Below, piece after piece: positions 1-64,000 of a DNA stretch of 64,000 nucleotides; the stretch's first letter is position 1; the number at the start of each line of letters is the position of its first letter. Where the stretch lies: contig NZ_FOMW01000001.1 of assembly GCF_900112755.1 (NCBI RefSeq), forward strand, positions 372,001-436,000. Reading direction: 5' to 3'. The translations under genes were made by a program, and so were the position numbers. The notes under the pieces were generated by a model. That model was given only the letters and a program-made list of their open reading frames with translations, ran no database searches and was not told the DNA's origin. The stretch comes from Sulfitobacter brevis. GTDB taxonomy: Bacteria; Pseudomonadota; Alphaproteobacteria; Rhodobacterales; Rhodobacteraceae.

Positions 1-95
1 GCATGTCGCAGGAATTCAGGCATCTGAACGATAACAATAAACTGCCGGGGCAAGGCAGAGAAAAAACGATCAAAATAACCACCAGGAGAGAATGA

Positions 96-1688
96 ATGTC
101 ATTCAAACACAAACTCGCCACGGCGATTACGCTGGCGACGCTGGGCGCATCTGCCGCTTCAGCCCAGTCGCTGGTCTATTGCTCGGAAGGCTCGCCCGAG
201 GGCTTTGACCCCGCGCTCTACACCTCTGGCACTACCTTTGATGCTTCCAGCCATCCGATCTATAACCGTCTGGCGGAATTCAAAGTCGGCACCACCGAAA
301 CCCAGCCCGGTCTGGCCGAAAGCTGGGACGTGTCCGAAGACGGCATGACCGTCACCTTCAAACTGCGCCAGGGTGTGAAATTCCACTCCAACGACCAGTT
401 CACGCCGACACGCGATTTCAATGCCGACGATGTGATCTTTAGCTTTGACCGTCAGGGCAATACCGAGAACGCCTACAATCAGGTTTCTGGCGGCACTTGG
501 GAATACTACAGCTCGATGTCGATGCCCGATCTCATCAAGAGCATTGAAAAAGTCGACGATTACACTGTTGTGTTCAGCCTGACCCGCCCCGAAGCGCCAA
601 TCATCGCCAATATGGCAATGGATTTCGCCTCGATCGTGTCGAAAGAATACGCCGACGCGATGATGGAAGCTGGCACACCTGAAATGGTCAACCAAGCGCC
701 GATCGGCACTGGCCCGTTCACGTTCCAAGCCTACCAGAAAGACGCGGTCATCCGCTATCTGCGTAACGAAGACTACTGGGGTGACAAGGCCAAGGTCGAA
801 GCGCTGATTTTTGCGATCACGCCGGATGCCTCGGTCCGTTACCAAAAAGTGCAGGCGGGCGAATGTCACGTGATGGCCTATCCAAACCCTGCCGATGTGC
901 AGGCGATGAAGGATGCCGAAGACATCACCGTGATGGAGCAAGAGGGCCTGAACGTCGGCTATCTGGCCTACAACACCAAGGTCGCGCCCTATGATAACGC
1001 CAATGTTCGCAAAGCGTTGAACATGGCGATCGACAAGCAGGGCATCATTGACGTGGTATTCCAGGGCTCCGGCGAAATCGCCAAGAACCCGATCCCGCCG
1101 ACCATGTGGTCCTACCGCGAGGGCACAGTTGACGACAAGCACGACCCTGAAGCGGCAAAAGCGATGCTTGAGGCCGAAGGCGTCAGCGATCTGAAGCTGA
1201 AAATCTGGGCAATGCCGGTTCAGCGTCCCTACAACCCCAACGCCCGCCGCATGGCCGAGCTGATGCAGGAGGATTTCTCCAAGATCGGTGTGGAGGTGGA
1301 AATCGTCTCCTACGAATGGGGTGAATACCTTGAGCGTTCAAAGGCCGAGGACCGCGACGGTGCTGTGCTGCTGGGTTGGACAGGTGACAACGGCGATCCA
1401 GACAACTTCCTCGCCGTTCTTCTGGGCTGCGACGCCGTGGGCGGATCAAACCGCGCACAGTGGTGCAACGAAGAGTTCGACGAGCTGACCAAGAAAGCCA
1501 AGGTTCTGCCAACGCAGGCCGAGCGTGCGCCGCTTTATGAGCAAGCGCAGGCGATCTTCAAGGATCAGGCCCCTTGGGCGACCATCGCGCATTCGGTTGT
1601 TTATATGACCATGCGTCCCGAGGTCGAAGGCTATGTGGTACACCCGCTGGGCGGCCATATCTTCAATCAGGTCGGTATCACGCAATAA
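96..1688 (+). CDS. Peptide ABC transporter substrate-binding protein (DppA/SBP_bac_5 family)
   Basis: This is the periplasmic receptor of an oligopeptide or dipeptide ABC importer, 530 residues, the usual length for the family. The N-terminus is a Sec signal peptide ending near ASAASAQ at residues 18-24, followed by the DppA-like start YCSEGSPEGFDP. A GGAG ribosome site lies just before the ATG. It heads an operon with a peptidase, two permeases and two ATPases, all on the plus strand, and is separated from them by a hairpin at about 1707-1731 that may lower downstream expression relative to the receptor. The exact ligand (dipeptide, oligopeptide, haem or 5-aminolevulinate) cannot be told from sequence. 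The family assignment is secure. Confidence 0.93.
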   Translation: MSFKHKLATAITLATLGASAASAQSLVYCSEGSPEGFDPALYTSGTTFDASSHPIYNRLAEFKVGTTETQPGLAESWDVSEDGMTVTFKLRQGVKFHSNDQFTPTRDFNADDVIFSFDRQGNTENAYNQVSGGTWEYYSSMSMPDLIKSIEKVDDYTVVFSLTRPEAPIIANMAMDFASIVSKEYADAMMEAGTPEMVNQAPIGTGPFTFQAYQKDAVIRYLRNEDYWGDKAKVEALIFAITPDASVRYQKVQAGECHVMAYPNPADVQAMKDAEDITVMEQEGLNVGYLAYNTKVAPYDNANVRKALNMAIDKQGIIDVVFQGSGEIAKNPIPPTMWSYREGTVDDKHDPEAAKAMLEAEGVSDLKLKIWAMPVQRPYNPNARRMAELMQEDFSKIGVEVEIVSYEWGEYLERSKAEDRDGAVLLGWTGDNGDPDNFLAVLLGCDAVGGSNRAQWCNEEFDELTKKAKVLPTQAERAPLYEQAQAIFKDQAPWATIAHSVVYMTMRPEVEGYVVHPLGGHIFNQVGITQ

Positions 1689-1706
1689 GCGTTTCTTGAC
1701 CTAAAC

Positions 1707-1731
1707 GGGGCGGTGCATTATGCGCCGCCCC
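1707..1731 (+). terminator. Intercistronic hairpin after the peptide-binding protein gene
   Basis: A GC-rich stem of about 10 pairs (GGGGCGGTGC against GCGCCGCCCC, with one G-T pair) and a 5-base loop is followed by a T-rich stretch (CTTCTTATTT). It lies between the receptor gene and the rest of the transporter operon. By inference it is a partial terminator or an mRNA-stabilising element that keeps receptor levels above permease levels, a common arrangement in ABC operons. Confidence 0.6.
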
Positions 1732-1756
1732 TTCTTATTTCTGCTGGAATTTCATC

Positions 1757-2866
1757 GTGACCGCATCCCTCTCTGACCGTCTGAGCGCCTATGCCGCTGT
1801 AGCTGCCGACCATGGCCTTGATGCCATCGCTCTGGTGCCCGGCCCGAACTTTACCCGCGCGCTTGGCCATTCCTTCATGAGCCACGAGCGCCCCTTTGTG
1901 CTGGTGATCCCTGCCCGTGGCCCTGCTGCCGCGCTGGTGCCCAATCTGGAACTGCAAAGCTGGGATCTGGTCGGGTTTGACGGCGCAATCTTCGACTGGC
2001 GCGATCAGGATGGCTATGACGCCGCCTTTGCGCAGTTGCTGGCGCATCTGAACATCACCTCTCTGGGTGTCGAAGGTCAGGTCATGCGGGTGTTTGTCCA
2101 CCATGCTTTGCTGCGCGCCCAAGCCGACCTGCGGATCGAGGACGCCGAGCGCGCCATCTCCGCCCTGCGGATGATCAAAACGCCGCAAGATATCGCCGCG
2201 ATGCTGGAGGCGATTGCCATCTCGGAACGCGCGCTTACCCATACGCTGGAACGTGTCCGCCTTGGCCAGACCGAAAAAGAGATCGAGCAGATGTTGATCC
2301 AGTCGCTCTTTGCCGAAGGGGCTGACGATCTCGCGTTTCCACCGATTGTGGCGGCAGGCGACGGCTCGGCCCGTCCCCATGCGCACGCGCGGCATGACTA
2401 CCGCGTTAAAGCAGGCGACGCCTTGCTGCTGGATTTCGGGGCGCGCAAGAATGGTTTTGCCGCTGACATCACCCGTACTGTCTTTCTTGATCACGTCACC
2501 GACGAAGGTCGGGCCGTTTATGAAACCGTGCTTGCCGCCAATATGCGCGGGCTCGAAATCACCCGCGCTGGTGTCACCGCCCATGAGATTGATGATGCCG
2601 TCACAGGCGTGCTCGAAGCTTCGCCCTTTGCTGTCCGCATCCGCACCAAAACCGGCCACGGGCTGGGCCGCGAGGTGCACGAAGCGCCCTATATCATGCG
2701 CGGCAATCACATGAGCCTGCCTGCGGGCACGGTTTATACAAACGAGCCCGGCCTTTATCAGATCGACAACTTCGGTGTGCGCATCGAAGACGATGTGCTG
2801 ATCACCGAAGAGGGCTATACGACGCTCACAAGTTTTCCCAAGGAACTGACGGTGCTGAAATGCTGA
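1757..2866 (+). CDS. M24 family metallopeptidase (Xaa-Pro aminopeptidase-like)
   Basis: This is a 369-residue pita-bread fold metallopeptidase, probably cytoplasmic, that removes N-terminal residues next to proline (aminopeptidase P or prolidase type). All five metal ligands can be seen in order: Asp in LLLDFGA, Asp in AADITRTVF, His in KTGHGLG, Glu in TNEPGLY and Glu in VRIEDDVL. A GTG start is used. The gene overlaps the next permease gene by 7 bases, so it is translated with the transporter. The context suggests that it hydrolyses imported peptides. The family is certain; the substrate is inferred. Creatinase-type activity is an alternative. Confidence 0.9.
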   Translation: MTASLSDRLSAYAAVAADHGLDAIALVPGPNFTRALGHSFMSHERPFVLVIPARGPAAALVPNLELQSWDLVGFDGAIFDWRDQDGYDAAFAQLLAHLNITSLGVEGQVMRVFVHHALLRAQADLRIEDAERAISALRMIKTPQDIAAMLEAIAISERALTHTLERVRLGQTEKEIEQMLIQSLFAEGADDLAFPPIVAAGDGSARPHAHARHDYRVKAGDALLLDFGARKNGFAADITRTVFLDHVTDEGRAVYETVLAANMRGLEITRAGVTAHEIDDAVTGVLEASPFAVRIRTKTGHGLGREVHEAPYIMRGNHMSLPAGTVYTNEPGLYQIDNFGVRIEDDVLITEEGYTTLTSFPKELTVLKC

Positions 2867-3867
2867 ATTATGTCCTAAGCCGCCTGCTGACCTTTATCCC
2901 GACCTTCCTCGGGGTGACGCTGATTTCCTTCGCGTTCATCCGCGTGTTGCCGGGCGATCCGATCATGGTGATGGCGGGCGAGCGCGGTATGAGCGACGAA
3001 CGCTATGCCGAATTGAGCGCGCAACTGGGCTATGACCGTCCGATGTATGCGCAGTTTTGGGAGTACCTGACTGGTGTTTTGCAGGGTGATCTGGGGAACT
3101 CCTTTGTCACCAAACGCCCGGTCTGGGACGAGTTCTTTTCGCTCTTCCCCGCCACGCTGGAACTGTCGCTTTGTGCGATGATCTTTGCCATGGCCTTGGG
3201 CCTGCCCGCCGGCGTGATTGCCGCCGTGAACCGTGGCAAATTCTTTGACCGAGCGCTGATGTCGACCGCCCTTGTGGGCTATTCGATGCCGATTTTCTGG
3301 TGGGCGCTGCTGCTGATCATCGTGTTTTCGGGCAATCTTGGCTGGACACCAGTCTCGGGCCGGATTGATCTGCTCTATTACTTCCCCGACCCCACAGGAT
3401 TTATGCTGATCGACAGCATCGCGTCGGGTCAAAAAGGTGCGCTGGTATCTGCGTTGCGGCATCTGCTGCTGCCGACCATCGTGCTCGGAACCATCCCGCT
3501 GGCAGTAATCGCGCGGCAAACCCGCTCAGCAATGCTGGAGGTTCTGGGCGAGGATTACATTCGCACCGCCCGCGCCAAGGGCATGTCTCCGGGCCGGATC
3601 AACGGCATTCACGCGCTGCGCAATGCGCTGATCCCCGTGATTACCGTGATCGGCCTCAGCGTTGGCACCCTGCTTGCAGGCGCGATCCTGACCGAGACGA
3701 TCTTTAGCTGGCCGGGCATCGGCAAGTGGATGGTCGATAGCATTTTCCGCCGCGACTATCCTGTTGTGCAAGGCGGGCTGCTGCTCATCGCGGTCATGGT
3801 CATGGTCGTGAACCTCACAGTCGACATGCTCTATGGCATCATCAACCCAAAGATCAGGAAACGCTGA
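2860..3867 (+). CDS. Peptide ABC transporter permease (DppB-like)
   Basis: This is an inner-membrane permease of 335 residues with the OppB/DppB N-terminal segment (LSRLLTFIPTFLGVTLISF) and about six membrane spans. The EAA coupling loop is visible near residues 230-250 (DYIRTARAKGMSPGRI). It forms the transmembrane pore together with the DppC-like protein encoded next. Its start overlaps the end of the M24 peptidase gene and its stop overlaps the next start, which indicates one transcript and coupled translation. Confidence 0.93.
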   Translation: MLNYVLSRLLTFIPTFLGVTLISFAFIRVLPGDPIMVMAGERGMSDERYAELSAQLGYDRPMYAQFWEYLTGVLQGDLGNSFVTKRPVWDEFFSLFPATLELSLCAMIFAMALGLPAGVIAAVNRGKFFDRALMSTALVGYSMPIFWWALLLIIVFSGNLGWTPVSGRIDLLYYFPDPTGFMLIDSIASGQKGALVSALRHLLLPTIVLGTIPLAVIARQTRSAMLEVLGEDYIRTARAKGMSPGRINGIHALRNALIPVITVIGLSVGTLLAGAILTETIFSWPGIGKWMVDSIFRRDYPVVQGGLLLIAVMVMVVNLTVDMLYGIINPKIRKR

Positions 3868-4772
3868 TGGACGACGCACTCTCAACCGAAGCCGAGATGG
3901 TTCACGCCCGCCCTGGTCGCTTGCGCGAGTTCTGGTTCTACTTCCGCGAAAACCGGGGCGCGGTGATCGGGCTGTGGATCTTTGCCGCCTTTGCGTTTCT
4001 GGCCCTGTTTGGCCCGTGGATCGCCCCGCATGATGCCACCGCACAGTTCCGCGCCGATACGCTGGTGCCGCCTTTCTGGCAGGAGGGTGGTTCGTGGAAG
4101 TACATTCTCGGCACCGATCCTCTGGGCCGCGATATGCTGTCACGTCTGATCGTCGGCGCACGCTATTCGTTCTTTGTCGGCGTTGTGGTTGTCAGCATCG
4201 CGGCGTCGGGCGGCATTCTGATCGGCCTGATCGCGGGTTTTGCGCCACAATGGCTCGACAGTATCATCATGCGGATCATGGATATCATCCTCGCCTTCCC
4301 GTCGCTGTTGCTGGCGCTGGTGCTGGTCGCGATCCTCGGGCCCAGCCTGACCAATGCGATGATCGCCATCGCCATCGTCTTGCAACCGCATTACGTCCGC
4401 CTGACCCGCGCCAGCGTGCTGTCGGAAAAGCAGAAGGACTATGTCACCTCGGCGCGTGTCGTGGGCGCGGGCTATCTGCGGCTGATGTTTATCACTGTGC
4501 TGCCAAACTGCCTTGCGCCGATCATTGTGCAGGGGGCGCTGTCCTTTTCCACCGCAATCCTTGATGCGGCGGCGCTGGGGTTTCTGGGGATGGGTGCACA
4601 GCCGCCCACACCTGAATGGGGCACCATGCTGGCCGAAGCGCGCGAATTCATTCTGCGGGCCTGGTGGGTCGTCACCTTCCCCGGCATTGCCATTCTGGTC
4701 ACCGTGCTGGCGATCAACCTGATGGGCGACGGGCTGCGCGACGCGCTTGACCCCAAGCTGAAAAGGAGCTGA
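3867..4772 (+). CDS. Peptide ABC transporter permease (DppC-like)
   Basis: This is the second pore subunit, 301 residues. It has the N-terminal extension typical of OppC/DppC (FWFYFRENRGAVIGLW), the motif ILGTDPLGRDMLSRLI near residue 80, and an EAA loop (DYVTSARVVGAGYLRLM). Its ATG overlaps the TGA of the preceding permease. It should pair with the DppB-like protein and the two ATPases downstream. Confidence 0.93.
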   Translation: MDDALSTEAEMVHARPGRLREFWFYFRENRGAVIGLWIFAAFAFLALFGPWIAPHDATAQFRADTLVPPFWQEGGSWKYILGTDPLGRDMLSRLIVGARYSFFVGVVVVSIAASGGILIGLIAGFAPQWLDSIIMRIMDIILAFPSLLLALVLVAILGPSLTNAMIAIAIVLQPHYVRLTRASVLSEKQKDYVTSARVVGAGYLRLMFITVLPNCLAPIIVQGALSFSTAILDAAALGFLGMGAQPPTPEWGTMLAEAREFILRAWWVVTFPGIAILVTVLAINLMGDGLRDALDPKLKRS

Positions 4773-4775
4773 ACG

Positions 4776-5753
4776 ATGCCTCTTTTGCGTATCCGAAACC
4801 TGAGCGTTGATTTCGCCACCGCCTCCGGTGCGTTTCGCGCTGTGGACGCGGTTGATCAAGACATGGAGACTGGCGAGATCCTTGCCATCGTCGGTGAAAG
4901 CGGCTCGGGCAAATCCGTGTCAATGCTGGCGCTGATGGGGTTGCTGCCGTGGACTGCGACCGTCACCGCCGACGAGCTTAGCTTTGACGGCCATGACCTA
5001 TTAAACATCGCCCCGCGCGCACGGCGCAAGATTGTGGGCAATGATCTGGCGATGATCTTTCAAGAGCCGATGTCCTCGCTCAACCCCTGTTTCACCGTCG
5101 GTTGGCAGATCAAGGAAGCCCTGCGTTCTCACCTCGGCCTTAACCGCAAGGAACGCCATGCGCGGGCCGTGGAGCTTTTCGAACAGGTCGGCATCCCCGA
5201 CCCCGAAAAACGCCTCTCGGCTTTTCCGCACCAGTTGTCGGGCGGAATGAACCAGCGCGTAATGATCGCTATGGCCATCGCCTGTAAGCCCAAGCTGCTG
5301 ATCGCGGATGAGCCTACAACCGCGCTCGACGTGACCATTCAGGCGCAGATCCTTGATCTGCTCGCTGACCTGCGCCGCGATACCGGCATGGGGCTGGTGC
5401 TGATCACCCACGACATGGGCGTGGTTGCCGAAACCGCCGAGCGGGTGAGCGTGCAATACGCGGGCCAAAAGGTTGAAGAGCAGCCGGTTGGCGCGTTGTT
5501 CGCCACCCCGCACCACCCCTATACGGGCGCGCTGCTCGACGCGCTGCCCGAACGCGCAACGGAAAAGAAACTGCCGACAATTCCCGGCGTAGTGCCCGGC
5601 CAGTTCGACCGCCCTGCGGGGTGTCTATTCTCGCCGCGCTGCAAGTTCGCCAATGACAAATGCCGCAGCACCCCGCCGCCGCCCTTGGGTGCCGATATGG
5701 GCTATGCGCGCTGCTTTTATCCACTTAACGCCAACGAGAGGATCGCATCATGA
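4776..5753 (+). CDS. Peptide ABC transporter ATP-binding protein (DppD-like)
   Basis: This is a cytoplasmic ATPase of 325 residues. Walker A reads GESGSGKS, the signature is LSGGMNQR and Walker B plus D-loop is DEPTTALDV. The C-terminus carries the oligopeptide transporter extension with Cys residues ([14 protein letters not shown]), a region that often ligates an iron-sulfur cluster in DppD proteins. It begins three bases after the dppC-like gene and its end overlaps the dppF-like gene by 4 bases. Confidence 0.93.
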
Positions 5754-6721
5754 GTGACGCTCCGGTGATGCAGGCCACGGGTCTGCAACGGCACTACAAC
5801 GTCGGCGGCGGGCTGTTTCAGAAATCCCGTGTGCTCAAGGCTGTCGCGGGACTGGATTTCGAGGTCCATGCCGGCAAGACGCTGGCCGTAGTTGGCGAAA
5901 GCGGCTGTGGTAAATCCACCCTCGCCCGCATGGTCGCGATGATCGAAACCCCGACCGAAGGTAGCCTGACGCTGGATGGCAAACCTGTTCGCGCCGAGGA
6001 TTGGGCCGACCTGCGCCAGTCGGTGCAGATTGTGTTCCAAGACCCCTACGGATCGCTGAACCCGCGCCAGCGTATCGGCACGATCCTGATGGAACCACTG
6101 ATGATCAACACCAAGCTGAGCCGCGCCGACCGCGAGGCCAAGGCACGCGAAATGCTGAAACTTGTCGGGTTGCGCCCCGAGCATTTCGACCGCTATCCGC
6201 ATATGTTCTCCGGCGGGCAACGCCAGCGGATCGCGATTGCGCGGGCTTTGATGCTGGACCCCAAAGTGCTGGTGCTGGACGAGCCTGTCTCGGCGCTCGA
6301 TCTGTCGATCCAGAGTGCCATTCTGAACCTGCTGCTGGACCTTCAGGAACGGCTGCAGCTGGCCTATCTCTTCATCAGCCATGACCTCAGCGTGGTGCGC
6401 CATGTGGCTGACGATGTGATCGTGATGTACCTTGGCCGTGCGGTGGAAAAAGGCCCGAAAGCGGAAGTCTTTGACGCGCCACGCCATCCTTACACCAAGG
6501 CCCTGCTCTCGGCGACGCCGCGTGCCGAACCGGGGGCAGAGAAAGAGCGCATCAAGCTCAAGGGCGAATTGCCCTCGCCGCTGTCGATCCCCGATGGCTG
6601 CCCCTTTGCGCCCCGCTGCTGGAAGGTTCAGCCCAAGTGCCGTGCAGAATTGCCGCGCTTGCGCGGCCAGCCACACGGCGCGGCGTGTTTCTTTCCCGAG
6701 AATGGCACTTATCCCGAGTAG
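5750..6721 (+). CDS. Peptide ABC transporter ATP-binding protein (DppF-like)
   Basis: This is the second ATPase of the importer, 323 residues. Walker A is GESGCGKST, the signature is FSGGQRQR and Walker B is DEPVSALDL. The C-terminal oligopeptide-transporter extension is present ([14 protein letters not shown]). It overlaps the DppD-like gene by ATGA and is the last gene of the operon. A strong hairpin follows before the convergent proA. Confidence 0.93.
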
Positions 6722-6759
6722 TCCTGCGTTCTAGGCCGGACCAATTCGGCTCGTTTGCG

Positions 6760-6783
6760 ACGGGCGCGATCTCTCGCGCCCGT
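6760..6783. terminator. Bidirectional hairpin between the dpp-like operon and proA
   Basis: A perfect 10-bp inverted repeat (ACGGGCGCGA against TCGCGCCCGT) with a 4-base loop lies in the 76-base gap between two convergent genes. It has no long T-run on either side, so termination strength is uncertain. The position fits a shared terminator. Confidence 0.6.
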
Positions 6784-6797
6784 TGTCGTATCAAGCC

Positions 6798-8093
6798 CTA
6801 GGGGCGCTTTTGCCCGTCGCCGTGCACAAAGTATTTAAAGCTGGTCAACTGCTCGGCCCCCACGGGGCCACGCGCGTGCATCTTGCCTGTCGCGATGCCG
6901 ATCTCGGCGCCCATGCCAAACTCTCCCCCGTCCGAAAACTGGGTCGAAGCGTTGTGCATCACCACAGCGGAGTCGATCGCGGTCATAAAGGCGCGGGCCG
7001 CCTGCATATCTTCGGCCAAGATTGCGTCAGTGTGGCCAGACGAATGGGCCTGCACAAATTCGATACCGCTTTGCAGCCCGTCGACCACTTTGACCGAGAT
7101 TACGTTGCTGAGGTATTCGGTGTCCCAATCCTCATCTGTCGCGAGCGCGATGTCGGGCAAGATATCGCGCGCCTCGGCATCGCCGCGCAAAGTGCAATCA
7201 TGCAGCGCCTTCGCGACACGGGGCAGAAATTCCGCCGCGATGGCACGGTCAACGACCACGCATTCAGTCGCGCCACAAATACCTGTGCGCCGCATCTTGG
7301 CATTTTGCACCACGCCAACGGCTTTTTCGATATCAGCACTCTCGTGGACATAGCTGTGATTGTTGCCGTCCAAATGCAGCAACGTCGGCACCCGCGCCTC
7401 ACGCTGCACCAGCGACACCAGACCGCGCCCGCCACGCGGGATCGCCAGATCAACGGTCTCGGTGCTTTGCAGCAGCAGTTTGACAGCCTCGCGGTCGCGG
7501 GTATCGACCAGTTGCACGGCATCCTCAGGCAAACCCGCCGCGCGCAAGCCTTCCGCCAGACAGCCTACAATCACCCGCGACGAATGCAGGCTTTCCGACC
7601 CGCCGCGCAAGATTACCGCGTTGCCAGACTTGATGCACAGCGCGCCGGCGTCCGAACCGACATTCGGACGCGATTCATAGATCATCGCGATTACCCCGAT
7701 TGGCACCGCGACACGTTCGATCTTGAGGCCATTGGGCCGGTCAAACGTCGCCAAGACGCGGCCCAGCGGGTCCTCTTGCCCCGCGATAGCGTCAAGCGCA
7801 TCGGCCATACCGTCAATACGATCATCGGTCAGGGTCAAACGGTCTATAAAGGCTGCGTCTTTGCCCTTGTCGCTAATCGCGTCAAGGTCGCGACGGTTGG
7901 CATCCAGCAACTCCTGCGTCTTTGATCGCAGCGCTTCCGCCGCCTCGGTCAGCGCCTGGTTGCGCTGGTCACTCGTTGCGGTGGCCAACATGCGTGCGGC
8001 GGCTTTGGCCCGACGGCCAAGGTCCGCGACGACAGTAGCGACGTCATGTTCGCCGGTCGTAGATGTGGTGTCCGGTGTGCTCATCTCGTTCAT
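6798..8093 (-). CDS. proA: Gamma-glutamyl phosphate reductase
   Basis: ProA reduces gamma-glutamyl phosphate to glutamate semialdehyde with NADPH, the second step of proline synthesis. The protein has 431 residues, close to the usual length, and carries the catalytic Cys motif [10 protein letters not shown] plus the substrate region [10 protein letters not shown]. The start ATG at 8093 follows a GGAG site. It lies 30 bases after proC on the same strand, so the two are probably co-transcribed. The kinase that makes its substrate, proB, is divergent about 1 kb away rather than directly upstream as in many bacteria. Confidence 0.95.
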
Positions 8094-8123
8094 CTTGTCT
8101 TCTCCTCAAATTCGGGGGGCGGC

Positions 8124-8903
8124 TTAGCGCAGTTCGACGGCGCGGGCATAGGCTGCCTGCACGGTATCATGGAAAAGGCCTTCCAATTGCCCGTCGCGCA
8201 TCAACTGGCTTAATCCTGCCTGTGTGGTGCCGTTCTTGCTGGTCACAGAGTTGCGCAGGTCCTCCAGTGTCTCGTCCGACTGCCGCGCCGTTTCAACGGT
8301 GCCGCTGATCGTATCAAACACCAATTTGCGCGCGGTTTCGTCATCAAATCCGACAGATTTTGCCGCCGCGACATAGCTGCGCATCAGCTCGAAGACATAG
8401 CCCGGGCCGCTGCCGCTGATCGCGGTCAGACGGTCGATCTGGTCTTCGTCGGCCAACTCAACGCAGGTGCCGGTTTGTGCGACCAATTCGGTGACGCGGG
8501 CTTTCAGGTCGTCGCTGCACAGAGCGTTGGCAACAAGACCCGACACACCCTGACCGACCATCGCGGCCAAGTTCGGCATCACGCGGATAATCGCGCGGTC
8601 ACCGACCACTTTTGCGATGCTGGCGATCGAACAGCCTGCGGCGATCGACACAAAGCAGCCCTCGGGTTTGAGCGCGAAAGCGTAGTCGGGCAGTACGCCG
8701 GCGATCATTTGCGGTTTGATCGCGATGATCACAACGTCGAATTCTGCCGCTTCCAGTTCTGTCGTTTTTGTTACATGGCGCACGCCGTCAGGGAGGGCCG
8801 TTGCTGCGGGGTCCGCCACCGTAAATGTGTTATCCGGCACCTCGGCCCATTGGCGCAGCATTGCGCCGCCCATTTTGCCGCAACCGATCAAGAGAATATT
8901 CAT
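8124..8903 (-). CDS. proC: Pyrroline-5-carboxylate reductase
   Basis: ProC carries out the last step of proline synthesis, reducing pyrroline-5-carboxylate with NAD(P)H. The N-terminus is the Rossmann motif MNILLIGCGKMGG and the C-terminal region has the family signature (ISGSGPGYVFELM, then SKNGTTQAGL). I place the start at 8903, not at the upstream in-frame ATG (8960), because an AGGAGG site sits 6-10 bases before it and the Rossmann strand begins there. This gives 259 residues. It is the first gene of a proC-proA unit. Confidence 0.94.
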   Translation of the reverse strand: MNILLIGCGKMGGAMLRQWAEVPDNTFTVADPAATALPDGVRHVTKTTELEAAEFDVVIIAIKPQMIAGVLPDYAFALKPEGCFVSIAAGCSIASIAKVVGDRAIIRVMPNLAAMVGQGVSGLVANALCSDDLKARVTELVAQTGTCVELADEDQIDRLTAISGSGPGYVFELMRSYVAAAKSVGFDDETARKLVFDTISGTVETARQSDETLEDLRNSVTSKNGTTQAGLSQLMRDGQLEGLFHDTVQAAYARAVELR

Positions 8904-9176
8904 TTTTGCCTCCTTTGCCCTGCGTTTTTCTGCACCGAAACGCGTGTCGCCGCGCCTCAAGGCTACCAGATCATCAGGTTTGTCATTTTACGTCGCCGAT
9001 ACATGGCAACTTGATGCCGCATTGCAGCAATTCAAGTCGGTCCATTTGCAATCACGTGTCGGGTCCGTGTTATACATCGGCGAATCATTCGCGGCCCTAG
9101 TGCTACCGCGCAGCATTGCCTTTAGCAAACTGTTGCCGCATTAAAGTTGAAAAACAATAAGTTACCGGAGTAACCC

Positions 9177-10337
9177 ATGACCAAGAAGAAAAAAATCGTC
9201 GTCAAGATCGGGTCCAGTCTGCTGGCAAACAGCGACAATCTGACCCTGCGCTATGCCTTTATGAACGGATTGATGAGCGATCTCGCCTATCTCCAGAAGC
9301 AAGGTCACGACATCATTCTGACCTCTTCCGGCTCTGTCGCTTTGGGCCTGAACATGATCGACCGCAAACCCGAAGATGCAGGCATTCTGGACAAGCAGGC
9401 CGCTGCCGCCTGTGGTCAGCCGCTGTTGATGAATGCTTACCGTCAGGTCGCGTCCGAGTATGATATGGACGTGGCGCAGATGCTCGTCACGGTTGAGGAT
9501 ATGGAGGATCGCCGCCGCTTTTTGAACATCAAAAATACGATGCTCAGATTGTTCGAAAACGACATCCTGCCGATCATCAACGAGAACGATTCTGTCGCAA
9601 CCCGTGACCTGCGCGTGGGTGATAACGACCGTCTGTCCGCCAAAGTCGCCCAGATGATCGACGCGGATTTGCTGATCATTCTAACCAGTGTCGAAGGCCT
9701 TTATGACCGCGACCCGTCGGACCCGGACGCCAAGTTCATCGCCGAGGTGAAGGACGTGACCGAGCATCTGGAATCCACGACCGGCATCAGCACCTTGGGC
9801 AGCGGCGGGATGCTGACCAAGATGCAGGCCGCCAATATGGCGCAGAACGCAGGCTGCGAAACCATCATCGCCGAAGGCATCATCGAACGCCCTTTGTCCT
9901 CGGTATTGAACGAAGAGCGCCGTTACACCCGCATTCTGGTGTCGGGTGTCACCCAGTCGCCGCTGAACATCTGGCTCAGCAACCGCTTGCATGTGTCGGG
10001 CACGCTGGTTGTGGCCAATGACCGCGTCAAAGCGCTGGTAGAGGGCGGTCTGGGTATCCGCCGTGAGGATGTGATCTCGCTGCAGGGGGATTTCACCAAA
10101 GGCGACGTGCTGCACGTCTATAACGAAGATGGCGAGGAGATTGCCCGAGGGCTGACCAACTTCTCTTCAGAGGAAACGATGCTGTTGGCGCGTAATCTGG
10201 ACATGCCCGTCGAGGATGTGATCGGCTACAAAACCAAGAGCGATGTGATCGGCGCCGAGAACATTCTGATCCTGCAAGAGAACCATCTGCTGCTGGATGC
10301 GCCCGAGCATGACCAGAAGTTTGTAGTGCCTGTCTAA
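9177..10337 (+). CDS. proB: Glutamate 5-kinase
   Basis: ProB phosphorylates the gamma-carboxyl of glutamate and is the committed, usually proline-inhibited, step of proline synthesis. The 386-residue protein has the amino-acid kinase domain (VVKIGSSLL at the start, INENDSVA and GDNDRLSA in the middle) and a C-terminal PUA domain (residues about 285-370). A GGAG site precedes the ATG. It is transcribed away from proC-proA, so the whole pathway is clustered but on two strands. A hairpin at about 10363-10388 follows the stop codon. Confidence 0.94.
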   Translation: MTKKKKIVVKIGSSLLANSDNLTLRYAFMNGLMSDLAYLQKQGHDIILTSSGSVALGLNMIDRKPEDAGILDKQAAAACGQPLLMNAYRQVASEYDMDVAQMLVTVEDMEDRRRFLNIKNTMLRLFENDILPIINENDSVATRDLRVGDNDRLSAKVAQMIDADLLIILTSVEGLYDRDPSDPDAKFIAEVKDVTEHLESTTGISTLGSGGMLTKMQAANMAQNAGCETIIAEGIIERPLSSVLNEERRYTRILVSGVTQSPLNIWLSNRLHVSGTLVVANDRVKALVEGGLGIRREDVISLQGDFTKGDVLHVYNEDGEEIARGLTNFSSEETMLLARNLDMPVEDVIGYKTKSDVIGAENILILQENHLLLDAPEHDQKFVVPV

Positions 10338-10362
10338 GGGGCTCAGCCGCTAAAATGACACC

Positions 10363-10388
10363 TGCGGGGCCGCGCACTTGGCCCCGCA
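10363..10388 (+). terminator. Hairpin downstream of proB
   Basis: A 9-bp perfect stem (TGCGGGGCC against GGCCCCGCA) with an 8-base loop lies 26 bases after the proB stop. A clear T-run is lacking, so it may be a weak or Rho-assisted terminator. Confidence 0.5.
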
Positions 10389-10551
10389 GACACCCTAGCC
10401 TCGGCAGGTAACACCTAAGGTATCTAAATCTTGACACGGATGGCTGGCAAAATTTCCGCGCGTCAAATAAGCTACTTTCTGATGGCAAGTTTGAAACCCA
10501 TGGGCTGTGATGGCCCGGTGTTCAGCGAGGCCCCCAATGGAGTGCCCCGCG

Positions 10552-11583
10552 ATGAGCGACCCCAAGATCAGAACCATGGAAGATTTCGCCTCGGCGAGCG
10601 GCATTTCGCGACCGACAATTTCAAAATATTTCAACGACCCAAGTAGCGTGCGTCAATCGACGCGCGTGAAGATTGAACAAGCGTTGGAGCAATTCGAGTA
10701 CCGCCCGAACGTCTATGCGATCAACCAAAACCGGCGACAAACCAAGAATATCGGCATTGTCGTGCCCTATCTCGCCGATCCGTTCTTTGCCGAAATCGCC
10801 CGCACCATCGAGGCTCAGGTCATTCAGGCAGGCTATCGCCCTGTGCTGCTGGGCTCACATGGCGACCCTGAGCAGGAGATCGAAAACCTCGACAATCTGC
10901 GGCTGATCAAGCCTGCGGGCGTGCTGCTCGCCCCGCTTGGGCGCGCTTCCGATCCGGCGCGGCTCGACGCCTTCTGCCGCGATGTTCCCACGGTCCTGTT
11001 CGACGCAAATGTCGATGGCATTGGCGCGGCCTTCGTCGGCTCTGATAATAACCAGAGCATTGGCCTGATCGTCGAATACCTGTGTCGCACCGGCCAACCG
11101 CCCGCATTTTTCGAGATGAAGACCCCCGCCAACCCCAACGCGCTGAAACGCCGGACCGCTTACCTGAACGCGATGAAGCGATTGGGGCACGCACCGGTAC
11201 TGGTGCAGGCTTCTGGCGGCGGGTGGGATTTTGAAGCGATCGGCTTTCGCGAAGGCTCACGCGTGCTGACCGACCGCAAGCTGCCGACCAATACGGTGCT
11301 GTGCAGCAACGACCGCTTGGCCATCGGACTGCTGTCAGCCGCCTATCAAATGGGCATCCGTGTCGGGATCGAGGAAGGCTGCACCCTGCGGGTTGCGGGC
11401 CATGACGACCACCCGTTCTCCCGCTACACCAGCCCGACCCTTACAACCGTTTCGCAAAACTACGTCGCCATCGCCGAGCGCAGCGCCGAGACGCTTTTCA
11501 AGCTGATTAACGACGAATCGCCCCCGACGGCCCGCGAAATCACATTATTCGAGGGCAACCTGGTTATGCGCGCCTCTGCATAA
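10552..11583 (+). CDS. LacI family transcriptional regulator, likely of the polyol operon
   Basis: This is a DNA-binding repressor or activator of 343 residues. The LacI-type helix-turn-helix is at the N-terminus (IRTMEDFASASGISRPTISKY) and is followed by the hinge and a periplasmic-binding-protein-like effector domain. I choose ATG 10552, which has a GGAG site, over the longer reading from 10507. It lies directly upstream of the polyol transporter and catabolic genes, in the same direction, with a gap that holds a palindrome and a promoter-like sequence. The effector is inferred to be a polyol or a sugar derived from it. Confidence 0.9.
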   Translation: MSDPKIRTMEDFASASGISRPTISKYFNDPSSVRQSTRVKIEQALEQFEYRPNVYAINQNRRQTKNIGIVVPYLADPFFAEIARTIEAQVIQAGYRPVLLGSHGDPEQEIENLDNLRLIKPAGVLLAPLGRASDPARLDAFCRDVPTVLFDANVDGIGAAFVGSDNNQSIGLIVEYLCRTGQPPAFFEMKTPANPNALKRRTAYLNAMKRLGHAPVLVQASGGGWDFEAIGFREGSRVLTDRKLPTNTVLCSNDRLAIGLLSAAYQMGIRVGIEEGCTLRVAGHDDHPFSRYTSPTLTTVSQNYVAIAERSAETLFKLINDESPPTAREITLFEGNLVMRASA

Positions 11584-11615
11584 CTAACTGGCAATTCAGA
11601 ACTTCCCGCCTTAAT

Positions 11616-11629
11616 TTTACGCGCATAAA
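11616..11629. promoter_or_regulatory. Candidate LacI-type operator upstream of the polyol operon
   Basis: TTTACGCGCATAAA is a 14-bp palindrome centred on GCGC with one mismatched pair, the size and symmetry typical of LacI-family operators. It lies between the regulator gene and the binding-protein gene, 9 bases upstream of a -35-like TTGACG. That the neighbouring LacI-type protein binds here is inference. Confidence 0.5.
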
Positions 11630-11637
11630 GAATTAAA

Positions 11638-11667
11638 TTGACGGATGCGTAGAATTGCGCGTACGAT
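11638..11667 (+). promoter_or_regulatory. Candidate sigma-70 promoter of the polyol operon
   Basis: TTGACG (11638-11643) and TACGAT (11662-11667) are separated by 18 bases, and the binding-protein ATG follows at 11702 behind an AGGGAGGAG site. The palindrome at 11616-11629 lies just upstream, compatible with regulation by the LacI-type protein. Confidence 0.45.
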
Positions 11668-11701
11668 TTTGGGACTACATCCAACCATAGGGAGGAGACG
11701 G

Positions 11702-13003
11702 ATGTCCTTGTTAAACGCATTTCGTGCGGCGACCGCTTTGACGGTTCTCGTATCGACCAGCGCCTTTGCTGAAACCCTCACCATTGCTACTGTGAACAAC
11801 GGCGACATGATCCGTATGCAGGGCTTTACCGAGGATTTCACCGCGAAAACCGGCCATGAAGTCGAGTGGGTCACTCTGGAGGAAAACGTTCTTCGCCAGC
11901 GTGTGACGACCGACATTTCCGCCAAGGGCGGTCAGTTCGACATCATGACCATCGGCATGTACGAAACCCCGATCTGGGCCAAGAACGAGTGGCTCGTACC
12001 GCTTGATGATCTCGGTGACGAATATGACGCCGGTGACATTCTGCCCGCGATGGCAGGGGGCCTCTCCTATGAAGGCACGCTTTATGCGGCACCTTTCTAC
12101 GGCGAAAGCTCGATGATCATGTATCGCACCGATCTGATGGAAGCCGCAGGCATGGAAATGCCCGACGCGCCGACATGGGATTTTGTGGCCGAAGCGGCCC
12201 GCGCGATGACCAACAAAGACAAGGAAATCTATGGCATCTGTCTGCGCGGTAAAGCAGGCTGGGGCGAGAACATGGCCTTCCTCACCGCAACCGGCAACGC
12301 CTTTGGCGCCCGCTGGTTTGACGAAGACTGGAAGCCGCAGTTCGACAGCGAAGCTTGGGCCAACACGCTCAACTTCTACATCGAATTGCTGAATGACGCG
12401 GGCCCTCCCGGTGCCTCCAACAACGGTTTCAACGAAAACCTGTCGTTGTTCCAGCAGGGCAAGTGCGGCATGTGGATCGACGCAACTGTTGCTGCGTCTT
12501 TCGTGACCAACCCTGACGATTCCACCGTGGCTGACAAAGTCGGTTTCGCGCTGGCACCCGACACTGGTCTGGGCCGTCGCAGCAACTGGCTCTGGGCTTG
12601 GGCCCTGGCAATTCCTGCCGGCACCCAAAAAGAAGATGCCGCGAAAGAGTTCGTCAAATGGGCGACTTCTAAAGAGTACATCGAGCTTGTAGCCGCGAAA
12701 GACGGTTGGGCGAACGTGCCTCCTGGCGCGCGTAAATCTCTCTACGAAAACGAGAACTACAAAGAAGTTCCGTTTGCCAAGATGACACTCGAGAGCATCC
12801 TGTCCGCTGATCCGACCAATCCAACGATTGATCCGGTGCCTTATGTTGGTGTGCAGTTTGCGGCGATCCCCGAGTTTGCCGGTATTGCCACACAGGTCGG
12901 TCAGGAATTCTCTGCCGCCCTTGCAGGTCAACAGACCGCCGAAGAAGCGCTGGCCAAGGCACAAGCCTTGACCGCAGACGAGATGGAAGCCGCAGGCTAC
13001 TGA
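11702..13003 (+). CDS. Polyol/sugar ABC transporter substrate-binding protein (SmoE-like)
   Basis: This is a periplasmic receptor of the SBP_bac_1 family, 433 residues, with a signal peptide ending in STSAFAE (residues about 16-22). Its close association with a polyol dehydrogenase and a sugar kinase suggests sorbitol or mannitol as ligand, as for SmoE of Rhodobacter. The start at 11702 has a strong AGGGAGGAG site. A hairpin at about 13020-13049 separates it from the permeases, again the usual device to keep receptor levels high. Confidence 0.9.
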   Translation: MSLLNAFRAATALTVLVSTSAFAETLTIATVNNGDMIRMQGFTEDFTAKTGHEVEWVTLEENVLRQRVTTDISAKGGQFDIMTIGMYETPIWAKNEWLVPLDDLGDEYDAGDILPAMAGGLSYEGTLYAAPFYGESSMIMYRTDLMEAAGMEMPDAPTWDFVAEAARAMTNKDKEIYGICLRGKAGWGENMAFLTATGNAFGARWFDEDWKPQFDSEAWANTLNFYIELLNDAGPPGASNNGFNENLSLFQQGKCGMWIDATVAASFVTNPDDSTVADKVGFALAPDTGLGRRSNWLWAWALAIPAGTQKEDAAKEFVKWATSKEYIELVAAKDGWANVPPGARKSLYENENYKEVPFAKMTLESILSADPTNPTIDPVPYVGVQFAAIPEFAGIATQVGQEFSAALAGQQTAEEALAKAQALTADEMEAAGY

Positions 13004-13019
13004 GGCCTTCCACCCAGAA

Positions 13020-13049
13020 CCAGAGGGCGGCCCCCGGCCTGCCCTCTGG
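13020..13049 (+). terminator. Intercistronic hairpin after the polyol-binding protein gene
   Basis: A perfect 9-bp stem (CCAGAGGGC against GCCCTCTGG) with a 12-base loop lies in the gap between the receptor and first permease genes. No T-run follows directly, which fits partial attenuation or 3'-end protection rather than full termination. Confidence 0.5.
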
Positions 13050-13116
13050 CCCTACCCCCAAAACCCAGCCAATATTTACTCAGGCGGCATTAGCCCGCCC
13101 ACGATGGAGGTGTGAC

Positions 13117-13983
13117 ATGGCGACCCAGCAATCCCGATCCGCTGCACGCATCATGATGGCCCCGGCGGTAATTCTTCTGCTTGGCTGGATGCTTGTACCC
13201 CTGACGATGACCGTGTGGTTCTCGTTCAAGAAATATTTGCCCCTGCGTGGCGGCGATCTAGGCTGGACAGGTTTCGACAACTACGTCCGCTTCTTTACCT
13301 CCAGCGCGTTCTGGCCCAGCGTTCAGGCCACGCTTGTGATTGTCGGCGGTGTGCTGGCTATCACGATCGTTTTTGGCGTCCTGCTGGCCGCTCTGCTGAA
13401 CCAGCCGATGTGGGGCCGCGGCATTGTTCGCATCCTTGTAATTGCGCCGTTCTTTGTCATGCCAACCGTTTCCGCGTTGGTCTGGAAGAACATGTTCATG
13501 GATCCGGTCAACGGCCTGTTCGCCCACCTGTGGAAGCTTTTTGGTGCCGAGCCGGTGTCATGGCTTTCCGAAGCCTCGCTGGAATCGATCATCCTGATCG
13601 TCAGCTGGCAGTGGCTGCCCTTTGCGACGCTGATCCTGCTCACCGCGATCCAGTCGCTGGATAGCGAACAGCTTGAAGCCGCCGAGATGGATGGCGCGCC
13701 GCCGCTGAAGCGTTTTGGCTTCATCACCCTGCCGCACCTGTCGCGCGCCATCACCGTGGTTGTGCTGATCCAGACAATCTTTCTGCTGTCGATCTTCGCC
13801 GAGATTTTCGTGACCACCCAAGGCGCGTTCGGCACCAAAACCCTGACCTATCTGATCTACCAGCGCGTGCTGGAAAGCCAGAACGTCGGGCTCGGCTCCG
13901 CCGGTGGCGTCTATGCCATCATCCTCGCCAATATCGTTGCCATCTTCCTGATGCGCATCGTCGGCAAAAATCTGGATACGTAA
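13117..13983 (+). CDS. Polyol/sugar ABC transporter permease (SmoF-like)
   Basis: This inner-membrane permease has 288 residues and about six spans. An EAA-type loop is visible (EAAEMDGAPPLKRFGFITLPHL is cut here to EAAEMDGAPPLKRF, residues about 186-199). It belongs to the MalF/UgpA side of the family. It sits between the receptor and the second permease, 11 bases before the latter, in the polyol operon. Confidence 0.9.
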   Translation: MATQQSRSAARIMMAPAVILLLGWMLVPLTMTVWFSFKKYLPLRGGDLGWTGFDNYVRFFTSSAFWPSVQATLVIVGGVLAITIVFGVLLAALLNQPMWGRGIVRILVIAPFFVMPTVSALVWKNMFMDPVNGLFAHLWKLFGAEPVSWLSEASLESIILIVSWQWLPFATLILLTAIQSLDSEQLEAAEMDGAPPLKRFGFITLPHLSRAITVVVLIQTIFLLSIFAEIFVTTQGAFGTKTLTYLIYQRVLESQNVGLGSAGGVYAIILANIVAIFLMRIVGKNLDT

Positions 13984-13994
13984 GGGAGGTTACG

Positions 13995-14825
13995 ATGGCA
14001 CGTTCTGTCACCACACGACGCAAAACCCTGAACACACTGTTTGCTTGGGCTGTCGGATTGCTGATCTTCTTTCCGATCCTCTGGACCATACTGACCAGCT
14101 TCAAAACCGAAGCACAGGCGATCAGCGACCCACCGGTCTTTCTGTTCTTCGACTGGACGCTGGAGAATTACGCCGCCGTGCAGGAACGCTCCAACTATAT
14201 GCGGTTCTTGTGGAATTCGGTCATCATCGCCGGTGGCTCGACGCTGCTGGGGTTGATCATCGCGATCCCTGCGGCGTGGTCGATGGCCTTTGTGCCCTCC
14301 AGGCACACCAAGGACATCCTGCTCTGGATGCTCTCCACCAAGATGTTGCCAGCGGTTGGGGTGCTTTACCCGATTTACCTGATTTTCATTCGCATGGGGC
14401 TGCTCGATACCAAAACCGGCCTTGTGGTTGTGCTGATGCTGATCAACCTGCCGATCATCGTCTGGATGCTGTACACGTACTTCAAGGAAATTCCCGGTGA
14501 AATTCTCGAAGCCGCACGGATGGACGGGGCCACACTGAAGGAAGAAATCCTCTATGTGCTGACGCCAATGGCCATTCCGGGCATCGCCTCGACCCTGCTG
14601 CTGAATGTCATTCTGGCATGGAACGAAGCCTTCTGGACCCTGAACCTGACAGCGGCCAAAGCCGCGCCGCTCACCGCCTTCATCGCAAGTTACTCAAGCC
14701 CCGAAGGGCTGTTTTACGCCAAGCTCAGCGCTGCCTCGACCATGGCCATCGCGCCAATCCTCATTCTGGGATGGTTCAGCCAAAAGCAACTCGTAAGCGG
14801 CCTCACCTTCGGCGCTGTGAAATAA
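13995..14825 (+). CDS. Polyol/sugar ABC transporter permease (SmoG-like)
   Basis: This is the second pore subunit, 276 residues, of the MalG type. It carries the N-terminal tail, about six spans and the coupling loop [14 protein letters not shown] at residues about 172-185. GGGAGG precedes the ATG. It is followed 11 bases later by the ATPase gene. Confidence 0.9.
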
Positions 14826-14836
14826 GGAAGAGATCC

Positions 14837-15841
14837 ATGGGACGTATTGTACTCGATAAAATCAGCAAGTCTTTCGGCGATGTAGAGGTTATTCCGCCGC
14901 TGGATCTGGCAATCAACGACGGTGAGTTCACTGTTTTCGTCGGCCCCTCGGGCTGCGGCAAATCCACCCTGCTGCGTCTGATAGCTGGGCTGGAGGACAG
15001 CAGCGGCGGCCATATCCGCATCGACCACGAAGATGCCACCCACGTGCCCCCCGCCAAGCGCGGTCTGGCGATGGTGTTCCAGTCCTATGCGCTTTATCCG
15101 CATATGTCGGTGCGCAAAAACATCGCCTTCCCGCTGAAGATGGCGAAGATGGACAAGGCCGAGATCGACCGCCGGGTTGAGGGTGCAGCTTCGGTGCTGA
15201 ACCTCACCGATTACCTTGATCGCCGCCCCGGCCAGCTTTCGGGCGGTCAGCGCCAGCGGGTTGCGATTGGCCGCGCCATCGTGCGTGAACCGTCGGCCTT
15301 CCTGTTTGACGAGCCGCTGTCAAACCTTGATGCCGCCCTGCGTGTCGGCATGCGGTTGGAGATTTCGGAACTGCACAAGCGTCTGAAAACCACGATGATT
15401 TACGTGACCCACGATCAGGTCGAAGCGATGACCATGGCCGATAAAATCGTGGTTTTGCAGGCAGGTGTGATCGAACAGGTTGGCAGCCCGCTGGAGCTTT
15501 ACCGTGCGCCGCGCAACGTCTTTGTCGCCGGCTTTATCGGCTCGCCCAAAATGAACCTGCTCTCCGGCCCCGAGATCGCGGATTATAACGCGCACACAAT
15601 CGGGACGCGGCCCGAACACATCGCGATCTCGCAGACCGAAGGCGTTTGGGAAGGCACCGTCGGCGTGTCAGAGCACCTCGGCTCGGATACTTTCGTGCAC
15701 GTCAAATGCGCGGCCTTTCCCGAACCGCTGACCGTGCGTGTCCGTGGCGAGTTGGACCTTTCTTACGGCTCGACAGTGTTTCTGACCCCCGATCCTGAAC
15801 ACCTGCACCGCTTCGACGCGCAAGGCCTGCGCTTCGCGTGA
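14837..15841 (+). CDS. Polyol/sugar ABC transporter ATP-binding protein (SmoK/UgpC-like)
   Basis: This ATPase energises the polyol importer and has 334 residues. Walker A is GPSGCGKST, the signature LSGGQRQR and Walker [12 protein letters not shown], followed by the C-terminal OB-fold (TOBE) domain typical of MalK/UgpC. I place the start at ATG 14837, behind GGAAGAG; the longer open frame from 14618 runs inside the preceding permease gene and is not coding. Confidence 0.92.
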
Positions 15842-15881
15842 ACCCATCTATGATCTCTCCATTCTGCGGGGCTTGTAACTC

Positions 15882-17369
15882 ATGAAACTTTCGAACCAGA
15901 CACTGCCGGACCTGCCCGCCGCCGTGGCTCGCCCCACCTACGACCGCGGCGCGCTGACGCCGGGGATCGTGCATGTCGGCTTGGGCAATTTCCACCGCGC
16001 CCATCAAGCGTGGTATCTGCACCGTCTCATGCAAGACGGATTGGCGCAGGATTGGGCGATCATCGGCGCCGGAGTACGTGCCGCAGATGCCCGAATGCGC
16101 GAGGTATTGTTGGCGCAGGATTGCCTGACCACCTTGATCGAGCTTGCCCCCGCCGCCATGCGCGCCGAAGTCGTCGGCTCGATGATCGACTATCTGCCCG
16201 TCACAGAAGGCAACGCGCCACTGATCGCCACACTGGCGCGGCCTGAAATCCGTATTGTTGCGCTGACCATTACCGAAGGCGGCTATTATGTTGATCCGGT
16301 CTCCGGCGGGCTGAACGAAACCCACCCTGACATTCAGCATGATGTTGCGACCCCCGACGCACCGACCACTGTTTTCGGGGCTATTGTTGCGGCGCTCAAA
16401 GCGCGTAAGGCGGCGGGCCTTGGCCCCTTCACCGTGCAAAGCTGTGACAATCTGGCGGGCAACGGTGACATCACCCGCAACACGGTCGTGTCACTGGCAC
16501 GGCTGACCGACCCCGCACTGGCGGACTGGATCGACGGCGCCTGTAGTTTCCCAAATTCGATGGTGGATTGCATCGTGCCCGCGACAGGCCCCAAGGAGAT
16601 CGGGCTGGCCCGCGATCTTGGCATTGATGACGCCGCACCCGTCACCCACGAAAACTATCGCCAATGGGTGATCGAGGATGATTTCTGCGCCGGACGTCCC
16701 GCATGGGAGAAGACCGGCGCGATCCTGACCGATGACGTGCATAGCTATGAGACGATGAAAATCCGCATCCTCAACGCGGGCCATCAGGTCATTGCCAATG
16801 TGGGCGAGCTGTTGTCGGTCGAAACCATCTCCGGCTGCATGACCCATCCCGCGGTCTTGCCGTTCTTTCGCAAGGTCGAGCGGGAGGAGATCGCCCCCTA
16901 TGTTGCCCCCGTCCCCGGCATGACCCCCGCCGCTTATGTCGACTTGATCGCGGCGCGGTTTGGCAATCCGCAAATACACGACACCACGCGGCGCGTTGCC
17001 TTTGACGGCGCCTCCCGCCACCCCGGTTTCGTGCTGCCGATCTTGCGCGATGCGCTGGCATCTGGCGGCTCGGTTTCCGGTCTGGCCCTGGTCGAAGCAC
17101 TCTGGGCGCGGATGTGTGCAGGCACCCGTGAGGATGGCAGCACAATAGAGCCGAACGATCCGCAATGGCCCGCGCTTATGGCCACGAGCCTTGCCGCCCG
17201 CGACACCCCGCAGATCTGGCTGGAACAGCGTCACCTTTACGGTGATCTCGCAGATGATCCGACCTTTGCCGAGGCGTTTGCCGATTGGCTGCGCCGACTT
17301 TGGAACGACGGCTGCGCAGCAACCATCAGCGCCTATGCGAAAGACCCCGAAATCTCAAAAACTGCCTGA
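15882..17369 (+). CDS. Mannitol dehydrogenase family protein (polyol 2-dehydrogenase)
   Basis: This is a long-chain polyol dehydrogenase of 495 residues that oxidises mannitol, arabitol or sorbitol to the ketose with NAD. The N-terminal nucleotide-binding segment (HVGLGNFHRAHQAWYL, residues about 28-43) and the catalytic Lys/Asn/His region (KIRILNAGHQV, residues about 293-303) are clear. It is the catabolic partner of the transporter, and its product is probably fructose for the kinase that follows. The separate short-chain sorbitol dehydrogenase (SmoS) seen in some relatives is absent. Confidence 0.92.
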   Translation: MKLSNQTLPDLPAAVARPTYDRGALTPGIVHVGLGNFHRAHQAWYLHRLMQDGLAQDWAIIGAGVRAADARMREVLLAQDCLTTLIELAPAAMRAEVVGSMIDYLPVTEGNAPLIATLARPEIRIVALTITEGGYYVDPVSGGLNETHPDIQHDVATPDAPTTVFGAIVAALKARKAAGLGPFTVQSCDNLAGNGDITRNTVVSLARLTDPALADWIDGACSFPNSMVDCIVPATGPKEIGLARDLGIDDAAPVTHENYRQWVIEDDFCAGRPAWEKTGAILTDDVHSYETMKIRILNAGHQVIANVGELLSVETISGCMTHPAVLPFFRKVEREEIAPYVAPVPGMTPAAYVDLIAARFGNPQIHDTTRRVAFDGASRHPGFVLPILRDALASGGSVSGLALVEALWARMCAGTREDGSTIEPNDPQWPALMATSLAARDTPQIWLEQRHLYGDLADDPTFAEAFADWLRRLWNDGCAATISAYAKDPEISKTA

Positions 17370-17412
17370 GCGGGCGGCGATGTGACATCCACCCGAGTGT
17401 GAGTACCTAACT

Positions 17413-18339
17413 ATGATCCTGTGTTGCGGCGAAGCGTTGATTGATATGGTGCCTGCGGTAACAGCCGACGGCACGCCGGGCTTTGTGCCCCATACGGGGG
17501 GGGCGATTTTCAATACCGCCATCGCATTGGGTCGGCTGGATACGCAATCCGGGATGCTGACCGGCCTTTCCACCGACAAATTCGGCCAGCAGTTGGGCGC
17601 GGCGCTAAAGGCCAGCCACGTCGATACAGCGCTGGTGATGATCTCGGCCCGCCCGACGACGCTGGCCTTTGTGCATCTGGTCGACGGGCAGGCCACCTAT
17701 GACTTTTTCGATGAGAACAGTGCCGGACGAATGGTGCAGTCGACCGATCTGCCGACCATTCCCCGCAATGTGACGGCGCTTTATTTTGGCGGTATCAGCC
17801 TTGCCTGCGAGCCGAGTGCGGATACTTACGCCGACCTGCTGGTGGCGCAATCGGGCCGCAAGGTCGTCATTATCGACCCCAATATCCGCCCCGCTTTCAT
17901 TCAGGATGAAGCCCGTTACCGCGCAAGGCTGGCCCGCATGTTTTCCAATGCCGATATCGTAAAAGTATCGGACGAAGACCTGCACTGGCTCGTCGATGGC
18001 CCGCTGACGCTGGGGGAGAAGGCCGAGCACATTCTGCAAAGCGGTCCGGCGGTGGTGATTGTGACACGCGGGTCAGTGGGCGCGATGGCGATCACGTCAG
18101 ATGGCAACCGGGTCGAGGTGCCTGCGCCGCACGTGGAGGTCGTCGATACCGTAGGCGCAGGCGATACTTTCAATGCAGGTTTCATTGCGAAACTGTCGGA
18201 GCAAGGCGTTCTGACCAAGCAGGCTTTGCACAGCCTGGAAGCTGAGACCCTCGTGGCGGCGCTGCACCACGGTGCGAAGGTAGCGGCTGTGACAGTCTCG
18301 CGCAGCGGCGCAAATCCGCCTTGGGCCAATGAAATCTAA
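17413..18339 (+). CDS. PfkB family carbohydrate kinase (probable fructokinase)
   Basis: This is a 308-residue ribokinase-fold sugar kinase. The first signature lies near the N-terminus (GGAIFNTAIALGRLD) and the second, with the catalytic Asp, is DTVGAGDTFNAGF at residues about 248-260. DPNIRPAF near residue 155 is typical of fructokinases. Located directly after the polyol dehydrogenase, it probably phosphorylates the ketose formed there. A 2-keto-3-deoxygluconate kinase is a less likely alternative. Confidence 0.88.
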   Translation: MILCCGEALIDMVPAVTADGTPGFVPHTGGAIFNTAIALGRLDTQSGMLTGLSTDKFGQQLGAALKASHVDTALVMISARPTTLAFVHLVDGQATYDFFDENSAGRMVQSTDLPTIPRNVTALYFGGISLACEPSADTYADLLVAQSGRKVVIIDPNIRPAFIQDEARYRARLARMFSNADIVKVSDEDLHWLVDGPLTLGEKAEHILQSGPAVVIVTRGSVGAMAITSDGNRVEVPAPHVEVVDTVGAGDTFNAGFIAKLSEQGVLTKQALHSLEAETLVAALHHGAKVAAVTVSRSGANPPWANEI

Positions 18340-18371
18340 CGCTTCTTAACGGCATCTTTTTCGGTTCTGGC

Positions 18372-18402
18372 TTGACCTCCCCCTACTGGAAGCTCCCATA
18401 TC
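18372..18402 (+). promoter_or_regulatory. CueR/MerR-type copper-responsive promoter
   Basis: TTGACC (18372-18377) and CATATC (18397-18402) are 19 bases apart, the over-long spacer diagnostic of MerR-family promoters. The spacer holds a CueR-like dyad (ACCTCCCC...TGGAAGCT), close to the known ACCTTCC...GGAAGGT operator. It precedes a small Cys-rich exported protein and a multicopper oxidase, typical CueR targets. No cueR gene is in the window, so the regulator is inferred. Confidence 0.65.
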
Positions 18403-18408
18403 GACGGG

Positions 18409-18756
18409 ATGAGCCGCATATTGCATGTCCTTCTCTTGGTTGTTCTCAGCTTGGGTGCCCTTTCGGACCCCAACGCCTCTGCCGCGCGTGATACGACGAT
18501 GACCCAAATGATGGCGGGAGCGGGAGCGGACGCCTGTGGTGACTGCTTGCCTCAAGATGCGGTGTTCTTGGCTGCCTGCGAAGAGGGCTGCACCCTGCCT
18601 TGTGACGTGAACGCCTCAACCTCTGGGGTGATTTCAGCAGTGGCGCTACTCGCATTTGCCCCACCCTTCGACAGCATCACACCGAGGCTGGTTTCTGATA
18701 TCGCCACGACCCTCGCTCTGGCGTGTGAGCCGTTTCCACCAAAACCGTTTGCCTGA
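18409..18756 (+). CDS. Small Cys-rich exported protein, probably copper-related
   Basis: I do not recognise a named family. The 115-residue product begins with a hydrophobic signal-like segment (residues 4-17) and has a central Cys cluster (ACGDCLPQD, then AACEEGCTLPCDV), Met-rich spots (MTQMMAG) and a second hydrophobic stretch (residues about 64-74). The start codon lies only 7 bases after the predicted -10, exactly where transcription should begin, so the mRNA may be leaderless. It is followed 88 bases later by the multicopper oxidase. A periplasmic copper-binding role is inferred from the context and the Cys/Met content. Confidence 0.65.
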   Translation: MSRILHVLLLVVLSLGALSDPNASAARDTTMTQMMAGAGADACGDCLPQDAVFLAACEEGCTLPCDVNASTSGVISAVALLAFAPPFDSITPRLVSDIATTLALACEPFPPKPFA

Positions 18757-18844
18757 TCCGTCATTTTCCGCGCCCTGCGGAACCCAAGGCCTGCGCTATC
18801 GGATGAGTTGCAGGTGAAGACATCCCAGATTTAAGGCAATACCC

Positions 18845-20263
18845 ATGACACACGCGACACCCCTCTCCCGCCGAAGCTTGTTGAAAGCCGGTGCGGCATT
18901 CGCGGCCGCACCGATACTGGCACCGCTCGCCGCTGCTGCGCAGACCTCCGCGCCGCTTACTCTGCGTGCAGGCAAAAGCAGCACCGCGCTGCGCCCTGCG
19001 CCCTACGGGCTCACCGACGTCTGGAGCTACAACGGCAGTACGCCGGGGCCAGAAATACGGGTGAAACAGGGCGAGCGGGTCCGGATTATGGCGTCGAACG
19101 CGTTGGACGAACCGACGACGATCCATTGGCACGGGATCCGCACGCCCAATGCGATGGATGGTGTTGGGGGTTTGACGCAGGCGCCGATCGAAAAGGGCGG
19201 TGAGTTCCTTTACGAGTTTGACGCCCTAGATGCGGGGACGTTCTGGTATCATCCGCATCAGCGTAGCTTTGAGCAGGTCGGTCGCGGGCTTTATGGCCCG
19301 CTGATCGTTGAAGAGGCCGATCCGGTGCAGGTGGACCGCGAGGTGACATGGATGCTGGATGACTGGCGGATGACCAATGAAGGCCAGTTGGACGACAGTT
19401 TTGGCAGTCGCCATGATGCCGCGCATGGCGGTCGGATCGGCAATACGGTCACGATCAATGGCGAAATACCCGACCGCATCGCCGTACAATCGGGCGAGCG
19501 GATCAGGCTGCGGCTGATCAATGCCGCGAATGCGCGTATTTTCGGATTGCAGTTTGGCGGACTGTCTCCGGTTGTCATTGCGATGGACGGCCAGCCCGTT
19601 ACTCCGCACACCCCGCCCGACGAGGTCGTGGTGCTTGGTCCCGCCATGCGGGTCGATCTGATCTTGGATATGTCCGGCAAGGCGGGTGACACTACCATAG
19701 TGTCGGATATTTTCTACGAGGAGCTTGAGTACGAGTTGGTAAAGCTCGCCTACGGTCCGACCGCGCTGCGCGATGCGGCCCCTGACTGGCCGATGACGCT
19801 GACGCCGAACCCGCTTTCAGAGCCGGACATTGCTGCTGCGACGCGCCACCAGATAGTCTTTAACGGGGGGATGATGGGGCAGATGATGATGGGCGCGGAT
19901 CGGGGCGCGATGATGGAGCAGATACGGCAAGGCAGCATGTGGTTCATCAACGGTAAAGCCGCGATGGATCATCTTGCCGCGCCGCTTCTGAGCCTGCCAC
20001 TGGGGTCGTCGCATATCTTTGAAATGGAGAACAGCACGGGCTGGCCGCATCCGATCCACTTCCATGGCCACAGCTTTCGCGTGATTGCGCGCAATGGGCG
20101 CCCGACGCCGCATCAGGAATGGCAAGACACGGTGATGATGGCGCCGGAAGAACGGGTCGAGATTGCCTTTGTCGCCGATAATCCGGGCGACTGGATGTTC
20201 CATTGTCACATTCTGGAGCATCAGGCGGCAGGAATGATGGGCTTTGTGCGCGTGGAGGTTTAG
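18845..20263 (+). CDS. Multicopper oxidase (CueO/CopA-like)
   Basis: This periplasmic cuprous oxidase has 472 residues. A Tat signal (SRRSLLKAG at residues 8-16) fits export of a folded, copper-loaded enzyme. The copper-binding motifs are all present: HWHG near residue 94, WYHPHQ near 134, HPIHFHGHSF near 402 and HCHILEHQAAGMM near 453. A Met-rich segment (GGMMGQMMMGADRGAMM, residues about 341-357) resembles the Cu(I)-capturing insert of CueO. With the upstream Cys-rich protein and CueR-like promoter it forms a copper-detoxification unit. Confidence 0.92.
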   Translation: MTHATPLSRRSLLKAGAAFAAAPILAPLAAAAQTSAPLTLRAGKSSTALRPAPYGLTDVWSYNGSTPGPEIRVKQGERVRIMASNALDEPTTIHWHGIRTPNAMDGVGGLTQAPIEKGGEFLYEFDALDAGTFWYHPHQRSFEQVGRGLYGPLIVEEADPVQVDREVTWMLDDWRMTNEGQLDDSFGSRHDAAHGGRIGNTVTINGEIPDRIAVQSGERIRLRLINAANARIFGLQFGGLSPVVIAMDGQPVTPHTPPDEVVVLGPAMRVDLILDMSGKAGDTTIVSDIFYEELEYELVKLAYGPTALRDAAPDWPMTLTPNPLSEPDIAAATRHQIVFNGGMMGQMMMGADRGAMMEQIRQGSMWFINGKAAMDHLAAPLLSLPLGSSHIFEMENSTGWPHPIHFHGHSFRVIARNGRPTPHQEWQDTVMMAPEERVEIAFVADNPGDWMFHCHILEHQAAGMMGFVRVEV

Positions 20264-20406
20264 GGGTCGGGAGCTTGGAGCGCTGGATAGGCGATTGATC
20301 CTCCTGTTGCGATGAGAGGGCTTTGCCCCCTCAAACTCCCCCGAGTTATTCTGGTCGAAAAGTGATCAGAAGGTCGCTGACGGGAGGTGCTCTGAGGAGC
20401 AAGCAC

Positions 20407-20439
20407 AGCTTGTCGCAGCGCCCAGCGCGGCGACAAGCT
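20407..20439. terminator. Inverted repeat between the multicopper oxidase and aminotransferase genes
   Basis: A perfect 10-bp inverted repeat (AGCTTGTCGC against GCGACAAGCT) with a 13-base loop lies in the 191-base gap between two convergent genes and could end both transcripts. The same gap holds a REP-like stretch at about 20313-20350 (GAGGG-CTTTGC-CCCTC). Confidence 0.5.
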
Positions 20440-20454
20440 GCAACAGATGGGGCG

Positions 20455-21381
20455 CTATGCGCCGGTCGTTTGTTCGATCAGTTCTTTGTACAAAGCGCGC
20501 AGCTTGCGGGTGATCGGATGGCTGCCATCGCCGATCGGCTTGCCATCTATGCTCGCTACGGGGGTTTGTGCGCCGAAGGTGCCGGTCAAAAACGCCTCGT
20601 TCGCACCGTAGGCTTCATAGAGCGAATAGTTCTTTTCAAATACCGGAATATCATTGGCGCGGCATAGGTCGATGACCTTCTGGCGCGTCACACCGTTCAT
20701 GCAGTAATCGCCCGTCGAGGTCCAAACCTCGCCACGGCGCACGATGAAGAAGTTGCAGGCATTGGTGGTATTCACAAAGCCATGCGGATCGAGCATCAGC
20801 GCTTCATCCGCACCTGCGGCTTCGGCTTGCAGGCAAGCAATGATACAGTTGAGTTTGGAGTGGCTGTTAAGCTTGGCATCCTGGCTCATCGGCAGACCGC
20901 GGACTTGAGGCACAGTCGCAAGGCGGATGCCTTGACTGCTGAGGCTGTCAACGGGTTTGGAATGTTCGAGGATCATCACCAATGTCGGACCGGAGCGGCT
21001 GAGGCTCGGGTGTTGGAACGGCTTGTCCTTGATGCCACGGGTCAGCATCAGGCGGCAGTGCACATCGTTGGTCATACCGTTGGCGGCAGCGGTCCGGTTC
21101 AGCGCGTCCAACATCTCCGCTTTGGTCAGCCCCACGTCGAGCGAGACAGTTTTGCAGGAGTTGTAGAACCGGTCCATGTGTTCGTCGAGAAACGCCCATG
21201 TGCCGTTATAAAGCCGCAAGCCTTCCCACATACCGTCGCCCAGCATGAAACCGGAATCGTAAACCGACACTTTGGCGTCATCACGGTGGACGATGCCGCC
21301 GTTGACGTAGATCTTGATGTCGAGGTTGCGGGCGTCCTGCTCGGCATCGTGGGTGGTGTGGCTGGTTTCATTGGCGGTCAT
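20455..21381 (-). CDS. Class IV aminotransferase (BCAT / D-amino acid transaminase family)
   Basis: This PLP enzyme of 308 residues belongs to fold type IV. Visible markers are the N-terminal GFMLGDGMWEGLRLYNG (substrate loop), the Lys in SHSKLN that should bind PLP (residues about 170-175) and the phosphate-binding NNAC-like segment TTNACNFF (residues about 207-214). It could be a branched-chain or D-amino-acid transaminase; the sequence alone does not decide. It lies 66 bases after the TAXI receptor gene on the same strand, so both are probably controlled by the divergent GntR regulator. Confidence 0.85.
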   Translation of the reverse strand: MTANETSHTTHDAEQDARNLDIKIYVNGGIVHRDDAKVSVYDSGFMLGDGMWEGLRLYNGTWAFLDEHMDRFYNSCKTVSLDVGLTKAEMLDALNRTAAANGMTNDVHCRLMLTRGIKDKPFQHPSLSRSGPTLVMILEHSKPVDSLSSQGIRLATVPQVRGLPMSQDAKLNSHSKLNCIIACLQAEAAGADEALMLDPHGFVNTTNACNFFIVRRGEVWTSTGDYCMNGVTRQKVIDLCRANDIPVFEKNYSLYEAYGANEAFLTGTFGAQTPVASIDGKPIGDGSHPITRKLRALYKELIEQTTGA

Positions 21382-21447
21382 AGGTTGGCCTTTATCTGCT
21401 AAAAGGGAGAACCGCGCCGGCGGACCGGCGCGGAGAACGGGGTGGCG

Positions 21448-22419
21448 TTACACCCAGCCACGCTCTTTGTAATAGCGCACAGCCCCTTCGTGCAGCGGAG
21501 CGATGGTGCCGTTCGAGATCATGTCCTCTTCCTTCAGGTCGGTGAAGGCAGGGTGCAGTTTCTTGAAGCGGTCGAAATTTTCGAACAGTGCTTTCACTAC
21601 CGCGTAAACCGCATCGTCGCTTGTGGCTGTCGAGGAGACGAGCGTGGCGAGCGGGCCGTAGCTGTTAATCGTGTCAGGCTGGCCTTTATAGAGGCCTGCT
21701 GCGATGGCGGCTTGTGAATAATACACAGTATCGGCGACCAGATTTTCAACTTCCGGCCCGTCCACCTGCACAAATACCGTATCGCAAGACACGGTCGCTT
21801 CGGTGATATTGCCCACAGGGTGGCCCGCCGAGAACATGATCGCATCGACCTTGTTGTCGCATAGCGCGGCGGATTGCTCGGCCGATTTCAACTCTGACGC
21901 CAGTGCAAATTCGCTGACCTCGATGCCGATGGCGTCCAGCAGTACTTCTGCTGTGGCGCGTGAACCTGATCCGGGGTTGCCGATGTTGACCCGCTTGCCG
22001 CGCAGGTCTTGCATGGTGGTGATCCCGGCATCAGCGCGGGCCAGAATGGTCACCACGTCGGCGTGGGCCGACAGCACAGAGCGCAGGTTTTCGTCAGGCC
22101 CGTTCTCGGCGAAGGAGCTGGTGCCGTTCATCGCGTGGAACTGCCAGTCCGACTGGACGACGCCAAAGTTCAGGTCCCCTGCCCGAATGCCGTTCAGGTT
22201 GGCGATCGAGCCGCCTGTCGCGGGGGCGGTGCACTTGAGGCTGCCATCTTCAGAGGCGCGGTTAACCAACTGGCACAGCGACTGGCCGACCACGTAATAG
22301 ACGCCGGTCTGACCGGCCGTGCCGATGGTGATAAATTCCTCGGCCATGCTGGCGGTGGGCGCACCCATCCCCAATATGCCAAAACCGACAACGGCCGCTG
22401 CGTTACGTGTGAATTTCAT
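21448..22419 (-). CDS. TAXI family TRAP transporter solute-binding protein
   Basis: This periplasmic receptor has 323 residues. A signal peptide (residues 1-26, ending in TASMAEE) is followed by the TAXI signature ITIGTAGQTGVYYVVG. TAXI receptors work with a fused DctQM-type permease, but no such gene is adjacent, so this receptor is an orphan or uses a permease elsewhere. Known TAXI ligands include glutamate and other dicarboxylates; here the neighbouring aminotransferase hints at an amino or keto acid, which is inference. Confidence 0.9.
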   Translation of the reverse strand: MKFTRNAAAVVGFGILGMGAPTASMAEEFITIGTAGQTGVYYVVGQSLCQLVNRASEDGSLKCTAPATGGSIANLNGIRAGDLNFGVVQSDWQFHAMNGTSSFAENGPDENLRSVLSAHADVVTILARADAGITTMQDLRGKRVNIGNPGSGSRATAEVLLDAIGIEVSEFALASELKSAEQSAALCDNKVDAIMFSAGHPVGNITEATVSCDTVFVQVDGPEVENLVADTVYYSQAAIAAGLYKGQPDTINSYGPLATLVSSTATSDDAVYAVVKALFENFDRFKKLHPAFTDLKEEDMISNGTIAPLHEGAVRYYKERGWV

Positions 22420-22495
22420 GACTTCCCTCCAGTCGGAATATTACGTGCAAGCGGTCGGCGATTTGGCGAGGCCAAGGCCGTTCGCTGCAATTTAG

Positions 22496-22524
22496 ACGCT
22501 AGAGCGAGACTGTAGGATTGTCAA
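22496..22524 (-). promoter_or_regulatory. Candidate promoter of the TAXI receptor gene
   Basis: On the minus strand TTGACA (22524-22519) and TAGCGT (22501-22496) are 17 bases apart, upstream of the receptor gene. The -35 hexamer lies inside the GntR-type palindrome at 22516-22529, so binding there would block RNA polymerase. Confidence 0.5.
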
Positions 22525-22529
22525 CAATC
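22516..22529. promoter_or_regulatory. Candidate GntR/FadR-type operator
   Basis: GATTGTCAACAATC is an inverted repeat with 6-bp arms and a 2-base centre. Its core TTGTCAACAA fits the consensus TNGTNNACNA known for FadR-subfamily GntR regulators. It sits in the divergent gap between the regulator and the TAXI receptor and overlaps the receptor's -35 box. Autoregulation and repression of the receptor are inferred. Confidence 0.55.
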
Positions 22530-22597
22530 GGACAGGGAGTTTACATTTTGCATAGGATTACGTCTAAAAAGGCAGATCGCTTGGAAGGATTTGAACA

Positions 22598-23287
22598 GTG
22601 GCGCAGGTTTCGGACAATACATTGCATCCGCTGGATGAGGGCACGATTCGCCAACGCGTCGTGGCGCAACTCAAGGCCCATATCGTCAAAGGTAATTTTG
22701 TGCCCGGCCAACGTCTGACCGAGCAGCAACTCGCCAGCGCCCTTAATGTCAGCCGTGGTCCATTGCGCGAGGCCGTGCGCGATCTGTGCGATATGGGGCT
22801 GCTGGTCAGCCTCCCCTACAAAGGCCTCTATGTTCGCTCGGTCACGCCCGAAGATCTGGAGGAGCTCTACTCGCTGCGTACCACGCTTGAGACATTCGCC
22901 TTTGAGCGGTGCTGGGATAAACGCACGCCAGAGGCCATTGCCGATCTGCACAGCCGCAGCGAAGCTCTGAAAGAGGCCATTGATCTTAACGTCGACGGGC
23001 TGCGCGCGATCGAGTTGGAACTGGCTCTGCACAGTTGGAGCTTTGAGCTCAGCGGGCACAAGCTGCTGCAAAAAAGTTGGGAGTCGATGCAGTCCAACGT
23101 CTATTTCTATTTTTCCCTGCACCAACGTGCCCACGCTCGCAAAGGGCCGCTGCGCCAATCCCATGATCTTTATGTAGAGCTTGCCTGTGGCGATAGCCTC
23201 GACGCCATGAAGGCACATTTAGACGATCATATGCGACAGGGGTTTGAGCGCACGCGCGACGCGCTCTCGACCTCGCTATTCTCCTAA
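22598..23287 (+). CDS. GntR family transcriptional regulator (FCD domain)
   Basis: This regulator of 229 residues has an N-terminal winged helix (LTEQQLASALNVSRGPLREA, residues about 41-60) and a C-terminal all-helical FCD domain, which usually binds a carboxylic acid through a metal ion. It starts with GTG 22598 behind GGAAGGA. A promoter-like pair TTTACA (22540) and TCTAAA (22563) is 17 bases apart upstream. It is divergent from the TAXI receptor and aminotransferase genes and very likely controls them. Confidence 0.9.
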   Translation: MAQVSDNTLHPLDEGTIRQRVVAQLKAHIVKGNFVPGQRLTEQQLASALNVSRGPLREAVRDLCDMGLLVSLPYKGLYVRSVTPEDLEELYSLRTTLETFAFERCWDKRTPEAIADLHSRSEALKEAIDLNVDGLRAIELELALHSWSFELSGHKLLQKSWESMQSNVYFYFSLHQRAHARKGPLRQSHDLYVELACGDSLDAMKAHLDDHMRQGFERTRDALSTSLFS

Positions 23288-23471
23288 ACCGCCTTGTGCT
23301 GCGCCACGCACACATCACCTGACGCAAGGGAACCCGAGCAAAGAGCAGAAACGCACCTGTGCTATGGAACTAGCACCTGCCGCACGGGTTGGGCCGACGA
23401 ACAGCAAGATGATGGGCGCAGGCCCAGCCATTTCGCATGCACGCTCAATTTAAATGAAAAGGCCAAAACCA

Positions 23472-24146
23472 ATGAAAATTCTTATGGTTCTCACCTCCCA
23501 CGATCAACTTGGCGATACAGGGAAGAAGACGGGTTTCTGGCTCGAAGAATTCGCCGCTCCTTACTACGTCTTCAAGGACGCAGGCGCCGAGATCACACTG
23601 GCCTCGCCCAAGGGCGGCCAACCCCCGCTGGATCCGAACAGCGATTCCGACGACTCGCAGACCGAGGCCACCAAACGCTTCAAAGGCGATGACGCCGCCC
23701 AGAAAGAATTGGCCAATACCGAAGTCCTCTCCGGCATCTCGGCAGATGGCTTTGACGCGGTGTTCTACCCCGGTGGCCATGGTCCGCTTTGGGACCTCGC
23801 AGAAGACAAGGACAGTATCGCACTGATCGAATCCTTTACCAAGCTGGACCGCCCTGTCAGCGCTGTTTGCCACGCGCCAGCAGTGTTCAAGCACACCAAA
23901 GGGGCCGACGGCAAACCGCTGGTCTCGGGCAAGACAGTAACGGGCTTCACCAATACCGAAGAAGAAGGCGTTGGCCTGACCGACATCGTGCCGTTCCTCG
24001 TTGAGGATATGCTGAAGGCAAACGGCGGCAACTACGAAAAGGGCGACGACTGGGCCTCTTTCGTGGTGACCGATGGCAAGCTGGTCACGGGTCAGAACCC
24101 CGCCTCCTCCGAAGAAGCCGCGAAAAAGCTGATGGCTTTGCTGTAA
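23472..24146 (+). CDS. DJ-1/PfpI family protein (class I glutamine amidotransferase-like)
   Basis: The product has 224 residues. The nucleophilic elbow Cys is in AVCHAP (residues about 136-141), the acidic partner is probably Glu in GFWLEEF near residue 26, and PGGHGPLWDL is the adjacent family motif. These residues match the HchA/YajL-like glyoxalase III or deglycase group. I choose ATG 23472, with AAAAGG upstream, over ATG 23454. No operon partner is evident: the next gene has its own signal peptide and lies 192 bases away. Confidence 0.85.
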   Translation: MKILMVLTSHDQLGDTGKKTGFWLEEFAAPYYVFKDAGAEITLASPKGGQPPLDPNSDSDDSQTEATKRFKGDDAAQKELANTEVLSGISADGFDAVFYPGGHGPLWDLAEDKDSIALIESFTKLDRPVSAVCHAPAVFKHTKGADGKPLVSGKTVTGFTNTEEEGVGLTDIVPFLVEDMLKANGGNYEKGDDWASFVVTDGKLVTGQNPASSEEAAKKLMALL

Positions 24147-24338
24147 GCCATCAGCGGGGGCGGCCATCACCGGTCGGCCCCGCAAAGCTTCCAAATATCC
24201 ATTCCTGGAACATCCTCCTTTGCGGGACAGTGTCCTGAATTTGCACCGCGCACCGTGACATTGGTCTTGCTTAGCCCAAGGGTGATTGAAGCGCCGCGCG
24301 CACTCGTTACATGCGCTGCAAACACCACGGAGCACATG

Positions 24339-25091
24339 ATGAAAAAGACCCTTACCTTTACCGCTATTTCTCTCAGCATCCTTGCAGGCGCTGCCCAAGC
24401 CGATACGCTGAATGTCGGCATGTCTGGCGGATATTTCCCTTTTACCTTTGTGAAACTCGACGAATTGCAGGGCTTTGAAGTTGATTTCATCAACGCCATC
24501 GCTGCCGAGACCGGCGATGAGGTCAATTTTGTGACTATGTCATTTTCCGGCCTTATCGGCGCGCTGGATTCTGGGCGGATTGACACGATCGCCAACCAGA
24601 TCACCATCACGCCGGAGCGCGAGGCCAAATTCACGTTCTCGCAGCCTTATGTCTTTGACGGCGCCCAGATCGTTGTAAAAACCGGCAATGAGGGCACAAT
24701 TGGCAGTGTCGAAGACCTGAGCGGCAAGACTGTCGCGGTCAACCTTGGCTCCAATTTCGAGCAATTGTTGAACGAACTCCCCAACGCCGATCAGATCGAC
24801 ATCCGTACCTATGAAAGCAACATTGCCCAAGACACGGCACTTGGCCGGGTCGATGCATTCGTGATGGACCGCGTCTCCTCGGCGCAGTTGATCGCCGAAA
24901 GCCCGCTGCCTCTGGCGCTTGCAGGCAAGCCATTCAGCGAAATCCGCAACGCGCTGCCGTTTCGCAACGACGATAAGGGCACAGCGCTGCGCGACCGCGT
25001 AGATGCCGCGATCACCAAACTAAAAGATGACGGCACCCTGAGCGAGATTTCGCAAAAGTGGTTCGGCGCTGACATCACGAAAGCCGAGTAA
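24339..25091 (+). CDS. Amino-acid ABC transporter substrate-binding protein (family 3)
   Basis: This periplasmic receptor has 250 residues, with a signal peptide ending in AGAAQAD (residues about 13-19) and the SBP_bac_3 start LNVGMSGGYFPF. Two ATGs are adjacent; 24339 has the better GGAG spacing. It is the first gene of a three-gene importer with a permease 5 bases downstream and an ATPase. The ligand class is polar amino acids such as cystine or glutamine; finer assignment is not possible. Confidence 0.9.
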   Translation: MKKTLTFTAISLSILAGAAQADTLNVGMSGGYFPFTFVKLDELQGFEVDFINAIAAETGDEVNFVTMSFSGLIGALDSGRIDTIANQITITPEREAKFTFSQPYVFDGAQIVVKTGNEGTIGSVEDLSGKTVAVNLGSNFEQLLNELPNADQIDIRTYESNIAQDTALGRVDAFVMDRVSSAQLIAESPLPLALAGKPFSEIRNALPFRNDDKGTALRDRVDAAITKLKDDGTLSEISQKWFGADITKAE

Positions 25092-25096
25092 GCAGC

Positions 25097-25771
25097 ATGC
25101 GGGCACTGGATTTCGCGTATATGTGGGACCTAGTGCCCGTCCTGCTGGGGTATATTCCGCTGACGCTGTTCATGGCGCTGGTTGGTATGGTCTGCGCCTT
25201 GGTGCTCGCCTCGATCATGGCCGTCGAACGGGTGTTCCGCGTGCCGGTACTGGATTGGTTTGTCCGACTGTTTATCAGCTTTTTCCGCGGCACGCCGCTG
25301 CTGGTGCAGCTGTTTTTGTTTTACTACGGCCTGCCGCAGGTGTTGTCTTTCCTGACCACCATCGACGGTGTCAGCGCCACGATCATGGGGCTGACGCTGC
25401 ATTTCTCCGCCTATATGGCCGAAAGCATCCGCGCCGCGATTCTGGGCGTGGATCGCAGCCAATGGGAAGCCGCGCAGGCGGTTGGCATGACACAAGGGCA
25501 GATGATGCGGCAGATCATTATGCCACAGGCCGCCCGCGTCGCCGCACCGACCTTGGTGAATTATTTCATTGATATGATCAAAGGCACGTCGCTGGCCTTC
25601 ACCCTCGGCGTGACCGAACTGATGGGGGCGACACAAAAAGAAGCGGCGGGCAGCTTTTTGTATTTCGAGGCCTTTTTGGTCGTTGCCGCAATCTACTGGA
25701 TTATTGTCGAAGCCTTGGCGTTCGTCCAACGGCGGCTCGAAATCCATTTGAACAAGGCGCATGCGCGATGA
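25097..25771 (+). CDS. Amino-acid ABC transporter permease (HisM type)
   Basis: This inner-membrane permease has 224 residues and five or so spans. RGTPLLVQLFLFYYGLPQ (residues about 63-80) and EAAQAVGMTQGQMMRQIIMPQA (given here only as EAAQAVGMTQGQ, the EAA loop) are family markers. It overlaps the ATPase gene by ATGA. A single permease is enough if it forms a homodimer. Confidence 0.92.
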   Translation: MRALDFAYMWDLVPVLLGYIPLTLFMALVGMVCALVLASIMAVERVFRVPVLDWFVRLFISFFRGTPLLVQLFLFYYGLPQVLSFLTTIDGVSATIMGLTLHFSAYMAESIRAAILGVDRSQWEAAQAVGMTQGQMMRQIIMPQAARVAAPTLVNYFIDMIKGTSLAFTLGVTELMGATQKEAAGSFLYFEAFLVVAAIYWIIVEALAFVQRRLEIHLNKAHAR

Positions 25772-26514
25772 CGACAGGCTCTGGCATATCGATTCGTAAT
25801 CTCAGCAAATCCTTTGGCGACACCGCCGTCCTGACTGACATCTCGCTCGAGATCGCGCCCGGCGAACGGGTGGTGGTGATCGGACCCTCCGGCACCGGCA
25901 AATCGACCCTGCTGCGCTGCCTGAACTTCCTCGACCGACCGGATGCGGGCACTTTGCAGCTCGGCGATTTGAGCGTTGATGCCAAGACCGCCTCGCGTGC
26001 CGAGATACTGGCACTGCGGCGCCGCACCTCGTTTGTATTTCAAAACTATGCCCTCTTCGCCAACAAAACCGCGCGGCAAAATATCACTCAAGCACTGATC
26101 GCGGTTAAGGGTCTGTCAAAAGCCGACGCCAACCGCCGCGCCGATGATATCCTGCGTGAAACCGGCCTCACAGCCCGTGCCGAAGCCTATCCCGCCGCGC
26201 TGTCGGGTGGTCAGCAGCAGCGTGTGGGGATTGGCCGCGCGATGGCACTGGACGCTGATCTGATGCTCTTTGACGAGCCCACCTCCGCGCTCGACCCTGA
26301 ATGGGTTGGCGAGGTGCTCGACCTGATGCGCAGGGTCGCCGAAAAGCGTCAGACCATGCTGATCGTGACCCATGAGATGCAGTTCGCCCGCGAGATCGCG
26401 GACCGGATTGTTTTCATGTCCGAAGGCCGGATCATCGAGCAAGGCCCGCCTGCGCAGCTTTTGGAAAACCCGCAGGATCCGCGAACAAAGGCGTTTCTAC
26501 GGCGCGTGAGCTAA
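25768..26514 (+). CDS. Amino-acid ABC transporter ATP-binding protein
   Basis: This ATPase has 248 residues. Walker A is GPSGTGKST, the signature LSGGQQQR and Walker [10 protein letters not shown], the classical polar-amino-acid (GlnQ/HisP) set. It is the last gene of the importer operon. Its final 83 bases overlap, on the opposite strand, the end of the RTX/Hint gene. Confidence 0.92.
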   Translation: MTTGSGISIRNLSKSFGDTAVLTDISLEIAPGERVVVIGPSGTGKSTLLRCLNFLDRPDAGTLQLGDLSVDAKTASRAEILALRRRTSFVFQNYALFANKTARQNITQALIAVKGLSKADANRRADDILRETGLTARAEAYPAALSGGQQQRVGIGRAMALDADLMLFDEPTSALDPEWVGEVLDLMRRVAEKRQTMLIVTHEMQFAREIADRIVFMSEGRIIEQGPPAQLLENPQDPRTKAFLRRVS

Positions 26515-29038
26515 AAACGCGCTTATGCAGAGATGAAGGCACGGATAGTTCGCGGCTGTCATATCGCGCCCTCGCATAAACCACATCCGACCTTGGATGC
26601 CTTGTGGTCGCGATCCGGCCTTTCGCTTTGAGATACTTCGATATTTGACGTCGGGCAGCGCCAACGGTCAGGCATTCCCGCGCTGGCGGGCCATTCAAGG
26701 CTGCTTCTGACGTCCGCGCAGGTCCGAAAATTTTGGAGAGAACCTGACGTTCAGTCTCTAGCAGGCCTTGCAGAACCATCGGACCGATGAGCAGCGACTC
26801 AGAGAAAGAGCCATTGGCCGTCACGATTTCATGGCGGTCACAGGCGAAATGAAACCATGTGATCGCTGCCTTGTTTTTCATGTGGCGAATGCCCGGCAAT
26901 GCCGTCAACGACTTGGCAGGCGCCAGTTTCTCGCTGGCAAACACATTGTGCAACTGGCCATTGCCGCCCACCAGTATGCGGTGCTGTGGTGATACAATCA
27001 GGTCACGCGCGGGCAGGCCGCCGCCCAGCGCACCGGCTTTGATCAACACAGGCTTTGCATCGTCGCCAAGGCTGTCCAGCGGCTGATCCGCGCTTCGAAT
27101 CCACCGAATAGCCTGTGCACCATGGTCTCGTGTCATTACCAGATCGCCGGGGGCCAATGTTTCCACAGCGCGTGGGCCGTCGGGTGTTTCGATCATTGTG
27201 CCTGGTGCGTAACAGGGGATACCCGCCCGCGTCAGTTGCGCCGGAGCGTTCACCTGCGACGGAGAAACTCCCTGCAGTAGCAATGTTTCCCCGTTTGGAA
27301 AGGTGAGCAGTGCGTTACCAAAGCCGTCGTGACTGACCACGACATCCCACACGTTGACCGGATTGCCGTTGGCATCGGTAAGGCCGCTAAGATCAAGCTG
27401 ATCGTTGAAGAACCCGTCGTTGTCTGCGTCGCCGGTATCGAAATCGGTAATCGTATCAGCGCCGAACCCGTCGCCGAGAAGGAAAAGATCATTGCCCGCG
27501 CCGCCGCTCAGCAGGTCATTGCCAGCCCCGCCAATCAGCGTATCGTTGCCAGCCCCGCCCAGCAGAGTGTCGTTACCGCCACCGCCGGAGAGCGTGTCGT
27601 TGCCTGCGCCGCCAGACAGTATGTTTGCATTGCCATCACCGGTGAGGCTGTCGTTCAGCGTGGAGCCAGTGAGGTTCTCGATGCTGATGAGGGTGTCGCC
27701 CTGCGCGTCCCCGCCAATGCCCGTACCATTGCTAAGGTTAACCGTGACACCTGAGGTGGAGGCGGAATAGTCGGCGGTGTCGTTTCCGTTGCCGCCGTTC
27801 AGCACGTCGGCGCCTGCTCCGCCGATAAGCGTATCGTCGCCGTCGCCGCCCAGAAGCGAATCCGACCCTGTACCACCGTTTAAAAGGTCGTTGCCCGCGC
27901 CCCCGGACAAGGTGTCGTTGCCGCCTCCCCCGATCAATACGTTGGCATTGCCGTCGCCGGTCAAGTTGTCATTATAGAACGAACCGGTAATGTTTTCGAC
28001 GCCGGTAAGGGTATCGCCCTGCGCGTCCCCCCCGCTGCCCGTACCAGTGGCGAGGTTGACCGTGACCCCTGCCCCCGAAGTTGTGTAGTCAGCGGTGTCG
28101 ATGCCAGTGCCGCCGTCCAGCAGGTCGGCCCCGGGGCCGCCGATCAATGTGTCGTCTCCGGCGCCACCGCGCAGAGTATCGTTGCCCGCGTTGCCAATCA
28201 GCACGTTCGCGCCTGCGTCACCAGTCAGGCTGTCGTTGTAGTTCGACCCGGCGAGGTTTTCGAAGTTTGACAGGACATCGCCCTGGGCATCCCCGCCCGA
28301 GCCGATGCCGGTGGTCAAATTAACGGTGACGGCCGACGTAGACGTGCTGTAATCTGCCGTATCAATGCCCGGCCCGCCATCGAGCGTGTCTTGACCCGGA
28401 CCGCCGATGATCGTGTCATTCCCCAAGCCACCATTGATCGAGTCGCGCCCGCCATATCCGAAAATCAGATCGTCATTGCCATCGGTGCCGTCGATTTGGT
28501 CGCCCTGCGCGTCAGTATAGCCCGGGCCCATGACGTCGGCGGAATTTGTGCCATCCACGCCGGATAACCACGGCGTGCCATAGGTCGCATAATCCGCGGT
28601 TCCGATATTGTTGCCGCCAACTTTTTGATAGCTTGCGCCGGATACCAGCGGGGCATCCGATACGAACCCCCAAACATCGCTGGTGACCCCGTTTTGAGAC
28701 AGCACCGTGATTGTGATGACCGGTCCTGTTGGCGATCCGTTCGCATCAAGCAGCTGAACCTGAATCAGCGATTCCGCTTCGATCCCGTTGCCATTATTGA
28801 CCAATCCGGCACCGTTGGTGACGATGTGGGTGCTGGCCCTGTCGTCTTCGAGGGTGTTTGATGAACCACCTGTGTCGTTGATCGTAACAGCACGGCTTGG
28901 ATAGCCGGAGCTGAAAACATACCGCGTGCCATTCGGCGAGTCCGAGTTGTTGATGACGGTGGCACCCGCCGTTTGAGTGGTCGAGAACGTGACGCGCAAT
29001 GCCTCGCTATCAACGACGTAAAGCGTGCGTTCTACCAT
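26432..29038 (-). CDS. RTX repeat and Hint domain secreted protein
   Basis: The 868-residue product has an N-terminal region of about 180 residues without clear family, a long run of Ca-binding RTX nonapeptides (GGxGNDxLxGG type, residues about 185-555) and a Hint domain (CYAPGTMIETPDGPRAVETL from about residue 610 to 750). No signal peptide is visible, which fits type I secretion. The repeats come in three modules of about 85-105 residues, each with an interrupting DTADYSxSxxxVTVNL segment. The last about 95 residues beyond the Hint end look unlike family members, and the last 28 codons lie antisense to an ABC ATPase gene, so the original stop may have been lost. No transporter genes are adjacent. 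Confidence 0.85.
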   Translation of the reverse strand: MVERTLYVVDSEALRVTFSTTQTAGATVINNSDSPNGTRYVFSSGYPSRAVTINDTGGSSNTLEDDRASTHIVTNGAGLVNNGNGIEAESLIQVQLLDANGSPTGPVITITVLSQNGVTSDVWGFVSDAPLVSGASYQKVGGNNIGTADYATYGTPWLSGVDGTNSADVMGPGYTDAQGDQIDGTDGNDDLIFGYGGRDSINGGLGNDTIIGGPGQDTLDGGPGIDTADYSTSTSAVTVNLTTGIGSGGDAQGDVLSNFENLAGSNYNDSLTGDAGANVLIGNAGNDTLRGGAGDDTLIGGPGADLLDGGTGIDTADYTTSGAGVTVNLATGTGSGGDAQGDTLTGVENITGSFYNDNLTGDGNANVLIGGGGNDTLSGGAGNDLLNGGTGSDSLLGGDGDDTLIGGAGADVLNGGNGNDTADYSASTSGVTVNLSNGTGIGGDAQGDTLISIENLTGSTLNDSLTGDGNANILSGGAGNDTLSGGGGNDTLLGGAGNDTLIGGAGNDLLSGGAGNDLFLLGDGFGADTITDFDTGDADNDGFFNDQLDLSGLTDANGNPVNVWDVVVSHDGFGNALLTFPNGETLLLQGVSPSQVNAPAQLTRAGIPCYAPGTMIETPDGPRAVETLAPGDLVMTRDHGAQAIRWIRSADQPLDSLGDDAKPVLIKAGALGGGLPARDLIVSPQHRILVGGNGQLHNVFASEKLAPAKSLTALPGIRHMKNKAAITWFHFACDRHEIVTANGSFSESLLIGPMVLQGLLETERQVLSKIFGPARTSEAALNGPPARECLTVGAARRQISKYLKAKGRIATTRHPRSDVVYARARYDSRELSVPSSLHKRVFSSRAVETPLFADPAGFPKAAQAGLAR
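27480..28400 (-). repeat. Three tandem RTX/VTVNL modules within the Hint protein gene
   Basis: Three similar segments of roughly 0.26-0.33 kb encode DTADY...VTVNL...GGDAQGD...NDxLTGDxxANxLxGG blocks followed by nonapeptides. They are internal protein repeats, diverged at DNA level, not a mobile element. Confidence 0.7.
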
Positions 29039-29471
29039 GACAGAACCGGGTATAAAGTCGCGAGTTGTGCCTGCTGCGCCAAGAAGTGTGGCGCAGGAAC
29101 GGCGCCAGAGTATCCACAGTGCTTGTGGTAGTATGTTCCGGCTTCGTCCTTCATGGCCCTCTCCTCGTCAGCTGAAATACAGCTTCGTGACAGGCCTTGT
29201 CTGGCGTCAGATTGCGGTGAATATTTGACGTTTTATTGAAATTGTCCCTATTGGGCTGCCTTGAATGACAGCGCATTTTAAGGATCGGGTGCTCTCATGA
29301 TCTCGCAGAGAGCCGGGTGACGATCCAAGGCAGGGTTAATCTAGTGGCTGGGAGATTTCGTTCCGAAAGTGCCCGCCGATACGCGCGGTCAAAAACTTTC
29401 GATCAGCAATGGATCGCTGCAAATCCATACAATCATGCCGCCAAGCATCTAAAATTTATGACTTTGAGATG
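29039..29471. other. Gap between the RTX/Hint gene and the integrative element
   Basis: About 430 bases without a supported gene. It must hold the upstream region of the minus-strand RTX/Hint gene. Short open frames on the plus strand here have no convincing ribosome site or family resemblance. I see no RNA gene. Confidence 0.4.
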
Positions 29472-29499
29472 GTGGCGGACCGAGGAACCGCCGAACCCC
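29472..29499. repeat. Distal attachment site repeat (partial tRNA-Arg 3' end)
   Basis: GTGGCGGACCGAGGA (29472-29486) is identical to 35611-35625, the acceptor-stem/CCA end of tRNA-Arg. After 5 mismatches the match resumes in register with CGAACCCC (T-arm). It lies 129-156 bases before the integrase start. The degenerate T-arm means this is a remnant, not a second tRNA gene. Confidence 0.7.
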
Positions 29500-29563
29500 T
29501 GTTCCCATTAACTCCTTTACATTCCCTAACATTCTTTGTTGCCAGCGGCTTAAAGGATAACTC

Positions 29564-29593
29564 TTGCTCTGACGTTCCGAGAGATCCTATGAT
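29564..29593 (+). promoter_or_regulatory. Candidate integrase promoter
   Basis: TTGCTC (29564-29569) and a good TATGAT (29588-29593) are 18 bases apart, with AGGTAGGA about 15 bases later and the integrase ATG at 29628. It lies inside the element, between its left repeat and the gene. Confidence 0.4.
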
Positions 29594-29627
29594 ATAGCCA
29601 GACATTCAAGGTAGGAATAATGGTAGT

Positions 29628-30806
29628 ATGGCAAAAGCAGGCCTTACTGTAGCGAAGGTAGCCAAGCTGACCGAGCCGGGGCGCTATGCAGACGGCAATT
29701 GCTTGTACTTGGTCCTACCTAAAACAGGCGGCAAATATTATATCTGCCGCGTCACGATTCATGGCAAGCAATGCGATATAGGCTTAGGCGGTGCGGCTTA
29801 CACCAGTTTGGCCGAAGCGCGGGAGCAGGCTACGCAGATCCGTAAGGTAGCGCGTGCTGGTGGCGACCCCCGGCAAGAGCGCAAGAAAGAACGGCTGACC
29901 TTTGCGCAGGCAGCAGAACGCGTTCACGCCAGTCTTGAGCCAACGTGGCGCAACGCCAAACATGCGGCAGGCTGGCTTTCTACGGTAAAGACATACGCTG
30001 ACCCGCAGTTCGGTGATCGCCCTATAGAAACGGTCAACACTGCGGATTGCCTAAGAGCGCTTGCTCCTATTTGGACGACTAAGCACGAAACAGCCAAACG
30101 GCTCCGGCAACGGCTGGCGACAGTGTTCGACTGGGCGAAGGGCGCGGGGCACTATCCGCACGAGAACCCGATCAACGGACTAAGTAAAGCTCTGCCCAAT
30201 TACAAACCGCGCGTTCAGCATCACCCTGCCCTACCATGGCTTGAGGTGCCAGCGCTCATGGCAGACTTGGCTAAGCGTGAAGGCATATCAGCCCGCACGC
30301 TTGAATTCTTGATCCTAACGGCCACGCGATCAGGGGAAGCTCGAGGTGCTCGCTACTGCGAGATAGATGGCCGCGCTTGGACAGTGCCTGCAGAACGTAT
30401 GAAACGGGGAATCGAACATCGGGTGCCGTTGTCAGCACAAGCACTTGCCGTCTTGGACCGCGTGAGCGGCTTAGGTGATGATCTGGTATTCCCAAGCCCG
30501 AATGGTGGAAAACAACAACTCGAACAAAGTGATGCGTCAATCCGCGCCCTGCTTAACCGAATGAAGCGCACAGGCTTTACCGTGCACGGCTTCCGCAGCG
30601 CATTTCGAGATTGGGCAAGCGAAAGCGCTCATGCGGATCGGGAAGTGGCCGAGGCGGCGCTTAGCCATGCCACTGGAACTGACACCGAAAGGGCTTATGC
30701 GCGATCAGATTTGCTTGAGCGGCGCAGAGCATTGATGGAGCAATGGGGAAGGTTCTGTTGTGGTGAGATGTCTGACGTAGTGAGGGTTTCGCGTTGGGCA
30801 CGATGA
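29628..30806 (+). CDS. Tyrosine recombinase, P4-type integrase
   Basis: This site-specific recombinase has 392 residues. It has the N-terminal domain of P4-like integrases (KLTEPGRYADGNCLYLVL) and a C-terminal catalytic domain: Arg in TATRSGEAR near residue 234, HGFR near 319-322 (HxxR box), His in LSHATG near 347 and the nucleophile Tyr in RAYARSD near 356. All key residues are present, so it should be active. It probably drives integration at the tRNA-Arg 3' end. It sits at the end of the element far from the tRNA and points towards it. The next gene overlaps by ATGA. Confidence 0.93.
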   Translation: MAKAGLTVAKVAKLTEPGRYADGNCLYLVLPKTGGKYYICRVTIHGKQCDIGLGGAAYTSLAEAREQATQIRKVARAGGDPRQERKKERLTFAQAAERVHASLEPTWRNAKHAAGWLSTVKTYADPQFGDRPIETVNTADCLRALAPIWTTKHETAKRLRQRLATVFDWAKGAGHYPHENPINGLSKALPNYKPRVQHHPALPWLEVPALMADLAKREGISARTLEFLILTATRSGEARGARYCEIDGRAWTVPAERMKRGIEHRVPLSAQALAVLDRVSGLGDDLVFPSPNGGKQQLEQSDASIRALLNRMKRTGFTVHGFRSAFRDWASESAHADREVAEAALSHATGTDTERAYARSDLLERRRALMEQWGRFCCGEMSDVVRVSRWAR

Positions 30807-31489
30807 CGGAAAAGCGTGAATGCTGGGGATGTCCCGATGGGATGAACGTTGATGAATACCCAAATTCTGAGGAGTGGTGCGACAGAAGGTGGCGCTGGGA
30901 ATTTCTTAGGCGCTCACAGAAGGTGAGGGGCGCTTTTTCTCTTGCACTGGTAAAACAATACCAAAGCGAGGAACGTCGAATACCAATCGACTACATGACT
31001 GCTGTCGAAAACCTAGAGATTGTCCTTCCACTCTCTCCACAAATGGCTGCACACATTGGTTACGCAGCCCTACCTAATCCAGCGAATCCAGCCTCCTTCA
31101 ATTTTCTTGATCAAAATGCCCGTAGCTTCCATGAAGCGAGGCGAATAGAGCTATGGGACCTTGAGTTAGTTGCGGCTGGAAAAGCTAGTGCATTAGACGT
31201 TTTTAGTGTGGTTCAGGTGCCTGTTATTTTCGACCCCAACGCACCTATAGCTCCTCAACTAGAAGGGCTTGCCGAGTATCTGTTGAGCTTTCGGCACCAT
31301 TCAGTTCGCGACGACCTTCAGAAGCAACGCGGCGACCTCTGGTTTTCCTATCTGCGGATATTGGACGCGCGTGAAGCAGGATATACCTATGCCCAGTGTG
31401 CCGAGCACCTCTGTGGCAGCACGGCGGCGACCGATCAGACAGCAAGGGATCGAGTGAGGGCGGCAAAACGCCTCCAAGACCGTATGTGA
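30803..31489 (+). CDS. Uncharacterised protein of the integrative element
   Basis: I do not recognise a characterised family with certainty. The 228-residue product starts with a Cys-containing segment (CWGCPDG) and then YPNSEEWCDRRWRWEFLRRS, which resembles the transcriptional-regulator-like domain (WxWEFLRR) found in alphaproteobacterial mobile elements. The C-terminal part (GYTYAQCAEHLCGS...RVRAAKRLQDRM) looks like a helix-turn-helix. It overlaps the integrase stop by ATGA, so the two are co-translated. A role in controlling integration or excision is possible but is only inference. Confidence 0.7.
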   Translation: MTEKRECWGCPDGMNVDEYPNSEEWCDRRWRWEFLRRSQKVRGAFSLALVKQYQSEERRIPIDYMTAVENLEIVLPLSPQMAAHIGYAALPNPANPASFNFLDQNARSFHEARRIELWDLELVAAGKASALDVFSVVQVPVIFDPNAPIAPQLEGLAEYLLSFRHHSVRDDLQKQRGDLWFSYLRILDAREAGYTYAQCAEHLCGSTAATDQTARDRVRAAKRLQDRM

Positions 31490-31573
31490 TCTAAGCGCCC
31501 ATTTCCTTTCACATTATCCTGCGCACCGCACCTTGGGGCAAGATTGGGACATTCCAAGAAAGGAGTGATTCAA

Positions 31574-31798
31574 ATGCCAAACAACCAGAATACTGAGGGA
31601 AAAAGTTGGCCCCCACATATGCGGTCTTCGCAGGCATCAGCATACTCGGGTGTTAGCGTGTCTCACCTTGCCAAGCTGCGTATGGAGATCAATCGTGGCA
31701 AAGGCCCCGCCTATTCGAAGGTGGCAGGCTGTATAGTCTACCGTAAGGCCGACCTCGACAAGTGGCTGGCTGACAATCTCGTTGGCGCAGCCGCCTAA
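31574..31798 (+). CDS. AlpA/excisionase-like DNA-binding protein
   Basis: This is a 74-residue protein of the HTH_17/MerR-like excisionase type: MRSSQASAYSGVSVSHLAKL is the recognition helix region and VYRKADLDKWLADN the closing helix, the typical pattern. ATG 31574 has an AAGGAG site and is preferred to the upstream ATG 31544. Such proteins activate the integrase or bend DNA for excision in P4-like satellites. It does not overlap its neighbours and probably has its own promoter. Confidence 0.8.
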   Translation: MPNNQNTEGKSWPPHMRSSQASAYSGVSVSHLAKLRMEINRGKGPAYSKVAGCIVYRKADLDKWLADNLVGAAA

Positions 31799-31910
31799 TG
31801 CAAACCCCCGCGCAATCCAGTGGATCGAGCAGGGGTGCTAACTATTCAGAAGTCTTGGCGGACAACTGGAAAGTTAGCGTGCTCGGTCCCAAAATTCAAG
31901 GACTGAAAAT

Positions 31911-32249
31911 ATGAGCTTCCAAACAAATATCCTGAAACCAGTCGAGACACCGCGTTGGATTATGTCCGTCCGCGACCTTACTGACGACCGAACACCTGCG
32001 AAATACGAGGTCACTAACGCAGATGGCAGCACATCGGTTGTCACTCTCAAAGACCGCAAGCGCCAAGTCGTCGATGCTATGCTGATCGGCCCGGTATTCT
32101 GCGCATCGACAGTGCGTTTGGGTGACGCGGTGTTTCGCCTCAAAGAAGATAACAACCTCCACGCCGCGACCAAGACGACAGCGGAAGGGCGCAAATTCTA
32201 CACGCTGAGCGGCCAAGGTGTGCGCCGGATCGACGGAGGTGTGGTTTGA
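31911..32249 (+). CDS. Small winged-helix protein (HTH_39-like)
   Basis: The 112-residue product carries DRKRQVVDAMLIGPVFCASTV and the following LGDAVFRLKEDNNL at residues about 50-84, the pattern of the small winged-helix domain common in phage and integrative elements. AAGGA precedes the ATG. A 7-bp inverted repeat (GCTAACT at 31837, AGTTAGC at 31872) lies upstream. It begins the cluster of tightly packed genes that runs to 34.6 kb. Its targets are unknown. Confidence 0.7.
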   Translation: MSFQTNILKPVETPRWIMSVRDLTDDRTPAKYEVTNADGSTSVVTLKDRKRQVVDAMLIGPVFCASTVRLGDAVFRLKEDNNLHAATKTTAEGRKFYTLSGQGVRRIDGGVV

Positions 32250-32251
32250 TT

Positions 32252-32353
32252 ATGGCTCTCAAAATCCAGATTGCCCGCCTGCAACGCCTCTATGGCCTGA
32301 CCGCAACCCAAGCCCGCCTTGTCGCTGGCCTGCACTATGGGGAGGGCGTGTAG
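32252..32353 (+). CDS. 33-residue ORF translationally coupled to the replication gene
   Basis: ATG 32252 has a GGAGG site 13-17 bases upstream and encodes MALKIQIARLQRLYGLTA and on to a stop TAG whose last base is the first base of the next GTG start (TAGTG). The sequence (LTATQARLVAGLHYGEG) resembles a single helix-turn-helix unit. The precise junctions with both neighbours support a real coupled gene or leader peptide. Function unknown. Confidence 0.55.
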   Translation: MALKIQIARLQRLYGLTATQARLVAGLHYGEGV

Positions 32354-33183
32354 TGGCCAAGACCTTCGCCCAAATTGAAACTACGCTGCCGCACTCTCGA
32401 AAGCTGCGGCAGCTGAACCACGGAGAAAGGTGGGCGTATCTTTGCGCCCACCTCACCCCTCTCGGCGGGTATATTGGTTTGTTTCGGTATCCCAAGGCCA
32501 TCTGGGCCGATGATGCTGACCTCGCGGTCGCGGAGCTTGATACCGCAATCCAGAAGATGACCGAAACTGGTCTTCTGTCTTTTGATGAAGATGAAGACTT
32601 TGTGCGGATTCACAGTTGGTTCCTCAAAAAGAACGCGCCGGAAAACGCCAGCCGCATGGCCTCACTTGCGGCGGATTATTCGGACCTCGACGCACCAGAC
32701 GAGTTGATTATGGAATCTGCTGCCGAATTCACAGTCGGCGCAATCAAGCGAGCACAACGGTGGAAGCCAGACAGCGTTGAGTGGGGGAAGCTGCGGGACG
32801 TGTTCAAACCGTTTCTGGCAGCGATGCGTCACAACTACGAAGACGACTTTCACGAGGCCCTTGTTGCCCAACTCATCGGGCAAAACCGCGCAGTTAAGGT
32901 CGAACTTTGCGCCCTTATGCCCTCCCTGCAGCACCACTTGGAGGCACCCTGCCCCCACCCTGCCGACACCGTGGGGCCACACTACACTGAGACGAGACGA
33001 CACTTAAACGAGACTAAAACGAGAAAAGACGAAAACTACACGGATCAAATTTCTAGCGAAAACGTCCAACCCTTTACGGCACTGAATTCGGCAGAGGTCG
33101 GAAGTGCTGAGAAAGGGCGAAAGGCCCAAGGACCACGCTCAGAAACCATCGAAGCAGCAAGACGCATAGGAGCAATTCCATGA
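32353..33183 (+). CDS. Phage-type replication protein (winged-helix replisome organiser-like)
   Basis: The 276-residue product starts with GTG 32353 behind GGAGGG; the longer frame from 32218 has no ribosome site. Residues about 15-95 (LRQLNHGERWAYLCAHLTPLG, then YPKAIWADD, then MTETGLLSF and FVRIHSWFLKK) follow the layout of the N-terminal winged-helix domain of phage replication initiators. The C-terminus is charged and probably disordered. It is likely to recruit the host helicase to an origin in the element. The family call rests on pattern, not on a search. Confidence 0.65.
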   Translation: MAKTFAQIETTLPHSRKLRQLNHGERWAYLCAHLTPLGGYIGLFRYPKAIWADDADLAVAELDTAIQKMTETGLLSFDEDEDFVRIHSWFLKKNAPENASRMASLAADYSDLDAPDELIMESAAEFTVGAIKRAQRWKPDSVEWGKLRDVFKPFLAAMRHNYEDDFHEALVAQLIGQNRAVKVELCALMPSLQHHLEAPCPHPADTVGPHYTETRRHLNETKTRKDENYTDQISSENVQPFTALNSAEVGSAEKGRKAQGPRSETIEAARRIGAIP

Positions 33184-33617
33184 GCGACCGTAACAACGGC
33201 CAGAAAACGGATGAGCGCAATCCAGACGGAACGTTTGCGCCCGGCAACCCCGGCAGGCCGCGAGGCGCTCGCCACAAGGTCACACAGGCCATTGAGGCTA
33301 TGCTGGGGGGGCAGCAGGAGGCTTTGACGCAGGCGGCGATAGACAAGGCGCTAGAAGGCGATGTCACCGCTCTGCGTCTGTGCCTCGACCGCATCGCCCC
33401 TGCTCGGAAGGATGCGCCGGTATCGTTTGACTTGCCCGCCATCGAAACGGCAGAGGACGCCGCCAACGCCGCGCGGGCCATCCTCAGAGCAATTGCTGCC
33501 GGTGATGTAACACCACTCGAAGCAGCGACCGTCATGGCTGTTGTCGAACAATTCCGCCGCACCTTGGAAACCACAGAAATTGAACGCCGGATCACGGCAT
33601 TGGAGGCAAGCAAATGA
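33180..33617 (+). CDS. DUF5681 domain protein (terminase small subunit-like)
   Basis: The 145-residue product begins with NPDGTFAPGNPGRPRGARHK (residues about 13-32), the hallmark of DUF5681, a domain common in phage regions near packaging genes. The rest is helical. It overlaps the upstream and downstream genes by ATGA. No large terminase subunit is present in the element, so, if it recognises DNA for packaging, it would have to work with a helper phage enzyme. That role is inferred. Confidence 0.75.
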   Translation: MSDRNNGQKTDERNPDGTFAPGNPGRPRGARHKVTQAIEAMLGGQQEALTQAAIDKALEGDVTALRLCLDRIAPARKDAPVSFDLPAIETAEDAANAARAILRAIAAGDVTPLEAATVMAVVEQFRRTLETTEIERRITALEASK

Positions 33618-33889
33618 GCAGCACGAAAAATAGGCTTCGCGAGCTGGAACGCGGCAATCAGCGATTAGAGGTACACCTTACTTCGATGGCTTTTGACACG
33701 GGCGATGCGGCCAACCAGTCCACACGCACAGCAGCCTTTCACTGCGACGGGTCCGAGTACCAGATCACCCGCGATCAGGGCGAAGATGCAGGCGTCTTCA
33801 CACGTCGCGCGGAAGCCGAGGGCATGGCGCTGGCGCAAGCAGATCACCCGAAAGCGATAATCTTAGCGCCCGGTTCGGAGGATTTGTGA
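33614..33889 (+). CDS. Small uncharacterised protein of the integrative element
   Basis: The 91-residue product starts with a charged helical segment (RLRELERGNQRLEVHL) and has a beta-rich middle (TAAFHCDGSEYQITRD). I do not recognise a family. The ATGA overlaps on both sides support translation as part of the tight cluster. Confidence 0.6.
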   Translation: MSSTKNRLRELERGNQRLEVHLTSMAFDTGDAANQSTRTAAFHCDGSEYQITRDQGEDAGVFTRRAEAEGMALAQADHPKAIILAPGSEDL

Positions 33890-34179
33890 GCATGACACAG
33901 GAAGGCAGAGTGCAGCGGCTTGAGGCCATCGGTGGAGCGACAAAGGAGACGATCCTTGCCGTTGTGCCAGAGCATTGGGACGATGACGAGGTTCAGGCAG
34001 GGATTACCCATCTTAGGAAAACGTTCGTCCTGCCCTGCACATGGAGCATGAGCATGACCCGCGATCAGAATCTCACGGAAGCACGGCTGCTTTTCGCAGG
34101 CGATTTGCCTGCCCTGTTCAAGCGCGTTGCAAGACGCAGCGGCAGGATCGGCATCCCATCGCAGGAGGGCCAAGCATGA
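33886..34179 (+). CDS. Small uncharacterised protein of the integrative element
   Basis: This 97-residue frame starts at GTG 33886 (overlapping the preceding stop) or ATG 33892; the GGAGG site fits either. The N-terminal GRVQRLEAIGGATKETILAVVP resembles the start of small proteins next to DUF5681 genes in phage regions. No function can be assigned. Confidence 0.55.
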   Translation: MSMTQEGRVQRLEAIGGATKETILAVVPEHWDDDEVQAGITHLRKTFVLPCTWSMSMTRDQNLTEARLLFAGDLPALFKRVARRSGRIGIPSQEGQA

Positions 34180-34382
34180 ACCACTCATCACGACTTCAGA
34201 ATCTCGAAATCAAGAAGCCGAAGGCAACGACCGTCGATGCCAAGCTGAAACTTGAGCAACATCTTCAGAAAATCTCTGACCGACTGCCACCCCTTACAAC
34301 CGCAGAGCAACAGGCATCGCAGGACTGGCTTGTAAATGAGTGGCCGGATCATCTGGAAAGGATGCGCAACAATGCAACTTAG
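34176..34382 (+). CDS. Small uncharacterised protein of the integrative element
   Basis: This 68-residue, helix-rich, charged product starts at ATG 34176, which overlaps the previous stop (ATGA) and follows AGGAGG. The same frame open upstream to 34041 is not needed. No family is recognised. Confidence 0.55.
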   Translation: MNHSSRLQNLEIKKPKATTVDAKLKLEQHLQKISDRLPPLTTAEQQASQDWLVNEWPDHLERMRNNAT

Positions 34383-34578
34383 GCACGGCAAAAGAAGTCA
34401 CAAACCCGCGCGGTGCCGTTGGTGTGCCGAGTGCGGCTGCTTATTGAAGCAGAGTGAGGCTGCAAGAGGTGCAACCTTGTGCGGGCAACCACACTTAATC
34501 AGACGCGGCGAGAAACGCCGGAATGTTCAAGCACCAACAGGTTCAATCAACTCGCATTGCCAGCGTCCCAAGCGATGA
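34372..34578 (+). CDS. Small Cys-rich, zinc-ribbon-like protein
   Basis: The 68-residue basic product carries CRWCAECGCLL (residues about 15-25) and a later LCGQPH, so three to five Cys and a His could hold a zinc ion. ATG 34372 has AAGGA 9 bases upstream and overlaps the previous gene by 11 bases. It might bind nucleic acid. Longer reading from 34336 is less likely. Confidence 0.5.
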   Translation: MQLRHGKRSHKPARCRWCAECGCLLKQSEAARGATLCGQPHLIRRGEKRRNVQAPTGSINSHCQRPKR

Positions 34579-34660
34579 ATTTTGTAGCGCAGATTGAAAG
34601 CGAAAAGCCTTGCAACCGGAAAGGGAACCGTTGTTGACTGTAACGGCGGAGGGATTGTTG

Positions 34661-34957
34661 ATGAAACGCCTAATATCAATAGCGCTATTTTTGCTCGCAG
34701 GATGCGACGCGCCCCAACCGCAGCCGCTCAGGCCGAGCCCCGCGATGCAGCAGATCCTTGCCGCGTGCCAAAATGGCGACCTGAAAGCCTGCGAGTTCGC
34801 AGAAAGCACGCGCCAAGCCGAATTGCAGCGCCGCGCGTCGATCCCGCCGCCTGTGTTCCGCCCGTCGTACAATAACCCCGCAGATTTTCAGACGAAGCCC
34901 GCACAGCAAACGATATGCCGCAACAGTTTCGGGCAGATTGTTTGCACGACCTACTGA
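34661..34957 (+). CDS. Small lipoprotein of the integrative element
   Basis: The 98-residue product starts with a lipoprotein signal (MKRLISIALFLLAGC, lipobox L12-A13-G14-C15) and a Pro/Gln-rich stretch (DAPQPQPLRPSP). Two more Cys pairs (AACQNGDLKAC and ICRNSFGQIVC) may form disulfides. ATG 34661 has GGAGGG upstream, unlike the longer frame from 34610. It is the last supported gene of the element. A role in cell-surface modification, for instance phage exclusion, is possible, but nothing in the sequence proves it. Confidence 0.65.
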   Translation: MKRLISIALFLLAGCDAPQPQPLRPSPAMQQILAACQNGDLKACEFAESTRQAELQRRASIPPPVFRPSYNNPADFQTKPAQQTICRNSFGQIVCTTY

Positions 34958-35610
34958 CGGAAAATGGCGGCGTCAGAGCGGCGCATCGGGGTATGGCCGC
35001 ACACACCCCGATAAATTCCGGAGCGGTAAGGCCACGGTATGGCAACTCTAGCGGTATAGGCGACCACACCTCTAGCCGCGCGGGGCCACCCCAAGGCTTC
35101 CCAGAGGTCAGAGAGCGATGCGCCCCCGAATTTATGGCCACCGTAAAAGTATACGGCGCTGCGCAGGAGCGGGGCAAAGTCCGCGTTAATGGTGAACGCA
35201 GCTTTGAAACAAGAGTGCTGTATTTGCGCCCGCCGCTCGTGGGCCAAGCTGTTGGGTTTTCCGCACCTTCCAACGAGGGTAGCGCAGTGACCAAGAATGA
35301 TTGATAACGGAGGGACGTAACCGCTGGTTACAGCTAGTAGGTTCCCGCAAAGGCCCAAGGGCAACATCTTGGTAAACTGATTTTTACCATCTTCTCATAT
35401 CTTGTCCGTATGGAAGAAAAGAGCTTCGCCAATTCAGTCAGGATCGAGCACCGTTCGAAGGGCCGGGCACAATCTGCGCGTTACCATGATCTGCGTCTTT
35501 GCCATGTTCCGGGATACGTCGAGAATAATTTTCGAAAGCGGTAGGATTATTGGTAGTAAATCAAGAAAACTCTAATATTTCCTTGCTAATCAACGACATA
35601 CGAGGGGGAA
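34958..35610. other. Gene-poor right end of the integrative element
   Basis: About 650 bases lie between the lipoprotein gene and the tRNA. An inverted repeat with 8-bp arms (ATCGGGGT at 34985, ACCCCGAT at 35005) may terminate the element's transcript, and a small hairpin (GGTAAA/TTTACC) lies near 35371-35388. An open frame 34915-35304 has no ribosome site or recognisable family. This is where an origin or packaging site would be sought. Confidence 0.4.
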
Positions 35611-35625
35611 GTGGCGGACCGAGGA
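35611..35625. repeat. Proximal attachment site repeat within tRNA-Arg 3' end
   Basis: GTGGCGGACCGAGGA, identical to 29472-29486, covers the CCA end and acceptor stem of tRNA-Arg. Integration at this position leaves the tRNA intact. Confidence 0.7.
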
Positions 35626-35688
35626 GGATTCGAACCCCCGACCCCCTGATTCGTAGTCAGGTACTCTATCCAGCTGAGCTATCGGTCC
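35612..35688 (-). tRNA. tRNA-Arg (anticodon ACG)
   Basis: Read on the minus strand, 77 bases fold as a full cloverleaf: acceptor stem GGACCGA/TCGGTCC, D-arm with AGCTCAGCTGGATAGAG, anticodon stem CCTGA/TCAGG with loop CTACGAA (anticodon ACG), a 5-base variable region and T-arm with GTTCGAATC. The discriminator is G and CCA is encoded. Its 3' end is the integration site of the element at 29472-35625. Confidence 0.97.
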
Positions 35689-35787
35689 GTTGTTGGGCGG
35701 TTTAGTTTGGGTGGCGGGGCAATGCAAGCCCTCGTTTGGCAAAATCCGCGTGCAATGGCAGAAAGTTTTAAAGCAATCCCGCAGTGG

Positions 35788-37173
35788 TCAAATTGTGCCA
35801 TCGCCTTTGGGCAATGTCAGATCGAACTGCGTCCCCGTCGCCCCTGTATGAACCAGCTCGAGCGTACCGCCATGGCCGCGCACCAGCTCATCGGCGATAG
35901 CCAACCCGAGCCCCGATCCGCCCTTGCGCGCGCCGCCCTGAAACGGCGTGAACAGGTGCTCTATCGCTTTAGGAGGCAGTCCAGGGCCGGTGTCGGTGAC
36001 GCAGATGCGCCATGCGGTGGATGTCTCATCGGCGCGGATGCTGATTTCGCCGGGTTTGCCCGAGACCGCGATGGCTTGCCGCGCGTTGCGGACCAGATTG
36101 GCCAGCACGCGGTGCAAATGCTCGGGGTCGGCGCGCACTTTCAGGGATGCAGCCACATCAGCGGCAAAGCTGATGTCCTGATCGGGCACTGCCAGCCGCT
36201 CGCTGTCGACCACTTCTTCGACCAAAGCCGCCAGATCGACCAGTGTCAGGGTTGGCCCCGGCTCCTCGGCGCGGCCAAAGGCCAGCGTTGATTCGCACAA
36301 GTGTACAGCGCGGGTGATGGACGCGACCAGCTTAGGGGCCATCCGTTTCACTGCCGGATCTTCAGAAGTTTCGATCCGGTCGGTGAACAGCTGTGCCGTT
36401 GTGAGGATGTTGCGCAGGTCGTGGCTGATCTTGCTCACAGCCGAACCAAGCTGCGCGAGCCGCTCTTTTTGCTTAAGCGCTTGGGTCAGATCGGTTTGAA
36501 GCGAGCGCAGCGCCTCTTCGGCCTCACGCAATTCAGTAATCCGCGCGTCCGGCACAATGATGCGACGCGCGTCCTCAGGAGCGGCGGCATAGCGCAACAT
36601 ATGCCCCACCACGCCTTTGATCGGCTTCAGCAGCAGGGCCCGCATCGACAAAAACAGCAAGAACGCGGTGATCACCGAAATCACCGCCGAAAGCACCAAA
36701 ATGCGGATCCCGTAGTCGAGCATCGCGGTGCGCAGCGGCGCGGTCTCCATCGTGACCTCGATCAGCAGCCCGGCGTCGCGCACCGGTGCGCCGATCACCC
36801 GCACGATGTCATTGCGACTGCTAAACAGCCGCAGCATCGCATCGCGGATCAACACGGCGGCGGTTGGGTCACGCAAATCGTAAGTTGCGGTGATTGCCTG
36901 CGGCATGGGAGAGGACAGCATCAACTGGCGCACCTCGTCGCGGCGCAGCACAACGTTGAACACGCCCGCATTTCGCAGCAGTTCCTCTTCCAGCTCTGGG
37001 TCCAGCATGTCGTCGGCCAACAGCGCAAGCGAGGCGATCTGCGCCCGTTCCAGCCGCGTCAGCATATAATCCTCGCGAAACCGCGCGATGGACGGCACAA
37101 AGATCAACACTTCGGCCAGCATCACAAAGATGGTGGTCAGGACCAATAATCTGCCGGAGAGCGAGTTGAGCAT
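35788..37173 (-). CDS. Membrane sensor histidine kinase
   Basis: The 461-residue protein has two membrane spans (residues about 8-28 and 156-177) enclosing a periplasmic sensor of about 125 residues, a HAMP-like linker, the phospho-acceptor His251 (KISHDLRN), an N-box (LVRNARQAI), and G boxes (DTGPGLP and GSGLGLAI). The start at 37173 (MLNSLSGRL) begins just before the first span; the upstream in-frame extension is not convincing. No response regulator gene is adjacent. It lies 55 bases after the oxidoreductase gene on the same strand, so it may be co-transcribed with it. Confidence 0.88.
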   Translation of the reverse strand: MLNSLSGRLLVLTTIFVMLAEVLIFVPSIARFREDYMLTRLERAQIASLALLADDMLDPELEEELLRNAGVFNVVLRRDEVRQLMLSSPMPQAITATYDLRDPTAAVLIRDAMLRLFSSRNDIVRVIGAPVRDAGLLIEVTMETAPLRTAMLDYGIRILVLSAVISVITAFLLFLSMRALLLKPIKGVVGHMLRYAAAPEDARRIIVPDARITELREAEEALRSLQTDLTQALKQKERLAQLGSAVSKISHDLRNILTTAQLFTDRIETSEDPAVKRMAPKLVASITRAVHLCESTLAFGRAEEPGPTLTLVDLAALVEEVVDSERLAVPDQDISFAADVAASLKVRADPEHLHRVLANLVRNARQAIAVSGKPGEISIRADETSTAWRICVTDTGPGLPPKAIEHLFTPFQGGARKGGSGLGLAIADELVRGHGGTLELVHTGATGTQFDLTLPKGDGTI

Positions 37174-37228
37174 GCCTGTGCCTAGCGAACCCTTGCGCAA
37201 TGCGCGGGCAACGGTGTGGCCCGCTGTT

Positions 37229-38647
37229 TCATGGCACGAACCGCTGCACAAGCCCGACCACGCGTTTGACCAAGGGGCTGTCGAACAAGCGCGGGCTGAA
37301 ATAGGCGCCAGCCGCCCGTTTGTTGATTTCACCAATTGTCGGATAGGGAGCTACCATCGCAGCAATCTGGCTCATCTTCATATTGTTTGCCAGCGCCAAA
37401 GCCCACAGATTGATCAACTCGCCTGCTTGATACCCGACGATTGACACCCCGACAGGCCGCCCTTTGATGACCATTACCTTGATCAGCCCTGTGGTCTTGC
37501 GTTCGGCGATAGCGCGGTCGTTATGGTTACAGTGGAACCGCACAACCTCAAGCTTATCGCCATGAGCCGCGCGGGCCTGTGCTTCGGTTTGCCCCACTTG
37601 AGACAGCTCGGGGCTTGTATACGTGGCCCACGGGATGTGGCTGGTTTTGGCTTTTGACGGCAGGCCAAACAACATTGACCGGATGATCACCCCGGCATGG
37701 TAACCTGCCACATGGGTGAATTGCAGCCCACCCGCCACATCGCCAATGGCATAGACACGGCGGTTGGTGGTGCGCAGGCTGTCATCAACCTTGACGCCTT
37801 GCCTTGTTGGCTCGACCCCCGCCTTTTCGAGGTCGAGCTTATCGGTGTTGGCCTTGCGCCCGACCGCGACCAGCAGGTGACTGCCTTTGAAGATGCGGCC
37901 ATCTTCGGCCACCACTTCGATGGCGCCCTTTTGGCCGCGAATTTCTCGGGCTTTGGCGCCTTCTTCGATCACCACGCCCTCGTCGCGCAGCGTCTGGAGC
38001 ACAATCTCGGCCAACTCCGGATCATCCTTGCCCAGCGCCTTATCACCTTCGATCACCGTCACTTTACAGCCCAGCCGAAGATGCGCCTGCGCCATTTCCA
38101 TGCCAATTGGCCCGCCACCGATGATCAACAAATGATCCGGCTTTTCGCGCAGATCAAACAGGGTTTCATTGGTGAGATAAGGCACCCCGTCCAGCCCTTT
38201 GATCGGCGGCACGAAGGGGGATGATCCGGTGGCGATCACGATACGCCGCGCGGTGATCACCGTATCACCGGCCTGCACTTCACTGTCAGAGATAAAGCGC
38301 CCGAATTCGCGGATCACATTAACGCCGAATCCTTCAAACCGCTCTTGGCTGTCAACTGGCGCGATCTGGGCGATCACCCCCGCCACATGGGCCATCGCAG
38401 CAGCGTAATCCGCCTCACCCCCCGCGTTGGCGACCCCGAATTGCGCGGCATGCTGCTGATCATACGCCGCCTTCCCACTAGCAATCAGCGCCTTGGAAGG
38501 AACGCAGCCGTAGTTCAGGCAGTCCCCGCCCATTTTGTGGCCCTCAAGCAAGACCACATCGGCGCCCATTTGCGACGCCCCGGCAGCAAGGCTCAAACCG
38601 GCCGACCCCGCGCCGATGATCAAGATGTCTGTTTTCAAGCGGTTCAT
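37229..38647 (-). CDS. FAD-dependent disulfide oxidoreductase (mercuric reductase/Lpd-like)
   Basis: The 472-residue flavoprotein has an FAD-binding GAGSAGLS motif, the redox disulfide GGDCLNYGCVPSKAL (residues about 40-54), an NAD(P)-binding GGGPIGMEMA and a C-terminal dimerisation domain. The usual catalytic His of the HxHPTxxE motif is replaced: the equivalent stretch reads APYPTIGE (residues about 433-440). There is no CC pair at the C-terminus as in true mercuric reductase. Its stop region and the TVP38 gene overlap by 4 bases, a common pairing. The physiological substrate is unknown. Confidence 0.85.
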   Translation of the reverse strand: MNRLKTDILIIGAGSAGLSLAAGASQMGADVVLLEGHKMGGDCLNYGCVPSKALIASGKAAYDQQHAAQFGVANAGGEADYAAAMAHVAGVIAQIAPVDSQERFEGFGVNVIREFGRFISDSEVQAGDTVITARRIVIATGSSPFVPPIKGLDGVPYLTNETLFDLREKPDHLLIIGGGPIGMEMAQAHLRLGCKVTVIEGDKALGKDDPELAEIVLQTLRDEGVVIEEGAKAREIRGQKGAIEVVAEDGRIFKGSHLLVAVGRKANTDKLDLEKAGVEPTRQGVKVDDSLRTTNRRVYAIGDVAGGLQFTHVAGYHAGVIIRSMLFGLPSKAKTSHIPWATYTSPELSQVGQTEAQARAAHGDKLEVVRFHCNHNDRAIAERKTTGLIKVMVIKGRPVGVSIVGYQAGELINLWALALANNMKMSQIAAMVAPYPTIGEINKRAAGAYFSPRLFDSPLVKRVVGLVQRFVP

Positions 38648-39384
38648 TTCAACAAATCCTTTTTGCCGGTAAATTTCTTGAGCGCGACAGGTAAAAGCGA
38701 CAAGGCGCTCAGACCCAATATCGGCAATAGGATGTGCGGCTCGAACAAGATGCCCAGATCGGGCGTTCCGCCGGTCGCAAAGACCTCACCTAGCCCCGCA
38801 CCGACAGAGGTAAACACCAATCCCCCCGGAATGATGCCCAGAAAGGTCGTTATAACAAATCGATAAAGCGGCACCCCAAGAAATGCGGGGATCAGGTTGG
38901 CCATAAAAAACGGCACCGCGGGTGCGAGCCTGAGGAAGAACAGCATCGACCACTGATTCTCGTCGATACCCTGTTTGATCTTGGCGATCATACCGTCAGA
39001 GGTATCCATGCGTTCTCTGAGCTTGTCGCCCAGTCCCCATCGCGCCGCCTGAAAGATCACAGTCGCGCCCAACGTCGCGGCAAGAACGTTAAACAGCACC
39101 CCCGGAAACAGGCCGAACAAAAACCCGCCTGTCAGGGTCGAAATCGTCGCCCCCGGCAGCGAGAAGGCCACGATGATCATATAAGCAGCCATAAAACCAA
39201 AAGCTGTCAGAACATAGTTGCTATCGCGAAACGCCAACAAGGCCTCGCGATTCTCGCGCAGCGCATCAAAGCTCAGGTAATCGCGCAGGGTAAATGCGCC
39301 GATAGCCGCAATAATGCCGATCCCGATTAAAGGTAGGTAGCGCAGATATGCCGGTCGGGAGGATGGGTTTTCGCGCATTATCAT
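38644..39384 (-). CDS. TVP38/TMEM64 (DedA superfamily) membrane protein
   Basis: This is a 246-residue inner-membrane protein with five or six hydrophobic spans. The SNARE-associated (VTT) domain signature is visible as LPGATISTLTGGFLFGLFPG (residues about 75-94) and FLRLAPAVPFF near residue 151. DedA-type proteins are linked to lipid scrambling and membrane homeostasis. The start could be ATG 39384 or 39378. It overlaps the FAD oxidoreductase gene by ATGA. Confidence 0.88.
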   Translation of the reverse strand: MIMRENPSSRPAYLRYLPLIGIGIIAAIGAFTLRDYLSFDALRENREALLAFRDSNYVLTAFGFMAAYMIIVAFSLPGATISTLTGGFLFGLFPGVLFNVLAATLGATVIFQAARWGLGDKLRERMDTSDGMIAKIKQGIDENQWSMLFFLRLAPAVPFFMANLIPAFLGVPLYRFVITTFLGIIPGGLVFTSVGAGLGEVFATGGTPDLGILFEPHILLPILGLSALSLLPVALKKFTGKKDLLK

Positions 39385-39707
39385 TGCTCTCTACTTCATA
39401 TGCCAACGCCAGCTTTAGCGCGGTATCTCAAAGGTAAGTCCTGTCAGATACATGACCTTTGCATCCGCGCGGCAACAGCCCTATCACGGGTGCTTGATGC
39501 ACAGTGTAGCATTCGGCGCATTTCCGGTGCTGCATCGGCGGTTTTGAAACAATTGCACCTTTGCTAAGACGATTTTGTTGCAAGCCATGCATTTTTCCGC
39601 CCCCAAGGGTTTGACTTGCGCCTCGCACGTCAGTAGAGAGCGGGCTTGAATTAACGCTGACTGGACCGATTCCAATCAGCAGGCTGATATTTTGTGGAGA
39701 CGGAGCG
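39385..39707. other. Divergent gap between the TVP38 gene and rpmH
   Basis: About 320 bases with no supported gene. It holds the rpmH promoter at 39611-39639 and presumably the promoter of the minus-strand TVP38 operon. I see no DnaA-box cluster, so there is no support for a replication origin here. Confidence 0.5.
39611..39639 (+). promoter_or_regulatory. Candidate rpmH promoter
   Basis: TTGACT (39611-39616) and TAGAGA (39634-39639) are 17 bases apart, 69 bases before the rpmH start codon. It is the best sigma-70 match in the gap and probably drives rpmH-rnpA-yidD and perhaps ttcA. Confidence 0.55.
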
Positions 39708-39842
39708 ATGAAACGCACCTTTCAACCATCCAACCTTGTGCGCAAGCGGCGCCACGGATTTCGCGCTCGTATGGCTACTAAAGCCGGTCGCAAGATCATC
39801 AACGCCCGCCGTGCGCAGGGCCGGAAAGAGCTGAGCGCGTAA
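39708..39842 (+). CDS. rpmH: 50S ribosomal protein L34
   Basis: This 44-residue basic protein ([20 protein letters not shown] at its start, ending GRKELSA) is a textbook L34. A GGAG site precedes the ATG. It is followed 16 bases later by rnpA, the conserved bacterial order. Confidence 0.97.
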
Positions 39843-39858
39843 TACGCGCCTTCAGCCA

Positions 39859-40284
39859 ATGACTAACATGACACCGCCGGAAGCACCCGAGGATGGCATC
39901 AACGCCATTTCAAGGGACACGCTTCCGGCGGTTTCTTCACGTTTGGCGACGCTGACCAAGCGGGCTGATTTTACACGCGCTTCGCGGGCGGCCCATACAG
40001 CCACGCCCGGCTTTGTGCTGCAAATGCGCCAACGCGCCGCGGGCGAAGCAGACGGCATTCGCATCGGTTACACCTGCTCCAAAAAAGTCGGCAATGCTGT
40101 CGCGCGCAACCGCGCCAAGCGCCGCCTGCGCGAGATTGCACGCCAGAATTTGCCAGAGCATGGCATTGTGGGCATGGATTACGTGCTCATCGGGCGGCGC
40201 GGCGCCACCGCCACCCTGCCCTTCACCCAGCTTCAATCTGACCTGATCAAGGCCTTGGCAACGCTTCACAAGCGGCGCGCGTGA
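39859..40284 (+). CDS. rnpA: Ribonuclease P protein component
   Basis: The 141-residue protein assists the RNase P RNA in maturing tRNA 5' ends. The RNR signature is present ([14 protein letters not shown], residues about 75-88), as is the KKVGNA segment before it. It has an N-terminal extension of about 30 residues compared with short RnpA proteins. Its stop overlaps the yidD start. Confidence 0.95.
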
Positions 40285-40502
40285 CCCCGCTAGCGCTAAT
40301 CTTCAGCCTGCCGGTACGCCTCTACCGGATGCTGTTCAGCCCATGGGTTGGATTCAACTGCCGCTATCACCCAACCTGCAGCGCCTATGCGCTTGAGGCT
40401 CTCAAAAAGCACGGCGGCCTCAAAGGCGGTTATCTCGCATTGCGCAGAATCGGCCGTTGTCATCCGTGGGGCGGTGACGGCATCGACAACGTCCCCGATT
40501 GA
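40281..40502 (+). CDS. yidD: Membrane protein insertion efficiency factor
   Basis: This 73-residue YidD protein ([10 protein letters not shown], then [15 protein letters not shown]) helps YidC-dependent membrane insertion. It starts with GTG 40281 inside the last codons of rnpA. Here ttcA and an EAL gene separate it from yidC, which follows directly in many bacteria. Confidence 0.95.
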
Positions 40503-40567
40503 GCATGTCCAGCACAGCCCGCGCCTTACCGCTTGATTGCCCAAACCCCATCCACTAAGCCAAACCC

Positions 40568-41404
40568 ATGCTCGACGAACCCACAGATATTCACGCGCTA
40601 TTCAACGGTGCGCCGCAAACAACGGAGTTTAAAAAGCTCCGCAAACGTATCGTGCGCCATACCCGCGAGGCGATTGAGAAATACGGCATGGTCGAGCCCG
40701 GGACCAAGTGGCTGGTCTGTCTGTCTGGCGGCAAAGACAGCTATACCCTGCTGGCGGTCCTACATGAGCTGCAATGGCGGGGCTTGCTGCCGGTTGAGTT
40801 GCTCGCCTGCAATCTGGATCAGGGCCAGCCCGGCTTTCCTGCGACGGTGCTGCCTGATTTTCTGGAGAAAATGGGCGTCGCCCACCGGATTGAATACCGC
40901 GACACTTATTCAATCGTGATGGATAAAATTCCTGCCGGCCGGACATTCTGCGCGCTCTGCAGCCGGCTGCGGCGTGGCCATCTGTACCGCATTGCGCGCG
41001 AAGAAGGCTGTTCAGCCGTCGTTTTAGGCCATCACCGCGACGATATTCTTGAGACATTCTTCATGAATTTGTTTCACGGTGGGCGTCTGGCGACAATGCC
41101 CCCGAAATTGCTCAATGAAGAGGGTGATTTGTTCGTGTACCGCCCCCTCGCCCATGTGGCCGAGGTTGATTGCGAGAAATTTTCCCGCTCGATGCAATAT
41201 CCGATCATCCCTTGCGATCTTTGTGGCTCGCAAGATGGGCTCCAGCGTCAACAGGTCAAAGCGATTCTGGATGGCTGGGAAAAGAACAGTCCTGGACGGC
41301 GGCAGATCATGTTTAGGGCGCTTATGAATACGCGTCCGTCGCACCTGCTGGACCCTGAATTATTCGATTTCGCAGGGCTAACTCGTACTTTAGGCGTATT
41401 TTAG
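40568..41404 (+). CDS. ttcA: tRNA 2-thiocytidine biosynthesis protein
   Basis: TtcA thiolates cytidine 32 in certain tRNAs. The 278-residue protein has the PP-loop ATPase motif [11 protein letters not shown] (residues about 53-63) and two CxxC motifs (CALC and CDLC) that bind a [4Fe-4S] cluster. It is somewhat shorter than the E. coli protein. It follows yidD by 65 bases on the same strand. Confidence 0.93.
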
Positions 41405-41514
41405 CTAAACTCCTGCTAAACTTCCTATCCAAATTAACCTCTACCTCACCGTCTGGCCGCTAGCGTGTCTGCATACCCCGTGTCCATTGTGATGCGAGCA
41501 AATGGAGTGACGTA

Positions 41515-43056
41515 TTGGCCTATTCCCCCTCGCAAACACTAGGACGCGTCCAGCGGAGATTGGCCTTGATCCTGTCGGGCCCTCCCGCCTTAGCGTTCAT
41601 TCCGGCGATAACGCTGGCCGCATTCTGGTTCGGCGGGGAACTGGCGCTGCTCTCCGTCGCTGTTGCAGTGCCACTGGTATATCTGCTGAGCGGCGGCATT
41701 ACTGTGGGTGCGCAAGCGCCTCGGGCGGAAGTAAAAGGCATCTTTCAGCGCAGTGCTTTCGAAGAACTGGCCGATCAGGTCTATCTGCGCACCCGTGAGC
41801 AAGGCTTGCAGTCGGCAGCCTTTTTCATCGCAATCGAAGAGTTGGATCAGCTTGTCGACCGTCATGGCCAATCTACCGCGGATACCGTCGTGCGCCGCAC
41901 TGCCGAGCGGCTGGTTGAGGCCCTGCGCGGCGACGACACTGTCGGCCAAATTTCCGAATCGCGCTTTGCGATATGCCTTTCTCCGGTGCGCCAGCTCGAT
42001 CTCGAGCTCTGCATTCAGACCGCTGCCCGCCTTCAAGCCGCAATTAAAGAGCCTATCTCGGTCGGTGGGATATCGATTTATATCTCAGCCTCCATAGGAT
42101 TTTGCCAGCATGCACGCACGCCCGGCGGGTCAGGAGCAGAATGGCTCTTGGCCGCGAACGCTGCCATGCGCGAGGCGATCCGCCGCGGCCCTTCCGCCAT
42201 CCGAGCATTCTCCGACGAAATGCGTCGCGATGCCCGCAGCAGTGCAATCTTGCGCGAAGATCTCGCGGCGGCGCTGGACTCCGGGCAAATCCAGCCATGG
42301 TTCCAGCCGCAAATTTCCACTGACACAGGCCAGATCACCGGTTTTGAAGCATTAGCACGTTGGCAGCACCCCGTTCGCGGCATGATCGCGCCGGACGAAT
42401 TCCTGCCCGCTATCGAAGAAGCCGGTTTGCTGGAGCGCTTGGCCGAAGTGATGATGTATCACGGTTTTGCCGCTCTCAAGGCTTGGGACAGTGCGGGCGT
42501 TGAGGTGCCTCAAGTCGGCGTAAACTTCGCTGGTACCGAGTTGAGTAATCCCAATTTGCTGGAAAAGATCGAATGGGAGCTTGACCGTTTTGACCTGACG
42601 CCCGACCGGCTGGCCGTCGAGGTGCTTGAAACGGTCGTGACAGGTGCGCCGGATGATATGGTCACACGCAATATCAACGCTTTGGGGGCATTGGGGTGCC
42701 GGATCGATCTGGATGATTTTGGCACTGGCAATGCCTCGATTGCAGCAATTCGGCGCTTTTCGGTCTCCCGCATCAAGATCGACAAAAGCTTTGTGATGAA
42801 AGCTGACCGCGATCCAGAACAACAAAGGATGATCAGCGCAATCCTGACAATGGCCGAAAGGCTTGAGGTGGAAACCCTCGCGGAAGGGGTCGAGTCTGTT
42901 GGAGAGCATGTCTTGCTCGCGCAACTCGGCTGCCAGCACGTCCAGGGCTTTGGCATTGCCCGCCCGATGCCGTTTGAACAAACCCTCGACTGGATCGTCC
43001 GCCACAATGAAAAACTTCAGGCCGTACCGCGGATTATGGATGGAAAGCCTACCTAA
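41515..43056 (+). CDS. EAL-domain cyclic-di-GMP phosphodiesterase with degenerate GGDEF
   Basis: The 513-residue product has two N-terminal membrane spans (residues about 20-65), a GGDEF domain and an EAL domain. The GGDEF motif is replaced by GQISESRF (residues about 142-149), so diguanylate cyclase activity is unlikely; it may be a GTP sensor. The EAL side is intact: EALAR near 277, NFAG, EVLETV, DDFGTGN, KIDKSF and AEGVES, so it should hydrolyse c-di-GMP. A TTG start at 41515 is the best fit. It sits between ttcA and yidC. Confidence 0.88.
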   Translation: MAYSPSQTLGRVQRRLALILSGPPALAFIPAITLAAFWFGGELALLSVAVAVPLVYLLSGGITVGAQAPRAEVKGIFQRSAFEELADQVYLRTREQGLQSAAFFIAIEELDQLVDRHGQSTADTVVRRTAERLVEALRGDDTVGQISESRFAICLSPVRQLDLELCIQTAARLQAAIKEPISVGGISIYISASIGFCQHARTPGGSGAEWLLAANAAMREAIRRGPSAIRAFSDEMRRDARSSAILREDLAAALDSGQIQPWFQPQISTDTGQITGFEALARWQHPVRGMIAPDEFLPAIEEAGLLERLAEVMMYHGFAALKAWDSAGVEVPQVGVNFAGTELSNPNLLEKIEWELDRFDLTPDRLAVEVLETVVTGAPDDMVTRNINALGALGCRIDLDDFGTGNASIAAIRRFSVSRIKIDKSFVMKADRDPEQQRMISAILTMAERLEVETLAEGVESVGEHVLLAQLGCQHVQGFGIARPMPFEQTLDWIVRHNEKLQAVPRIMDGKPT

Positions 43057-43235
43057 AGAGATGCGCTTGGCACCGTGCTATCCGCGATCCAGAACGCAAC
43101 GCATTGGCTCCGAGAGCGCCATTAAGCCTATACGTCAAGGGGTCTGCTCGTAAAATGGCCCGATTCCCCTTGACCTTTGGTGCCGCACTCTGTTGAACCC
43201 ACGCTGATATAACGCGACATCAGGTGGCTGCTTCT

Positions 43236-45053
43236 ATGGACGATCAGAACAAGAATCTTATCCTTGCAACCGCACTCAGCTTTGTGGTGATTTTGGGCTG
43301 GTTTCTGCTGTTTCCACCTCCTGCACAGGATCTGGTAGCCACCGATCAGGTAGAAACTGCCGCCGGAGGAACAGTCACCGTCCCTACCACGCAGGATGCT
43401 GCGGCACCCGCCACCACGCTCGACGCGCCGCTGACAAGCGCCGAAACGCTGGCTGCCGCACCGCGCGTACAAATCTCGACCGAGCGCCTTTCAGGCTCGA
43501 TTTCTTTGCTTGGCGGTCGCATCGACGATCTCAAACTGAACGACTATCGCACAACGCTTGATGACGATGCCCCGATCGTGACCATGCTGACCCCCCAAGG
43601 CACCGAAGACGCGTATTATGCATTGCAAGGGTGGGCCGCTGGCTCGGGGCTTGATCCGGCAGCGGTTCCCGGCCCGGATACACCATGGACCTTGGCTCAA
43701 GGTGAGACTTTGGGTGTGGACAGCCCGATTTCCCTGACATGGGACAACGGCGCGGGCCAAACCTTTGGCCGGACCATTTCCGTCGACAACAACTACATGT
43801 TCACTCTGACCCAAAGCGTCACCAACAACGGCGATTCCGCTGTTTCCATGGCGCCCTACGGGATGATCGTGCACCACACACTGCCTGATGACCTGAAGAA
43901 ATTTTTCATTCTGCACGAAGGTGCGGTCCGCATGGCTGACGGCGAACTGGCCGAAACCGATTGGGATGATATCACCGATGCCGAGATCGACCCAAAATGG
44001 GGTCGACAGGCCATTGTTACCAACGATATCAACGAAGGCTGGGTCGGCTTCACCGATCATTTCTGGCAGGCGATCCTGATCCCCGAAACGGGGCAAACCT
44101 TTGACGAAGCGTTGACCTATGACGCCCGCGCCGAGACCTACCGCGCCGTTACCCGCCTGCCCACGCAGAGCGTTGCTCCCGGTGCGACTGCCACCGCGAC
44201 AACCCAGCTTTTCGCGGGCGCGAAAGAATGGGAAATCCTCAAAGCCTACGAAGAAGCCGGCGTGCCAAAGTTGATCGACAGCATCGACTGGGGCTGGTTC
44301 TTCTTCCTGACCAAACCGATCTTTTGGGTATTGCACCATCTCAACCAGCTGATCGGCAACATGGGTGTTGCGATCATCTGTCTGACGCTGTTGATCAAGG
44401 CCCTGCTGTTCCCGCTGGCCTATAAATCCTACGTGTCGATGGCGCGTATGAAAGAGCTTCAGCCCGAGATGGAAAAGCTCAAGAAAGACGCTGGCGACGA
44501 CCGTCAGAAAATGCAGCAAGGCATGATGGAGCTCTATAAGAAGAACAAGGTGAACCCAGCCGCGGGCTGTCTGCCGATCTTGATGCAGATCCCGATCTTC
44601 TTCTCGCTGTACAAGGTGATCTTTGTCACGATCGAGCTGCGTCACGCGCCCTTCTTCGGCCCGTTCCAAGACCTTAGCGCGCCCGATCCGACCTCGATCT
44701 TCAACATCTGGGGCCTGCTGCCCTATGCGTCCCCCGAACCGGGTAGCATCATGGCGCTGGTCTTTATCGGCATCCTGCCGCTGCTCTTGGGTATCTCCAT
44801 GTGGCTGCAGCAGAAGCTCAATCCAGCGCCCACAGACCCGACCCAGCAGATGATCTTTGCGTGGATGCCGTGGGTATTCATGTTCATGCTTGGCAGCTTT
44901 GCCAGCGGCCTGGTGGTTTACTGGATCGCGAACAACACGATTACATTCACGCAGCAATATCTGATCATGCGCAGTCAGGGTTACAAGCCCGACCTGCTTG
45001 GCAACATCAGGGGCAGCTTTTCGCGCAAGCCAAAGGCGGATGTGAAAAAGTGA
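43236..45053 (+). CDS. yidC: Membrane protein insertase YidC
   Basis: YidC inserts and folds inner-membrane proteins alone or with SecYEG. The protein has about 605 residues: an N-terminal span, a large periplasmic domain (residues about 50-345) and the five-span conserved core (PLAYKSYVSMARMKELQPEM, then NPAAGCLPILMQIPIFFSLY). I prefer ATG 43236 to GTG 43224 because AGGTGG lies at the right distance. Its stop overlaps the start of the MOSC gene. Confidence 0.95.
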   Translation: MDDQNKNLILATALSFVVILGWFLLFPPPAQDLVATDQVETAAGGTVTVPTTQDAAAPATTLDAPLTSAETLAAAPRVQISTERLSGSISLLGGRIDDLKLNDYRTTLDDDAPIVTMLTPQGTEDAYYALQGWAAGSGLDPAAVPGPDTPWTLAQGETLGVDSPISLTWDNGAGQTFGRTISVDNNYMFTLTQSVTNNGDSAVSMAPYGMIVHHTLPDDLKKFFILHEGAVRMADGELAETDWDDITDAEIDPKWGRQAIVTNDINEGWVGFTDHFWQAILIPETGQTFDEALTYDARAETYRAVTRLPTQSVAPGATATATTQLFAGAKEWEILKAYEEAGVPKLIDSIDWGWFFFLTKPIFWVLHHLNQLIGNMGVAIICLTLLIKALLFPLAYKSYVSMARMKELQPEMEKLKKDAGDDRQKMQQGMMELYKKNKVNPAAGCLPILMQIPIFFSLYKVIFVTIELRHAPFFGPFQDLSAPDPTSIFNIWGLLPYASPEPGSIMALVFIGILPLLLGISMWLQQKLNPAPTDPTQQMIFAWMPWVFMFMLGSFASGLVVYWIANNTITFTQQYLIMRSQGYKPDLLGNIRGSFSRKPKADVKK

Positions 45054-45793
45054 TGCAGGTCAGCGCGCTCTACCGGCATCCGCTGAAGAGCCACGGGCGT
45101 GAGGCGCTGGATGCTGTCACTTTGACCCAAGGGCAAGCGATGCCTTTCGACCGGTTGTGGGCTGTTGCGCATGATCGATCCAAAGCGGATGGCTCGGAGT
45201 GGGTGCCGTGCGTCAACTTCAGCATCGGCTCCAAAGCCCCTGCGCTGATGGCGATTAACGCGGTGATGGACGAAGAAACCGGGCTTTTGACCCTGCGCCA
45301 TCCTGCCCGGCCCGACCTGACGATTAACCCGGACACGGACAGTGACGCATTGATCGATTGGGTGCGCCCCTTGGTGCCAGACAACCGCGCCCTGCCCGCA
45401 CGGATCCTGCGGCTTGAGCACCGCGGCTTCACCGATACCGAATACCCCTCGGTCAGCTTGTGTAATATGGCGACCCACAAAGCTGTGGCTGCGGAGGCTG
45501 GCAAACCCCTGTCGCCGCTGCGTTGGCGCGGCAATATCTGGTTTGACGGTGCCGAAGCCTGGGAAGAGAACGGGTGGCTGGGCCGTGATGTGGCTCTGGG
45601 TAAGGCCAAACTGCGTGTGATCGAGCCGATCGAGCGTTGCCTTGCCACTGCCGCCAATCCTGAAATTGGCCAGCGCGACGTTGACACACTCGCCGTGCTA
45701 AACAGAATGAAGAATCAACAAAACTTCGGCATTTATGCCCAAGTGATCCAAACCGGGGAAGTTGCCCTCGGCGACAGCCTGAGGTTGCTTTGA
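45053..45793 (+). CDS. MOSC domain-containing protein
   Basis: The 246-residue product combines an N-terminal MOSC beta-barrel (QVSALYRHPLKSHGREAL) with the MOSC domain (residues about 95-245), as in YcbX/MOCS-type proteins that handle molybdenum cofactor-bound sulfur or N-hydroxylated compounds. The expected conserved Cys may be in IERCLATAANPE. ATG 45053 overlaps the yidC stop; the longer frame upstream is inside yidC. It is probably co-transcribed with yidC and engB. Confidence 0.85.
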   Translation: MQVSALYRHPLKSHGREALDAVTLTQGQAMPFDRLWAVAHDRSKADGSEWVPCVNFSIGSKAPALMAINAVMDEETGLLTLRHPARPDLTINPDTDSDALIDWVRPLVPDNRALPARILRLEHRGFTDTEYPSVSLCNMATHKAVAAEAGKPLSPLRWRGNIWFDGAEAWEENGWLGRDVALGKAKLRVIEPIERCLATAANPEIGQRDVDTLAVLNRMKNQQNFGIYAQVIQTGEVALGDSLRLL

Positions 45794-45795
45794 CT

Positions 45796-46446
45796 ATGGA
45801 AATGAAATTTACCGTCGCGCCAGAACCGGACGCCTTCACCGAAGAACGCGGTCGTCTGCTTTTCGCAGGCGAAACCGAGTTCGTGAAGGGTGTCGTGGCA
45901 ATGGACGGGTTGCCGCCTGCCGACCGGCTGGAGGTCTGCTTTGCGGGCCGCTCGAACGTCGGCAAATCGACCCTGATCAATGCGCTCACCGGCACCAAAG
46001 CGCTGGCGCGCGCCTCTAACACCCCGGGCCGGACGCAAGAGATTAACTTCTTCACCGCCGGTGACGATCATTACCTCGTCGATCTGCCGGGCTATGGTTA
46101 TGCCAATGCGCCCCTCGCGGTGGTCGAGAAATGGCAGCGGTTGCTCAAGCAATACCTCTCGGGTCGTCAGACCTTGCGCCGCGCTTTCGTCTTGGTCGAT
46201 GCCCGCCATGGCATCAAAAAGGTCGATGACGAGATCATGTCGCTGCTCGACAGTTCAGCGGTGGCCTTTCAAGTCGTGCTGACCAAGGCCGATAAGGTGA
46301 AAGAGGTAGAGCGCGAGAAGGTGATCGACCAGGTTCGCGGTGCCTTGGCCAAGCATCCGGCGGCCTACCCGGAAATCGTCGTGACCTCGTCTGAAAAGGG
46401 CTGGGGCATTCCGACTTTGCGTGCCATCATCGTATCGCTGGATTAG
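45796..46446 (+). CDS. engB: Ribosome biogenesis GTPase YihA/EngB
   Basis: This GTPase helps assemble the large ribosomal subunit. The 216-residue protein shows the G motifs GRSNVGKST (G1), [10 protein letters not shown] (G2 region), DLPGYGYA (G3) and TKAD (G4). ATG 45796 is chosen; TTG 45790 overlapping the MOSC stop is an alternative. It is followed by argB. Confidence 0.94.
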
Positions 46447-46487
46447 TCGGTAGTCGCCACCTATGCTGGTGTTTCAGGGATCAAGAT

Positions 46488-47351
46488 ATGAGAAAACAAG
46501 ACATGAATCGCGACTGGATCGCTACCGCCCGAACACTTAGCCAAGCCTTGCCGTATTTCCAGCGCTTCGTGGATGCGACGGTGGTGATCAAGCTCGGTGG
46601 CCATGCCATGGGCAGCGACGAGGCGATGGATGAATTCGCCCGTGATGTCGCGCTGATGCGGCAGGTCGGGGTCAATCCCGTCATCGTCCACGGTGGCGGG
46701 CCGATGATCAACAAAATGCTGGGTCGGCTCAACATCGAATCCAAGTTCGTGAACGGCAAGCGGGTCACTGACGAGGCGACAATGGAAGTCGTTGAGATGG
46801 TGCTCTCCGGGATCGTGAACTCCGACATCGTGCAGGCTATCTCGGAGCAAGGCGGGCGGGCAGTCGGCGTGTCGGGCAAGGACAGCGGCTTGATCATTTG
46901 CGATCAGGAGGACCCCGAATTGGGTCTGGTGGGCCGTCCAACCGAAGTGAACCCGAAACTGCTCCGTGATCTGGCGGAGAAGGGCATCATTCCCGTCATC
47001 GCGCCTCTGGGTATGGGCCGTAACGGTGAGACCTTTAACCTCAATGGCGATACCGCTGCAGGCGCGATTGCAGCCGCTTTGAAAGCAGACCGGCTTTTGT
47101 TGCTGACGGATGTTGCTGGCGTAAAGAACGCACAAGGCGAAGTTTTGACCGAGCTTACAGCCGCACAAATCCGCGAAATGGTTGCCGATGGCACCATATC
47201 GGGCGGCATGATTCCGAAAACTCAAACCGCCGTCGACGCCGTCGAAGGTGGTGTGCGGGCTGCGGTGATTCTGGATGGCCGTGCCCCCAATGCCTGTTTG
47301 CTTGAGCTGTTTACCGAGCACGGCGCGGGCAGCATCATTCGCAAAGGATGA
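46488..47351 (+). CDS. argB: Acetylglutamate kinase
   Basis: ArgB phosphorylates N-acetylglutamate in arginine synthesis. The 287-residue amino-acid kinase carries [10 protein letters not shown] near the N-terminus, [12 protein letters not shown] and the C-terminal [14 protein letters not shown]. The start may be ATG 46488 or ATG 46503. It overlaps the ferredoxin-like gene by 4 bases. Confidence 0.95.
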
Positions 47352-48007
47352 CCTTCGAGGATGCGCAGGTCGCCGCGACGGCGGTGCATCTGCGCATCCT
47401 TGGCGGCTTTCACCCAACGCCAGAAGATCGCGCTCCGCACGACTGCAAGACCCTGCTCTTGCTAGGCCCAGATGAGCCCGCTTTTTGGCCGCAATTCTGC
47501 ACCAGCCCCGAATACCTTGATGGCGCCGCTGATCCGATGGATCGCTGGTCAGTTCGGGTGGTGGGGGCTTTGGCGGCTGACTTAGATGCCGCCGCACTCT
47601 ATCCGTTTGGCGGCCCACCCTTTGCACCTTTCTATAGCTGGGCGCTAAGAACCGGCCGGATGCATGCCGCACCGATCAATTTCTTGGTGCATGATCGCGC
47701 GGGGCTATTCGTGTCTTTCCGCGGCGCACTGGCGTTTCAGCAACGCCTCAGCCTGCCATCAGCGCCCGCCACCCCCTGCACCACCTGTATGGGCCAGCCC
47801 TGCGCCACAGCCTGCCCTGTGGGCGCATTGCGACCTGAGGGCTATGACGTGGTCGCCTGTAAGCAGTACCTCGACACGCCAAGCGGGCAGGACTGCATGC
47901 AATTGGGGTGTCGGGCACGGCGGGCCTGTCCGGTGTCACAGAAATTTGGCAGACTTGCCGCACAGTCAGAATTTCACATGCGACAATTTAAAGGACCCCC
48001 AGGTTGA
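47348..48007 (+). CDS. Ferredoxin-like iron-sulfur protein
   Basis: The 219-residue product has a C-terminal Cys cluster, [18 protein letters not shown] (residues about 143-160), matching a [4Fe-4S] site, and a second looser set ([16 protein letters not shown], residues about 182-197). The N-terminal 140 residues have no motif that I recognise. The ATGA overlap with argB and the overlap with the phosphatase gene downstream indicate co-translation. Its electron-transfer partner is unknown. Confidence 0.75.
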
Positions 48008-48498
48008 AGCGTCTTATTCTCATGCGACACGCGAAATCCGACTGGTCGGCAGGCGCGTCTTCCGACCATGACCGTCCGCTAAATGCGCGGGGGCAGCGCG
48101 GCGCCACGGCTCTCGGCGTAGCATTGCGCGAAAAAGCCATCATGCCGGATCAGATATTGTCCTCGACGGCCCTGCGCACTCGCGAAACCTGTGAGTTTCT
48201 GGGCCTCGACGGATCGCCAGAGGTGTCATTCCAGCGCGGGCTTTATCTGGCCACGCAAGACGAGATTTTCGGGGCGCTGCAACGGGCCATAGGCGATGTG
48301 GTTCTGATGCTCGGCCATAATCCCGGCATTGCAATCGCGGCGAGCCAGTTCGTGGACTGCGTGCCCGATCACCCTCGGTTCGACGACTACCCCAGCGGCG
48401 CTACGCTGGTTGTGGATTTCGACATCGGGGAGTGGGAAGCTGTGGGGTGGCAAAGCGGCAAGGTTGCCGACTTCTTCACACCGCATGATTTCACCTAA
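48004..48498 (+). CDS. SixA-like histidine phosphatase
   Basis: This 164-residue member of the histidine phosphatase superfamily has the catalytic RHAKSDW motif near residue 8 and a second His in LGHNPGI near residue 103. SixA proteins remove phosphate from His residues of HPt domains. A TTG start overlaps the preceding stop (TTGA). A perfect 12-bp hairpin follows. Confidence 0.87.
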   Translation: MKRLILMRHAKSDWSAGASSDHDRPLNARGQRGATALGVALREKAIMPDQILSSTALRTRETCEFLGLDGSPEVSFQRGLYLATQDEIFGALQRAIGDVVLMLGHNPGIAIAASQFVDCVPDHPRFDDYPSGATLVVDFDIGEWEAVGWQSGKVADFFTPHDFT

Positions 48499-48502
48499 GA
48501 TC

Positions 48503-48537
48503 GCCGCGGGGGGAAGGCACCGCCCTCCCCCCGCGGC
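48503..48537. terminator. Bidirectional terminator between the SixA-like and aapP genes
   Basis: A perfect 12-bp stem (GCCGCGGGGGGA against TCCCCCCGCGGC) with an 11-base loop occupies the gap between two convergent genes. The stem is very GC-rich, without long T-runs. Confidence 0.65.
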
Positions 48538-48545
48538 ACATTGTA

Positions 48546-49313
48546 TCAGTGGCCGAGAATCTGGCTGAGGAACAGCTGGGTCCGAGGCGACTGCGGGTGG
48601 TTAAAGAAGGCTTCAGGCTCGTTTTGTTCGACGATCTGGCCCTCATCCATAAAGATCACGCGGTTGGCAACCTGACGGGCGAACCCCATCTCGTGCGTGA
48701 CGCAGATCATCGTCATGCCCTCTTCGGCAAGTTCGATCATGGTGTCGAGAACCTCTTTGATCATCTCCGGATCGAGCGCCGATGTTGGTTCATCGAACAA
48801 CATGATGCGCGGACGCATGCACAGGCTGCGCGCGATCGCCACACGCTGCTGCTGACCACCCGAAAGCTGTCCCGGATACTTCAGCGCCTGATCCGGAATT
48901 TTCACCTTCTCAAGGAAATGCATCGCGATTTCTTCGGCTTCTTTCTTGGGTGTCTTGCGGACCCAGATCGGCGCAAGCGTACAGTTTTCAAGGATCGTCA
49001 GGTGCGGGAAGAGGTTAAAGTGCTGAAAGCACATGCCGACTTCCGACCGGATCTTGTCGATGTTCTTGAGGTCGGAGGACAGCACGGTCCCGTCCACCTC
49101 GATCCGGCCCTTCTGATGCTCTTCGAGCGCGTTGATACAGCGGATCAGCGTCGACTTACCGGACCCTGACGGGCCACAGATCACGATGCGTTCACCACGG
49201 TGCACGGTCAGGTCAATGTCACGCAGCACGTGAAAAGTGCCGTACCATTTATTCATCTTCTGGATGGAAATCGCGACTTCGTCGGATACCTGCATCTGTT
49301 TAGCTTCGGCCAT
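48546..49313 (-). CDS. aapP: General L-amino acid ABC transporter ATP-binding protein
   Basis: This is the 255-residue ATPase of the broad-range amino-acid importer. Walker A is GPSGSGKST, the signature LSGGQQQR and Walker [10 protein letters not shown]. It is the last gene of aapJQMP, 14 bases after aapM. Confidence 0.93.
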
Positions 49314-49327
49314 ATCTCAGCCCTTTC

Positions 49328-50626
49328 TTAACGATGATCTGTTGCAAGGCGGCGTTCCAGCCACTGCGAATATTGAGAAATGCCGTAGCACACGATGAAG
49401 AACATCCCGCCTGCGAACATGAAGAGCTCCCAGTAGACGCCTGCCCAATCGGTGGATGCGAGGATCGGACCCCGGATCATGCCGACGATATCGAACAGCG
49501 AAATTACCGAGACCAATGTGGTGTCTTTGAACAGACCCACCGCGATGTTCACGATACCGGGAATGGAGATCTTGAGCGCCTGCGGCAGGATGATCAGACG
49601 CATTGATTGCGCATAATCCAGCCCCAGAGAATCTGCGGCCTCGTATTGCCCTTTTGGCAAGGCTGCGAGACCGCCACGGATCACCTCGGCGATATAGGCC
49701 GCAGAGAACATGGTGATCATGATCACCACCCGCAGGAACAGGTCGACCCCCGAGCCGGGCGGGAAGAAATACGCCAGCATCACGTTTGCCACGAAAAGCA
49801 AAGTGATCAGCGGCACGCCACGGATGAACTCAATAAAGACCACACAGATCATCTTGACCACCGGCAGCGATGATTGCCGCCCCAGCGCCAGCGCGACGCC
49901 AATCGGCAGCGACAATGACACACAGGTGACACCCAACATCATGTTGAGCATGAAGCCACCCAAGTTGCGGCTGGCAATCTCCTCCATCATCGGAGCACCG
50001 AAGGCGAACTGTTCGATCAACGCGCCGCCGATCCACCAGACCACCGCAGCCGCCGCGATTCCGCTAAAGAACCCCAAGGCGAAGTTGCGCTTAACCAGAC
50101 GGTCATAGACGGCATAGCCCACGATCACGCCGATCAGCGCGACCAGCGGAATGAAGATTGTGCCGCCCCAGATCAGCCAATAAGCCAAGAAGGGGTAAAG
50201 ACCTGTAAAGATCAGCAGCTTGCGCGGCAGATCGAAGAACAGCACGGGGGCTGCTGCAACAAACAACAGCACAAAGGCCAATGTCGGGCGCCAGTACAGC
50301 TCGCTGGGGTAATTGAACCCGAACAGAAGCTGGTTCCAGCGTTCTGTCAGGACCGAGAAGCAGGCGCCGCTCGTCCCGTCTAGAACCTCGCGGCAGCCGC
50401 GCAGGCTGTCGGCTGTCCAGACCCCGTTCAGCATCCAAGGCAATGTCGCGGCAAGGATCAGATAGATCACATAGGCCGCAGCAATGGACAGGATGGCGTT
50501 TGGCCATGTCGCAAAAAGGTTCGTGCGGGCCCAAAGCACCGGACCCGACGCCGCCATTGGAGGGGCGGTCGGTGGCAGGGCAGTTTCGCGCACGAAGGCG
50601 ACAGATTCAGCATGTGTATCAGACAT
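49328..50626 (-). CDS. aapM: General L-amino acid ABC transporter permease AapM
   Basis: The 432-residue inner-membrane permease has the long N-terminal part with extra spans typical of AapM and the coupling loop EAADSLGLDYAQSMRLIILP, residues about 331-350. It pairs with AapQ. It ends 14 bases before aapP and starts 3 bases after aapQ. Confidence 0.92.
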   Translation of the reverse strand: MSDTHAESVAFVRETALPPTAPPMAASGPVLWARTNLFATWPNAILSIAAAYVIYLILAATLPWMLNGVWTADSLRGCREVLDGTSGACFSVLTERWNQLLFGFNYPSELYWRPTLAFVLLFVAAAPVLFFDLPRKLLIFTGLYPFLAYWLIWGGTIFIPLVALIGVIVGYAVYDRLVKRNFALGFFSGIAAAAVVWWIGGALIEQFAFGAPMMEEIASRNLGGFMLNMMLGVTCVSLSLPIGVALALGRQSSLPVVKMICVVFIEFIRGVPLITLLFVANVMLAYFFPPGSGVDLFLRVVIMITMFSAAYIAEVIRGGLAALPKGQYEAADSLGLDYAQSMRLIILPQALKISIPGIVNIAVGLFKDTTLVSVISLFDIVGMIRGPILASTDWAGVYWELFMFAGGMFFIVCYGISQYSQWLERRLATDHR

Positions 50627-50629
50627 CGC

Positions 50630-51844
50630 TCAACGCTCCTTCAATTTGGTGGAGTTGTTGTAGATGTTCATCCCGAAGGAGATCGTCAGCGAAATGATCA
50701 GATAGAAGATCATCAGGAGCGTTACACATTCAATCGCCCGTCCGGTCTGGTTCAGGGTGATCCCGCCCAGCGTCGCGGTGATGTCGGCGTAGCCCACCAA
50801 AATCGCTAGTGAGGAGTTCTTGGTGATGTTCAGATACTGCGAGATCAGCGGCGGGATGATAACCCGCAACGCCTGTGGCAAAACCACAAGGTTCATGATC
50901 CGACCGGGACGCAGGCCCAAGGCCGCTGCAGCTTCGGATTGGCCGCGCGATACGGCCTGAATGCCCGCACGGACGTTTTCCGCAATGAAAGCACCGGTAT
51001 AGATCGACAGGGCAAACCACAGGGCAATCAGCGGCGCGCCGATCTGGATGCCGCCTTGAAAGTTAAAGCCTTTGAGCGCGGGATATTCCAACCCGATTGG
51101 TGATCCCATGACAAAGAACACCAAAATCGACGGCAGGAAAAAGATCGCGACCGAGGGCCAGAAGGTTGGCAACAGCCGTCCGGTGTCGAACAAGAGCTTG
51201 GTCGCGTAGCGGCGGTAGGCAAACACGCCGATGATCGAGAGGACGAAGGTCGCAACCACCACCATCGAGCCCGGACCCCAGACCGGCGCAGGGATATAAA
51301 CGCCGCGATTGGTAAAGGCGAAGGCGTCAAGGAACATCGTCGATGTGGGCGTTTCGCCGCGGAACGCGTTTGGCGCAGGCGTGGAAACCGTCATAATCGT
51401 ATAGATGATCAGGATCCAGATCAGCACCGGAATGTTGCGGAAAATCTCGACGTAGACCGCCATGAGCTTGCGCACGAGCCAGTTATTCGACAGCCGCAGC
51501 ACACCGGCGATAACGCCGAAGATCGTGGCCGTAATGCAGGCAAGAAATGCGACCAGCAGGGTGTTGATGATCCCGACCCATGCAGCCTGCAGGTTCGAAG
51601 AACGGCTGGTATAGGGGATCAACGTCTGGTTAATGTCATAACCCGCCGGAGCCCCTAGAAAACTATATGAGATATTCAGGCCCGCCGCGCGAAGGTTCGC
51701 CGCAAGGTTGGACCCGAGAAACCAGAAGGCCGCCACCAGAAGCCCCAATGCAATAACCTGCATGGTGATGGATCGGTACCGCGTATCATACAGCAGCATC
51801 GAAAGGCGGAACGACTCCTTGTCAGGGTCGGTGAGTGTTGTCAT
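50630..51844 (-). CDS. aapQ: General L-amino acid ABC transporter permease AapQ
   Basis: This 404-residue permease has about eight spans with the EAA loop SEAAAALGLRPGRIMNLVVL, residues about 311-330, near its C-terminus. I start at ATG 51844 (MTTLTDPDKESF); the longer frame to 51910 is unsupported. A strong hairpin at 51958-51982 separates it from aapJ. Confidence 0.92.
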   Translation of the reverse strand: MTTLTDPDKESFRLSMLLYDTRYRSITMQVIALGLLVAAFWFLGSNLAANLRAAGLNISYSFLGAPAGYDINQTLIPYTSRSSNLQAAWVGIINTLLVAFLACITATIFGVIAGVLRLSNNWLVRKLMAVYVEIFRNIPVLIWILIIYTIMTVSTPAPNAFRGETPTSTMFLDAFAFTNRGVYIPAPVWGPGSMVVVATFVLSIIGVFAYRRYATKLLFDTGRLLPTFWPSVAIFFLPSILVFFVMGSPIGLEYPALKGFNFQGGIQIGAPLIALWFALSIYTGAFIAENVRAGIQAVSRGQSEAAAALGLRPGRIMNLVVLPQALRVIIPPLISQYLNITKNSSLAILVGYADITATLGGITLNQTGRAIECVTLLMIFYLIISLTISFGMNIYNNSTKLKER

Positions 51845-51957
51845 GAAACTGTTCCCTGTGTCCCTGGCCTTTTTATTATGCGCATCTTTGCGATGCATGG
51901 CCGGGTTCATCTATTGTCGTCATGCCCCCCGTTGTCAGGCGGCACCATGGGCGCAAA

Positions 51958-51982
51958 GGGCGCGGGGATGATCCCCGCGCCC
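51958..51982 (-). terminator. Hairpin between aapJ and aapQ
   Basis: A perfect 11-bp stem (GGGCGCGGGGA against TCCCCGCGCCC) with a 3-base loop lies just after the aapJ stop. It probably attenuates transcription into aapQMP and protects the abundant aapJ mRNA. Confidence 0.65.
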
Positions 51983-51997
51983 TCTGGCAGTCAGTTC

Positions 51998-53014
51998 TTA
52001 GCGGAACGGTGGTGCGTAGAGCAGGCCGCCGTCTGTCCACTGAGCGTTCAGGCCACGTGCCAGACCGATCGGTGTCTCTTCGCCAATGTTCTTGGCAAAG
52101 ATTTCGCCGTAGTTGCCTTCGGCCATGATCGCACGTTTGGACCATTCAGCGTCCAGACCGATCATTTTGCCCAAGTCGCCTTCGGTGCCCATCATACGGG
52201 CAACTTCTGGGTTGGTGGTGTTGGCTGTCATCTCTTCGATGTTGGCCGACGTGATGCCCAGCTCTTCTGCCGCAACGAGCGCGTTCAGAGTCCAGCGCAC
52301 GATATCACCCCAGTCGTTGTCGCCGTGGCGCACAAGCGGGCCAAGTGGCTCTTTGGAGATGATTTCGGGCAGCAGGATGTGGTCGCCGGGTGTTTCGAAG
52401 GTCGCGCGTGTCGCGGCCAGACCGGAAGCATCCGTGGTGTAGGTGTCGCAGGCACCGGCAAGGTACTGCTGCTGGCCTTCGGCGTTGGTTTCGATTGGAA
52501 CTGGCTCATAGCTGATGTTGTTGGCACGGAAGAAATCCGCGAGGTTCAGCTCGGTTGTTGTACCGGTCTGGACGCAGACAGTTGCGCCGTCCAGATCTTT
52601 GGCCGAGGAAACGCCCAAAGCTTTAGGAACCATAAAGCCCTGACCGTCATAGTAGTTCACGCCGATAAAATCGAACTTGAGGTCGGTGTCGCGGCTGAAG
52701 GTCCATGTGGTGTTACGGGCCAGCAGATCGATTTCACCCGAAGCAAGCGCTGTGAAGCGGGTCTTGCCGGTTGTCGGGATGAATTCGACAGCGTTCTTGT
52801 CGCTGAGTACGGCGGCGGCAACGGCGCGGCAAACTGCAACGTCAAAGCCTTCCCATTCGCCGTTCGCATTTGGCGCAGCAAAGCCGGCCAAGCCAGTGGT
52901 CACACCACAGTTCAGCTTGCCACGTGCTTTGACGTCATCGAGTGTGGCTGCACCGGCAGCACCGGCCGTAAGGCCAGCAACTGTGAGCGCGCCAAAAATT
53001 ACAGATTTTTTCAT
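51998..53014 (-). CDS. aapJ: General L-amino acid ABC transporter substrate-binding protein
   Basis: This is the 338-residue periplasmic receptor, with a signal peptide (MKKSVIFGALTVAGL, cleaved near AGAAGAA) and the AapJ start TLDDVKARGKLNCGV. The start at 53014 follows an AGGAAGAGG-like site. It heads aapJQMP, which imports most L-amino acids in rhizobia and roseobacters. Confidence 0.94.
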   Translation of the reverse strand: MKKSVIFGALTVAGLTAGAAGAATLDDVKARGKLNCGVTTGLAGFAAPNANGEWEGFDVAVCRAVAAAVLSDKNAVEFIPTTGKTRFTALASGEIDLLARNTTWTFSRDTDLKFDFIGVNYYDGQGFMVPKALGVSSAKDLDGATVCVQTGTTTELNLADFFRANNISYEPVPIETNAEGQQQYLAGACDTYTTDASGLAATRATFETPGDHILLPEIISKEPLGPLVRHGDNDWGDIVRWTLNALVAAEELGITSANIEEMTANTTNPEVARMMGTEGDLGKMIGLDAEWSKRAIMAEGNYGEIFAKNIGEETPIGLARGLNAQWTDGGLLYAPPFR

Positions 53015-53291
53015 TATTACCTCTTCCTGATAGTCCGCCACGTAGTTGGGCGGTTAAACCGGGATCATTCGACACCGGTGGTGATACCTCACAGTGAATA
53101 ATCGCTGATCAGTGGCCCGCAGTTTGGTCGGATTCCAGTTTGAAGGTCAAGGGTGTGTGGACGATAATAGATTGCTTTTCCGCACGCTACCCTTCGGTAA
53201 CGCGGCATAGGTGCGAAAACACAGAGTGAAAACGGGCGCGGCTCACAAACTAAGTGCAATCGCATCCATATTCCGCAACGAAATCAGCGCT

Positions 53292-53996
53292 TCAGGACAG
53301 CTCGAACATCCGTTTGGCGTGTAGGAATGCCTCGCGTTTCACCTCTGCCTTGGCTTCGGCGTCGTCGTCCTTGCCCCATTGCTCCGCCTGCCAGATCTCG
53401 TCCAGCCGCGAGATATCCCACAATTGACCGGCATCGTGACCGCCACGCGCGGCAGCAAACCCCAAGATCAGAGAGCCCGACAGGCTGACCAGATCATGAA
53501 AGGCGGCCAGCTGAAAATCACTCAGCGCATGGGTCTGAGCCGACAAAGCGGCCAGCGCATCGACGTCTTGGGGCTTGTGGACAATCCCAGTGCGCGGCTC
53601 AAGGCGCACGCCCAGCTCCGCCTCGGCCCAATCCAGCATCGGATCCCAAGCCGCAGCTTCGCGCGCCACCAGTTCAGCGGGAGCCTCTGCGCGGTAGCAG
53701 AGCAGATCACTATCCCCGTACGCCGCGAGCATCTCGGCCACTTCGGCGTGTTGTGTCGCGACCTTATCCAACGCCGCATTCGCGGTTTTGGTCACCGGCA
53801 TGGTGTCGGGCTTGATCACCCCCTCCTGCGCCTGCCATTCGGCGGCAACCGCATGGGCCATCGCCTCTGTCGGCAGGATCAACGGGCGTTTGGCAGGGGT
53901 GCGGATCGGGCGGCCATCCAGCTCCACTGTAAAGCCGTTCTCGGCGGGCACCACGGCGGCCTCGGTCCAGAACCGTTTCATCTTCCAATCGCTCAT
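53292..53996 (-). CDS. ATP12 family F1-ATPase assembly chaperone
   Basis: This 234-residue protein matches the ATP12 family (MKRFWTEAAVVPAENGFTVE at the start, then LDGRPIRTPAKRPLI), which binds the F1 alpha subunit during assembly in mitochondria; the alphaproteobacterial homologues are thought to act alike. The start at ATG 53996 (MSDWKMKRFW) is preferred to the longer frame to 54068, which would overlap the pseudouridine synthase gene. No atp genes are in the window. Confidence 0.87.
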   Translation of the reverse strand: MSDWKMKRFWTEAAVVPAENGFTVELDGRPIRTPAKRPLILPTEAMAHAVAAEWQAQEGVIKPDTMPVTKTANAALDKVATQHAEVAEMLAAYGDSDLLCYRAEAPAELVAREAAAWDPMLDWAEAELGVRLEPRTGIVHKPQDVDALAALSAQTHALSDFQLAAFHDLVSLSGSLILGFAAARGGHDAGQLWDISRLDEIWQAEQWGKDDDAEAKAEVKREAFLHAKRMFELS

Positions 53997-54030
53997 CGCA
54001 ATGACAGCTCTTTGTGCGCGCCAGCCGCCA

Positions 54031-55080
54031 TTACCCCCAATCCTCCTCGAACGGGTCGTCGGGCACATCTGACGGTGCCCATTGGAAGGTCTCCCATGTG
54101 CGGGCCATATGATCGGGCAGTGGCGCGATCAGTTGCAGCCGCGCTTTGGTGACAGGGTGCTCAAGCGACAGCGAGCGGGCATGAAGGTGCAGCTTTTTCG
54201 AGATGTCGCCGCCCAGCTGTGCGCCCCAGCCGTCGCCCATGTTGTCCTGCCCCGACCCACCATATTTGCCATCCCCGACAATCGGGTGCCCGATCTCGGC
54301 CATATGCGCCCGCAACTGGTGCGTCCGGCCCGTGACGGGGATCAACGCGGCCCAACAGGTGCGCGTACCGGCCTGCGCGAGCACGGCATAGTCAGTGGTC
54401 GCGCGCTTGGCACCTTCGGTGCTGTCGACCTCATTGGGGTGCACAGCAATCATCTTTTCACCTTCACCGCGGGCGCCGTGGCCGCCCGCCTTCATCAAGC
54501 CAAACTTGATGGTGCCGTTTTTCGGATGCGGCACACCTGCGATGGCAGCCCAGTAAATCTTGCGGGTTTGGCGGTGCCGGAAGCTCGACGTAAGAGCCGC
54601 CGCAATCGACCGCGTGCGCGCCATGATCAGAACGCCCGAGGTATCCTTGTCCAACCGGTGCACCAAGCGGGGCTTTTCATCCAGATCAAACATCAGCGCC
54701 TCGGCCAGCGCATCAACATGGCGGTCCGATTGGCCCGACCCACCTTGTACTGGCAAGCCCGGAGGTTTGTTCAGCGCGATGATGTAATCGTCGCGGTAAA
54801 TCACGCAAGACCGGATGAATTTCGCATCGGCATCCGACACCCGCGTGCGTTTGGGCGGCGACGGCGCTTCGGTATCGGGCAGTGGCGGCACCCGCACCTG
54901 CTGGCCGACCTCAAGGCGCGTATTGGCTTTGACCCGCCCGCCATCGACGCGGATATCGCCTTTGCGACACAGCTTCTCGATATGCCCCTGATTGATCAGC
55001 GGAAACTTGCGCTTGAACCAGCGGTCCAACCGCTGCTCCCCGTCGCCATCCTCGACCGTCAAAATCTGAACCCTGCTCAT
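54031..55080 (-). CDS. RluA family pseudouridine synthase (RluC-like)
   Basis: The 349-residue enzyme has an N-terminal S4 RNA-binding domain (QRLDRWFKRKFPLINQGHIE, residues about 17-36) and the catalytic motif HRLDKDTSGVL with the active Asp (residues about 141-151). It modifies uridines in 23S rRNA, most likely the RluC positions. Its start overlaps the crcB end by 4 bases. Confidence 0.9.
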   Translation of the reverse strand: MSRVQILTVEDGDGEQRLDRWFKRKFPLINQGHIEKLCRKGDIRVDGGRVKANTRLEVGQQVRVPPLPDTEAPSPPKRTRVSDADAKFIRSCVIYRDDYIIALNKPPGLPVQGGSGQSDRHVDALAEALMFDLDEKPRLVHRLDKDTSGVLIMARTRSIAAALTSSFRHRQTRKIYWAAIAGVPHPKNGTIKFGLMKAGGHGARGEGEKMIAVHPNEVDSTEGAKRATTDYAVLAQAGTRTCWAALIPVTGRTHQLRAHMAEIGHPIVGDGKYGGSGQDNMGDGWGAQLGGDISKKLHLHARSLSLEHPVTKARLQLIAPLPDHMARTWETFQWAPSDVPDDPFEEDWG

Positions 55081-55457
55081 GCGAATATACCCCGTGCGAG
55101 CCAGAGGCCCAATGTTAGTCCCAAAACCGATAGCACCACCGAGGCCAACACATAAAGCGCGGCATTGGTGATCTGCCCTCGTTCAATCAAATTCACCGTC
55201 TCCAGCGAAAACGCCGAAAAGGTCGTAAAGCCCCCCAACACCCCCGTCATCACCAGCGGGCTCAAATGGGTCAGCCCGCGATGCGCAGCGGCGACCACAA
55301 AAACACCCATCAGAAACGACCCGATAATATTAACCGTGACGATCGCCAGCGGAAAGTCGGTCGGCCCCGTCAGGCGCATCACGCCCACGCCAAACAGATA
55401 GCGCAGCGTAGCACCGACAGCGCCACCAAGGGCAACAAGGGACATGGTTGAAATCAT
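55077..55457 (-). CDS. crcB: Fluoride efflux channel
   Basis: This 126-residue membrane protein has four spans and the Fluc motifs GGAVGATLRY near residue 9, NIIGSFLMG near 43 and GGFTTFSAFS near 73. ATG 55457 has AGGGG upstream and is chosen over GTG 55463. It is 32 bases after rarA, too close for a fluoride riboswitch, so expression is probably constitutive with its neighbours. Confidence 0.93.
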   Translation of the reverse strand: MISTMSLVALGGAVGATLRYLFGVGVMRLTGPTDFPLAIVTVNIIGSFLMGVFVVAAAHRGLTHLSPLVMTGVLGGFTTFSAFSLETVNLIERGQITNAALYVLASVVLSVLGLTLGLWLARGIFA

Positions 55458-55488
55458 CCGCACCCCTTCGCGCTTGCACCGCGCAGAG

Positions 55489-56796
55489 TCAAGTTTTGCG
55501 CTTGGCCCGCAGCCCTGAAAAATAATCGAGCCGCTTTTTCAAGTCACGCTCGAACCCGCGCTCGACAGGCTGGTAGAGCGTCGGACGGGCCATGGTTTCG
55601 GGGAAATAGTCCTGCCCCGAGAACCCGTCCTCTGCGTCATGGTCATAAGCATAGCCCGCGCCAAAGCCCTGTTCCTTCATCATCTTGGTCGGCGCATTCA
55701 GAATATGCTTCGGCGGCGGCTCCGATCCGGTTTCGCGTGCGGCCTTGCGCGCGCCCTTATAGGCCACATAGCCCGCGTTGGATTTCGGTGCGAGCGCCAG
55801 ATAGGTTACCGCCTGCGCCAAGGCCAGCTCCCCTTCGGGACTGCCAAGCCGCTCGTATGTCTCCCAACTTTGTAAACAAAACGCCTGCGCTTGTGGGTCG
55901 GCAAGACCAATGTCTTCTACCGCCATCCGCGTAATGCGCCGCGCCAGATAGCGCGGATCTTCGCCGCCCTCCAACATCCGCGCAAACCAGTAAAGCGCCG
56001 CATCAGGGTCGGAGCCGCGCACCGATTTATGCAGCGCCGAGATCAGATTGTAATGCGCGTCGCCGCCTTTGTCGTATTGCGCGGCCCGGCGCATCAGCCG
56101 TTTGGCCAGTGCCGCTTTGTCCAGCGTTCCCGCAACTTTCGATGCCGCCACCTGCTCAATCAGGTTCAACAGGGCGCGCCCGTCACCATCGGCCATGTCC
56201 AACAGTGTCTCGCGCGCTTCGGGCTCCAGCGGCAGCGGCTTGTCCAACTCGCCCTCGGCCCGCTGCGCCAATTGTTCCAGATCTTCATGCGACAGCCGTT
56301 CTAGCACCAAAACCTGCGCGCGGCTCAACACGGCCGCGTTTAATTCAAAACTCGGGTTTTCGGTGGTGGCGCCAACCAAAAGGATGGTGCCATCTTCCAT
56401 ATGCGGCAGAAAGCCGTCTTGCTGCGCCTTGTTGAAACGGTGAATTTCATCAACGAACAGCAGCGTCCCCTGCCCCGTGCGCCGCCGCAGTTTGGCGGCC
56501 TCGAACACCTTGCGCAGTTCCGGCACGCCGGAGAATATCGCGCTGATCTGGACAAAATGCAGATCAGTCTCATCTGCCAGCAACCGCGCGATGGTGGTTT
56601 TGCCAACGCCCGGCGGCCCCCAGAAAATCAGCGACGACAAGCTTCCCGCCGCAAGCATCGCCGTAAGCGGCGCCTCGGATCCTAATACCTTCTGCTGTCC
56701 GATCACTTCCGCCAAAGTCTTGGGCCGCAACCGGTCAGCGAGGGGGCGGTGCAGATTTTCCGCGGGAGCCGCTCCACTGTCGAAAAGATCCGCCAT
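55489..56796 (-). CDS. rarA: Replication-associated recombination protein A
   Basis: The 435-residue AAA+ ATPase acts at stalled replication forks. Walker A is GPPGVGKTT, Walker B is VDEIHRFNKAQQD and the C-terminal MgsA region is present (KHILNAPTKMMKE). It begins 2 bases after the end of the Deg-type protease gene. Confidence 0.94.
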   Translation of the reverse strand: MADLFDSGAAPAENLHRPLADRLRPKTLAEVIGQQKVLGSEAPLTAMLAAGSLSSLIFWGPPGVGKTTIARLLADETDLHFVQISAIFSGVPELRKVFEAAKLRRRTGQGTLLFVDEIHRFNKAQQDGFLPHMEDGTILLVGATTENPSFELNAAVLSRAQVLVLERLSHEDLEQLAQRAEGELDKPLPLEPEARETLLDMADGDGRALLNLIEQVAASKVAGTLDKAALAKRLMRRAAQYDKGGDAHYNLISALHKSVRGSDPDAALYWFARMLEGGEDPRYLARRITRMAVEDIGLADPQAQAFCLQSWETYERLGSPEGELALAQAVTYLALAPKSNAGYVAYKGARKAARETGSEPPPKHILNAPTKMMKEQGFGAGYAYDHDAEDGFSGQDYFPETMARPTLYQPVERGFERDLKKRLDYFSGLRAKRKT

Positions 56797-56798
56797 GA

Positions 56799-58175
56799 TC
56801 AGACCCGAAACCGCAGCGATAGCCGCCTGTCGCCACGCTGAATCATCATCTGGACCCGCTTTTGCCGACTATTTAAAAGCCGCCCGACCTGATCTGGATG
56901 CGTGACCTCAACACCGTTGACCGCCAAGATTACATCGCCGCTCCGGATCCCGATCCGCGGTGCCAAAGGCCCCGCCTCGGCCACCACCACTCCCATGGTT
57001 TCCAGCGGCAAGTTCATCTCGGAGATCACCGCCGGATTGATCCGCGACAGGACCAAACCTGGCAACACGCTGCGATCACTGAAGGTCCGCAGATCACGCG
57101 GCGGTTGATCGGGGGCGGCGATCAGATCGACTTGCATCGTGCCGCTCGCGCCATTGCGAAGATAGGCGATCTCGGCAGCGCGGCCCAGCCCCGCCACGCT
57201 CATCCGGTAGACCATTTCCGCAGGCGTGTGCACGGGCTGGCCGTCCACCGCGATGATCACATCGCCAACCTGAAGCCCTGCAGTACGAAACGGGCTGGCC
57301 GCATGCAGTCCCGAAACGATGATCCCTCCTGCCCGATCAAGCCCCAAGGGAGCTGCCATATCACTGTCTACCGGCTGCCCGCTGATTCCCGCCCAAGGCC
57401 GGCCAAACGCCACCTCGCCTGCCCGCGCCTGCGCCACGAAGGCGGAGACGAGGTCAGCAGGGATCGCAAAGCCGATCCCGTTTGACCCGCCCGAGCGCGT
57501 CAAGATCGAGGTGTTGATTCCGATCAACCGCCCCGCCACATCAATCAAGGCACCGCCCGAGTTCCCGGGGTTGATCGGCGCATCGGTCTGGATGAAATAC
57601 CCCAAGCCGGAATTGCCTCCGCCCGCGCCTGACCGCGCCAGACCCGACACGATCCCGCTGGTAACGGTTTGGCCAACCCCGAACGGATTGCCGATCGCCA
57701 GTGCAAGCTCGCCCACCTCAACCGTCTCGCTTTCGCGCAATGCTAGAAATGGCAAGGGTTCCGGCGCTTCAATTTTGAGGATCGCAAGGTCCGCATCCGC
57801 ATCCCCCAACAAAACTTTGGCAATGAACTCGCGCCTGTCATTCAAAACAACGCGGATTTCCGTCGCCATCCCCACCACATGATAATTCGATACGACAATA
57901 CCGTCCGCCGATAGGATCACCCCTGACCCCAGAGAGTTCTGCACCCGAGGCTTCTCAGAAAACGGATCGCGAAAGAACCGCTCGAAGAACGGATCAGATT
58001 GCAGGGGCGTACGCTGCGGCGCGGTCATGATCTTGGCATAGATGTTGACCACCGCAGGGGCGGCCTCTTTGACCAAGGGGACAAAGCTCAACTGCATCTG
58101 CGCAGCGGATTGCGGAACTGGCTGTGCCGACAATGGCAGGCCCAACAGCATCAAAAGGATAAGTGTATATTTCAT
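56799..58175 (-). CDS. Deg/HtrA family periplasmic serine protease
   Basis: The 458-residue protein has a signal peptide (MKYTLILLMLLGLPLSA), a trypsin-like domain with His99 (NYHVVG), Asp129 (DADLAIL) and Ser206 (GNSGGAL), and two PDZ domains (residues about 255-345 and 365-455). The complete triad indicates an active DegP/DegQ-type protease. The start at 58175 precedes the signal peptide; the longer frame is inside the terminator region. Confidence 0.93.
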   Translation of the reverse strand: MKYTLILLMLLGLPLSAQPVPQSAAQMQLSFVPLVKEAAPAVVNIYAKIMTAPQRTPLQSDPFFERFFRDPFSEKPRVQNSLGSGVILSADGIVVSNYHVVGMATEIRVVLNDRREFIAKVLLGDADADLAILKIEAPEPLPFLALRESETVEVGELALAIGNPFGVGQTVTSGIVSGLARSGAGGGNSGLGYFIQTDAPINPGNSGGALIDVAGRLIGINTSILTRSGGSNGIGFAIPADLVSAFVAQARAGEVAFGRPWAGISGQPVDSDMAAPLGLDRAGGIIVSGLHAASPFRTAGLQVGDVIIAVDGQPVHTPAEMVYRMSVAGLGRAAEIAYLRNGASGTMQVDLIAAPDQPPRDLRTFSDRSVLPGLVLSRINPAVISEMNLPLETMGVVVAEAGPLAPRIGIRSGDVILAVNGVEVTHPDQVGRLLNSRQKRVQMMIQRGDRRLSLRFRV

Positions 58176-58250
58176 AGCCCATGATATGCGCAGCCAAACT
58201 GGCGGGCGCAACACCCCTCCTCTTTTCGACCCAAAATATCCCGACGCAGC

Positions 58251-58285
58251 CGCAAAAACAAAAAGCCCCGCACATTGGCGGGGCT
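58251..58285 (-). terminator. Intrinsic terminator of the ribosomal operon after rplQ
   Basis: On the minus strand an 8-bp stem (AGCCCCGC/GCGGGGCT) is followed by TTTTTGTTTTTG, a classical Rho-independent terminator 27 bases after the rplQ stop. Confidence 0.85.
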
Positions 58286-58311
58286 CTTCGGGGCGCAATA
58301 TGCGGCCTTGA

Positions 58312-58731
58312 TTATTCGCCAGCAGCCTCGGCTGCGGCCAGACGGGCTTTGTCGCCAGCGCCTTTGGCATCGCGGTCACGATCCACAAACTCGATGATCG
58401 CCATCGGTGCCATATCACCATAGCGGAACCCGGCTTTCAGGACGCGGACATAGCCACCCTGACGGTCTTTGTAGCGTGGTCCGAGAATTTCGAACAGTTT
58501 CGCGACGTACTGGTCTTCTTTCAGCTTGGACGCTGCCTGACGACGGGCGTGCAGATCGCCGCGTTTGGCCAGCGTGATCAGCTTTTCGATGATCGGACGC
58601 AGTTCCTTGGCTTTCGGCAAGGTTGTCTTGATTTGCTCATGTTCAATGAGCGAGCCTGCCATGTTAGCCCAGAGCGCCTTGCGGTGCTCATGAGTACGAT
58701 TCAGGCGGCGGTATCCACGTGCGTGACGCAT
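58312..58731 (-). CDS. rplQ: 50S ribosomal protein L17
   Basis: The 139-residue protein starts [20 protein letters not shown], the L17 signature, and has an alphaproteobacterial C-terminal extension. It is the last gene of the alpha operon, after rpoA. Confidence 0.96.
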
Positions 58732-58830
58732 TTTCTATCTCCAAATATGCCCTCTACGGGCCGTTTTACTTTGTCCGGCTGGCGTGCGTAGCGCCAACTC
58801 TCCTTGGGGCAAATGCCCGGTCGTCCAAAA

Positions 58831-58850
58831 GGGTGGGCTGTGACCCACCC
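58831..58850 (-). terminator. Hairpin between rpoA and rplQ
   Basis: A 7-bp stem (GGGTGGG/CCCACCC) with a 6-base loop and a TTTT tail on the minus strand lies 8 bases after the rpoA stop. It probably attenuates rather than ends transcription, because rplQ normally belongs to the same operon. Confidence 0.55.
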
Positions 58851-58858
58851 CTTATTTC

Positions 58859-59875
58859 TTAGAACGAATCTTCAAACTTCTTGGCGAGGTCTTCGATGTT
58901 GTCCGGTGGCCAGTCCTCGACGTCCATGCCGAGGTGCAGACCCATACCTGACAGCACTTCCTTGATCTCGTTCAAGGACTTGCGGCCAAAGTTCGGCGTG
59001 CGCAGCATTTCGGCTTCGGTCTTCTGGATCAAATCGCCGATATAGACGATGTTGTCGTTCTTCAGGCAGTTTGCCGAACGAACAGACAGTTCCAGCTCGT
59101 CGACCTTCTTGAGCAACAGCGGGTTGAATTCCAGACCGTCGTCGTCGTCCTGACGCGATGCGGATTCAGGCTCGTCGAAGTTCACGAAGATGCCCAGCTG
59201 GTCCTGCAGGATGCGTGCAGCAAAAGCCACCGCGTCATCCGGCGTGATTGACCCGTCGGTCTCCACTTTCATGGTCAGCTTATCATAATCCAGAACCTGT
59301 CCCTCACGGGTAGGCTGGACGTCATAGCTGACCTTCTTGACCGGCGAATAGATGGCGTCGATCGGGATCAGGCCGATAGGCGCATCTTCCGGCTTGTTCT
59401 TTTCAGCCGAAACATAGCCCTTACCGGTGTTCACGGTCAGCTCCATGTACACGTCCGCACCATCGTCGAGGTGGCAGATTACGTGCTCACGGTTCAGAAT
59501 TTCGATACCGGCAGATTCGGAGATGTCACCCGCAGTGACAACGCCCGGACCTTTGGCAGAGATCGACAGGCGCTTTGGCCCTTCGACTTCCATACGGATG
59601 GAAACGCCTTTGAGGTTCAGGATGATGTCGGTCACGTCTTCACGCACACCGGCCACGGAGGAAAACTCGTGCAGCACGTTGTCGATTTGTACAGAGGTGA
59701 TCGCGGCCCCCTGAAGCGAGCTCATCAGCACGCGACGCAGGGCGTTGCCCATTGTCAAACCAAAGCCGCGCTCAAGCGGCTCGGCCATCACGGTGGCCTG
59801 ACGGGCCGGGTCGTTGCCCGGCTTGACGTCCAATTGTTGTGGCTTGATCAGTTCAGCCCAGTTTTTGTGGATCAT
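58859..59875 (-). CDS. rpoA: RNA polymerase alpha subunit
   Basis: The 338-residue protein has the assembly domain ([20 protein letters not shown]) and the C-terminal DNA-binding domain ([20 protein letters not shown]). The start at ATG 59875 ([10 protein letters not shown]) is the conserved one; the longer frame is the rpsK-rpoA gap. Confidence 0.97.
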
Positions 59876-59946
59876 GCGTCCCTCCATCCTAGTCCGCGCC
59901 CCATGTCCAGACGGCACAAACGCTCGAGGTTTCAAAAATGCGGAGT

Positions 59947-59972
59947 GGGGCCGCGCGTCACCACGCGGCCCC
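59947..59972 (-). terminator. Hairpin between rpsK and rpoA
   Basis: A perfect 9-bp stem (GGGGCCGCG/CGCGGCCCC) with an 8-base loop lies 19 bases after the rpsK stop; a T-run follows some bases later on the minus strand. Partial attenuation is likely. Confidence 0.5.
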
Positions 59973-59990
59973 AAGTGGAAAATCTGTCGC

Positions 59991-60380
59991 TTAGACGCGG
60001 CGGCGCTTGGGCGGACGGCAACCGTTGTGCGCCATCGGGGTCACATCACGGATCGACGTGATGTTGAAACCGGCAGCAGCCAAGGCGCGCAGTGCGCTTT
60101 CACGGCCCGAACCGGGGCCTTGCACTTCAACTTCCAGCGTTTTCACGCCGTGGTCTTGTGCTTTGCGACCCACATCTTCAGCGGCCATCTGAGCGGCATA
60201 AGGCGTCGATTTACGCGACCCTTTGAAGCCCATGGTGCCGGCTGAGGACCATGCAATTGCGTTGCCCTGAACATCTGAGATCAGAATTTTTGTGTTGTTA
60301 AAAGAGGAGTTCACATGCGCCACACCTGCGGCGATGTTCTTGGAAACCTTCTTCTTAACGCGTGTCTTTTCACGTGCCAT
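59991..60380 (-). CDS. rpsK: 30S ribosomal protein S11
   Basis: The 129-residue protein shows the S11 pattern ([18 protein letters not shown] and the C-terminal [11 protein letters not shown]). It lies between rpsM and rpoA in the conserved order. Confidence 0.97.
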
Positions 60381-60395
60381 TGGTCAAACCCTCCC

Positions 60396-60764
60396 TTATT
60401 TCTTCTTACCAGCAATGGCCTTTGCGGGGCCTTTGCGAGTGCGAGCGTTGGTGTGGGTACGCTGACCACGAACCGGCAGGTTACGACGGTGGCGCAGGCC
60501 ACGGTAGCAACCAAGGTCCATCAGACGTTTGATGTTCATCTGGGTGTCGCGACGCAGGTCACCTTCGACGGTGTAATTCGCGTCGATGTGCTCGCGCACG
60601 GCCAGGACTTCAGCATCGGAAAGTTCGTTGACGCGACGTGTTTTGTCGATGCCAACAGCTTCGCAGATCGCTTCTGCGGAAGAGTTACCGATACCAGTGA
60701 TATATGTGAGGGCGATTGGAACCCGCTTTGCAGTCGGGATGTTTACGCCGGCAATACGTGCCAC
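60396..60764 (-). CDS. rpsM: 30S ribosomal protein S13
   Basis: The 122-residue protein starts [20 protein letters not shown] and carries the C-terminal [17 protein letters not shown] signature. It starts the alpha operon, 15 bases before rpsK. Confidence 0.97.
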
Positions 60765-61025
60765 GTGTCATGTTCCTTTTATCGTTGCGGGTCCGTTACA
60801 CCAGACCCTTTTTTCACAACATAAGCCCGAGGCGAATAGGGCGCATCGGGCTCGGCTGATCAGGTGATCTTACGGAAAAGTTTAAAGTCAAATCCGCAAT
60901 TGATTCGTCGTCGAGATGTCGCTGACTATGGGGTTTTTAATAGAGCGTCAAGACATGAGCGGGGATCGGCTTGCGAAGACGGCGCATGCCCCTCCCCAAA
61001 GCGGAAGAGGCAGCGCCGTGCCCGC

Positions 61026-61673
61026 CTATTTATCTAATACACCCGCGATGCTTTGCTTCACGGTGTCGATGGCGCCAAGCCCGTCAACAACGCTCAAAAG
61101 CTCTTTGCAGTAGTAATAACCGATCAGCGGCGAGGTCTGCTTGTAGTAGGCCATCAGGCGGGTCTTGAGACTTTCCTCGTTATCATCAGCGCGGCGCTTG
61201 AACTCGGTGCTGCCGCAGCTGGTGCATTTGCCGTTCGCAGGGATCGGTTTGGTGATGTCATTATAGACCTCACCGCAGTTGGCGCAGGTGGAACGTGCCG
61301 TGATCCGCTCGACCAATGCTTCATCATCGACCCGCATCTCGACAACCGCGTCCAGCGTTTTGCCTTGTGAGGCCATGAGCTTTGTCAAAGCATCCGCCTG
61401 CTCCAGCGTACGGGGGAAGCCATCAAAGATGAAACCGTCGTGGGTCGTATCGCTCTCAAGCTTTTCGCGGATCAGGCCGATGACGATCTCGTCGGTGACC
61501 AACTCGCCACGCGCCATTACACCCGCGACCATGTTGCCCATCTCGGTGCCAGAGTCTTTGGCTTCGCGCAGCATGTCACCAGTGCTCAGCTGGACCATGT
61601 TGCGGCCTTCAACCAAATGACGTGCTTGTGTACCTTTGCCAGCGCCCGGAGGCCCAAGTAGAATAATATTCAT
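61026..61673 (-). CDS. adk: Adenylate kinase
   Basis: The 215-residue enzyme balances ATP, ADP and AMP. The P-loop is [10 protein letters not shown] and the long LID domain carries two CxxC pairs (CANC and CTSC), so it should bind a structural metal such as zinc. Its ATG overlaps the secY stop. Confidence 0.96.
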
Positions 61674-63052
61674 CGACGTACGGGGCTCCGTTTTTTCCGA
61701 GGACCTTTAGCTTTGCCGGCACCTTTGCCGCGCAGCTGGGAACGTTCAAGCAGACCTTCGTACTGGTGCGCCAGAAGATGGCTCTGGACCTGCTGGATTG
61801 TGTCCATGGTCACAGAGACCACGATCAAGACCGATGTACCGCCGAAGTAGAACGGAATGGCGAATTGACCGCGCAGGATTTCCGGAAGCAGCATCACCGC
61901 CACGAGATACCCGGAACCCAGAACAAGGATGCGGTTCACGACATATTCGAGATATTCTGAAGTCTTCTTGCCGGGCCGGATACCAGGAACGAAGCCGTTC
62001 TGGTTTTTCAGGTTTTCAGCAACCTCGTCAGGCTTAAAGCTGACGTTGAAGGTGTAGAAATAGGCGAAAAATACGATCATCGCCATGAAGAACAGCAAAT
62101 ACAGCGGCTGCCCGGGCCCGAAGTATGCAAGCAGAACCGACATGACCGGACCAGTGGAGTTGCCCGAGAAGGTGCTGATCGTGACCGGCAGCAGCAACAG
62201 CGACGACGCAAAGATCGCCGGGATAACGCCCGCGGGGTTCACTTTGATAGGCAGGTGGGACGAACCACCGTCATACATCTTCATGCCAACCTGACGCCGG
62301 GGATACTGTATGTGGATCTTGCGCAGCGCCCGCTCCATGAAGACCACGAACATGATAGTGGCGATCACCATCACCAATACGCCGATGATCACAGCAGGGC
62401 TGATCGCGCCGGAACGACCGGAGGCAAAGAATTGCGCGATCGCAGCAGGTACTTCGGCGATGATGCCGACGAAAATGATCAGCGAGATACCGTTGCCAAT
62501 GCCGCGTGCGGTGATCTGCTCGCCCAGCCACATCAGGAACATGGTGCCGCCGACCAGCGTAATCATACAAGCAGCAATGAACGAAAAGCCCATCTGGCCA
62601 TCGGCGACAATGTCACCGGCCTGAAGGCTGACCGCTAGACCATAGGATTGCAAGGTCGCCAGCGCCACGGTGCCGAAGCGCGTGTACTGGTTGATTTTCT
62701 TGCGCCCCTGCTCGCCCTCTTTTTTGAGCTGCTCAAGCGCTGGCACCATCGATGTCAACAACTGAACGATGATCGAGGCCGAGATGTAAGGCATAATGCC
62801 CAAAGCAAAGATGCCCATCCGCCCCAGCGCACCACCGGTAAACATCGAGACCATGCCGCCGATGCCCTGCCCCGCGCTGTCCATAAACTCGCGCAGTGCC
62901 GCACCGTCGATCCCCGGAACGGGAATAAAGGTGCCAAGGCGGTAAACGATCAGCAGACCAAGGGTGAACAGAATGCGGTTCCGCAAATCAGTCGCCTTGC
63001 CCAATGCGGACCAGCTTGTGTTAGCGGCCATGTTTTCGACGGCAGATACCAT
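61670..63052 (-). CDS. secY: Protein translocase subunit SecY
   Basis: This is the 460-residue pore of the Sec translocon, with about ten spans. The plug and lateral gate regions ([20 protein letters not shown], residues about 83-102) and the cytoplasmic loop with [20 protein letters not shown] (residues about 253-272) are clear. The start may be ATG 63052 or ATG 63031 (MAANTSW). A hairpin at about 63078-63107 lies upstream, between it and rplO. Confidence 0.96.
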
Positions 63053-63077
63053 GTGGGGCTCTTTTCTGTTGCGAATA

Positions 63078-63107
63078 CGCCGCCCGGCCGGTTTCCGGCG
63101 GGCGGCG
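63078..63107 (-). other. Hairpin between rplO and secY
   Basis: A perfect 9-bp stem (CGCCGCCCG/CGGGCGGCG) with an inner CCGG...CCGG dyad lies in the 116-base gap between rplO and secY. No T-run follows, so RNA stability or attenuation is a likelier role than full termination. Confidence 0.4.
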
Positions 63108-63168
63108 TTCGGGAAAACCTGAGGTTATGTAAGCGGGACAGCGCCCGCTCACAAGCCTTAAGGACGGA

Positions 63169-63651
63169 TCACTCGGCCGCTGCCGCGTCTTTTGGGGCTT
63201 TGACGGTCAATTTGCCGCCGGCCTTTTCGACCGCTTCAATGGCCGACTTGGAGGCGCCGGTCACTTGCAGTTCAAGCTTGCCGGTCACTTCGCCTTTGCC
63301 CAGCACTCGAATGCCGTCGAGCTTGCGACGCACCAGACCGGATGCAACCAACACATCCTCGTCGATGGCTTTTTTGCCGTCGATCTTGCCAGCGTCGATG
63401 AATTTCTGGATCAAACCAAGGTTAACAACGGCCCAGTCTTTGCGGTTCGGCTTGGTAAAGCCACGCTTTGGCAGACGTTGGTACAAGGGCATCTGACCGC
63501 CTTCGTAGCCATTGATCGAAACACCCGAACGGGATTTCTGACCTTTGATACCACGACCAGCAGTTTTACCCATGCCGGAGCCGGGACCACGTGCAACGCG
63601 CTTGCGCTTTTTGGTCGCGCCTGGGTTGTCGGAAAGTTCATTAAGTTTCAT
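63169..63651 (-). CDS. rplO: 50S ribosomal protein L15
   Basis: The 160-residue protein starts [20 protein letters not shown] and has [10 protein letters not shown], the L15 signature. The start at 63651 follows GGAGAAG. Upstream the expected rpmD and rpsE are not found; instead a transposase fragment begins within 165 bases. Confidence 0.95.
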
Positions 63652-63745
63652 GTCGCTTCTCCTCTTGCCGGACATGCTCCCCAGCGACGGGAGTGAGCAG
63701 ACGCGGCGTTACGATTCTAGGCGGCACATGGAGTGCCACCGGGGG

Positions 63746-63774
63746 CGTATAGCGGGGGGGCGCTGCGGGATCAA
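63746..63774 (-). promoter_or_regulatory. Promoter-like sequence upstream of rplO
   Basis: On the minus strand TTGATC (63774-63769) and TATACG (63751-63746) are exactly 17 bases apart, about 95 bases before the rplO start and just downstream of the transposase gene end. It might drive rplO-secY-adk after separation from the upstream part of the spc operon. The spacer contains a run of seven C, and the match is only moderate. Confidence 0.35.
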
Positions 63775-63813
63775 GTGGCGAGTTTAGGGATGCCTGAAGG
63801 TGCTATACCGCTT

Positions 63814-64000
63814 CTACTTCAAAACCCGAAAGTTATCATGGGTTATGACCCGGAAGTTGTCTGAGACCTTGTCGCGGAATTTCGTCCATTCCTGTGGGAT
63901 GGTTTCACGCATGAATGCAAGGATGGCGTCGGCTAACTGCTTCTGACTTGGGTAGTAGCGATTGTGGGTGACGTATTGATGCAAGACGGCCCAAAGCCGC
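63814..64000 (-). CDS. IS630-type transposase, C-terminal part (cut by window edge)
   Basis: Read from the window edge to a TAG at 63816-63814, 61 codons encode RLWAVLHQYVTHNRYYPS... and end ...DNFRVITHDNFRVLK. The HxHVTHNR-like start and the DNFRVI ending are typical of IS630 family DDE transposases. The rest lies beyond the window. The insertion-sequence end must lie between this stop and about 63775. Confidence 0.75.
   Translation of the reverse strand, partial: RLWAVLHQYVTHNRYYPSQKQLADAILAFMRETIPQEWTKFRDKVSDNFRVITHDNFRVLK

Follow-up and report, generated by a model that had tools for sequence, protein, structure and literature searches.

A tRNA-Arg-integrated element of Sulfitobacter brevis points to an unnamed lineage of probable podophage satellites in the Alphaproteobacteria

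In the genome of Sulfitobacter brevis, a 6,139-bp unit flanked by a tRNA-Arg(acg) gene and a 15-nt copy of the 3' end of that gene raises the question of whether it is a phage satellite, the remains of a prophage or another kind of mobile element. From the 64,000-nt stretch of DNA that holds it (the window) and from related loci, we read it, with a probability of about 0.8, as an integrated podophage satellite belonging to a so far unnamed alphaproteobacterial lineage.

The attachment gene was predicted by ARAGORN on the minus strand at 35612..35688 (Rfam tRNA, 64.2 bits). The tRNA-side attachment repeat lies at 35611..35625 and the integrase-side repeat, GTGGCGGACCGAGGA, at 29472..29486, neither with an assigned strand. 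The latter is an exact copy of the tRNA 3' end over 15 nt and, when extended to 35 nt, agrees with it at 27; no match of the exact length arose when the integrase-side gap was dinucleotide-shuffled 1,000 times (shuffle maximum 13), confirming the 6.1-kb unit between tRNA-Arg and repeat that had been proposed from the letters alone. The G+C content is 0.556 in the element against 0.588 elsewhere in the window, and such a low value is seen in 2 of 116 sliding windows. The first-pass annotation had named a flanking repeat conserved in element-free strains as an observation that would count against its reading. We did not find this at the tRNA-Arg sites inspected in 20 of the 58 genus genomes, picked for long contigs: the element was present at none of the 20 sites, and the repeat-core pattern occurred as a single copy in 18, with a second copy in one and none in one. 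We found no clean empty site that shares the left flank seen in the window.

Genes within these limits lie on the plus strand, beginning with a tyrosine integrase gene, int (29628..30806, 392 aa; PF00589, PF22022 and PF13356 above cut-off, phrog_1 at 2.8e-50), in which the motifs RSGEARG, HGFR and HATGTDTERAY were located by pattern at residues 234, 320 and 347. It shares an ATGA at 30803-30806 with orf2 (30803..31489, 228 aa), whose C-terminus is weakly similar to RovC-type DNA-binding proteins (PF10074, E = 0.0017, below cut-off). An AlpA-type HTH_17 regulator or excisionase follows (31574..31798, 74 aa; PF12728 above cut-off, phrog_66 at 7.6e-5), and between alpA and the replication gene stands the conserved orf4 (31911..32249, 112 aa), which has no Pfam family and whose cluster comprises 30 genes in 104 loci.

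The next gene, with a GTG start, encodes a putative replication initiator with a winged helix-turn-helix (32353..33183, 276 aa). The initial call of a phage-type replication gene is weakly supported by matches to phrog_25711 (E = 1.3e-6) and a DnaD-like loader (E = 0.14), with no primase domain recognised in Pfam or PHROGs, but replication proteins occupy the same slot in relatives. A copy 85% identical was found in one other genome among the 60 searched, and IMG/VR yielded no relatives of the protein. Elsewhere in the lineage the slot holds AAA_25/RepA, Toprim plus DUF3987, Prim-Pol or D5/DUF5906-type proteins; by this comparison of gene content, the replication module is exchanged between lineage members.

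Downstream lies the DUF5681 gene (33180..33617, 145 aa), which matches PF18932 above cut-off, so that the int, AlpA-type and DUF5681 assignments of the first-pass annotation all pass Pfam cut-offs. The DUF5681 profile matches EVC05_082 of phage RHph_N2 and the small terminase (TerS) of Pam1 in the N-terminal part, and the likeness to annotated TerS proteins is confined to the N-terminal 35-50 residues or so. A large terminase (TerL) gene lies near DUF5681 in RHph_N2 and in the loci L223 and L231. The proximity to TerL in some phages, together with the N-terminal match, leads us to read DUF5681 as TerS-like and thus probably as a packaging protein, which gives this family a concrete candidate role as a small-terminase-type protein. 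Known phages seldom carry it (1 of 50,697 records at 1e-5 and 4 at E = 1). Comparison of DUF5681 with solved structures gave no convincing match, nor did a Pam1 TerS query, and scans of the window proteins against Pfam, PHROGs and NCBIfam recognised no known terminase family. The locus L008 of the same genome encodes a GP3-type small terminase (PF16677, 8.1e-24). A scan with a single DUF5681 sequence also returned four distant IMG/VR contigs (L013-L016) with a G+C content of 0.38-0.42, which were set aside because few or no genes could be called on them. Codons 121-145 of the gene (33540..33614, plus strand) show reduced synonymous change across nine Sulfitobacter sequences (0.221 vs 0.439 for the whole gene; 0 of 1,000 permutations). 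Since the signal is absent from 86 other sequences, this 3' end is at most a lineage-specific candidate for a cis-acting packaging site.

Many other genera of the Alphaproteobacteria show the same order, int-AlpA-orf4-rep-DUF5681, with relatives in Rhodobacterales, Sphingomonadales and Bosea drawn from the best 80 of 152 confirmed matches, after 18 duplicates of earlier loci were dropped. An integrase gene lies upstream of DUF5681 in 57 of the 103 loci where the latter was located; no integrase was called in 28 of the 78 loci whose upstream sequence extends for 8 kb or more. The 57 integrase-bearing loci include an AlpA-type gene in 48 (43 by the AlpA profile and 5 only through the related HTH_17 cluster c28), orf4 in 30 and a recognised replication gene in 36. 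Where an integrase upstream was combined with a tRNA gene less than 9 kb downstream, tRNA-end repeats of 14-50 nt were present in 13 of 13 loci.

No locus was seen to continue into a full set of capsid and tail genes: at E = 1e-4, none of 111 loci matched TerL (8 queries), portal (8), capsid (8), tail (10), fibre (6) or spike (3) proteins, in a search that also included ejection-type queries and whose 105 structural queries came from eight phages, only two of them non-podophages, and from the locus L007, which for that reason was not among the targets. Four of the 111 loci are Sulfitobacter stretches on which DUF5681 was not called (L207-L210), and L206 is a duplicate of L090. Some siphophage-type tail genes occur in L007, L220 and L221. 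In the element itself, Pfam, PHROGs and phage-protein queries recognised no structural, large-terminase or conjugation families. Taken together, the shared order, the tRNA-end repeats, the absence of matches to virion-building genes and the packaging-type gene support the satellite reading well.

The relatives often carry a further module. Podophage ejection-type proteins, a class partly of our own definition since the records are mixed in naming, were matched in 36 of the 111 loci. The position of DUF5681 was available for 33 of these; in every one the match lies on the DUF5681 strand, within 5 kb of the gene in 29 and farther away in 4. One Sulfitobacter carrier has two elements that retain ejection genes. 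Their closest phage kin are Sulfitobacter phage phiGT1, Paracoccus phage KLEP18-1 and Rhizobium phages RHph_I3_18 and RHph_N2, all of which, unlike the element, are complete phages that encode heads, tails and terminases. Records of phiGT1_18/19, CRP-114 gp40 and Pam1_12/14 carry internal-virion, injection, needle or injectosome names; KLEP18-1 gp20/21 are recorded as 'structural protein' and Pam1_16 under an unrelated name, and the RHph proteins and CRP-114 gp39, recorded as hypothetical or tail proteins, were placed by position and homology.

The window copy appears to have lost this module. After DUF5681 come three small plus-strand genes: ORF7 (33614..33889), conserved in this position (a cluster of 25 genes); orf8 (33892..34179, 95 aa), with similar proteins at the same position in the loci L203 and L204; and orf9 (34176..34382, 68 aa), of the four-gene cluster c39, also found in L203. 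Beyond them, at 34394..34441, lies a remnant of a podophage-type ejection gene that matches a 445-aa protein of L203 and L204 over 16-26 aa with a score of 64, which none of 300 shuffles reached (maxima 50 and 52); the scar in the window copy amounts to 16 residues. The gene caller missed orf11 (34661..34957, plus strand), a small lipoprotein-like frame identical to a gene of L204 at 70 of 113 residues (tblastx), whose counterpart there sits directly 3' of the ejection genes. The scar and this synteny suggest that the window copy is probably a deletion derivative from which the ejection module was lost. The 'minimal' character first ascribed to the element therefore seems partly secondary, relatives having kept what was probably lost here.

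The absence of structural, lysis, large-terminase and conjugation genes had also been claimed, and this stands for the families searched, with hints alone for lysis. One is the resemblance of orf11 to Rz-like spanins over a stretch as long as a signal peptide (E = 0.011). The other is a weak endolysin-like match, at 34800-35012 (E = 2.4e-4), which did not come back when its query was searched by itself at E = 0.1, although a segment test gave 30.4 bits against a maximum of 26.2 in 300 shuffles; it was not relied on. No defence families were found on seven window proteins.

The scar, and the lack of any called gene between 34382 and the tRNA, would also suit a window copy that is a dead satellite remnant. 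We consider this doubtful, as the reading frames of int, alpA, rep and DUF5681 are uninterrupted, and an S. dubius element about as large (L017, 6,331 bp) likewise yields no ejection match.

A less probable alternative accepts a satellite whose ejection-type proteins act against phages, by excluding them or poisoning competing particles, rather than in delivery. Satellites are reported to sabotage tail assembly through Tai (PMC11364771) and Rta (PMC12987554), which lends this role some plausibility. The proteins here are long, however, with the c42-c43 pair keeping the order of KLEP18-1 gp20-gp21, and are about 25 to 54% identical to virion proteins, which suggests that they still assemble; an anti-phage role thus seems rather unlikely.

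Very improbable, in our view, is a decayed prophage, that is, podophage remains from which head and tail genes were lost. The ejection-type proteins and DUF5681 are indeed phage-related, and the elements C23 and C44 of the same genome are partly broken, but the reduced order recurs in many genera without TerL, portal, capsid or tail matches. The same search recognised tail-type genes in all three prophages with such ejection genes, and portal and capsid genes in one of them. In the phylogenetic tree, moreover, satellite and phage ejection proteins are interspersed, with at least four label changes forced, which fits repeated capture and not a single decay. Against the satellite reading stands the finding of no podophage-type prophage in a carrier: the phiGT1 portal query matched 2 of 394 family genomes, an undercount in that it missed the three podophage-type prophages added by the ejection queries, and all five prophages fall outside the 34 carriers. 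The phiGT1 TerL was not found in the element's own genome. Similarly remote is transfer by conjugation, in which the unit would be a mobilisable integrative element and its phage-like genes passengers. A Mob_Pre-type gene does lie near an ejection or tail gene in some sphingomonad members and L007 (L163, PF01076 at 1.3e-10; cluster c57), but no relaxase family was recognised in the window element in Pfam or PHROGs, and both the ejection modules and the proximity of DUF5681 to TerL suggest a link to virions.

For the podophage satellite that we favour, infection by a podophage would switch on AlpA and Int, and the element would then excise and replicate. DUF5681 would steer the helper's TerL and capsid to satellite DNA, and in relatives the ejection-type proteins would replace those of the helper in satellite-filled particles, giving a chimeric delivery machinery. 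The window copy, its module probably lost, would depend on the ejection proteins of the helper or would no longer be transmitted. We hold at even odds the broader proposal that the lineage builds chimeric virions from helper podophage heads and tails and its own, repeatedly captured ejection proteins (phiGT1-like, KLEP18-like, T7-like internal virion protein D and Pam1/P22-like), tape measure proteins being the equivalent in members that depend on siphophages.

PICIs, including SaPIs, combine an integrase with a regulator of the AlpA type, a gene for replication and a terS-like gene for packaging. The element has counterparts of these, the last two putative; unlike PICIs, it has DUF5681 in place of a known terminase family, and no ppi or capsid-redirecting gene was recognised. 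P4-like satellites carry the capsid-size and polarity-suppression genes sid, psu and delta, families of which type were absent from Pfam and PHROGs scans of the window proteins. The general satellite trait of an integrase and an own replication gene (here weakly supported) without a full virion set is present, and the prophage features of large terminase, portal and capsid were recognised neither in the element nor in the 111 loci at E = 1e-4. Whereas cf-PICIs form capsids, capsid, portal or TerL matches occurred here in 0 of 111 loci; some cf-PICIs are described as encoding putative tmp genes (PMC12987554).

The closest likeness in build is to the PICMIs of Vibrionaceae, of which PICMI115 is described as a 6,110-bp element with int, an ATGA-overlapping gene, alpA, one gene, a primase and a 3' gene, with 17-bp direct repeats and without capsid-remodelling genes (PMC10803314). 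Shared are the size of about 6.1 kb, int with an AlpA-type gene, and the int-overlapping gene (ATGA; common, not universal in PICMIs). The hallmark of PICMIs, by the same account, is insertion at fis; a genome holds one at most, and PICMI115 is reported to have no homologue of terS (PMC10803314); the window element sits at tRNA-Arg and the lineage at many tRNA genes, with DUF5681, sometimes several elements per genome and often ejection genes. Judged by these features, the element is built like PICMIs and is not a member. The satellite proposal of the first-pass annotation is thus supported in part, with two corrections: minimality seems partly secondary, and by the defining features tested the element is not a PICMI, PICI or cf-PICI. 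Charybdis elements were rejected as kin, being described with other genes and archaeal hosts (PMC12324425).

Searches of the open-access literature found no paper joining phage satellites with internal virion proteins, none joining satellite, injection protein, podovirus and helper phage, and none that brings satellites together with roseophages, integrases and Sulfitobacter; phage satellites and ejection proteins do occur together in an S. aureus paper, and phage-inducible chromosomal islands, ejection and podoviruses in two others. The nearest parallel comes from the PLEs of Vibrio cholerae, satellites of ICP1 reported in March 2026 to place their own TMP, TAC and BhuB in chimeric particles (PMC12987554), a report whose main text does not contain the string 'podovir'. 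Both systems encode virion-delivery parts on the satellite, for chimeric particles that are reported in PLE and proposed here; the parts differ, being podophage ejection-type proteins in our lineage, where tape measure proteins are confined to L220 and L007. That satellites steal capsids and packaging is already known; what is new here is the carriage of ejection modules by satellites, which can be compared with the piracy of tape measure proteins by PLE (PMC12987554). Such modules suggest that podophage parasites in Rhodobacterales, Sphingomonadales and Bosea follow a PLE-like strategy, and, if this is true, replacement of ejection or tape measure proteins would be a general satellite strategy.

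The element at 29472-35625 of the window (G000:C37:372001-436000; genome 4.24 Mb) is a real, mobile-type unit of a broad lineage. As the first-pass annotation had proposed, it lies between tRNA-Arg(acg) and a copy of the tRNA 3' end, both ends being marked by a 15-nt exact repeat. Its genes are all on the plus strand, in the order int, orf2, AlpA-type HTH, orf4, rep, DUF5681, ORF7, orf8, orf9, a scar and orf11. The int and orf2 genes overlap as ATGA, and of 58 int genes 36 (16 ATGA, 20 GTGA or TTGA) show an NTGA end with possible overlap of the next start, the overlapping frame being short in some of the 36. Apart from the window, 12 mapped loci have int upstream and a tRNA no more than 9 kb downstream; every one of them, like the window, carries an int-side repeat of the tRNA 3' end, 14-50 nt long, that was never equalled in shuffles (100 per locus; 1,000 for the window). 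The tRNAs used are Arg, Leu, Thr, Phe, Met, Asn, Pro and Ala.

The tRNA and its histidine kinase neighbour are kept at the tRNA-Arg site in all 20 Sulfitobacter genomes inspected (of 58 in the genus), and most of the listed Sulfitobacter matches to this side start about 20 nt or less from the repeat. Profiles of int, AlpA, orf4 and DUF5681 matched none of these 20 sites. The comparison with unoccupied sites proposed earlier was borne out for the repeat, a single core pattern being seen in 18 of the 20 element-free sites; it did not yield a clean empty site, because no match to the element's own left flank adjoins the tRNA in the 20 sites, in S. dubius (L017) or in another genome (L077). The same tRNA is occupied by a related element in S. 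dubius and by a different one in L077. An 868-aa protein with glycine/aspartate repeats (26432-29038) adjoins the element and had no match at 1e-10 beside the element's tRNA in 20 relatives, L017 and L077.

The DUF5681 protein was matched in 34 of 394 family genomes (E 1e-6). A named genome collection gave 152 confirmed DUF5681 stretches, the best 80 of which were kept; removal of 18 duplicates left 104 loci, which were then mapped by means of a simple custom gene caller. The gene order that the first-pass annotation suggested seeking in relatives recurs: int lies upstream of DUF5681 in 57 of 103 loci with a located DUF5681, and these 57 carry an AlpA-type gene in 48 (43 through the AlpA profile, 5 only through cluster c28, whose proteins are HTH_17 in those tested: L095, L205, L220), orf4 in 30, a recognised replication gene in 36 and an ejection-type gene in 28. 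The replication slot is exchangeable between members, holding a wHTH initiator, AAA_25 RepA, Toprim+DUF3987, Prim-Pol or D5/DUF5906. Host genera include Sulfitobacter, Ruegeria, Roseovarius, Marivita, Sphingomonas, Erythrobacter and Bosea. A second subfamily (L076-L079, L081, L082) has its own string, c24-DUF5681-c37-c36-c23, with tRNA repeats of 45-50 nt in the five measured; one c24 and one c37 member gave no Pfam or PHROGs family. Genes of SNase and SRAP type and clusters c15 (weakly WYL_2-like) and c16 recur near elements (L094:11709-12104; L092:15233-15871; L141:15076-17121).

We searched 111 loci with 105 proteins (tblastn, 1e-4), taken from the faecal record L007 and from eight phages, namely RcapNL, RcapMu and six that are podophages or podophage-like. 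The lack of virion-building genes noted in the element extends to homologous loci, none of the 111 matching TerL, portal, capsid, scaffold, tail, fibre or spike. The search could detect the missing genes, since 3/8 TerL, 4/8 portal and 4/8 capsid queries matched another phage of the set, as did 2/13 ejection queries. A counter-case is L197, an element-free tRNA-Arg site, which gave a TerL match. The matches among the 111 loci were to ejection or internal virion-type proteins in 36, to the DUF5681-position protein in 10, to a small-terminase fragment in L104 and to a further structural protein in L048. Of the 36, 33 have a DUF5681 position; in all 33 the nearest ejection match is on the DUF5681 strand, and in 29 it is within 5 kb. 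Two ejection queries matched 6 and 3 of the 394 family genomes; these nine comprise five DUF5681 elements, one int-orf4 element and three prophages. By the same search all three prophages show tail-type genes, and one shows portal and capsid. The int-orf4 element (L244, G183:C10), in which no DUF5681 was found, has the ejection pair c42/c43 in opposite orientation. In sphingomonad loci (L163:12468-13622; L126) and the faecal record (L007:6523-7614), a Mob_Pre-type gene adjoins genes for ejection or tail proteins.

Among the ejection-type proteins, BIG5 matches the hypothetical RHph_I3_18 EVC14_016 and also phiGT1_19 (profile E 3.4e-94), whose annotation reads putative injection protein. The c42/c43 pair matches the adjacent KLEP18-1 gp20 and gp21 ('structural protein'; c43 36.5% over 99%), c87 matches needle/ejection proteins of Pam1 and others, and sphingomonad elements carry proteins of ~1,600 aa whose match is T7-type internal virion protein D. 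Prophage L239 carries c87, c42 and BIG5 in that order. Satellite and phage proteins are intermingled in a tree of 28 of BIG5 type, which makes several captures of ejection-type genes probable; the label changes 5 times on the tree, well-supported branches forcing at least 4 of these, with 177 of 500 label shuffles as low and three long branches unsure. A siphophage counterpart exists in viral records: L220 combines int, HTH_17 and RepA with DUF5681 and a tape measure protein, tail and tape-measure genes accompany DUF5681 in L007, and an HK97 gp10-type gene does so in L221.

The window copy has probably lost its ejection module, only a scar of a 445-aa protein remaining between orf9 and orf11. 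In genome G029 (L203, L204) DUF5681 is followed by ORF7, a protein of 95 or 89 aa, orf9 (in L203 alone), another ORF7-type gene, a protein of 43 aa and an ejection-type pair of 445 and 850/855 aa, after which L204 has a gene 62% identical to orf11. In the window, orf9 is followed by no more than 16-26 residues that match the 445-aa protein (score 64; 0 of 300 shuffles as high, maxima 50 and 52) and then by orf11. A weak endolysin-like match to phiGT1 at 34800-35012 is absent when the query is run alone; a segment test scored it at 30.4 bits, shuffles reaching 26.2 at most.

The same genome holds a second related element near a contig end (L008, G000:C44:1-19167; 343-5845), whose genes are int, an orf4-type gene, RepA, a DUF5681 gene altered at the C-terminus and a small terminase of GP3 type. 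On C23 a decayed element (L009, 8387-10971) retains a broken int and pieces of DUF5681 and small terminase, and a ~120-bp piece on C34 (L010, 11435-11610) resembles window 34441-34545.

We infer that the DUF5681 protein is a packaging protein of small-terminase type. Its profile matches an RHph_N2 protein overlapping TerL (23.6 bits; E 1.8e-6 when searched within the phage set) and the protein annotated as TerS in Pam1 (21.3 bits). Both likenesses are confined to the N-terminal part, in a comparison whose own E-values refer to eight sequences. In IMG/VR contigs, DUF5681 lies between TerL and portal (L223) or about 0.6 kb before TerL (L231); it is rare in the phage collection (1 of 50,697 records at 1e-5). 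AlphaFold models the protein as all-helical (mean pLDDT 77, pTM 0.47), the N-terminus being poorly predicted. Codons 121-145 (33540-33614), where synonymous change is half the gene's rate in nine Sulfitobacter sequences (0 of 1,000 permutations), are a possible cis packaging site; reduced change at the gene's 3' end was not seen in 86 other sequences. In Ruegeria sp. ANG-S4, some 4.5 kb past DUF5681, the stretch L104:14555-14667 matches the first 113 bp of phiGT1 at 80.5%; in the phage these bases are the start of its putative small terminase, and they may be a shared packaging site.

By analogy with PICMI115 (PMC10803314) and PLE11 (PMC12987554), helper infection would induce alpA, Int would excise the element, rep would amplify it and DUF5681 would divert packaging, while in complete members the satellite's ejection proteins would join the particle. 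What the sequence itself shows is gene content and boundaries. The lineage looks like podophage satellites, its surprising part being the ejection modules, and by the features tested the window element stands apart from PICMI, PICI and cf-PICI.
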